Virus record (IMG/VR): IMGVR_UViG_3300032050_006276
Coordinates: 1-24,319 of that record
Length of the DNA: 24,319 nt
Reading direction: 5' to 3' (one strand)
DNA from: a virus
Of this stretch, positions 1 to 24,319 are shown piece by piece. Made by a program: the position numbers and the translations under genes. How positions within the stretch are numbered: position 1 is the stretch's first letter; each line of letters begins with the position of its first letter. A model generated the notes under the pieces. The model was given only the letters and a program-made list of their open reading frames with translations, made no database searches and was not told where the DNA came from.

Positions 1-1
1 C

Positions 2-538
2 ATGATTGGTGCCAAAAAACTCGCGCAACTTAAGTTTGGCACAGATGATATAGACAGTTTAGTTAGCCAGGGTCTATATGAAATAACAGATAATTGGTAT
101 GATAAAAATTTAAGAATAAATGATCACAAAATTGCCAACATCTTAAAAAAAAGATGCCAAGAGTTGTTTGACTTCAGAAAAGATATTCAATTTAATGGAT
201 GCGGCACAATACAAAGACAGTACGAGGGAGTGCCGTTAAAAGATCATGTAGATAATCATACGGACCCATCTCTAGAGTATGCCGTAGTTTTCTATTTGAA
301 TGATGAATATACCAACGGAGAAGTATTTTTTGTTAATCAAAAAATAGAGTTGCGACCTCCAAAAAATTCTATATTAGTATTCCCTACGAGCGAAAACTGG
401 AGGCATGGGGTGAATTCTCCAGGTCCAGGCCCACATAGATATGTTATACCCGGCTTTGTTTCTAGAAAAAATTTCTGGAAAAAGCACAAGAAGAATAGGT
501 ATAATGTAAATAAGACAATAGAAGATACTAATCTCTAG
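2..538 (+). CDS. 2OG-Fe(II) oxygenase, prolyl-4-hydroxylase-like
   Basis: The 178-residue product has the double-stranded beta-helix metal site of 2-oxoglutarate/Fe(II) oxygenases: H82-x-D84 (DHVDNH), H135 (NWRHG) and the 2OG-binding Arg R146 (PHRYVI), with the usual YLND..GEVFF and L.PP...LVFP strands between. Such enzymes hydroxylate proteins, nucleic acids or small molecules; the substrate cannot be read here. The ATG at base 2 is the first visible start and the gene could begin upstream of the window. It ends 8 nt before the SpoU-like gene, whose AGGAGATATA ribosome site lies in the gap. Family assignment is confident, substrate unknown. Confidence 0.85.
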   Translation: MIGAKKLAQLKFGTDDIDSLVSQGLYEITDNWYDKNLRINDHKIANILKKRCQELFDFRKDIQFNGCGTIQRQYEGVPLKDHVDNHTDPSLEYAVVFYLNDEYTNGEVFFVNQKIELRPPKNSILVFPTSENWRHGVNSPGPGPHRYVIPGFVSRKNFWKKHKKNRYNVNKTIEDTNL

Positions 539-546
539 GAGATATA

Positions 547-1074
547 ATGACAGGCAAAAACGTCATTGACTACTATAAAGAGTGGGAAACAGATCAGATA
601 AAGGCCGACCTTGATACCCGCAGGCTTTCCTACGCTGTGGCCTTTGAGAATCTATCTGGTGATTTTAACAAGGCTACTGGAATTAGAAATGCCAATGCAT
701 TTATGGCTAAGGAGTGCTGGATCATTGGAAATAAGAAGTGGGATAAGCGCGGCGCAGTAGGAACTCAACACTACAACCACCTTAAGCATTCTCCGTCACT
801 TGATGACCTTTATCTTAACAATAGTGATATCAGACAGATGAGGTGGGTGGCAATTGATAATGTTCCAGGCGCGATCCCTCTTAATCAGTATGAGTGGCGC
901 AAGGATTCCTTCATCATGTTTGGAGAAGAGCAAAGAGGTATCTCTCCTTTCGCTCTTGGAATGGCTGATGATATAGTCTCCATTCCCCAACTTGGCAGCG
1001 TAAGAAGTCTTAATGTTGGTACGGCTAGCGGCATTGTAATGTATGACTATGTGACAAAAATGGGCATGGTATAA
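547..1074 (+). CDS. SpoU/TrmH-family RNA 2'-O-ribose methyltransferase
   Basis: The 175-residue protein carries the three SPOUT motifs in order: ENLSGDFNKATGIRNANAF (residues 34-52, with the catalytic-type Arg R47), FGEEQRGIS (125-133) and IPQLGSVRSLNV (146-157) leading into the trefoil-knot helix. Enzymes of this family move methyl from S-adenosylmethionine to the ribose 2'-OH of tRNA or rRNA. The length is that of a bare catalytic domain, close to TrmL/TrmH types. ATG 547 follows AGGAGATATA. The next gene starts 6 nt after the stop. A phage copy might protect or adjust tRNA; that is inference. Confidence 0.87.
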   Translation: MTGKNVIDYYKEWETDQIKADLDTRRLSYAVAFENLSGDFNKATGIRNANAFMAKECWIIGNKKWDKRGAVGTQHYNHLKHSPSLDDLYLNNSDIRQMRWVAIDNVPGAIPLNQYEWRKDSFIMFGEEQRGISPFALGMADDIVSIPQLGSVRSLNVGTASGIVMYDYVTKMGMV

Positions 1075-1075
1075 T
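1067..1075 (+). promoter_or_regulatory. extended -10 promoter abutting the next start
   Basis: TGG-TATAAT is an extended -10 element overlapping the stop of the SpoU gene. Only five bases separate TATAAT from ATG 1081 and no Shine-Dalgarno is visible, so the next gene would be leaderless if this promoter is used. No -35 box is clear. Confidence 0.5.
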
Positions 1076-1080
1076 TAAGT

Positions 1081-1728
1081 ATGGCTGAAAAAACTTATGC
1101 ACCTACTGATGGTATGGCTTCGGCTGCCCGTAGAGCGCTGAAATGGAAGAAAGAGGGCAAGCGCGGTGGTACAAGAGTAGGTCTGGCTAGAGCGAATCAA
1201 CTAGCCAATAAAGAGTCTCTGTCTGCTTCTACGGTATTGAGAATGTATAGTTTCTTCTCCCGTCATGAAGTAGATAAGAAGGCTAAGGGTTTTAGTTCAG
1301 GAGAAGAAGGTTTCCCAAGCCCAGGCAGAGTGGCCTGGGATCTTTGGGGCGGGGATGCAGGAGCATCCTGGTCTAAACAGAAGAGAGATTCTATAATGAA
1401 TGACAGAATGAATAAGTCAATATGGTCTGGAGTTTTCTTCCCAGCAGATGAGCCTGCACTGGTAGATCTTACAGAAGAAAATGACGCGCCACTAGATGAG
1501 CCAATTGTTGAAGAGGTAGTTGCTGAGACTCCAGCAGTTGTTGAAGAACCAGCACCAGCAATTGAAGATAATACAGTTGAAGAAGAAACTGTAGAAGAAG
1601 TAATTGAGGAAGCAGTTGTTGAAGAAGTTGTGCCTGAAGAGCCAGCCTCAGAAGAAGAGCCAGTTGTAGATGCTCCAGTAGAAGAAACTGTAGCGCCAGA
1701 GGTTTCTGAAGAAGCCCCTGCTGAGTAA
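1081..1728 (+). CDS. phage RHEVDK/WGGDAG-domain protein with acidic tail
   Basis: Residues 1-120 form a compact conserved phage domain: KEGKRGGTRVGLARANQLAN, then SFFSRHEVDKK, then the WDLWGGDAGASW signature. This domain recurs in actinophage proteins, often next to or fused with head-maturation (XkdF-like) proteins; its function is not known to me. From about residue 135 to the end the protein is a low-complexity tail rich in V, E, P and A (repeated VEE/EEP units), probably disordered and very acidic. ATG 1081 has no ribosome site but lies 5 nt after a TATAAT. It could be a scaffolding or DNA-mimic protein; that is speculative. Confidence 0.75.
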   Translation: MAEKTYAPTDGMASAARRALKWKKEGKRGGTRVGLARANQLANKESLSASTVLRMYSFFSRHEVDKKAKGFSSGEEGFPSPGRVAWDLWGGDAGASWSKQKRDSIMNDRMNKSIWSGVFFPADEPALVDLTEENDAPLDEPIVEEVVAETPAVVEEPAPAIEDNTVEEETVEEVIEEAVVEEVVPEEPASEEEPVVDAPVEETVAPEVSEEAPAE

Positions 1729-1745
1729 TTAATCGGAGAAATGTA

Positions 1746-2135
1746 ATGAGAATCCTTGTCGGCGGTAGCCGTAACTGGGTAGACTATAATGAAATAATGC
1801 GTAAGATGACAGTAATACTAGACAAGTGGGTATCGACAAATCCCAACGATAAAAAGATTACTTTTGTTCATACGGCATCTACCCCAGCGGAAAATATGGT
1901 TACTGAATATATTGGTAAGGTAGAGAGACTACTTAAGCAGAAGGGCTACTCTATCGATGAGCAGTTGTTTAGGCCTAAGAAAATTTCAGATAGTTCTGCC
2001 GTGCAGATGTATGATCTTGCTAGCCTTAATATTGATAAGGCGATATTTTTTGTCAGGGATTCTTGCAAGAAAACCACTTCCCTTGCTAATATAAGTAGTG
2101 CAATGGAAATTCCTACGGAGATTGTGAAAGGGTGA
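1746..2135 (+). CDS. YspA-like SLOG family protein (DUF2493-like)
   Basis: The N-terminus MRILVGGSRNW is the Rossmann-like nucleotide-binding opening of YspA/DUF2493 SLOG proteins, which are thought to bind nucleotides or NAD-derived ligands. The rest (129 residues) fits an alpha/beta fold, though the middle (ITFVHTAS.TPAENMV) replaces the typical GGA.G.D motif. The start follows CGGAGAAATGTA. The gene ends in TGA overlapping an ATG triplet. SLOG proteins often occur in phages and conflict systems, but no partner is evident here. Confidence 0.7.
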   Translation: MRILVGGSRNWVDYNEIMRKMTVILDKWVSTNPNDKKITFVHTASTPAENMVTEYIGKVERLLKQKGYSIDEQLFRPKKISDSSAVQMYDLASLNIDKAIFFVRDSCKKTTSLANISSAMEIPTEIVKG

Positions 2136-2137
2136 TG

Positions 2138-2179
2138 ATGATGCCAAAAGGAGATCTTTTCTCGGCTATCGCGGCGTGA
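2138..2179 (+). other. short lead ORF with prfB-like +1 slip site before the deaminase
   Basis: ATGs at 2135, 2138 and 2141, preceded by GAAAGGG, open a frame reading MPKGDLFSAIAA before TGA at 2177. The sequence AAAAGGAG-AT-CTT-T (2146-2159) resembles the RF2 (prfB) shift site, in which a Shine-Dalgarno just before CTT-T drives a +1 slip. A +1 shift on CTT would continue into the deaminase frame (SRLSRRDQKYLDLAL), which otherwise has only a TTG start. Confidence 0.45.
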
Positions 2180-2189
2180 CCAGAAGTAC

Positions 2190-2510
2190 TTGGACCTAGC
2201 GCTAAACGTGGCCCAGTCTTCTGAATGTCGAATGAAGCACGGCGCAGTAATTGTTAGAGGCGGTAGTGTGATTAGTGTTGGAATTAATAAGAAGCGAAAT
2301 CACCCCACCGTTGTTTCATCAGAACATATCAAGACACACTGTTCTGTACACGCAGAGATTGACGCTTTGCGTAAGGTGAGAAACCCAAAGGGCGCTACGC
2401 TTTATGTGGCAAGAGTAAATAAGCGGGGGCAGGATAGGTTGTCGCGCCCTTGCGATAGATGCCACAAGGCAATTAACGACGCGGGTATTCGAAAGGTAGT
2501 TTATACATGA
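2190..2510 (+). CDS. CMP/dCMP deaminase-family zinc enzyme
   Basis: The product has both zinc motifs of cytidine/deoxycytidylate deaminases: H54-A-E56 in CSVHAEIDAL and P87-C88-x-x-C91 in RPCDRCHKAI, after the usual MKHGAVIVRGG strand. In phages such enzymes feed the dUMP/dTTP pool or act on other cytosine derivatives. The only in-frame start is TTG 2190, inside the first helix and without a ribosome site. The open frame runs back to 2142 and encodes RRDQKYLDLALN, the expected family N-terminus. The true product may therefore begin at ATG 2138/2141 and reach this frame by a +1 shift. The stop overlaps the next ATG. Confidence 0.85.
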   Translation: MDLALNVAQSSECRMKHGAVIVRGGSVISVGINKKRNHPTVVSSEHIKTHCSVHAEIDALRKVRNPKGATLYVARVNKRGQDRLSRPCDRCHKAINDAGIRKVVYT

Positions 2511-2656
2511 GCGATCTAGATAATATTACAGCAATACTAGATGGTATTAGAGAAGAACTTGCAAGAATACGAATAGTTCTTGAGCAAGACGCATATAAAA
2601 AATCAATGATTCTACAGAAAGCAAATGATGAAAACTCTTACACTAGATTACAATAA
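2507..2656 (+). CDS. small coiled-coil hypothetical protein
   Basis: A 49-residue ORF starting at the ATG that overlaps the deaminase stop (ATGA). It reads MSDLDNITAILDGIREELAR followed by a short helical tail, with heptad-like spacing of I/L, so it is probably a small helical or coiled-coil protein. It overlaps the next start by 32 nt. I do not recognise a family. Confidence 0.65.
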   Translation: MSDLDNITAILDGIREELARIRIVLEQDAYKKSMILQKANDENSYTRLQ

Positions 2657-2861
2657 GGCTCACGGCTTTATTGAGAGTAATTCCCATCGTGGGTATTCCT
2701 GGGATGGATGGGATGTTGTTCGTTGGGTTCCTAACCCTTCAGGATACACATCAAAAGACGGTTCTTTTAAGAACGGTCAGTGGGGCATTTCTTTCCGATT
2801 CCCCGTACAGAATGACGGAACTTGGAAGGTAAAGGTTCCTTCAAATGTCGAATATAATTGA
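2625..2861 (+). CDS. hypothetical protein rich in aromatic residues
   Basis: A 78-residue protein with many W, Y, G and N residues (GYSWDGWDVVRWVPNPSGY, then GQWGISFRFPV), suggesting a small beta fold. Adjacent ATGs at 2625 and 2628 are both possible starts. The gene overlaps its neighbours on both sides (32 and 17 nt), typical of this operon. No known family recognised. Confidence 0.65.
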   Translation: MMKTLTLDYNKAHGFIESNSHRGYSWDGWDVVRWVPNPSGYTSKDGSFKNGQWGISFRFPVQNDGTWKVKVPSNVEYN

Positions 2862-3180
2862 TGAACTTGGACTAGACGCAGATAATCTAAAGTGGTACCA
2901 ACTTGCTGCATGTATTAATGCAGATATCAATATGTTTTATGATGATTATGAAACAGATAAGCATCTAGCAGCACAAGTTGATGAGATGTGTCTACACTGT
3001 CCAGTAGCCAAACAATGCTATAATGAAGGTGTAAATAATAAAGAGCGCGGGGTCTGGGGAGGAGTTTACCTAGACCTAGGTAGAGTTGATAAAGAGTATA
3101 ATTCTCATAAGACACCAGAAATTTGGAAGAGGCTGAAGTCAATACATGGATCAAGTATTCTACACAAAAGAGATGGCTAA
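2845..3180 (+). CDS. WhiB-like (Wbl) iron-sulfur transcription factor
   Basis: The 111-residue protein shows the four Wbl cysteines that hold a [4Fe-4S] cluster: C23, then C49-x-x-C52 and C58 (MCLHCPVAKQC), followed by the GVWGG turn (69-73) that contacts the sigma factor in this family. The C-terminal basic tail (WKRLKSIHG) would contact DNA. Wbl proteins are restricted to Actinobacteria and their phages, where they tune the housekeeping sigma factor, host development or superinfection. ATG 2845 overlaps the previous gene by 17 nt. A second Wbl gene lies at 20928-21140. Confidence 0.9.
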   Translation: MSNIIDELGLDADNLKWYQLAACINADINMFYDDYETDKHLAAQVDEMCLHCPVAKQCYNEGVNNKERGVWGGVYLDLGRVDKEYNSHKTPEIWKRLKSIHGSSILHKRDG

Positions 3181-3391
3181 GGCTATACGAGAGGTTAAGC
3201 CTCCCTTTACTGGTATCAAATTAGATATCAGAAAGAGGCCTAATTATATCGCATTGACAGTCCATGAGGATAATATCATGGAGTTCTCAGAGTCTAAGCG
3301 TATGCAAGTCATGGAGTACTTGCTTCAAGTAAGGACTATGATTCAGAACTTTGGCGTTAGATGCGAGATAGAGGGCATAAAATATGTCTAA
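3146..3391 (+). CDS. hypothetical protein
   Basis: An 81-residue basic protein (MDQVFYTKEMAKAIREVKPPF) with predicted alternating strand and helix (IALTVHEDNIMEFS, RMQVMEYLLQVRTMI). It starts inside the end of the WhiB gene and overlaps the next start by 8 nt, which supports translational coupling. No family recognised. Confidence 0.65.
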   Translation: MDQVFYTKEMAKAIREVKPPFTGIKLDIRKRPNYIALTVHEDNIMEFSESKRMQVMEYLLQVRTMIQNFGVRCEIEGIKYV

Positions 3392-3581
3392 GAGATCTAT
3401 ACACAACTTTATTGTTTATATACCAGATGAGAAATGCTACGGGGTAACAGAAAACCTAGGAGCATTTACAAGTCTGGTAAAATATAATAAAGACGGTATA
3501 GAATTTAAAGTGACATTACTTAATGAAGACATTATATTTTTAGAAGACATTGCAATCGGAATAGAGGAAGAAGAAATTTAA
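3384..3581 (+). CDS. hypothetical protein
   Basis: A 65-residue protein with a small beta-rich composition (NFIVYIPDEKCYGVTENLGAF) and an acidic end (IGIEEEEI). Its stop shares a base with the next start (TAATG). No family recognised. Confidence 0.6.
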   Translation: MSKRSIHNFIVYIPDEKCYGVTENLGAFTSLVKYNKDGIEFKVTLLNEDIIFLEDIAIGIEEEEI

Positions 3582-3811
3582 TGGTATGTTATTCATGTGG
3601 TCAGCCTAAAAGTGAATTGACCCCGAAGAAGTCCTCCCTTTTAAGCGGCATGAATTTGCTTCTTTGCAAAAAGTGTATAGAATCTAAGTATGAGCCACGA
3701 TGGATCATTATTCTTGCGGGTAGAAAGTTCGGCCCAGAAACAGTAAGGGAGTATGTGATTCGTCATAGATATGTCGGTAAAGAAATCGCAGCAAGTGAAC
3801 TTATCTCCTAA
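3581..3811 (+). CDS. zinc-ribbon protein with two CxxC knuckles
   Basis: A 76-residue protein opening with CYSCG (C3, C6) and a second pair in LLLCKKCIESKYEPRWIIILAGR, spaced as a treble-clef zinc ribbon, followed by a basic helix (VREYVIRHRYVG). Such proteins are common in large actinophages and may bind DNA, RNA or host protein. The function is unknown. It overlaps the next ORF by about 40 nt if that ORF begins at 3771. Confidence 0.7.
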   Translation: MVCYSCGQPKSELTPKKSSLLSGMNLLLCKKCIESKYEPRWIIILAGRKFGPETVREYVIRHRYVGKEIAASELIS

Positions 3812-4055
3812 CAGCAAATGTCAGGATGTAATAAATCAAATAAACATCATCACTGCCAACATAAAGGCGGGGAACGCTACTGATAAAGACTTTACCGTAT
3901 GCAAAAGACTATCAAGTAAGTTAAAGAAGTTACTAAATAATGTTAATGATATAGATGATTTCTATAGATGGCTTGGCCTAGAAACTATAGAAATGTCCAA
4001 ATATATATGTTCTAAGTATGCTCACAAGAACTCCAATGATAAAATAGATATATAG
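3771..4055 (+). CDS. hypothetical helical protein
   Basis: A 94-residue, mainly helical, lysine- and asparagine-rich protein (QDVINQINIITANIKAG, KRLSSKLKKLLNNVNDIDDFYRWLGL). The start at 3771 overlaps the zinc-ribbon gene by 41 nt and has no strong ribosome site. No family recognised. Confidence 0.55.
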   Translation: MSVKKSQQVNLSPNSKCQDVINQINIITANIKAGNATDKDFTVCKRLSSKLKKLLNNVNDIDDFYRWLGLETIEMSKYICSKYAHKNSNDKIDI

Positions 4056-4056
4056 T

Positions 4057-4368
4057 CTGTCTGAGGAGTGGAGTAAGACGAACATCCCAACTGAAGTTCT
4101 AATAGCACTAGTAGGAATCTTTGCAGCCCTATTTACAGGATCAGCCGCAAAGATATTTGACTATAGGCTGGGTAAGGTAAAGCATGACTTTGAGAAAGAC
4201 ATTCAATTAAGAATGACTGAGTTAGAAGAACTTAAAGTCTTAAAAGAAGAGTTAGAAAATAGAAAGAATGAAATAAAACAATTAGAAGATCAATTAGATG
4301 AATGGAAAGGTAAGTACTACGAAATGCTTGAACATCTAATTAATCTTAAAGGCCAACTAGATAAATAG
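4057..4368 (+). CDS. membrane-anchored coiled-coil protein without a canonical start
   Basis: The frame is open from 4048 and encodes EEWSKTNIPTEVLIALVGIF, a single hydrophobic segment ending AALFTGS, then a long charged coiled coil (ELEELKVLKEELENRKNEIK and on) to TAG 4366. The layout resembles phage holin-like or accessory membrane proteins. There is no in-frame ATG, GTG or TTG before the membrane segment; CTG 4057 or ACG 4078 (10 nt after GAGGAG) are the candidates. A base error or unusual initiation is possible. The coding signal itself is convincing. Confidence 0.6.
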   Translation: MSEEWSKTNIPTEVLIALVGIFAALFTGSAAKIFDYRLGKVKHDFEKDIQLRMTELEELKVLKEELENRKNEIKQLEDQLDEWKGKYYEMLEHLINLKGQLDK

Positions 4369-4382
4369 ATTTAGGTGATAGC

Positions 4383-4916
4383 ATGACATGTATTGCAGCC
4401 ATAGCGTATAACGGAATGGTATACATGGGCGGGGATTCTGCGGCAGCAGATGAAAATAACCAACTTATATCCACTAGAAAAGAACCTAAGGTATTTATTA
4501 AAGACGATTATCTAATTGGTTATGCTGGAAGTTTTAGGTTTGGTAAAGTTATTGAGCATATCTTTATCCCACCCAAGCCAGATTTTAAAAATCTAGATAA
4601 ATTTCTTAATACTATTTTTATAGATGCCCTAAGAGAATGTGCTGAATCATCTAAGATAGACCCAACAACCGAAGAAGACTCCTCAGAATTATTGATTGGC
4701 GTGGGCGGTAGACTGTTTGAATTCTGTAATGATTGGCATATGGGAGAAGATTCTAATGACTTTAATGCCATAGGGTCAGGAGCATCATTTGCCATGGGAT
4801 CTTTATATTCTACTGGACGAATTAGATCTCCTCATGCTAGAATAAGAACTGCATTGCAAGCAGCAGAGAAATTTTCTCAAACCGTAAAGGGTCCGTTTAC
4901 TATCTTAGGGAAGTAA
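4383..4916 (+). CDS. proteasome/HslV-like Ntn hydrolase
   Basis: The 177-residue protein begins MTCIAAIAYNGMVYMGGDSA. Removal of Met would expose Thr2 as the N-terminal nucleophile of the proteasome-beta/HslV superfamily. D18 in GGDSAA and a lysine near residue 33-36 (RKEPKVF) fit the catalytic set, and YLIGYAGS and the later NAIGSGASFAMGSL match strand and turn motifs of the family. These are compartmentalised peptidases that usually need an ATPase partner; none is seen nearby. It starts after AGGTGATAGC and ends 1 nt before the next gene. The phage role is unknown, possibly protein turnover or maturation. Confidence 0.82.
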   Translation: MTCIAAIAYNGMVYMGGDSAAADENNQLISTRKEPKVFIKDDYLIGYAGSFRFGKVIEHIFIPPKPDFKNLDKFLNTIFIDALRECAESSKIDPTTEEDSSELLIGVGGRLFEFCNDWHMGEDSNDFNAIGSGASFAMGSLYSTGRIRSPHARIRTALQAAEKFSQTVKGPFTILGK

Positions 4917-4917
4917 T

Positions 4918-5109
4918 ATGTTCGATGTTAGGGGTCTTCCAACTCCTGAATGTCCCGCGTGTGGAAGTTGGCTTCTAAAGGTATGCCTTCATCTAGACGA
5001 AGAATATAATATCGCAGGCTATTTACTTGACGCTGAGTGTGCCAATTGTGGTACACTTCTTACTATTGCAACCCCCATTGACCACCCAGACTATGAGGAA
5101 ACTCTATGA
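4918..5109 (+). CDS. zinc-ribbon mini-protein
   Basis: A 63-residue protein with CPACG (residues 12-16) and CANCG (about 41-45), the two knuckles of a zinc ribbon separated by a beta-rich stretch. ATG 4918 follows GGGAAG. Its end overlaps the HAD gene start by 4 nt (ATGA). Function unknown. Confidence 0.7.
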   Translation: MFDVRGLPTPECPACGSWLLKVCLHLDEEYNIAGYLLDAECANCGTLLTIATPIDHPDYEETL

Positions 5110-5567
5110 AAACCGCAGTCATATTCGACATGGACGGCACACTAGCAGATGTGTCGTCTATTCGTCATCATCTAAATAAATATGATGCTACCAAGCGCAG
5201 GGTGGTTAAGCATTTTAATGACTTTCATGCTGAATCAGTTAATGTTCCCGCACATAGCCATGTAGTAAATGCTGCACAGATTGCTAAGATGCTTGGTCAT
5301 GCTGTTTTAGTTGTTACCGCCCGTAAGCATATGTGGAGAAACCATACTGCCTGGTGGCTAGCCATGCATGATGTTCCTAGCGACATGCTAATGATGCGCG
5401 GTGACGAGGACAACAGGAAAGATTACGAAGTGAAGAAAGACATGCTTGACACTATTCGTAAGGCTTATAATGTTATTCATGCATGGGATGATAATCCTAG
5501 TATTATTAAACTTTGGGCGGAGGAAGGTATTCCTACTACCGTCGTTCCTGGATGGGAAGATAAATGA
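5106..5567 (+). CDS. HAD-superfamily phosphatase, polynucleotide 3'-phosphatase-like
   Basis: The 153-residue protein has HAD motif I DMDGT (D8, D10), motif II VVTAR, a conserved lysine region (DYEVKKDML) and motif III/IV AWDDNPSII. The DNRKDYEVKK..M stretch and overall length match the phosphatase domain found at the C-terminus of T4 PseT-type polynucleotide kinase/phosphatases, here without a kinase domain. It probably removes phosphate from nucleic acid ends or nucleotides. It is tightly coupled to both neighbours by 4-nt overlaps. Confidence 0.82.
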   Translation: MKTAVIFDMDGTLADVSSIRHHLNKYDATKRRVVKHFNDFHAESVNVPAHSHVVNAAQIAKMLGHAVLVVTARKHMWRNHTAWWLAMHDVPSDMLMMRGDEDNRKDYEVKKDMLDTIRKAYNVIHAWDDNPSIIKLWAEEGIPTTVVPGWEDK

Positions 5568-6016
5568 TCATTCGTAATGCCGCTAAGTGCGCCAAGTGTG
5601 GTGATGTAATTCAGTCCACCCACCGCAACGATTTTGTTGAATGTGAATGTGGGGCAATTTTTGTAGACGGTGGAAATGAGTATATGAGGGCTGGCGGCGC
5701 TATGGAAGACTTTATTCCACTGTATGTATCTACCGATAAGCCATTTGTACCAGAATCAGCACATCTAGAGCATACTGATATTATCCTAGCCGCACATCAT
5801 TCTAGTACCTGCGCGGGTCAACAATGCGCCCTGCACAAGAGAACTGATCATGAGATGAGGGGTTGGCAACAAGGATTGGAAATGGTTAGGTCAGTATTCG
5901 TAATTACTAGAATCTGCCCACACTGGTTTATTCATACTGATCCAGATGATTTCTATGTATATGATTTTGAATGGTGTCATATCTGTAAGCCTAAGCATAA
6001 GGAAGTAGTCTTCTGA
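5564..6016 (+). CDS. DUF7695-like zinc protein with C-terminal extension
   Basis: Residues 1-50 (MIIRNAAKCAKCGDVIQSTH, ECECGAIFVDGG, YMRAGG) match the small zinc domain found alone in many phages (recalled as DUF7695). The remaining 100 residues add further Cys/His pairs (CAGQQC, CPHWF, WCHICKP), probably a second metal site. The role is unknown. Overlaps of 4 nt upstream and 1 nt downstream indicate coupling. Confidence 0.7.
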   Translation: MIIRNAAKCAKCGDVIQSTHRNDFVECECGAIFVDGGNEYMRAGGAMEDFIPLYVSTDKPFVPESAHLEHTDIILAAHHSSTCAGQQCALHKRTDHEMRGWQQGLEMVRSVFVITRICPHWFIHTDPDDFYVYDFEWCHICKPKHKEVVF

Positions 6017-6354
6017 TGAGTTATTGCAGATTCGGCACAGCCGATGCCTACATATTTGATCATGCTAATTTTGGTATTGTATGTATGGCATGTGCCCTGA
6101 TGCCAGTAACAGGAGAAAATGATCCATTCCCTGATACTTTCGTGGCAGGACATGATAGGCAGAAGATGCTAGATCATATTGAAGAACATCGTGACGCAGG
6201 GCATAACATTCCCTTTGAGGTAGACCTAAGACTTAGGAAAGAAATAGAGCATATCCCATCATGTCCATGTAATCGTGCAGACGAGCGTGGTTGCTATTTG
6301 ATAGGTGCAAAAGATAATAAGTGTATAGCATGTGAGTGTGATGAAAATGAATAG
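6016..6354 (+). CDS. conserved phage protein of the MSYCRFG family
   Basis: The N-terminus MSYCRFGTADAYIFDH is a widely conserved opening of small actinophage proteins, followed by a CMAC pair, a HIEEHRDAGHNIP segment near residue 55-65 typical of the family, and a Cys-rich tail (CPCNRADERGC, CIACECDENE). Zinc binding is likely. The function of this family is not known. Confidence 0.72.
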   Translation: MSYCRFGTADAYIFDHANFGIVCMACALMPVTGENDPFPDTFVAGHDRQKMLDHIEEHRDAGHNIPFEVDLRLRKEIEHIPSCPCNRADERGCYLIGAKDNKCIACECDENE

Positions 6355-6508
6355 AAAAGACTGGTATATCGGTCCACTACACGTTATAATTAGAGGGTAC
6401 AACGATGACCCACAGTACGGAACATTGTTGTGGGGTAACAGGGATAAAACCCTTGATATCTGGTTTAACAGGACTTTAATCACTTTTAGAAGGGCAAATC
6501 CATGGTGA
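6341..6508 (+). CDS. small hypothetical protein
   Basis: A 55-residue ORF (53 from the second ATG at 6347) reading MNRKDWYIGPLHVIIRGYND and ending FRRANPW. It overlaps the preceding stop by 14 nt and the next start by 7 nt, filling what would otherwise be a 147-nt gap in a gapless operon. It is basic and aromatic. No family recognised. Confidence 0.6.
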   Translation: MKMNRKDWYIGPLHVIIRGYNDDPQYGTLLWGNRDKTLDIWFNRTLITFRRANPW

Positions 6509-6756
6509 TCCACGACCCGCTGTGTTCTGTAGTTTCTGGATGTGATATCTGTGGACCTTATACCGATGAGTTATGTTGTGAGTGTCCTATTATTAGTAAA
6601 ACGAGAGAAGATGAGCGGCGGCAGGCGGTAGAAAGAGTTCGTGTAAAAAAGGGAAAATTCCCTAGCACGAGACTTGACTGGGATACTATAGTCATTGCTG
6701 TACTTGATGGAACAAAGTTGAGACTATCTAAGAAGGAATTAAATGAGCGAGCATGA
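6502..6756 (+). CDS. HDPLC zinc mini-protein, first of a pair
   Basis: An 84-residue protein opening HDPLCSVVSGCDICGPYTDE, with a Cys cluster (C8, C14, C17 and CCEC at 29-32) and then a basic helix (REDERRQAVERVRVKKGK). The HDPLC..C.C..L..R.DE pattern is common in small actinophage proteins. The next gene begins with the same SEHDPLC motif, so the two look like diverged duplicates. Confidence 0.68.
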   Translation: MVIHDPLCSVVSGCDICGPYTDELCCECPIISKTREDERRQAVERVRVKKGKFPSTRLDWDTIVIAVLDGTKLRLSKKELNERA

Positions 6757-6886
6757 CCCACTATGTCCTTATAAGCCATCGACAATACAATGCAATAAGG
6801 ATCATGAATGCAGTAGTGGGATTATTATTCCTGAATCTGAAGTAAAGTGCCAATGTGATTTAATAGAAGCCGTAAGGAATGTATGA
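6743..6886 (+). CDS. HDPLC zinc mini-protein, second of a pair
   Basis: A 47-residue ORF: MSEHDPLCPYKPSTIQCN, then HECSSG and KCQCDLIEAVRNV. It shares the HDPLC start and the CxC..LI end with the preceding gene and overlaps it by 14 nt. The conserved Cys residues argue that it is a real gene despite its size. Confidence 0.65.
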   Translation: MSEHDPLCPYKPSTIQCNKDHECSSGIIIPESEVKCQCDLIEAVRNV

Positions 6887-7103
6887 TATGTCTTCAATTA
6901 CTTTAATTCCCTATAACAATCATTATTATATTAACCATAGAGATGACCAGGGCAAAGAGAAATGCTTGGGAAAAATTCCGTCATATTGCTTGCAAACAGC
7001 CGTGTGGTTCTATACACTAGAGAACATGGACGTATTCGTATTGGAGGATAACATGGACGCAATTGACGACTACTTTGAGCAGAAAATGAAGGATATCAAG
7101 TAA
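6879..7103 (+). CDS. hypothetical protein
   Basis: A 74-residue protein; a start at ATG 6888 (MSSITLIPYNNHYYINHRDD) suits the AAGGA ribosome site better than ATG 6879. The fold looks beta-rich, then helical and acidic (NMDAIDDYFEQKMKD). Its stop overlaps the next start by one base. Confidence 0.6.
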   Translation: MYDMSSITLIPYNNHYYINHRDDQGKEKCLGKIPSYCLQTAVWFYTLENMDVFVLEDNMDAIDDYFEQKMKDIK

Positions 7104-7591
7104 TGCAGGTGTTTCTCCCAGAGCGTAACTTCTCTGAATCTGCTTCTGTACTAGATCAGAAGCGCCTTGTCAAGCAGTTGCTTGAAGGTAGGCAGATCAT
7201 GACGATTCTTGTTGGCGAGAATAAAAGTAACGCCTGGGTAAACCACCCTGCTGTTCGTATGTTTAAAGGGCACCATGCAGCGCTTTACTCGTACCTTTTT
7301 GCGATTAGAACCGAAATGGAAAATCGCGGGTATAAGTGGGAGAATAACTGGGCAGAGATTGAGCGCATGATGCATAACAATTATCAGACCTATTCCCTGC
7401 CAAAATGGATGCAGGATGAGAGTACAATTACTAGCGTAGTAATTACTCATCGTGGTAGACTATATGAAAAGGCACCAGAATTGTACCCACAATATATTGC
7501 TGAGTATCAGTTCTACCGCAACCATGTGTGCTGTGATAGGTGTACCTATCATTGGCCCACGCATAAACTTATATGGAATGAGGAACTGTGA
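7103..7591 (+). CDS. Pyr_excise / MSMEG_6728-like pyrimidine-dimer repair protein
   Basis: The 162-residue protein aligns by eye with the T4 DenV-related Pyr_excise family as seen in Actinobacteria (MSMEG_6728 type): MQVFLPERNFSESASVLDQK, RLVKQLLEGRQI, WVNHPAVRMFKGHHAALYSY, EMENRGYKWE. Members are proposed to act on UV-damaged DNA. It would fit the DNA-damage-type promoters found in the leftward half, though it lies in the other transcription block. It is coupled by short overlaps on both sides. Confidence 0.82.
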   Translation: MQVFLPERNFSESASVLDQKRLVKQLLEGRQIMTILVGENKSNAWVNHPAVRMFKGHHAALYSYLFAIRTEMENRGYKWENNWAEIERMMHNNYQTYSLPKWMQDESTITSVVITHRGRLYEKAPELYPQYIAEYQFYRNHVCCDRCTYHWPTHKLIWNEEL

Positions 7592-8139
7592 ATTTTAGTG
7601 TAGGAGATGTTGTAGATTTTACTGACTCCACTACTGGATTTGTCTACCGTGGAGTTATTATTGATCATGTTCCAGGTAGAGATACCCGTGACTTAGGTAA
7701 AAGCAGCCCACTTAGGGAGTACCTCATGAAGTTTGACTACCCTTGGTATGGATATGATCGCGGCTGGGTAGCGAAAGAGGAACTAACTATGGTCAGATTT
7801 GCAAAGAATAGCCCGACAGTAACATATACATCTAGTACATGGACTAATAAGCCACTTAACGATAAGGAAAACATTAAGGTGACAGCATCAAATACTATTA
7901 ATGAATCTACAATTAGTGAAACTCCTGAGCGCCCCTGGACACCATACTATGTAACATCCGATGAGTTCTTTGACATTCTTAAGATAGCCTTTGATGACAC
8001 CTATGGTTCTAAGCACCGCTGGCATCCAGAGGACATGTATGTAAATGTCTCTTGTGTCCTAGAAGTAGTTTCAAATACCCTCGCCAATATGGTACGAATC
8101 AAGGCGGGTAGAGAATTGCAGGGAGTAAAAGAGCCGTGA
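7588..8139 (+). CDS. hypothetical protein with N-terminal SH3-like beta domain
   Basis: A 183-residue protein with a GTG start that overlaps the previous stop. Residues 1-70 (FSVGDVVDFTDSTTGFVYRG, WVAKEELTMV) look like a small beta barrel. A Ser/Thr/Asn-rich linker spans about 75-110. Residues 115-183 form a helical domain (FDILKIAFDDTYG, VVSNTLANMVRIKAG). No family recognised. Confidence 0.65.
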   Translation: MNFSVGDVVDFTDSTTGFVYRGVIIDHVPGRDTRDLGKSSPLREYLMKFDYPWYGYDRGWVAKEELTMVRFAKNSPTVTYTSSTWTNKPLNDKENIKVTASNTINESTISETPERPWTPYYVTSDEFFDILKIAFDDTYGSKHRWHPEDMYVNVSCVLEVVSNTLANMVRIKAGRELQGVKEP

Positions 8140-8321
8140 CTCCAGAACAGTATGTAGCCAATGCACTTATGAAAGTATGGTTTAAGAAAGGCCATAGCGA
8201 TAAGGAGTGGCTTGAGTCAGATGACGGTAAAGCATGGCTGGAGATCTCTCTCCTTGATGCACAGGTGGCAGTAGACGCCTATCAGGAATGGATTAGAATT
8301 TACGGAGATGATCTAAAGTAA
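8136..8321 (+). CDS. small hypothetical protein
   Basis: A 61-residue helical acidic protein (MTPEQYVANALMKVWFKKGH, AVDAYQEWIRIYG) with a GTG start in the GTGA overlap with the gene before. Its stop overlaps the next ATG. No family recognised. Confidence 0.6.
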   Translation: MTPEQYVANALMKVWFKKGHSDKEWLESDDGKAWLEISLLDAQVAVDAYQEWIRIYGDDLK

Positions 8322-8521
8322 TGTATATCAACTGCTGGCAGTGCAAGGAACAGGTCGATGCAATTTCAGCAGAGAAATATGTCTATCGTAATGTCATCCG
8401 TCAGATGGAAGACATGCTATGTGATTGGGCGCGGGAGAATGGAAACAACTGTGACTCCTATGACCATGACGACTGTAGAGTTTTACAAGTACTAATACAG
8501 GAATATAAGGGAAGACTATGA
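8321..8521 (+). CDS. small Cys-containing hypothetical protein
   Basis: A 66-residue protein with CWQC near the N-terminus and further Cys residues (MLCDWARENGNNC, DDC). It is mainly helical, possibly zinc binding. It overlaps both neighbours by 1-4 nt. Confidence 0.6.
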   Translation: MYINCWQCKEQVDAISAEKYVYRNVIRQMEDMLCDWARENGNNCDSYDHDDCRVLQVLIQEYKGRL

Positions 8522-8712
8522 AACTAAATGATTTAGAAGATATTGTAAGTCTCGTAGCAAAGGACTTCTTTGACTACAAGAATCCAGGATTCTCAGCAGT
8601 AGATAATCCTAAGAGTGTTCAGACAGCAATTGATGATACAGCATTTATTATTAATAAGTTTATCGGTTATTTTAATCAACTAGCAGAAGGTGAAGTAAAT
8701 GACGCAAGATGA
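8518..8712 (+). CDS. small hypothetical protein
   Basis: A 64-residue helical acidic protein (LEDIVSLVAKDFFDYKNPGF, AFIINKFIGYFNQLAEG), coupled by 4-nt and 14-nt overlaps. No family recognised. Confidence 0.58.
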   Translation: MKLNDLEDIVSLVAKDFFDYKNPGFSAVDNPKSVQTAIDDTAFIINKFIGYFNQLAEGEVNDAR

Positions 8713-8872
8713 AATTAGTGATCTCCTCCGCGATCTAGAGTCTGCTAGCAAGGACATTAAAAAGCAGACTGGTGGCAAGGGCGGCGAGGGGTCAGAAAAG
8801 AAGTATGGAATCGCCTACGCTGCTTGTGTAAAGGCAGGAATCAAGCCTCCACTACGCAGTAAGTACCGCTAG
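8699..8872 (+). CDS. small basic conserved-type phage protein
   Basis: A 57-residue ORF beginning in the end of the previous gene: a helical acidic start (DEISDLLRDLESASKDI), a Gly/Lys linker, then YGIAYAACVKAGIKPPLRSK as a compact C-terminus of a type I associate with small actinophage proteins. It is the last gene before a promoter gap. Function unknown. Confidence 0.6.
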   Translation: MTQDEISDLLRDLESASKDIKKQTGGKGGEGSEKKYGIAYAACVKAGIKPPLRSKYR

Positions 8873-8892
8873 ATCTAAGATTAATCCTCTGA

Positions 8893-8901
8893 TGTTATAC
8901 T
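8893..8901 (+). promoter_or_regulatory. extended -10 promoter for the membrane protein gene
   Basis: TGT-TATACT lies in the short gap before ATG 8920, which also has a strong GGGGAGGTGAAGTT ribosome site. No convincing -35 box is present, so it would depend on the extended -10. Confidence 0.55.
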
Positions 8902-8919
8902 GAAAGGGGAGGTGAAGTT

Positions 8920-9279
8920 ATGCTTAATGAAAATAATGTAAGCATGTATGATTATTTAAACACTCGTTTAGATGATATGTATAAAGCATTTGGTCAAAGG
9001 TTTGAATCTAACGAGCGTCAGGTAGATCGGGCAGAACGTTCTTTAAATGAAAGATTAGCGTCTGTTAATGAATTTAGGTTAGTTCTGACTGATCAGCAAA
9101 AACTTTTAGTAAATAGAACAGAGTACAAGGATCTGATAGATCGGGTAGACCGCCTAGAATCTAGGGTAAGCCTGTCAGAAGGTCGTGGCAAAGGAATATC
9201 TGCCAGTTGGGGGTATTTAGTAGGGGCCATTGGTCTGATCGTAGGATTTATAACAATATTTAGTATAGATATAATATAA
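8920..9279 (+). CDS. coiled-coil membrane protein, holin-like layout
   Basis: The 119-residue protein has a long charged helical region (residues 10-85, repeated RxERSLNERL and DRVDRLESRV patterns) and one C-terminal membrane segment (SWGYLVGAIGLIVGFITIF). Phages often carry such C-tail-anchored coiled-coil proteins near lysis or receptor genes, but holin activity cannot be inferred from this alone. It has its own promoter and a strong terminator, so it forms a one-gene unit. Confidence 0.75.
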   Translation: MLNENNVSMYDYLNTRLDDMYKAFGQRFESNERQVDRAERSLNERLASVNEFRLVLTDQQKLLVNRTEYKDLIDRVDRLESRVSLSEGRGKGISASWGYLVGAIGLIVGFITIFSIDII

Positions 9280-9283
9280 CTAG

Positions 9284-9315
9284 CCCGTATGCATAGCATA
9301 CGGGTTTAGTTATTT
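9284..9315 (+). terminator. Rho-independent terminator
   Basis: A perfect 9-bp stem CCCGTATGC / GCATACGGG with a 3-nt loop (9284-9304) is followed by TTTAGTTATTTTT, just after the membrane protein stop. Confidence 0.85.
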
Positions 9316-9390
9316 TTGACCAGTCAATTATTTTTTGACCAATAAATGATTAGACGATTGTCCTATTTACGAAGATTATGTGGATTTCTA

Positions 9391-9399
9391 TGTTATAAT
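9391..9399 (+). promoter_or_regulatory. extended -10 promoter of the surface protein/sortase unit
   Basis: TGT-TATAAT is the best -10 in the 172-nt gap between terminator and gene. Transcription would start near 9406, just before an inverted repeat that pairs with the start codon region. Confidence 0.6.
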
Positions 9400-9408
9400 T
9401 AATATATA

Positions 9409-9456
9409 GGCACCCCATTCCTATACAAATAAAATATAAGGAGATTTAGGGGTGCC
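9409..9456 (+). promoter_or_regulatory. 5'-UTR inverted repeat covering the GTG start
   Basis: GGCACCCC (9409-9416) is perfectly complementary to GGGGTGCC (9449-9456), which contains the GTG start codon 9452-9454. The AAGGAGA ribosome site lies in the loop between them. If formed, the hairpin would mask the start codon and reduce initiation. Confidence 0.5.
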
Positions 9457-10021
9457 AGAAAATACCAGAAACTTAATAATTTGGATCGTTATTGCAGCAA
9501 TATTTACTATTACTGTAGGAGCGATACTTTTCATGTTTAATAGCAATGCAAATGCGGGTGGCGGCAAGGTTAGAATATGCCACGCCACCGCTTCAGATAA
9601 AAATCCATATGTAAATATAGAAATAGATGCATCAAGTATTGAGAATCCTAATGATAAGAAATATTTGAATGGACACGGAGATCACGAAAAGGATATTATT
9701 CCTCCGTTCACATTTGGAGAATCAGAATTTTTGGGGTTAAACTGGGACGATACAGGTCAAATGATTTGGAAGAATGACTGTAAGGTTGTTATTCCAGAGC
9801 CAACACCTAGTCCCACTCCAACGGAGCCAACACCAACACCGACTCCAACGGAACCAACTCCAACGCCAACACCAACGGAACCAACACCGACTCCAACACC
9901 AACGGAGCCTACGCCAAATCCGACTGAGCCAACACCAACGCCAACGGAGCCTAATCCAACTCCAACGGATATTCCAGCAGGCGGCGGGGGCATGGCGGTG
10001 AAAGTTCCTGCTTTAAAATAA
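9452..10021 (+). CDS. membrane-anchored surface protein with Pro/Thr linker, 0-frame part of a sortase fusion
   Basis: The 189-residue protein (GTG start after AAGGAGATTTAGGG) has an N-terminal membrane segment (residues 6-29), then a conserved actinobacterial extracellular module (RICHATASDKNPYVNIEID, GHGDHEKDIIPPF; residues 42-90), then a Pro/Thr/Glu repeat linker (about 115-178), and ends MAVKVPALK. That last peptide is the first beta strand of a sortase core (IPAL.V), and the rest of the sortase follows in the -1 frame. The stop is directly preceded by the slippery heptamer T TTA AAA. It is therefore probably the zero-frame part of a membrane-anchored sortase, class E/F-like in layout. 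Confidence 0.8.
   Translation: MPENTRNLIIWIVIAAIFTITVGAILFMFNSNANAGGGKVRICHATASDKNPYVNIEIDASSIENPNDKKYLNGHGDHEKDIIPPFTFGESEFLGLNWDDTGQMIWKNDCKVVIPEPTPSPTPTEPTPTPTPTEPTPTPTPTEPTPTPTPTEPTPNPTEPTPTPTEPNPTPTDIPAGGGGMAVKVPALK
9793..9970 (+). repeat. Pro-Thr-Glu coding repeat
   Basis: Tandem copies of short units coding PTPTEP or TPTPTP (for example CCAACACCAACGGAGCC variants) encode the extracellular linker. The high A/C content creates mirror ORFs on the other frames and strand, which I treat as artefacts. Confidence 0.85.
10012..10018 (+). other. candidate -1 ribosomal frameshift site (T TTA AAA)
   Basis: The heptamer TTTAAAA is in the X XXY YYZ phase required for a simultaneous -1 slip (GCT TTA AAA TAA). 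The zero-frame stop follows at once. Slipping gives VPALK-IKASIVPVGV, the continuous N-terminal part of a sortase domain. A purine-rich GGCGGTGAAAG lies just upstream. A weak stem (10026-10031 with 10063-10068) lies 7 nt downstream. Confidence 0.6.
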
Positions 10022-10062
10022 AGGCTTCCATCGTCCCAGTTGGAGTAACATCCAGCAATTCA

Positions 10063-10476
10063 ATGGAAATACCAGAAGACATATCGAAGGTAGGCTGGTA
10101 TAAATATAGAGCGGCCCCTGGCTCTAATGGGGGGTCTACAATCCTCGTGAGTCACCGCGATGGAGTGGGTCCAGAGCCAGGGGCTTTCTATAAACTAGAA
10201 ACGCTTCAAATGGGGGATGAAGTGTTCGTTTCTAATAACAATTATACAATAAAATATTCCATATCGGACATTTTTTTGATCAAAAAGTCAAAATTATTTA
10301 AAAAGTCTGATCTAATTTTTGATGACGATGGAGCGCCAAAATTAGTTATGATCACATGCGGCGGCGGATATGATTTTGAAAAACTCTCATATAAGAAAAA
10401 TGTTATAGTAATAGCAAAACCCTTGGCTATATCAAATACTCTAGGGTATACTAATAAATATAAAACTTCTTCATGA
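10063..10476 (+). CDS. sortase catalytic domain, -1 frame part of the fusion
   Basis: Read from ATG 10063 the product is 137 residues: VGWYKYRAAPG, then STILVSHRDG with catalytic His H31, then a GDEVFV strand, then LVMITCGGGYD with catalytic Cys C99, then YKKNVIVIA. The catalytic Arg expected near this last strand appears to be Lys. The domain lacks its first strands when begun at ATG; the frame is open upstream and encodes KASIVPVGVTSSNS, the missing part. Sortases attach proteins to cell-wall peptidoglycan or polymerise pilins. As a -1 fusion with the upstream ORF the protein would be about 341 residues with membrane anchor and linker. Confidence 0.78.
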   Translation: MEIPEDISKVGWYKYRAAPGSNGGSTILVSHRDGVGPEPGAFYKLETLQMGDEVFVSNNNYTIKYSISDIFLIKKSKLFKKSDLIFDDDGAPKLVMITCGGGYDFEKLSYKKNVIVIAKPLAISNTLGYTNKYKTSS

Positions 10477-10491
10477 GAGAAAGAGAAATTA

Positions 10492-10689
10492 GTGAAAAGT
10501 CCATGCACCAGCCCTAAGCATTCTGAGTACTCATGCCTCATAAAGTGGGGAGTAAGCAGTAAAAAGTTTGGTGTAGATAAGTGGTGTAATGGATGCATAG
10601 AACATCATAATAAGTCTCATATAGTGCAGGAATACCTGAAAAATATACCCGCGAATGAGCCGAAAAAGAAGAACAGGAAAGCCGCATGA
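10492..10689 (+). CDS. small Cys-containing hypothetical protein
   Basis: A 65-residue protein, GTG start, with C5, C15 and CNGC (residues 32-35) and a lysine-rich end (PKKKNRKAA), suggesting a small zinc-binding nucleic-acid protein. It lies 15 nt after the sortase and overlaps the next start by 4 nt. Confidence 0.6.
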   Translation: MKSPCTSPKHSEYSCLIKWGVSSKKFGVDKWCNGCIEHHNKSHIVQEYLKNIPANEPKKKNRKAA

Positions 10690-10928
10690 GAAAGTTCGCC
10701 ATAGTAACAGGCCGTTGGTACGGCGTATGGGCGTGGATTTGGTATGCAGATGTAATGCAGGAATCAGATGATGTGCCATATCGTACATTTAATGCTCTGT
10801 CAAAGAAGGGGGCATTGAGAAAGTCTCGTCGTTATATTCGTAGACTTACTTCACCCATTGAAGATAAAAAAGCATCTGTTTATGTGTATGATGAAAGTAC
10901 ACTTAAATTGGATGAGATTGAAATATGA
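10686..10928 (+). CDS. hypothetical basic protein
   Basis: An 80-residue protein with a Trp-rich start (MRKFAIVTGRWYGVWAWIWY) and a central basic helix (KKGALRKSRRYIRRL). ATGA overlaps on both sides couple it to the oxygenase downstream. No family recognised. Confidence 0.6.
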   Translation: MRKFAIVTGRWYGVWAWIWYADVMQESDDVPYRTFNALSKKGALRKSRRYIRRLTSPIEDKKASVYVYDESTLKLDEIEI

Positions 10929-11500
10929 ATGTAGTTTATCAAGATAACTTCCTTACTCCAGAAGAGATCGAATTCTGCCTGTCATTTTATGACAAGATAG
11001 ATAAAGAGATTGGCTGGGAATCTAGCGAAATAGATTTCTGGGAGGGAAGAGTGTTCGATGTGTCCAACATCATGGACAAGTTGGGTGACAGGTCTGCATA
11101 CGGATCATTCATTAAGATCTTAAAGCGTATGCAGGATTTTATCATGTCACAGTTCGATCTCACTGAGACCGTATACCCAGACACCATGCAGTTGGTCAAG
11201 TGGATGGAGGGTTCTTATCAGCCCCCCCACGCTGACAATGCAGAGTTAGATGGGACAGACAATTATACGCCGTGGCGTCTATATTCTGGGATTTTATATC
11301 TCAATGATGACTATGAAGGCGGTCAGACGTACTTTAGCAACTATGATTATGAAGTAGAGCCCAAGGCGGGTCGTATTGCTATTTTCTATGGTGATCTTGA
11401 TCACGAACATGGTGTGAGAGAGATCACAAGCGGGGAAAGAAAGACCATTGTCACCTTTTGGTGCCATGCATTTTTAAATAAATCACTTAGGTTAGGATAA
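10925..11500 (+). CDS. 2OG-Fe(II) oxygenase, prolyl-4-hydroxylase-like
   Basis: The 191-residue protein contains the complete 2OG/Fe(II) core: H102-x-D104 in PPHADN, YLNDDYEGGQTYF, PKAGRIAIFYGD, the second metal His in DHEHGV (H160 or H162) and Arg R172 in GERKTIVTFW. This layout is that of prolyl-4-hydroxylase-like enzymes seen in cyanophages and actinophages; the target is unknown. It is distinct in sequence from the oxygenase at 2-538. Confidence 0.88.
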   Translation: MNVVYQDNFLTPEEIEFCLSFYDKIDKEIGWESSEIDFWEGRVFDVSNIMDKLGDRSAYGSFIKILKRMQDFIMSQFDLTETVYPDTMQLVKWMEGSYQPPHADNAELDGTDNYTPWRLYSGILYLNDDYEGGQTYFSNYDYEVEPKAGRIAIFYGDLDHEHGVREITSGERKTIVTFWCHAFLNKSLRLG

Positions 11501-11502
11501 TT

Positions 11503-11619
11503 ATGTTTAGTTTTGTAGGAGATGCCGTCAATTCGGTAGTAGATAGAATTGTAGATTGGGTTTTACCTCTGGATGAGGATATCTGGAAATGGCATGATGA
11601 AGATGGCGAGATTAATTAA
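11503..11619 (+). CDS. small amphipathic hypothetical protein
   Basis: A 38-residue ORF (MFSFVGDAVNSVVDRIVDWV, then an acidic tail ending DGEIN) that follows the oxygenase by 2 nt. An amphipathic or membrane-associated helix is likely. It fills an otherwise empty gap, which supports it. Confidence 0.5.
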   Translation: MFSFVGDAVNSVVDRIVDWVLPLDEDIWKWHDEDGEIN

Positions 11620-11761
11620 GTATCTTCTCTTCTTGGTACTGGTATTTGTTCTCACATTTACCTGTACAAGTCTCACTCTTAAATCAAATAGAAAGCACTA
11701 CAGACGAAATGATGCACAAATACTTCACAGAAATAAGTACCAAGTCATCCACGCTCTCTGA
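11594..11761 (+). CDS. possible small membrane protein overlapping the next gene
   Basis: From ATG 11594 the frame encodes MMKMARLIKYLLFLVLVFVL followed by TFTCTSL, a clear hydrophobic segment, then a basic tail. It overlaps the next oxygenase gene by about 116 nt if that gene starts at TTG 11646. The strong hydrophobic stretch lies mostly outside the overlap. It may be real, with the downstream gene starting later (ATG 11709), or the tail may be chance. Confidence 0.4.
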   Translation: MMKMARLIKYLLFLVLVFVLTFTCTSLTLKSNRKHYRRNDAQILHRNKYQVIHAL

Positions 11762-12227
11762 GTATTTTAAATCTGGAGAGGCTAGGGAGGCTCACCTGTC
11801 TGGATATATTGGGTGGGATGGATTCCTACTGGAACCAGATATTTATTTGTCAGAGCCCTTCCTAGAGGCCATAAACGAGCAATTTCCTATTAGGTTCGGA
11901 GGCATCATAAAAATGGCTCCCAGGATGGTATACAAGTGGCATCAAGATCGTGACAGGAAGGGCGGGATAAATATGCTCCTTACTGCTAATGATAGTAGCC
12001 ATTGTCTATTCACAGCACATGATAGTGAAGAAACCTTGCAGTTAGAAGTATCAGAGTTGTACTATAAAGAAGATACGTTCTACTTGTTCAATACCCAAGA
12101 ACGTCATATGGTATTGAATCTAGATAAGCCAAGGTATCTATTTTCTATTGAGTTTGAGGATCATCCTCCGTATGGAGCATTAGTGAAATGGGCAAATAAA
12201 AATGGATGGACAGATGAGTCAAAATAG
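11646..12227 (+). CDS. aspartyl/asparaginyl beta-hydroxylase-like 2OG oxygenase
   Basis: The protein (193 residues from TTG 11646, shorter from ATG 11709) has the cupin-type 2OG signature of Asp/Asn hydroxylases: YKWHQDRDRKGGINMLL (H-x-D), SHCLF, LFNTQERHMVLN with the second His, and PRYLFSIEF with the 2OG Arg. TTG 11646 keeps the plausible start HLPVQVSLLNQIE but has no ribosome site. This is the third oxygenase in the block and of a different subfamily from the other two. Substrate unknown. Confidence 0.75.
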   Translation: MFSHLPVQVSLLNQIESTTDEMMHKYFTEISTKSSTLSEYFKSGEAREAHLSGYIGWDGFLLEPDIYLSEPFLEAINEQFPIRFGGIIKMAPRMVYKWHQDRDRKGGINMLLTANDSSHCLFTAHDSEETLQLEVSELYYKEDTFYLFNTQERHMVLNLDKPRYLFSIEFEDHPPYGALVKWANKNGWTDESK

Positions 12228-12333
12228 TGAGCCATCTACAGATGGTTGTCTCACCACATTTCTGGGCGGGTGCTTTACGATTACCCTTATCAGTATAGTA
12301 ATAGTAAGTATACTAGGATGGATCTTCACATGA
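12214..12333 (+). CDS. small membrane protein
   Basis: A 39-residue ORF: a short polar start (MSQNSEPSTDGC) and one membrane segment (FTITLISIVIVSILGWIF). It overlaps the oxygenase end by 14 nt and the next ATG by 4 nt. Function unknown; its position at the end of the rightward block beside another mini membrane protein is notable. Confidence 0.58.
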   Translation: MSQNSEPSTDGCLTTFLGGCFTITLISIVIVSILGWIFT

Positions 12334-12425
12334 ACACAAGACAGACAATAGGATGGATTCTTTACTCTTTGGGCTGTATTATTGTCGCCATTACTTTGGG
12401 TGAATTGCTTAAACTTGTGTATTAA
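12330..12425 (+). CDS. small membrane protein, last rightward gene
   Basis: A 31-residue ORF (MNTRQTIGWILYSLGCIIVA, then ITLGELL) with one membrane segment, coupled by ATGA to the gene before. It is the last rightward gene; DnaA boxes begin 3 nt after its stop. Confidence 0.55.
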   Translation: MNTRQTIGWILYSLGCIIVAITLGELLKLVY

Positions 12426-13019
12426 TCTGTGGATAAGTTGTGCATAACTTATTACAAAATGTGGATAACACCCTACACATATATAAATAATATGTTAGGT
12501 GTAATGGGGCCACATACCCCCGCCATCGTAATGTCAAGGAAAATGGGACACTTTTATATAATTCCAAGGAAATATCCCACCATTTTATTTAATTATGGGA
12601 TATTCTGTAAAATTCTGGGAAAAAATAGGGTCCATCGTAATATGCCCAAAAGTTATCCACAGTTGTGGATAAAATGTGGGCGGGATGTGCAAATGGTATC
12701 CTATCTATTGGTTATATAGTAGTGTAAGGGTATTATTACATGATAGGATAGTAAGGATATCATCACATTCCCGCCAATTTATCATTTGTAGAATTTATCC
12801 CACATCTATAATAAGTTACCCATTGTGTAAATAATCTGACACACTATGTACATGTGGATAACTTGTGGATAATATCGCAGAATTTCTGCGAATTTTTTTA
12901 TGCCGTCGTAATGTCTAATAAATTAAAAATATCGGGCTACCCCGGAAAATTCTGGGAAAAAATATGATCCTTCGTAATATGCTTGACAAAATAAAATAGG
13001 CGGGGTGCCCCGCCCCTAC
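12426..13019 (+). other. candidate replication origin with DnaA-box cluster
   Basis: This 594-nt AT-rich non-coding stretch holds six perfect DnaA boxes (TTATCCACA or its complement): 12428-12436, 12460-12468, 12653-12661, 12664-12672, 12853-12861 and 12864-12872, plus TGTGCATAA at 12439. Two pairs have an 11-nt period. There is also a perfect 9-bp inverted repeat (AATATCCCA 12571, TGGGATATT 12596), and a 34-nt direct repeat with 3 mismatches (12612-12645 and 12949-12982). It lies where rightward and leftward genes converge. No gene is credible inside it. Confidence 0.7.
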
Positions 13020-13031
13020 CTATTTGTCAAG
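12982..13031 (-). terminator. TTGACAA-bounded terminator module M1
   Basis: Outer arms CTTGACAAA / TTTGTCAAG enclose GGCGGGG-TG-CCCCGCC, followed on the minus strand by TATTTTATTTT. The outer arm codes the last residues of the gene at 13020 (LDK-stop). A TCGTAAT box lies just beyond at 12972. Confidence 0.75.
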
Positions 13032-13247
13032 TAGAAATTGGACGAAGGAAGTAATTTTTTCATCTGTCCAGGTTGAAGATGCGGCACACTGGGAGGCAGG
13101 GAAAAGAATATCAAACTGAATAGCCTTCTCTGCTGACCATTCATAATTCTTTACCATGTTATCCCTCACGCTAGGAGATGAGGAGTTGGAGATAATAGAG
13201 AGTGCCTGCTCCCTAGTCATTGTGATGAACTCATATGTGTTATTCAT
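13020..13247 (-). CDS. hypothetical protein, predicted leaderless
   Basis: From ATG 13247 the product is 75 residues (MNNTYEFITMTREQALSIIS, ending SFVQFLLDK). Upstream in-frame ATG 13253 and GTG 13262 overlap the -10 hexamer TATAGT, so they would lie before the transcript start; ATG 13247 lies exactly 6 nt after the hexamer. The fold is helical. Its stop codon is inside terminator module M1. No family recognised. Confidence 0.65.
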   Translation of the reverse strand: MNNTYEFITMTREQALSIISNSSSPSVRDNMVKNYEWSAEKAIQFDILFPASQCAASSTWTDEKITSFVQFLLDK

Positions 13248-13253
13248 ACTCAT

Positions 13254-13276
13254 ACTATACACCCGCCCCCTGACAT
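13254..13276 (-). promoter_or_regulatory. PafBC/RecA-NDp-like promoter P1
   Basis: ATGTCAGGG - N8 - TATAGT on the minus strand. The start ATG 13247 follows after 6 nt (leaderless). The third triplet differs from most copies. Confidence 0.65.
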
Positions 13277-13367
13277 TGTAAAGGAAAATGGTTGGCTGCT
13301 AGGAATTCTGAGGCTCCTGCTTTATTGAACGACTTGGGCGTCCCCTGATAGCCGCACCAACCTACTT

Positions 13368-13559
13368 CTACCTACGGAAATATTGTAGCACTTCTACCTT
13401 TTGGGTGTCAATACCTCCCCGCCGATTAGTTGTCAATACCTCGTCTAATGAACGTTGGATTATGTCGGCTCTCATAGTCTGCCCAAGTTCCTCGGGAATC
13501 TGGACTGTCAGCCTCAAATCCACGACTAGGGTTATAGTTGGGTAGTTCCTCATAGTCAC
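13368..13559 (-). CDS. hypothetical protein overlapping its upstream neighbour
   Basis: A 63-residue ORF (GTG 13559 after GAGGTGCTGA, or ATG 13553) reading TITLVVDLRLTVQIPEELGQ and RADIIQRSLDEVL, a convincing beta-then-helix pattern. It shares 134 nt in another frame with the gene ending at 13426. Both frames look protein-like; either this is a genuine long overlap or one gene is shorter than drawn. Confidence 0.5.
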   Translation of the reverse strand: MTMRNYPTITLVVDLRLTVQIPEELGQTMRADIIQRSLDEVLTTNRRGGIDTQKVEVLQYFRR

Positions 13560-13785
13560 TCAGCACCTCATGTACGATACGGGAAGCCATGTCCCCTGTG
13601 ATGGGATCACCAATGCCATAGCGGTAGTCAATCTCGTTTAGCATAAACCATCCCACCGCAACGCGGTGAAGCATGGATGCAGGAATAGCACCGTCACTCT
13701 TTACCAGATTGGCAAAGTGATACGGGTTCATGAGTCGGTTATACGATGCTTCGATAAATGCCTTGGCTGCTTTCTGCTCTACCAT
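13426..13785 (-). CDS. hypothetical protein
   Basis: A 119-residue protein: helical N-terminal part (KAAKAFIEASYNRLMNPYHF, VAVGWFMLNEIDYRYG, ASRIVHEVLSDYEELP) and a polar C-terminal third that overlaps the next ORF. ATG 13785 follows GAGAGGATATC. A normal TTGCAA-N17-TATAAT promoter lies 27 nt upstream. No family recognised. Confidence 0.65.
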   Translation of the reverse strand: MVEQKAAKAFIEASYNRLMNPYHFANLVKSDGAIPASMLHRVAVGWFMLNEIDYRYGIGDPITGDMASRIVHEVLSDYEELPNYNPSRGFEADSPDSRGTWADYESRHNPTFIRRGIDN

Positions 13786-13811
13786 GATATCCTCTCGTTG
13801 GGGGAACCTAC

Positions 13812-13840
13812 ATTATACGCGAACGTCTGACTCCTTGCAA
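13812..13840 (-). promoter_or_regulatory. sigma70-type promoter
   Basis: TTGCAA - 17 nt - TATAAT on the minus strand, overlapping the end of the 120-residue gene. A GTCAGAC box sits in the spacer 7 nt from TATAAT, so it resembles a hybrid with the PafBC-like set. Confidence 0.6.
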
Positions 13841-14175
13841 GAGGTAACAGACGATGGAGCCTTGATACCTCCTGGGCAATTGCAATACATCATATGCTTG
13901 GAGCAATCGAAACACATAACAAATTCGATAATGTAGCCTTCTTTACTCCGCCCCCGCAGTTTCTTAGGCTTGCGAACAGCAACCTCTGGAGGAAGGTGGG
14001 GGATAACAATGGATGGTTCTACCTCTGGTAGACCATCATCACGCTTACCTGTACGTCCTTCTAGTTTCCCGCCCTCCTCTTGATAATCCTTTAGAGCAGT
14101 CATCATCTCAGCAGTGAAACGTCCACGCTCCCCAACTGTGAATCCCAAACTACGCAAATACTCACGCTTATCCAC
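13813..14175 (-). CDS. Lsr2-tail-like / zinc-knuckle hypothetical protein
   Basis: The 120-residue protein starts DKREYLRSLGFTVGERGRFT, which resembles the small DNA-binding tail of Lsr2 and E3-binding-like domains (R-x-W/Y..G..V..RGR), followed by a basic linker and a Cys cluster (MCFDCSKHMMYCNCPGG) likely to bind zinc. GTG 14175 follows GGAGATGCTAG and overlaps the gene before. DNA binding is inferred. Confidence 0.6.
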   Translation of the reverse strand: MDKREYLRSLGFTVGERGRFTAEMMTALKDYQEEGGKLEGRTGKRDDGLPEVEPSIVIPHLPPEVAVRKPKKLRGRSKEGYIIEFVMCFDCSKHMMYCNCPGGIKAPSSVTSCKESDVRV

Positions 14176-14386
14176 CTAGCATCTCCTCCAATTGTGAATC
14201 CAATTCCCACTCTGCCTGTGTGTGAAAGCGAATAGGATGATATGCCAAACTAAGAACACGGGCAATCTCTAGCATTGGTTCCTTATCCCATGTCCCAAGA
14301 TAGATCTGTTCCTCATCCACCCTGCCCTCCCAGAATATACCTGAGGGGCCACCGTCAATCTCATAGAAATGAATGGTGCTAGACAT
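14168..14386 (-). CDS. hypothetical protein
   Basis: From ATG 14386 (after AAGGAGCATGAGA) the product is 72 residues: MSSTIHFYEIDGGPSGIFWE, then IYLGTWDKEPMLEIARVL and an acidic end. Longer readings run into the neighbouring gene and are not supported. No family recognised. Confidence 0.62.
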   Translation of the reverse strand: MSSTIHFYEIDGGPSGIFWEGRVDEEQIYLGTWDKEPMLEIARVLSLAYHPIRFHTQAEWELDSQLEEMLGG

Positions 14387-14624
14387 TCTCATGCTCCTTG
14401 GGAATAGGAATGATATCAACAAGCGAGTATAGCGTGTTGCGGAGGGTATCGTCAAGTGCCGACTCCTCTGGCATATCATCCCCAGGCCAGAACCAACCAT
14501 AGCCAGTCTCATCAGCCATCTTTCCATCGAACACATGCCCATCAGAAAAGTACGCCTCTACGTCATACTCCATAGACCACTTCTTACGATCTGTGTCATA
14601 GAAAACTACATAGTGAAACTGCAT
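14379..14624 (-). CDS. hypothetical protein
   Basis: An 81-residue acidic, aromatic protein (MQFHYVVFYDTDRKKWSMEY, TGYGWFWPGDDMPEESALDD). ATG 14624 overlaps the previous stop (TAATG). No family recognised. Confidence 0.62.
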   Translation of the reverse strand: MQFHYVVFYDTDRKKWSMEYDVEAYFSDGHVFDGKMADETGYGWFWPGDDMPEESALDDTLRNTLYSLVDIIPIPKEHENV

Positions 14625-14722
14625 TAGATTCCCTCCACCCTACATGTCTCACAGATTCCCTTGTTTAGTTCTAGAATGTAAGACTCTTCATATGAATAAC
14701 AGTCTGAACAGTTATCGAACAT
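14624..14722 (-). CDS. zinc-knuckle micro-protein
   Basis: A 32-residue ORF, MFDNCSDCYSYEES.. ..KGICETCRVEGI: two CxxC pairs about 18 residues apart form a complete zinc ribbon. TGATG and TAATG junctions couple it to its neighbours. Confidence 0.62.
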   Translation of the reverse strand: MFDNCSDCYSYEESYILELNKGICETCRVEGI

Positions 14723-14859
14723 CACGCCCCCTGCATCCTACTATAAATATTGCACACCATTCCATAAGTTAGACAATCAACACAATCACACTCAGAATAG
14801 TCGGGGGTATGCCAAGCAGTACGCTCCATATAATCTAGCAAGTCATCTACTGTATGCAT
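14722..14859 (-). CDS. small Cys-rich hypothetical protein
   Basis: A 45-residue ORF (MHTVDDLLDYMERTAWHTPD, then CDCVDCLTYGMVC) with four closely spaced Cys residues. Start overlaps the stop before it (TAATG). Confidence 0.6.
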   Translation of the reverse strand: MHTVDDLLDYMERTAWHTPDYSECDCVDCLTYGMVCNIYSRMQGA

Positions 14860-14996
14860 TAGACTTCCTCCCCATAGAACGAAACAATCTGATAGCGAAA
14901 CCCATAGTCCTCGTCATGCATAAGACGCTCAGACATTACCCGCTCGGCATCCTCTAGACTATCTGCATCTATCCTGACAGAATAGTTATAGATCAT
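14859..14996 (-). CDS. small hypothetical protein
   Basis: A 45-residue ORF (MIYNYSVRIDADSLEDAERV, ending QIVSFYGEEV) with the beta-alpha-beta pattern of a ferredoxin-like half domain. It begins 2 nt after the stop of the micro-ORF at 14999. Confidence 0.58.
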   Translation of the reverse strand: MIYNYSVRIDADSLEDAERVMSERLMHDEDYGFRYQIVSFYGEEV

Positions 14997-14998
14997 TG

Positions 14999-15076
14999 CT
15001 ACTCCTCAAAGACAATAGAGGTAAACTTACCATCACTAGTAAACTCACCAGTCTCTACATCAAGCCAGATAGCCAT
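14999..15076 (-). CDS. micro-protein
   Basis: A 25-residue ORF, MAIWLDVETGEFTSDG, then KFTSIVFEE. The TAATG junction upstream and the close junction downstream make it part of a gapless operon, which is the main support. Confidence 0.45.
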   Translation of the reverse strand: MAIWLDVETGEFTSDGKFTSIVFEE

Positions 15077-15432
15077 TACTCGTTCTCCCAAAAAGATAGT
15101 TGGCCTGCATACTCCTTGCTCTCAGCATACTGCAACTCAGGGTCCTCGTCAATGAATTCTGGTTCACAGTCCCACCACAATGCTTCCCAAAGCCGCAACT
15201 CATCCAACATACCGCGAGCGGTGATCTCTGCACCGTTAGGAAGAATAAGTGTACGATCTAGAACATCATAGTCTGCGATATCTTGGTCGATGATATTACC
15301 ATCCTTATCCATGATCTGCCAGGGCATAGCATCTTCCACAATCTGATCGAAGAATGTCTGACACGCAATCTGAATGTCAGCAGGAATCGGCGGGTAGAAG
15401 TTAGCGGTCAAGTGCATAGTGATATTAGGCAT
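15076..15432 (-). CDS. hypothetical protein
   Basis: A 118-residue acidic protein: MPNITMHLTANFYPPIPADI, then IMDKDGNIIDQDIADYDVLD, then a Trp-rich C-terminus (RLWEALWWDCEPEF). GGAGGAATTGG precedes the ATG. It overlaps the gene before by 8 nt. No family recognised. Confidence 0.62.
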   Translation of the reverse strand: MPNITMHLTANFYPPIPADIQIACQTFFDQIVEDAMPWQIMDKDGNIIDQDIADYDVLDRTLILPNGAEITARGMLDELRLWEALWWDCEPEFIDEDPELQYAESKEYAGQLSFWENE

Positions 15433-15721
15433 CCAATTCCTCCAGAATTAGACATTGGTCATCTACGGTGTAGTAAAGACCATTGGGCAGTTTGCTATTG
15501 AGAAAGTCTAGTGCATCATCATAGGTCCAGTCAAGGGACTCCAGAACCTCATACAATGTTTCTTCACTTAGCCAATCATTGCGGTAGTCCTCTATGTCCT
15601 TCTTGTATCTCTCCTCGTCAATCTCAAAGCCAGCATCTACCGCCAAGTCGATGACGGCGGTGGTGAAGTCAATAGACGACATATGACTTCCGTCAATAAC
15701 ACAACCAGTACCAGGAAACAT
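15425..15721 (-). CDS. hypothetical acidic protein
   Basis: From ATG 15721 (GGAGGAGGTCTG-ATG, TGATG overlap) the product is 98 residues: MFPGTGCVIDGSHMSSIDFT, helical acidic middle (DEERYKKDIEDYRNDWLSEE), ending DDQCLILEELDA. ATG 15682 is an alternative start. No family recognised. Confidence 0.6.
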   Translation of the reverse strand: MFPGTGCVIDGSHMSSIDFTTAVIDLAVDAGFEIDEERYKKDIEDYRNDWLSEETLYEVLESLDWTYDDALDFLNSKLPNGLYYTVDDQCLILEELDA

Positions 15722-15903
15722 CAGACCTCCTCCACCTGAGCGGCTTTCCAATAATCATGCAGATAATCAGTAGAGATAAGCAACATATCTAGCAACTCGC
15801 CAAGTTGCTCCTTGATCTCGTCCATATCATCAAGGTCAAAGAAGTCGCTATCAAACTCCTGCTCTATAACAAGCGGGAGGGTAATGCGGAAAGTCTTAGT
15901 CAT
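15721..15903 (-). CDS. small acidic hypothetical protein
   Basis: From ATG 15903 (after GGAGGCTGACA) the product is 60 residues: TKTFRITLPLVIEQEFDSDF, then an acidic helix (DEIKEQLGELLDMLL). It resembles the next gene upstream in layout (a beta strand, then acidic helix), so the two may be distant duplicates. Confidence 0.6.
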   Translation of the reverse strand: MTKTFRITLPLVIEQEFDSDFFDLDDMDEIKEQLGELLDMLLISTDYLHDYWKAAQVEEV

Positions 15904-16123
15904 TGTCAGCCTCCACACCCTCAAATCGAAGGATAACCGAAAGGTTATCCATGATGTAGTTTAGCACCTCATGGTCGGCAAAAGAAGCATAGTCCTGACC
16001 CATCTGCACAAGTTCCTCGGGGGTCATGTCAGGGTCCTCATATACCTCATACTCAAACTCAAACTCTAAGAATGATGAATCAAGTTCGTTGATGATCTCG
16101 CCAGTAAAGTGAAAGGTTGCCAT
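15896..16123 (-). CDS. small acidic hypothetical protein
   Basis: From ATG 16123 (after TTGGAGTTAGAC) the product is 75 residues: MATFHFTGEIINELDSSFLE, acidic middle (YEVYEDPDMTPEELVQMG), and a C-terminal strand VILRFEGVEADND. The longer frame to 16168 runs into the preceding gene and is rejected. Confidence 0.6.
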   Translation of the reverse strand: MATFHFTGEIINELDSSFLEFEFEYEVYEDPDMTPEELVQMGQDYASFADHEVLNYIMDNLSVILRFEGVEADND

Positions 16124-16125
16124 GT

Positions 16126-16296
16126 CTAACTCCAATCGTTGGGTCGGAAGCCACCCTGAGATAGCCACTCATCAAGACCATGAAAGAGGTCTACAACCTC
16201 ATCCATAGCCGCATCTGCATCAACCTCCAGAGTACCCCACTCCTCCCATTGGGTCAAGATTTCGCGGAGGCGGGATAGTGCAATATTCGGGTCCAT
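16126..16296 (-). CDS. small conserved-type actinophage protein
   Basis: A 56-residue ORF, MDPNIALSRLREILTQWEEW, then VDLFHGLDEWLSQGGFRP and NDWS. The LDEWLS.GG..P..W ending is common in actinophage mini-proteins. Strong AAAGGAGAAGAA ribosome site. It is the first gene of the leftward operon that runs down to 13813. Confidence 0.68.
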   Translation of the reverse strand: MDPNIALSRLREILTQWEEWGTLEVDADAAMDEVVDLFHGLDEWLSQGGFRPNDWS

Positions 16297-16320
16297 TTCT
16301 TCTCCTTTCTAGGTATATCA

Positions 16321-16349
16321 AGTAAACCGTAGTATGGAGCATAAGTCAA
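16321..16349 (-). promoter_or_regulatory. weak sigma70-like promoter
   Basis: TTGACT - 17 nt - TTTACT on the minus strand, 25 nt before ATG 16296. It does not fit the PafBC-like pattern of the neighbouring units. Low certainty. Confidence 0.35.
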
Positions 16350-16395
16350 TGGGGAAATTTCAGGAAATTCTGGGGATTTTTCTTAATGTTCGTAA

Positions 16396-16444
16396 TTGAC
16401 ATTTTGATAAAGTCGGGCTGCCCCGATTTTCCAGATTTGTCAAG
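16396..16444 (-). terminator. TTGACAA-bounded terminator module M2
   Basis: CTTGACAA (minus strand) begins directly after the tRNA-Trp-like gene. The hairpin TCGGG / CCCGA is followed by CTTTATCAAAATGTCAA and then TTACGAA. It probably ends the tRNA transcript. Confidence 0.65.
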
Positions 16445-16512
16445 CGCCACCCCAAGGAATCGAACCCTGCGCGACAAGGGTTGGAATCTCGTCTGCGCCC
16501 AGCGCGGGTGAC
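16445..16512 (-). tRNA. tRNA-Trp(CCA)-like, short D arm
   Basis: On the minus strand the acceptor arms GTCACCC / GGGTGGC pair over 7 bp, the T arm CAGGG-TTCGATT-CCTTG is complete, and the anticodon loop TTCCAAC gives CCA with T33 and A37. Total length is only 68 nt because the D region is about 5 nt short, and the top anticodon-stem pair is A-C. CCA is not encoded. It may be a reduced but working tRNA or a decaying one. Confidence 0.6.
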
Positions 16513-16517
16513 TTGCA

Positions 16518-16543
16518 GGCAGTTTTACATCATGCCCAGGATG
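16518..16543 (-). repeat. tRNA leader repeat, copy 1
   Basis: A 26-nt element containing CATCCTGGGCATGATG and ending AAACTGCC, 5 nt before the tRNA-Trp-like gene. 24 of 26 bases match the copy before tRNA-Leu (19106-19131). It contains a GGCA / TGCC mini-stem. Confidence 0.65.
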
Positions 16544-16570
16544 TGTGGGGGATATCCCCATCTAAAGGTG

Positions 16571-17569
16571 TTACTTTACTCCCGCGACGGCCTTGACAGC
16601 CGCGAGAATCTTACCCTTCTCTGCATTGGTGACAGGATCGAAACCGCTAGCAGCAGCAAGGACATTCTCCGCACCGCGCTCGCCACGACCCTTGCGGAAC
16701 CAGTCAAGGCGCTCCGTGAGAGCATTGAACGCACCCCAGGCGGTGCCTGAGATCATGTTCGTGGTGTCAGAGCCATAGATCTCCTCCAGAAGATCGACCT
16801 TAGTCTCCCACTTCTTGACAGCACCCTTGGCATCCTTGTCGGGACGAGGGTAGATAGCCTCAACAATCTTGTCGAACTTAGCCTTGGTGATTTCAGTAGC
16901 GATAAGTGCCTGAGCCTCCTTGTCGAACTGGTCAAGGTAGGAGTTGGCGAGTGACAGAGCCTCGCGTGCAGCAGCAACCTTGCCACCCACGGTCTGCGTG
17001 TGGCGAATCTTGAAGGACTGCTTGACGCCAGACAGAGCCATGTTGAGAGTGTTCTGGCACACAACGCGGACGGGAGTGATGGAAGCCTGCACAGCAGTCG
17101 AACCATCGTGCGAGGTATGAACCAGAAGGTAGGACTTCACAACATCCGACACACCGCTAGGATCAAGGACAGTCTCACGCTCCAGCGCGAGGGAACCGAA
17201 CACTACGCGACCCTGCTTGATAGAACCAGCAGTCTCCCAGCGACCACCGTCAAGCAGCGCGTCACCAAAGTAGAACAACTCCTCGTTCTGAAGGACACGG
17301 TAACGCTCGCCCACGGTAGAGAGAACGTCAGTACCCTGACCAAACGGATTGTCGCGGAGGACCATGTAGGAAGGGCTGATGACATTGTAGTCAGCAGGAT
17401 ACGGAACGGCCTCAAGGCGAACGTTCCAACGTGAAAGATAGGCAGCGTCCAGCATCTCCTGCGTGGACTTCTCCTCCGTGAAGACAGTGCCAAGACCATG
17501 CCAAGCGGGTTCGCGGAAAGAAGCGAAAGCCTGCTCGCCGTTCTGACCAATCTCAACTGCGTGTGCCAT
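16571..17569 (-). CDS. DUF932 phage/plasmid-like protein (TIGR03299-type)
   Basis: The 332-residue protein has the family features in order: MAHAVEIGQNGEQAFASFRE and PAWHGLGTVF at the start, ISPSYMVLRDNPFGQGTDVL, VGERYRVLQNEELF, VVKSYLLVHTSHDGSTAVQA, ITPVRVVCQNTLNMAL, and a C-terminal DTTNMISGTAWGAFNALTER. DUF932 proteins are common in phages and plasmids; function is unsettled. It starts after AAGGAGAAACAC and has promoter P2. Its GC content is visibly higher than that of most neighbours, which suggests separate acquisition or high expression. Confidence 0.9.
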   Translation of the reverse strand: MAHAVEIGQNGEQAFASFREPAWHGLGTVFTEEKSTQEMLDAAYLSRWNVRLEAVPYPADYNVISPSYMVLRDNPFGQGTDVLSTVGERYRVLQNEELFYFGDALLDGGRWETAGSIKQGRVVFGSLALERETVLDPSGVSDVVKSYLLVHTSHDGSTAVQASITPVRVVCQNTLNMALSGVKQSFKIRHTQTVGGKVAAAREALSLANSYLDQFDKEAQALIATEITKAKFDKIVEAIYPRPDKDAKGAVKKWETKVDLLEEIYGSDTTNMISGTAWGAFNALTERLDWFRKGRGERGAENVLAAASGFDPVTNAEKGKILAAVKAVAGVK

Positions 17570-17603
17570 GTGTTTCTCCTTAGTCGATTGAACTTATAGA
17601 AGA

Positions 17604-17626
17604 ACTATACACCCTAGGTCTGACAG
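17604..17626 (-). promoter_or_regulatory. PafBC/RecA-NDp-like promoter P2
   Basis: CTGTCAGAC - N8 - TATAGT, 34 nt before the DUF932 start. Confidence 0.7.
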
Positions 17627-17675
17627 TGGCAAGAATATTTCTAAAAAATCTGGGGGAAATTTCTTTCCGTCGTAA

Positions 17676-17765
17676 CTTGACAAATCAAGTTTCGCGGGGC
17701 GGCCCGGAAGTGGTGAGGGAGGGGATTTACCGACCCCCTCCCCCTCTCATCCTATTGGCGGTAAC
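17676..17765 (-). terminator. terminator module M3 with GC-rich hairpin
   Basis: On the minus strand a G-rich / C-rich hairpin (GAGGGGGAGGGG with CCCCTCCCTC, 17718-17749) is followed by GGGCCGCCCC and by AACTTGA-TT-TGTCAAGTT, then TTACGACG. It sits after the tRNA-Glu and structured RNA region and before promoter P2. Confidence 0.55.
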
Positions 17766-17790
17766 CTCTGATGAGTTGCTTGCCTAGTGA

Positions 17791-17855
17791 CCTTGAATCT
17801 CGGCCCTATAAATTTCAGGAGCGACCTGATGAAGATATAGGTGCATTGTCCAAGG
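17791..17855 (-). ncRNA. candidate structured RNA with three nested stems
   Basis: Three nested complementary pairs: CCTTG/CAAGG (17791-17795 with 17851-17855), CCTATA/TATAGG (17805-17810 with 17836-17841) and TCAGG/CCTGA (17815-17819 with 17825-17829, 5-nt loop). It begins 15 nt after tRNA-Glu and precedes module M3. No ORF fits. It could be a processed small RNA or part of the tRNA trailer. Confidence 0.4.
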
Positions 17856-17869
17856 TGCTATAACTAGCG

Positions 17870-17942
17870 TACCCCCAACGGGATTCGAACCCGTGCCGCT
17901 GCCTTGAAAGGGCAGTATCCTAGGCCACTAGATGATGGGGGC
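17870..17942 (-). tRNA. tRNA-Glu(UUC)
   Basis: On the minus strand GCCCCCA pairs with TGGGGGT, D arm with TAGTGGCCTAGGA, anticodon stem CTGCC/GGCAG around loop CTTTCAA (anticodon TTC), and T arm ACGGG-TTCGAAT-CCCGT. 73 nt, discriminator A, no encoded CCA. All arms are regular. Confidence 0.95.
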
Positions 17943-17945
17943 GGG

Positions 17946-18019
17946 TTGGTGAGGTGACTCTGCTATATACGTCAGTAGTTTACAGCCACGCTGTCAAAGA
18001 CTTAGACTGTCCTCACCAA
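17946..18019 (-). repeat. inverted repeat in tRNA-Glu leader
   Basis: TTGGTGAGG (17946-17954) and CCTCACCAA (18011-18019) are perfect 9-bp complements 56 nt apart, with an inner ACAG/CTGT stem. The right arm ends 3 nt before tRNA-Glu. The enclosed region holds TTGACA and TATATA, but at 22-nt spacing. Confidence 0.5.
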
Positions 18020-18029
18020 GTCTATTTAG

Positions 18030-18482
18030 TTAGACTTCCTCTACAGAAATATCCATCTCTTCTTCCATGAAGTCAATCTCCACAGAAGAATTGCTGTAGT
18101 ATCCCTTGCTGATCTCCGCATTCAGTTCATTCTCAAGATCATCAATGTCATAGTCCATGGGGACGGTAACATTGCCAGAGAATCGAACGGTAATCTCTAC
18201 CATGTACTCCCGCTGCAACAGAATATCAAAGTAGCCAGCCAAATCCTCTAGAGTAGCGGAGTCAAAGTCCCATCCGTTATACTTCAGGGCTTCCTCAAAT
18301 GCGTCAATCTGAGCAGCATACTTACGAACCTGCTCGCCAGCATATTCCCAACTCTGAGTCTTCATAGACAACTTATTCTCAAGATCGCGGTACTTGACCT
18401 CCAACTCTTGCATGGTCATAGGATAGGGAGAAGGTGAGGCCAACTCCGCATCGGTAATATCAACAAAACTAGGATCAATCAT
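18030..18482 (-). CDS. hypothetical coiled-coil protein
   Basis: From ATG 18482 (TGATG overlap with the gene before) the product is 150 residues: acidic start, a coiled-coil helix (QELEVKYRDLENKLSMKTQS and on, about 22-70), then a C-terminal beta domain (EITVRFSGNVTVPMDYDIDD, SSVEIDFMEEEMD). The C-terminal part resembles small phage beta proteins; no family named. Confidence 0.65.
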   Translation of the reverse strand: MIDPSFVDITDAELASPSPYPMTMQELEVKYRDLENKLSMKTQSWEYAGEQVRKYAAQIDAFEEALKYNGWDFDSATLEDLAGYFDILLQREYMVEITVRFSGNVTVPMDYDIDDLENELNAEISKGYYSNSSVEIDFMEEEMDISVEEV

Positions 18483-18871
18483 CACACACCCACCATTTCC
18501 TTAGTGTACCTGTGAATAAAGTCCGTTCGTGAGAACTCTACGATCTTATCACCTGGAACATTGCTGCGCCAGTCTGCATCATAGAGCGTTACCGTATCGT
18601 TAGCAAGATCGAACACGGGAATCTTATGCTCGTTATCAGCGAGGGTGTTGATGGTGATACCCCAGCCCAAATCCTGCGAATGGGCATCACCAATCAAATC
18701 AGAGATAATGATGCGGGTAGCGTAGGCATCATCACCAATCCGACCAGCATCCACAACGCGGTCAATAGCCTTAGCAAAACGGGCAAGCATCTGATGCCCT
18801 GCCCAATGTCCATAGACGAAGATGGTGTTGCCGTCAGCCTGCTTGATTCCGAAGTTAGCGCGGTCTCCCAT
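18482..18871 (-). CDS. MGDRANF-type conserved actinophage protein
   Basis: From ATG 18871 (AAAGGGACTCCA-ATG) the product is 129 residues, opening MGDRANFGIKQADGNTIFVY and continuing GHWAGHQMLARFAKAI. This start recurs in phage and actinobacterial hypothetical proteins. The C-terminal half is beta-rich (NEHKIPVFDLANDTVTLYDA). The longer frame to GTG 18910 overlaps promoter P3 and is rejected. Function unknown. Confidence 0.72.
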   Translation of the reverse strand: MGDRANFGIKQADGNTIFVYGHWAGHQMLARFAKAIDRVVDAGRIGDDAYATRIIISDLIGDAHSQDLGWGITINTLADNEHKIPVFDLANDTVTLYDADWRSNVPGDKIVEFSRTDFIHRYTKEMVGV

Positions 18872-18900
18872 TGGAGTCCCTTTCTGTAGTAGGTAGTAGA

Positions 18901-18923
18901 ACTCTATCACATGGGTCTGACAG
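18901..18923 (-). promoter_or_regulatory. PafBC/RecA-NDp-like promoter P3
   Basis: CTGTCAGAC - N8 - TAGAGT, preceded by CTTGACAA. It drives the two-gene unit 18871 to 18030. Confidence 0.7.
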
Positions 18924-19016
18924 TTGTCAAGGGGAAGGTGGGCTGACTTCTTTGCGGTTTACACTCCGATGATCAGTCTTCATGCAGCGCCCAATAATGT
19001 GTCCCACTCTTCCTTG

Positions 19017-19099
19017 TACCCCTGATCGGACTTGAACCGATACTCCGTTATGGAACTTGATTTTGAGTCAAGCGTGTCTGCCAATTCCACCACAGGGGC
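19017..19099 (-). tRNA. tRNA-Leu(CAA)
   Basis: On the minus strand GCCCCTG pairs with CAGGGGT, the D arm reads TGGTGGAATTGGCAGACACG, the anticodon stem CTTGA/TCAAG encloses CTCAAAA (anticodon CAA), there is a long class II variable arm (TTCCATAACGGAGT), and the T arm is ATCGG-TTCAAGT-CCGAT. 83 nt, no encoded CCA. Confidence 0.95.
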
Positions 19100-19105
19100 G
19101 TGGTG

Positions 19106-19131
19106 GGCAGTTTGTCATCATGCCCAGGATG
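19106..19131 (-). repeat. tRNA leader repeat, copy 2
   Basis: The second copy of the element that precedes the tRNA-Trp-like gene, 6 nt before tRNA-Leu. Here the stem GGGCA/TGCCC is 5 bp. Confidence 0.65.
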
Positions 19132-19212
19132 GGAATCTACTAACGATCCCCACATATCCAGGTGGGTTAAGCGAGACAGTTTTAGCGAACATGTCTAGGT
19201 TCGACCAACTGG

Positions 19213-19371
19213 TCAGCGACCAGCAGGGACGCCCTTGCGAAGTGTCTCAAGTGCGGGGGTGGAATCAACAAACTTGCCGTTGATTCGGGTGACGATACGG
19301 GTCTGAGTGCCGTATCGGGTGTTCCAAGTCTCAAGGTATGAGAACTTAGGGGTCTTCTGCTTCTTTGCCAT
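19213..19371 (-). CDS. small basic hypothetical protein
   Basis: A 52-residue ORF, MAKKQKTPKFSYLETWNTRY, then TQTRIVTRINGKFVDSTP, ending RKGVPAGR. Strong AGAAGGAGAAACAA ribosome site. The sequence reads like a small beta protein with a basic start. It follows the gene ending at 19387 in the P4 unit. A longer overlapping frame here (19182-19409) lacks a ribosome site and is rejected. Confidence 0.72.
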   Translation of the reverse strand: MAKKQKTPKFSYLETWNTRYGTQTRIVTRINGKFVDSTPALETLRKGVPAGR

Positions 19372-19386
19372 TTGTTTCTCCTTCTA

Positions 19387-19587
19387 CTAGTAAACGGGAA
19401 GTGCATCAACTACGGCAACAATCTTACCATTTGCCGCCTTTGCAATCAAGTCTGCGCGGGTCTGATTATGAATCGTTATATCGAAATGTGTGTCATCATA
19501 CACATCATACTCCACGCCATGCTTGATCGCTTCAAATACCCCCGCGCCCGTAGACGAGCGGGAGGGAGTACGGATTGTAGCAATCAT
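19387..19587 (-). CDS. hypothetical protein
   Basis: A 66-residue protein: MIATIRTPSRSSTGAGVFEA, DVYDDTHFDITIHNQTRADL, then a VAVVDALPVY end. AGAGGGAAC precedes the ATG and promoter P4 lies 26 nt upstream. No family recognised. Confidence 0.65.
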   Translation of the reverse strand: MIATIRTPSRSSTGAGVFEAIKHGVEYDVYDDTHFDITIHNQTRADLIAKAANGKIVAVVDALPVY

Positions 19588-19612
19588 GTTCCCTCTTTTC
19601 TGTTGTAGTACT

Positions 19613-19635
19613 ACTATAGCCTAGGGGACTGACAG
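19613..19635 (-). promoter_or_regulatory. PafBC/RecA-NDp-like promoter P4
   Basis: CTGTCAGTC - N8 - TATAGT before the 66-residue gene. Confidence 0.68.
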
Positions 19636-19685
19636 CCACAAGGATTATTTCCACGAATTCTGGGAAATTTTCTTAATCGTCGTAA

Positions 19686-19735
19686 TTGACTATTTGAGAT
19701 TTATCGGGCTGGCCCGATTTCTCGGGTTTGTCAAG
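19686..19735 (-). terminator. TTGACAA-bounded terminator module M4
   Basis: ATCGGG-CTGG-CCCGAT (19703-19718) between TTTGTCAAG (19727-19735) and TTGAC; TTACGACG follows on the minus strand. The gene stop at 19737 abuts it. Confidence 0.65.
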
Positions 19736-19736
19736 T

Positions 19737-19838
19737 TTATTTCATAGATTTTATTAGAATCCCTAGGGCAAATGCGACGCATCCTAGCAGACCTATGCCG
19801 ATAAATCCTAGCACACCATACGCGATAATGTCAGTCAT
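19737..19838 (-). CDS. small membrane protein
   Basis: A 33-residue ORF, MTDIIAYGVLGFIGIGLLGC, then VAFALGILIKSMK: almost entirely one membrane segment. GGGAG ribosome site 5 nt upstream, TGATG junction with the micro-ORF before. Last gene of the P5 unit. Confidence 0.6.
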   Translation of the reverse strand: MTDIIAYGVLGFIGIGLLGCVAFALGILIKSMK

Positions 19839-19897
19839 CACACTCCCGAAAAGTCGCGCAGCATTTCCCGAAAGTTATCGAAGGTAACGTCATTCAT
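19838..19897 (-). CDS. micro-ORF
   Basis: A 19-residue ORF (MNDVTFDNFREMLRDFSGV) with a GGAG site 8 nt upstream and TAATG/TGATG junctions at both ends. The size makes it uncertain; the perfect junctions argue for it. Confidence 0.42.
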   Translation of the reverse strand: MNDVTFDNFREMLRDFSGV

Positions 19898-20067
19898 TAG
19901 ATATCTCCATTCTGCTGTGCGATATTGTGTGCAATGGCGGAGCGGTTCCAATCTGTTGCACTTTCTACCGCCTCCCAATCCTCGGGACTCCATGCGCGAG
20001 TGTCGATGATTACTAGACCGTTCGCATTACCAAATGATCCGTCTGCTGCAAAAAATGTTAGCGCCAT
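19897..20067 (-). CDS. small hypothetical protein
   Basis: A 56-residue ORF, MALTFFAADGSFGNANGLVI, then DTRAWSPEDWEAVESATDWN, ending IAQQNGDI. This pattern (beta hairpin, then W.P.DW..) recurs in actinophage mini-proteins. GAGGAAGTGCTAACT-ATG with TAATG coupling to the gene before. Confidence 0.68.
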   Translation of the reverse strand: MALTFFAADGSFGNANGLVIIDTRAWSPEDWEAVESATDWNRSAIAHNIAQQNGDI

Positions 20068-20618
20068 TAGTTAGCACTTCCTCTCACGATAATCCAGATA
20101 AGAGCCTGCGCGGTGCGCGGTGTGATGCCATGATCACTAGCAACCCTGCGAACGGCATCGGAGAGCGCGAGGTATTGACCCTTGTTAGGTGAGTCGGTAT
20201 CCATTCCTGCCGCTCGCATCATCCAAACGTCAATGACAACCGCGTCAGTATCGCCAGCAATAGCGCGAGCGAAAGCGTTAGTCTTGAGACCCTTGAGCGC
20301 ATCGAAGCCAAGGGTCATGGCATCCTGCGCCATGCGAAGGTTATTGCTCAGACCGCTGACGGGCTTATTCATGGAAAAGGCGAGAGCCTTAGCAACGTTG
20401 GACGCCCAACGCTCACGCGGGGAGAAAGCAGAGACAATGCTAGCGCCAATCTCCAAGGATGCGCCCATATTCTCGGCAACGTCCTCCGCAACCTCTTGCG
20501 CCTCAAAGTACCAGACGCTAGCGGCTTCCACCTGAGACATGGTGGCGGTGAGAAGGATATCGGAGAAGGCGAAATACGCGGTATCGGAAAGGGACAGGGT
20601 ATCGGTTGTCGTTGTCAT
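20067..20618 (-). CDS. DUF7178-like phage protein, predicted leaderless
   Basis: The 183-residue protein has features I associate with the phage DUF7178 family: WYFEAQEVAEDVAENMGASL, SIVSAFSPRERWASNVAKAL, GLKTNAFARAIAGDTDAVVI, DVWMMRAAGM. The helical make-up and the KT.AF...I.GD...V.ID.W pattern recall HhH-type DNA glycosylase folds, but no catalytic residue can be assigned. ATG 20618 lies exactly 6 nt after the -10 hexamer of P5, so the mRNA should be leaderless. The GC content is higher than in the rightward block. Confidence 0.75.
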   Translation of the reverse strand: MTTTTDTLSLSDTAYFAFSDILLTATMSQVEAASVWYFEAQEVAEDVAENMGASLEIGASIVSAFSPRERWASNVAKALAFSMNKPVSGLSNNLRMAQDAMTLGFDALKGLKTNAFARAIAGDTDAVVIDVWMMRAAGMDTDSPNKGQYLALSDAVRRVASDHGITPRTAQALIWIIVRGSAN

Positions 20619-20624
20619 GGCTTC

Positions 20625-20647
20625 ACCTTAGCATGGGGGTCTGACAA
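20625..20647 (-). promoter_or_regulatory. PafBC/RecA-NDp-like promoter P5 (leaderless)
   Basis: TTGTCAGAC - N8 - TAAGGT, then 6 nt, then ATG 20618. Confidence 0.75.
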
Positions 20648-20666
20648 TGGAAGGGGGAAACGCCGA

Positions 20667-20813
20667 TTATTCGGTAACGAAACGGTCACGATGCTTGGCC
20701 TTGCGAGAATACTTGGCCTTGTTCTTGTGAGGTTGGGCGGCATTAGAGCGACGACGCTCCAATACGGCGCGGTTATGGTCGGCACTGCGGCGATGATTCA
20801 CACGATTCGACAT
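20667..20813 (-). CDS. very basic small protein, predicted leaderless
   Basis: A 48-residue ORF, MSNRVNHRRSADHNRAVLER, RRSNAAQPHKNKAKYSRKAK, ending HRDRFVTE. It is strongly basic and likely binds nucleic acid. No ribosome site; ATG 20813 is 6 nt after TATCCT of P6. Confidence 0.68.
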   Translation of the reverse strand: MSNRVNHRRSADHNRAVLERRRSNAAQPHKNKAKYSRKAKHRDRFVTE

Positions 20814-20819
20814 AGGAAA

Positions 20820-20842
20820 AGGATAGCATGGGGGTACGACAA
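20820..20842 (-). promoter_or_regulatory. PafBC/RecA-NDp-like promoter P6 (leaderless)
   Basis: TTGTCGTAC - N8 - TATCCT, then 6 nt, then ATG 20813. Confidence 0.68.
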
Positions 20843-20881
20843 TGGGAAGAAAAATCTCGGGGAAAATACCGCGTGTCGTAA

Positions 20882-20932
20882 CTTGACAAATGTCAAAAAG
20901 TCGGGCCGCCCCGCAGGGCGGCTTTTGTCAAG
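20882..20932 (-). terminator. TTGACAA-bounded terminator module M5
   Basis: CTTGACAAA and TTGTCAAG enclose GCCGCCC-CGCA-GGGCGGC (20905-20922), flanked by T runs on both strands, so it could act in both directions. The TGA stop of the second WhiB gene is inside the outer arm. Confidence 0.78.
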
Positions 20933-21140
20933 CCGAAACGAGAAACTTTTTCCTTTCGTCACCCGTGAGTCCACCATAGACATGGGGCTCAAAATCTTCA
21001 TTGGCAATTGCAAATTGGAGACACTTATCTACTACCGCGCACGTTGCACAGATTGCCTTAGCCTTCTCTACACGCGATGCGACTCCTGAGAGAAACAGAT
21101 TAGAGTCTGCATCCTTGCACGCTGCACTATCCTGCCACAT
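20928..21140 (-). CDS. WhiB-like (Wbl) iron-sulfur protein, short form
   Basis: The 70-residue protein MWQDSAACKDADSNLFLSGV has the Wbl cysteines C8, C31-x-x-C34 and C40 (CATCAVVDKC) and the turn VYGGLTGDER in place of G(V/I)WGG. It lacks the basic C-terminal tail of the copy at 2845, so it may work through the sigma factor or as an anti-activator. AAGGAAAAC precedes the ATG; it overlaps the leaderless gene before by 14 nt and is likely co-transcribed from P7. Confidence 0.88.
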   Translation of the reverse strand: MWQDSAACKDADSNLFLSGVASRVEKAKAICATCAVVDKCLQFAIANEDFEPHVYGGLTGDERKKFLVSA

Positions 21141-21273
21141 TGTTTTCCTTCTTCCACTCGTTAGATTCCCGCCGCTTGATGTAGCGACGTTCCTGCTTCT
21201 TGGTCATGCTCCTGCAACATCCGAAGTAGCAGTTAGTCTTGTGCTTCCCCGCTTGCTTCCTGCTTCTCAACAT
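21127..21273 (-). CDS. basic Cys-containing small protein, predicted leaderless
   Basis: A 48-residue ORF, MLRSRKQAGKHKTNCYFGCC, then RSMTKKQERRYIKRRESNEW, ending KKENNVAG. It has three Cys residues and a very basic helix. ATG 21273 is 6 nt after TAGGAT of P7; no ribosome site. It directly precedes WhiB in the same transcript. Confidence 0.65.
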   Translation of the reverse strand: MLRSRKQAGKHKTNCYFGCCRSMTKKQERRYIKRRESNEWKKENNVAG

Positions 21274-21364
21274 AGAAAGATCCTATCATGAGGGACCGAC
21301 AGCGAATCGCATCCTCGCGCATGATCCTATCGAATTCATCGTGACTGATGGGATGGTAGGACAT
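21233..21364 (-). CDS. small hypothetical protein overlapping promoter P7
   Basis: A 43-residue ORF, MSYHPISHDEFDRIMREDAI, then a C-terminal half that reads through promoter P7 and the start of the next gene. The N-terminal half looks protein-like and the TAATG junction supports the start; the C-terminal half may only be constrained by the promoter. Confidence 0.5.
   Translation of the reverse strand: MSYHPISHDEFDRIMREDAIRCRSLMIGSFYVEKQEASGEAQD
21280..21302 (-). promoter_or_regulatory. PafBC/RecA-NDp-like promoter P7 (leaderless)
   Basis: CTGTCGGTC - N8 - TAGGAT, then 6 nt, then ATG 21273. It lies inside the ORF 21233-21364. Confidence 0.66.
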
Positions 21365-21504
21365 TAGTTCTCCTGTGTATCTAGTGCATGGTCGATGGTG
21401 TCAATGATATTGTCGATATAGGCGAACATTCCATTCTTCTGAACCTCCGCCATGATGTATACGACTGTCTCCCAATCTGCGCGGGACATAGAAACTCTAA
21501 TCAT
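21364..21504 (-). CDS. small hypothetical protein
   Basis: A 46-residue helical ORF, MIRVSMSRADWETVVYIMAE, then FAYIDNIIDTIDHALDTQEN. TAATG junctions at both ends. No family recognised. Confidence 0.6.
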   Translation of the reverse strand: MIRVSMSRADWETVVYIMAEVQKNGMFAYIDNIIDTIDHALDTQEN

Positions 21505-21650
21505 TATGCATCACTCCGATCCATGATCTCAAATTCCTCAGGGCTTGCACCCTTGCTAACCTCACGGCTAATCCAAGCCAGTGCCTTGTCACGGTTGCCA
21601 AAGATAAGGGGAAGCGGGTTGCCATCCTTAGCGATGTAGTAAAAGTCCAT
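21504..21650 (-). CDS. small hypothetical protein
   Basis: A 48-residue ORF, MDFYYIAKDGNPLPLIFGNR, then KALAWISREVSKGASPEEFE. The strand-turn-strand-helix layout is common in actinophage mini-proteins. GGGAGAACTG-ATG, TGATG junction. Confidence 0.63.
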   Translation of the reverse strand: MDFYYIAKDGNPLPLIFGNRDKALAWISREVSKGASPEEFEIMDRSDA

Positions 21651-21730
21651 CAGTTCTCCCAAGGGTTAGGGTCAAGGTCAAGGGTAGCCTCCAAGCGGAG
21701 GAAATTCTCGTATAGTTCTTCTTCATTCAT
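21650..21730 (-). CDS. micro-protein, predicted leaderless
   Basis: A 26-residue acidic ORF, MNEEELYENFLRLEATLDLD, ending PNPWEN. ATG 21730 is 6 nt after TAAGGT of P8, and its stop overlaps the next start. The promoter spacing is the main support. Confidence 0.52.
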   Translation of the reverse strand: MNEEELYENFLRLEATLDLDPNPWEN

Positions 21731-21732
21731 GA

Positions 21733-21852
21733 CTACACCTTATCACTAGGGTCTGACAGTCTACGCTCTGCGGCCTTGGCTTGGAGCCATGCCTTCCATG
21801 CCTCGCGCTCCTGCGCGGCGGCGGAATAGTCAATGTATGTCATCTTGTTCAT
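21733..21852 (-). CDS. small Ala/Glu-rich helical protein
   Basis: A 39-residue ORF, MNKMTYIDYSAAAQEREAWK, then AWLQAKAAERRLSDPSDKV. A single long helix is likely. ATG 21852 is 6 nt after TAAGGT of P9 and also overlaps the stop of the zinc gene before it (ATGA). Confidence 0.58.
   Translation of the reverse strand: MNKMTYIDYSAAAQEREAWKAWLQAKAAERRLSDPSDKV
21737..21759 (-). promoter_or_regulatory. PafBC/RecA-NDp-like promoter P8 (leaderless)
   Basis: CTGTCAGAC - N8 - TAAGGT, then 6 nt, then ATG 21730. It overlaps the end of the preceding micro-ORF. Confidence 0.7.
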
Positions 21853-22034
21853 GCGATCACCTTATCATCTAGGTCTGACAGGCAATCACAGTCATAGGTC
21901 ACCTTGAGGTAGTCCTCAAAGGCTTCCACCGTCATGATGCCTTTGTATTCGTGGCAAGTGAAGCACACGCGGGAATCCAGAGCGATCTCGTTATCGCAGA
22001 AGCAGCAGACCAAGTGGTCATGGGCAGTATCCAT
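21849..22034 (-). CDS. zinc-ribbon protein
   Basis: A 61-residue protein with CCFCDNEIALDSRVCFTCHE (paired CxxC knuckles about 14 residues apart), then an acidic helix and CDCLSDLDDKVIA. AGAAGGTTAGAT-ATG. It is the first gene after P10. Confidence 0.7.
   Translation of the reverse strand: MDTAHDHLVCCFCDNEIALDSRVCFTCHEYKGIMTVEAFEDYLKVTYDCDCLSDLDDKVIA
21859..21881 (-). promoter_or_regulatory. PafBC/RecA-NDp-like promoter P9 (leaderless)
   Basis: CTGTCAGAC - N8 - TAAGGT, then 6 nt, then ATG 21852. It lies inside the end of the preceding zinc-protein gene. Confidence 0.68.
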
Positions 22035-22058
22035 ATCTAACCTTCTTTCTATACCCTG

Positions 22059-22081
22059 ACCCTATCACGGGGGTCTGACAT
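22059..22081 (-). promoter_or_regulatory. PafBC/RecA-NDp-like promoter P10
   Basis: ATGTCAGAC - N8 - TAGGGT, 24 nt before ATG 22034 (leadered). Confidence 0.7.
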
Positions 22082-22154
22082 TCACCTAATCGAGAATGCA
22101 TACAAATCGGACAATTTCAAGAAAAATTTTGTGGCGTATTTCACAGCGTCGTAA

Positions 22155-22204
22155 CTTGACAAAACCAAAAAGTCGGGGCGGCCCGATTTTAACTAATTGT
22201 CAAG
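22155..22204 (-). terminator. TTGACAA-bounded terminator module M6
   Basis: CTTGACAA and TTGTCAAG enclose TCGGG-GCGG-CCCGA, followed on the minus strand by CTTTTTGGTTTTG and TTACGACG. The end of the gene at 22193 (LDN-stop) lies in the outer arm. Confidence 0.75.
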
Positions 22205-22393
22205 TCTATTTCGCAATTCGATTTCGATATTTTCTAGAGAATCCTCTATGTATTCCAGCATGGCCTGATCACGCTCACCATCTGACGATGCCCACATGCG
22301 ATTGATTCGACTCTGAATCTGTCCCACCTCGTTATACATCATTTTGCAATTCAGGATGAATGCATCGGGTCTATTGACTTTCACATTACTCAC
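22193..22393 (-). CDS. hypothetical helical protein
   Basis: From GTG 22393 (after GGAGGGCGCG, GTGA overlap) the product is 66 residues: MSNVKVNRPDAFILNCKMMY, GQIQSRINRMWASSDGERDQ, then an acidic coiled helix ending RNRLDN. Its stop lies in module M6. No family recognised. Confidence 0.62.
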   Translation of the reverse strand: MSNVKVNRPDAFILNCKMMYNEVGQIQSRINRMWASSDGERDQAMLEYIEDSLENIEIELRNRLDN

Positions 22394-22659
22394 CGCGCCC
22401 TCCAAGCCTCAAGGAATGATGCGAACATCTCTAGCGGAACATACGCATACACACCGCCAGAGTGGTATGCAGCAAACTCTTCAAGGATCGACTCTTGCCA
22501 TTCCCCATCCTTGAAGAACGCAAGTTCGACAGAGTAGGGGAAGCGACACATAGCGCCATCACCAATAGCGACAGAGATCTCATCTGCGAGAGGGTGCTGA
22601 ATCTCAGCGGCGGTAGCATTGACGATTGAATAGTCCCCATAGGAACGAACCTTTACCAT
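22390..22659 (-). CDS. hypothetical protein
   Basis: From ATG 22659 (GGGAGGCTTCTA-ATG, TAATG overlap) the product is 89 residues: MVKVRSYGDYSIVNATAAEI, VELAFFKDGEWQESILEEFA, then VYAYVPLEMFASFLEAW. A beta-rich first half and a helical end. The longer frame to 22773 is read through another gene and rejected. Confidence 0.65.
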   Translation of the reverse strand: MVKVRSYGDYSIVNATAAEIQHPLADEISVAIGDGAMCRFPYSVELAFFKDGEWQESILEEFAAYHSGGVYAYVPLEMFASFLEAWRAR

Positions 22660-22754
22660 TAGAAGCCTCCCTCTATTCCACCAACGATAGCCATGGCAAT
22701 AAGAATACCGCCAACGATTACGAAAGACAAGAGATGTTGCGCGAAAGTTCTCAC
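22659..22754 (-). CDS. small membrane protein
   Basis: A 31-residue ORF with GTG start: MRTFAQHLLSFVIVGGILIA, then MAIVGGIEGGF, one membrane segment. GTGA and TAATG junctions at its ends make a gapless series. Confidence 0.55.
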   Translation of the reverse strand: MRTFAQHLLSFVIVGGILIAMAIVGGIEGGF

Positions 22755-23032
22755 AGTTCCAACCCCATTTCACGGAGGCCCAGCATCAACTCGGCCTGTA
22801 TTGCAGGACTATTCATGTCCTCTGGCTTGAGCCACTTTACCATAGCACTACCACGGGACTGCATGGTATTGCCATGCGTGTCGGTTGCAAGGAACCAATC
22901 ATCCTCTAGCGGTTCGATGCAGAACCACCTAGTATGGAGGATGCCCCTATCATTCTCTCCAAGGATACCCTCTACAAATGGGGGACACTCGCGCATGGGA
23001 GTGGTCACGATACGGTCTACTGAATCAATCAT
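22751..23032 (-). CDS. hypothetical protein
   Basis: A 93-residue protein: MIDSVDRIVTTPMRECPPFV, HTRWFCIEPLEDDWFLATDT, SAMVKWLKPEDMNSPAIQAE, ending LREMGLEL. A beta-rich core and a helical tail. TAATG junction with the gene before. No family recognised. Confidence 0.65.
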   Translation of the reverse strand: MIDSVDRIVTTPMRECPPFVEGILGENDRGILHTRWFCIEPLEDDWFLATDTHGNTMQSRGSAMVKWLKPEDMNSPAIQAELMLGLREMGLEL

Positions 23033-23250
23033 TAGAACCCCCAGGACTTAGCGTTAGCGTTATGATCGACAACGATGGGGTAAAGCGCTCCACGCTTAGA
23101 CTCCATGTAGACCAGACCCTTCTCATCACCCTTTAGGCTACGGGCGAAGTGGAGTGCGTCGTCCTTGCTCATCCAACGGGTGAACGGGGAACGGGAGACA
23201 TTGCCATTGAACGATGTAGAGACATGCACTACACGGTATCCCTTGAACAT
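23032..23250 (-). CDS. hypothetical protein
   Basis: A 72-residue protein: MFKGYRVVHVSTSFNGNVSR, SPFTRWMSKDDALHFARSLK, then GLVYMESKRGALYPIVVDHN. The pattern of three strands around a helix is common in phage mini-proteins. AAAGGAAAGAA-ATG; first gene of the P11 unit. Confidence 0.66.
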   Translation of the reverse strand: MFKGYRVVHVSTSFNGNVSRSPFTRWMSKDDALHFARSLKGDEKGLVYMESKRGALYPIVVDHNANAKSWGF

Positions 23251-23271
23251 TTCTTTCCTTTCTTTCCCCCT

Positions 23272-23294
23272 ATCCTAGCAGGGGGGTCTGACAA
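23272..23294 (-). promoter_or_regulatory. PafBC/RecA-NDp-like promoter P11
   Basis: TTGTCAGAC - N8 - TAGGAT, about 21 nt before ATG 23250 (leadered). This is the closest copy to the mycobacterial consensus. Confidence 0.75.
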
Positions 23295-23352
23295 TGGTGT
23301 GGCCTAGGGCTCATCCCTTTCGGGCTTATTTGCCTAGGAGGTATTTAGTTAT
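23295..23352 (-). ncRNA. candidate small RNA from promoter P12
   Basis: P12 is not followed by a credible gene. The transcript would hold CCTAGGC ... GCCCTAGG arms around CCC-GAAA-GGG, a GNRA-capped hairpin, before reaching P11. At the position where other units have ATG 6 nt after the -10, this one has ATA. Confidence 0.35.
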
Positions 23353-23358
23353 AGAGAC

Positions 23359-23381
23359 ACCCTACCATGGGGGTCTGACAG
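23359..23381 (-). promoter_or_regulatory. PafBC/RecA-NDp-like promoter P12
   Basis: CTGTCAGAC - N8 - TAGGGT. It begins directly after the stop of the 41-residue zinc gene. Confidence 0.68.
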
Positions 23382-23507
23382 TCACTTGCCCGTGACTGCC
23401 TTAGCCGCACACCCATAGCATGGGGTGAGCGTCTGAACCTGGCGGTAACAGGTACGAACATTGCTACACACCTGGCATGTGTAGGTGTAAAGAGTACGCT
23501 TTCTCAT
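23382..23507 (-). CDS. zinc-knuckle mini-protein
   Basis: A 41-residue ORF, MRKRTLYTYTCQVCSNVRTC, then YRQVQTLTPCYGCAAKAVTG. CQVC and CYGC pairs 14 residues apart form a zinc ribbon with a basic start. Perfect AAAGGAGGTGTAGAG ribosome site and promoter P13. Confidence 0.75.
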   Translation of the reverse strand: MRKRTLYTYTCQVCSNVRTCYRQVQTLTPCYGCAAKAVTGK

Positions 23508-23536
23508 CTCTACACCTCCTTTCTTTCTATGCCCTA

Positions 23537-23559
23537 AGGCTATCATGGGGGTCTGACAT
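23537..23559 (-). promoter_or_regulatory. PafBC/RecA-NDp-like promoter P13
   Basis: ATGTCAGAC - N8 - TAGCCT, 29 nt before ATG 23507 (leadered). Confidence 0.68.
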
Positions 23560-23745
23560 TTTGGCCCAGAATTCTAGGGAATTTGGTAACAGGTTCATAA
23601 CGCTAGGGGGAGGGGGGGGATGTTCGTACAGGTGTTCGTATGGTCGCACTAGTTGAAAATCGTACCACTTCTCAGATTGTGTATCATCCAAAATACACAG
23701 CCATTAACATTTTCATGAAATTAAAATATAACAAATTGATAACGG
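23560..23745. other. intergenic region with SOS-box-like element
   Basis: No credible gene. It holds a G-run (23605-23619), TTCGTAC-AGG-TGTTCGTA (23623-23640), which contains a 2-mismatch copy of the mycobacterial LexA box TCGAAC-N4-GTTCGA and also a direct repeat of TGTTCGTA, and then an AT-rich stretch. Confidence 0.4.
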
Positions 23746-24099
23746 TCAGAGACCAAGAAAATGAGCCACACTAGTTGGCTCAAAAATTGAATTTCGATGT
23801 TGATTATAAGAAGCGCGGGAAACGCGGGAATGTCTAGCATGACATATCTTGCACAATACTCTACATTTGGCTATTTCTTGCTTGATAGTAGGCCATGCAT
23901 AGTCAGATCGGATCAAATCGGACACATTGCCTTTCTTTTCATTAGGATCAACGTGGTCAAAGTCTAAATCTACTGATTGAAAAATAAAATCGGGGGGAAG
24001 AGGGCAAGATCCACTCTCACAACCTCTTGCTACCTTAATGAGACCTGATAAACGCCATTTACGCTTACGCATAAGATTACGTTTGTCATTTCTTGTCAT
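23746..24099 (-). CDS. HNH endonuclease
   Basis: From ATG 24099 (AAAAGGCAAATA-ATG, TAATG overlap) the product is 117 residues. It has the beta-beta-alpha metal core with DFDHVDP (D48, H49) and the paired Cys/His structure CRVLCKICHARHS (C79, C83, C86, H90); a first Cys pair CESGSC (27-32) probably completes a zinc site. Phage HNH enzymes act in packaging or as homing nucleases. The partial gene two positions upstream could be part of a packaging module, but that is not shown. Confidence 0.85.
   Translation of the reverse strand: MTRNDKRNLMRKRKWRLSGLIKVARGCESGSCPLPPDFIFQSVDLDFDHVDPNEKKGNVSDLIRSDYAWPTIKQEIAKCRVLCKICHARHSRVSRASYNQHRNSIFEPTSVAHFLGL
23756..23781 (-). terminator. possible terminator at end of HNH gene
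   Basis: GAGCCA / TGGCTC 6-bp stem with a 7-nt loop (23763-23781), followed on the minus strand by ATTTTCTT. It lies inside the last codons of the HNH gene, so it could be coincidental. Confidence 0.45.
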
Positions 24100-24182
24100 T
24101 ATTTGCCTTTTCTCATAGCGAGAGCAAGAAAGGTTGCACATAGTAAAATTAAAATTAAAAATTGAATATCGTTACTACTCAT
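24099..24182 (-). CDS. small membrane protein
   Basis: A 27-residue ORF, MSSNDIQFLILILLCATFLA, then LAMRKGK: one membrane segment and a basic end. It overlaps the gene before by 8 nt and the HNH start by one base. Confidence 0.52.
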   Translation of the reverse strand: MSSNDIQFLILILLCATFLALAMRKGK

Positions 24183-24319
24183 TTTCTTCTTCCATAAGTA
24201 AAGACGGGGGCGGGGCGAAGACACGACCCTCTTTGTGTCTATTGTACATTTCAAGCATCTTCTCTTGATTACTTGTACTTATACACAACATATCATAGTT
24301 TCTGGCTAATTGGATGTAT
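24175..24319 (-). CDS. C-terminal end of an unidentified gene (partial)
   Basis: The frame is open from the window edge to TAG 24177: QLARNYDMLCISTSNQEKML, EMYNRHKEGRVFAPPPSLLM, ending EEENE. A helix, a Pro-rich turn and an acidic tail are visible. The 5' part lies outside the window, and the family cannot be named from 47 residues. Confidence 0.6.
   Translation of the reverse strand, partial: YIQLARNYDMLCISTSNQEKMLEMYNRHKEGRVFAPPPSLLMEEENE

Follow-up and report, generated by a model that had tools for sequence, protein, structure and literature searches.

Boxes of the PafBC promoter class in a one-strand gene block of uncultured actinobacterial phages: a probable tie to the DNA-damage signal of the host

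Background

Phages whose genes are tied to the SOS response of the host through LexA boxes are known. LexA is a repressor, and it acts mostly in temperate phages. The principle that a phage can read the damage state of its host is already familiar from the LexA-controlled phages.

A different, LexA-independent DNA-damage promoter is activated by PafBC and has the consensus tTGTCRgtg-8nt-TAnnnT (PMC5656591; PMC8223512; PMC6789036). With PafBC, σA-containing RNA polymerase (RNAP-σA) can use promoters that have a -26 motif. PafBC is itself activated by single-stranded (ss) DNA and, without RNAP, does not bind its promoter (PMC11804915). Some basal transcription in M. smegmatis is also supported by PafBC (PMC5656591). 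The literature searched contains no report of phages that use PafBC promoters or this activator pathway.

The DNA considered here, "the window", is a stretch of 24,319 nt (IMG/VR virus record IMGVR_UViG_3300032050_006276, positions 1 to 24,319). It carries an array of boxes that resemble the PafBC, or RecA-NDp (recA P1), promoters of mycobacteria and other Actinobacteria in the TGTCR element, the 11 nt that follow it, the TAnnnT element, the position relative to +1, and the usual lack of a -35 element. The boxes differ from those promoters in that they precede a block of phage genes rather than repair genes, and in the next triplet, which is mostly acc (gACC) in the window instead of the weak, lower-case gtg of the mycobacterial consensus. 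As in the LexA-box phages, a host damage regulator would be used for phage genes; however, PafBC is an activator and LexA a repressor, and the 17 relatives of the window phage that were searched have no tyrosine integrase match.

The box array in the window

The right half of the window contains 13 minus-strand TGTCR-N11-TAnnnT boxes (Table 1), where dinucleotide shuffling of the same strand yields a mean of 0.31 and a maximum of 3 (2000 shuffles). All except one read TGTCRG; the box at 20820 reads TGTCGT. A first-pass annotation of this DNA had listed 13 such boxes with an exact N8 spacer and none in the rightward block. Each was found at its position, and the 11 nt between TGTCR and TAnnnT, present at 13/13 sites, equal the published spacing. 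TGTCRG-N10-TAnnnT occurs neither on the plus strand of the right half nor on either strand of the left half, as the annotation had claimed for the rightward block. Spacing is equally strict on the minus strand of the right half: TGTCRG with N9 or N11 before TAnnnT does not occur, and spacings of 6 to 17 other than 10 give 3 matches in total.

Table 1. Boxes and genes of the leftward block (positions in the window; +1 counted from the -10 element)
Feature	Position	Strand	Remarks
Box TGTCAGGGGGCGGGTGTATAGT	13254..13275	-	-35 TTTACA at 17 bp; predicted +1 13247 = A of ATG; predicted leaderless 75-aa ORF 13247-13020
Box TGTCAGACCTAGGGTGTATAGT	17604..17625	-	-35 TTGCCA at 17 bp; predicted +1 17597; before DUF932 gene (predicted driver)
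Box TGTCAGACCCATGTGATAGAGT	18901..18922	-	TTGACA 18 bp from -10; predicted +1 18894; before 129-aa ORF 18871-18482
Box TGTCAGTCCCCTAGGCTATAGT	19613..19634	-	predicted +1 19606; before 66-aa ORF 19587-19387
Box TGTCAGACCCCCATGCTAAGGT	20625..20646	-	predicted +1 20618 = A of DUF7178 gene ATG; predicted leaderless
Box TGTCGTACCCCCATGCTATCCT (lacks TGTCRG)	20820..20841	-	predicted +1 20813 = A of ATG; predicted leaderless 48-aa ORF
Box TGTCGGTCCCTCATGATAGGAT	21280..21301	-	predicted +1 21273 = A of ATG; predicted leaderless 48-aa ORF, upstream of WhiB-like gene
Box TGTCAGACCCTAGTGATAAGGT	21737..21758	-	predicted +1 21730 = A of ATG; predicted leaderless 26-aa ORF
Box TGTCAGACCTAGATGATAAGGT	21859..21880	-	predicted +1 21852 = A of ATG; predicted leaderless 39-aa ORF
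Box TGTCAGACCCCCGTGATAGGGT	22059..22080	-	predicted +1 22052; before 61-aa ORF 22034-21849
Box TGTCAGACCCCCCTGCTAGGAT	23272..23293	-	predicted +1 23265; proximal promoter of 72-aa ORF 23250-23032
Box TGTCAGACCCCCATGGTAGGGT	23359..23380	-	predicted +1 23352; distal tandem promoter of 72-aa ORF 23250-23032, 102 nt from its start
Box TGTCAGACCCCCATGATAGCCT	23537..23558	-	predicted +1 23530; before 41-aa ORF 23507-23382
DUF932 protein, 332 aa (block marker gene)	16571..17569	-	PF06067 2.1e-51; phrog_1221
DUF7178 protein, 183 aa	20067..20618	-	PF23802 3.8e-34
WhiB-like protein, 70 aa	20928..21140	-	PF02467; PDB WhiB relatives
phrog_31860-type protein	18482..18871	-	homologues in Streptomyces phages

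The geometry is that of a promoter. TGTC lies at -28 from the predicted +1 at 13/13 sites, this +1 is an A at every site, and position -1 is a pyrimidine at 12/13. At six boxes (13254, 20625, 20820, 21280, 21737, and 21859) the predicted +1 coincides with the A of an ATG, which would make the mRNA leaderless; six further boxes have a start codon 15-28 nt downstream of it. Since the boxes lie exactly at start codons that have either a Shine-Dalgarno sequence or a leaderless ATG, they are expected to work as promoters. The claim that each box stands before a gene or unit thus holds in general, with the qualification that the box at 23359 is a second promoter, further upstream, for the 72-aa gene that the box at 23272 serves. 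Typically, the -35 hexamer is poor (10/13 boxes; fair in the other 3), and most sites have the TGn of an extended -10.

Nine small ORFs of the block have no PHROG match. On the plus strand, TGTCA-N11-TAnnnT occurs at 19729 and at 20613, both times probably by chance. A TTGACA-n-TGTCAA palindrome was considered as an operator and set aside; it is confined to promoters that have a good -35, which are the minority, and hence is not the conserved feature.

Recurrence in related phages

The motif search proposed in the annotation, extended from the window to related phages, finds the array again in the latter. Across 79 related viral loci, collected via the DUF932 gene, 500 boxes lie on the strand of the gene block versus 38 on the other strand; a reversed-pattern control gives 20 and 15, respectively. 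The N11 spacing accounts for 746 matches, a count that takes in a locus from the same phage as the window (L129), versus 91-228 for the other spacings between 5 and 18. An ATG starts at +1 in 62/446 boxes, compared with 2-7 at each neighbouring position that has any. The family profile consists of a weak -35 TTG at 17 bp, TGTCAG, an extended -10 (TGnTAnnnT), and an A at +1. At the triplet, the relatives most often have ACC (95), followed by TGG (34) and TCC (31), and the dominant phage form of the box is TGTCAGACC. The boxes of eight relatives (84-118 kb) fall mostly within one block of ~5-13 kb and there on a single strand; a few are dispersed outside it.

Some of these features might belong to plain host σA promoters with an extended -10, in which TGTCAG would be a preference of the spacer and which would be constitutive from the start of infection. 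The TGn of most window sites fits such promoters, as do the good -35 elements of 3/13 window sites and of many relatives' DUF932 promoters, which have TTGACA, and the -35 TTG found in 175/441 family boxes. However, the spacing is fixed, and when 11 orthologous DUF932 promoters are aligned, TGTCAG and the -35 TTG are invariant while the flanks drift; moreover, bacterial damage genes are marked by this box too (see below). A purely constitutive array is, consequently, quite improbable. The fair -35 elements in the window and the TTGACA of the relatives do imply that some of the promoters may fire without PafBC.

The boxes are a feature of a group of uncultured, mostly freshwater-type actinobacterial phages. 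Within the relatives, L140-L144 have almost none (0-1 per locus), and in L143 and L144 the DUF932 promoter is a canonical -35/-10 promoter. Box counts are at background in ten cultured actinophages with DUF932 or DUF7178 homologues, including Jay2Jay and Coruscant. The Streptomyces BE-type phages (Stanwilliamsviridae), to which these two belong, likewise have a DUF932 homologue in a leftward block of small genes near the genome end, but differ from the window phage in having no array. The lake actinophage DSL-LC01 (OQ999401) shares a homologue of the protein encoded at 18482-18871 and has WhiB and HslV-like genes; it differs in showing only background box counts in the 30 kb examined. The window has no nearest DNA match among phage records, and its taxonomy therefore rests on proteins.

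The same box in bacterial genomes

As a test of the promoter class that is independent of resemblance, the phage-derived pattern was scanned over 84,980 bacterial genomes, one per species (257 Gb). The scan gives 40 matches, close to our chance expectation of ~30, so that the evidence is the gene context and not the count. Thirteen of the 40 immediately precede genes that can be recognised as repair or nuclease genes: recN, radA (twice), ssb, DUF222-HNH (three times), a RecB-like nuclease/helicase (twice), an XPB-like helicase, a PD-(D/E)XK nuclease, a uracil-glycosylase (UDG) fusion, and a WGR gene. About half of the matches have no clear repair gene downstream. In ten, the start codon is 28-29 nt from the start of the box, as in the phage, and in one (L248) the box runs directly into a LexA-type palindrome.

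The identity of the phage box with bacterial repair-gene promoters extends to recA. In Actinomycetes with small genomes (1.3-1.5 Mb), the box precedes recA and is directly followed by an SOS box. A box with the exact spacing lies upstream of recA in 11/19 further genomes inspected, and just one has the pattern at a wrong spacing close to the exact one. Other genes of the small-genome actinobacteria preceded by the box are carD, DUF6504, and a PD-(D/E)XK nuclease gene. PafB and PafC are encoded as adjacent WYL ORFs in 12/12 of the small-genome actinobacteria searched, which are candidate hosts; the pair in genome G145 matches the solved PafBC chains 7p5x, 9fnd, and 6sj9. Together, the meeting of the phage-derived pattern with bacterial repair genes and the box before recA in actinobacteria that encode PafB and PafC argue, at the level of sequence, for the annotation's assignment of the array to the PafBC/RecA-NDp class.

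A reader provided by the host or by the phage

The annotation had allowed that the promoter might have evolved for a factor of the phage's own. Such a factor could be an activator specific for TGTCAGACC, for example WhiB-like or a small DNA-binding protein not recognised as such, that has taken over the promoter geometry of the host. A WhiB-like gene does lie inside the block, WhiB proteins bind σA, and the ACC variant is dominant in the phages. However, the ACC form of the box also precedes bacterial repair genes, and the nearest cultured phages, which have the DUF932/DUF7178 homologues, lack the boxes. The search for a PafBC-like WYL regulator, which the annotation had proposed, gave no match in 39 related phage records, and no σ70 region 2 was found in 18 records (17 relatives and the window); the same 18 contain no tyrosine integrase. 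Because these records are fragments, such absences are not proof. They leave a WYL regulator or a σ factor of the phage without a candidate, make a promoter for a phage-own factor the less likely alternative, and speak against control of lysogeny. On balance, a phage-encoded activator is unlikely. The recA boxes of the candidate hosts, in which the triplet varies, are mostly TGTCAGTGG, CCC, or TGC compared with TGTCAGACC in the phages, so that a reader modified by the phage is nevertheless conceivable.

The array could instead serve mainly as a decoy, binding up PafBC that would otherwise act at the repair genes of the host. Its size is suggestive: the eight 84-118 kb relatives carry 9-13 boxes per genome, compared with 7-16 (control 3-19) for a loose pattern in whole 1.3-1.5 Mb actinobacterial genomes. 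(These whole-genome counts are near background, and thus only located promoters are used as evidence.) Nevertheless, the sites stand at start codons, as promoters do, and PafBC on its own does not bind its promoter. A decoy is very improbable.

We therefore favor, with a probability of about 0.78, the reading that the boxes are actinobacterial LexA-independent damage promoters (the RecA-NDp, or PafBC -26, class), read by RNAP-σA and PafBC of the host, which would tie one block of phage genes to the ssDNA/damage signal. The phages with the array are best read as virulent. In an infected cell, ssDNA would activate host PafBC, which would adapt RNAP-σA to start at the boxes. Here TGTCR would occupy -28 to -24 and TAnnnT -12 to -7, with an A at +1 and usually no good -35, and the transcripts would often be leaderless. 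The signal could be supplied by phage replication or by breakage of the host DNA itself. With PafBC responsive to ssDNA, the block, probably early or host-takeover in character, would switch on once infection makes ssDNA, or immediately in a damaged host; the basal transcription that PafBC supports in M. smegmatis makes early use possible as well. If so, the array offers a testable example of phage genes under "sigma adaptation" control, as well as a promoter-level marker for this uncultured actinophage group.

Restriction genes and candidate hosts

In the small-genome actinobacteria the box also precedes cytosine methylases and an MmeI-type restriction gene, within one variable stretch. A broader proposal has about an even chance of being correct: a large lineage of virulent actinophages would gate a whole block on ssDNA, using host PafBC as a sensor of the stage of infection and making leaderless early/middle transcripts, while some restriction-modification genes of the hosts are likewise under promoters of this class. 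This would account for a possible sharing of one ssDNA-sensing switch by phage and host restriction genes. The phage tRNA-Glu, tried for host assignment, is uninformative, matching many actinobacterial tRNA-Glu genes at about 85-88%. In size and G+C, the 1.3-1.5 Mb Actinomycetes are like Nanopelagicales.

Repeated element and box-bearing promoters

The minus strand of the window carries a repeated element consisting of TTTGTCAAGTTACGAC followed by AAATTTCCCC-AGATTTTT. Boxes 17604, 20820, and 22059 each have it at a distance of 50-100 bp on their upstream side, and at two of these three sites it is immediately preceded by terminator-like hairpins. In distant viral relatives, the DUF932 promoters (L145, L146, L151, L159) contain a full TTGACA -35 element, a TGTCAG box, and a good -10 element together; these are hybrid promoters.

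Boxes in bacterial genomes

In small actinobacterial genomes, boxes gather in one variable stretch. Among the box-driven genes, in these stretches as well as in other genomes, are those for cytosine methylases and for a restriction enzyme of the MmeI type; at many of them the box lies 28-29 nt from the start codon. The loci covered are L309-L318, L321, and L322.

Metagenome-assembled genomes of Deltaproteobacteria/Myxococcales (L225, L246, L214, L270) encode a fused tandem-WYL, PafBC-like protein that matches PafBC in the PDB, and in them TGTCAGACCC boxes precede recN, ssb, and an XPB-like helicase gene. Damage responses of the PafBC kind may also occur in bacteria other than Actinobacteria. 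MXAN_1359/1360 of M. xanthus are candidate PafB/PafC homologues.

Features of the window and of small actinobacterial genomes
Feature	Location	Strand	Remark
TTTGTCAAGTTACGAC / AAATTTCCCC-AGATTTTT element	window 17683, 20889, 22162	-	
Partial copy of element	window, near 19680		
Second WhiB-like gene	window 2845-3180	+	
HslV-family peptidase gene	window 4383-4916	+	phrog_1040; rightward block
Variable box-rich stretch	G145 414-457 kb		
Variable box-rich stretch	G079 422-457 kb		
Variable box-rich stretch	G219 476-503 kb		listed with L309-L318
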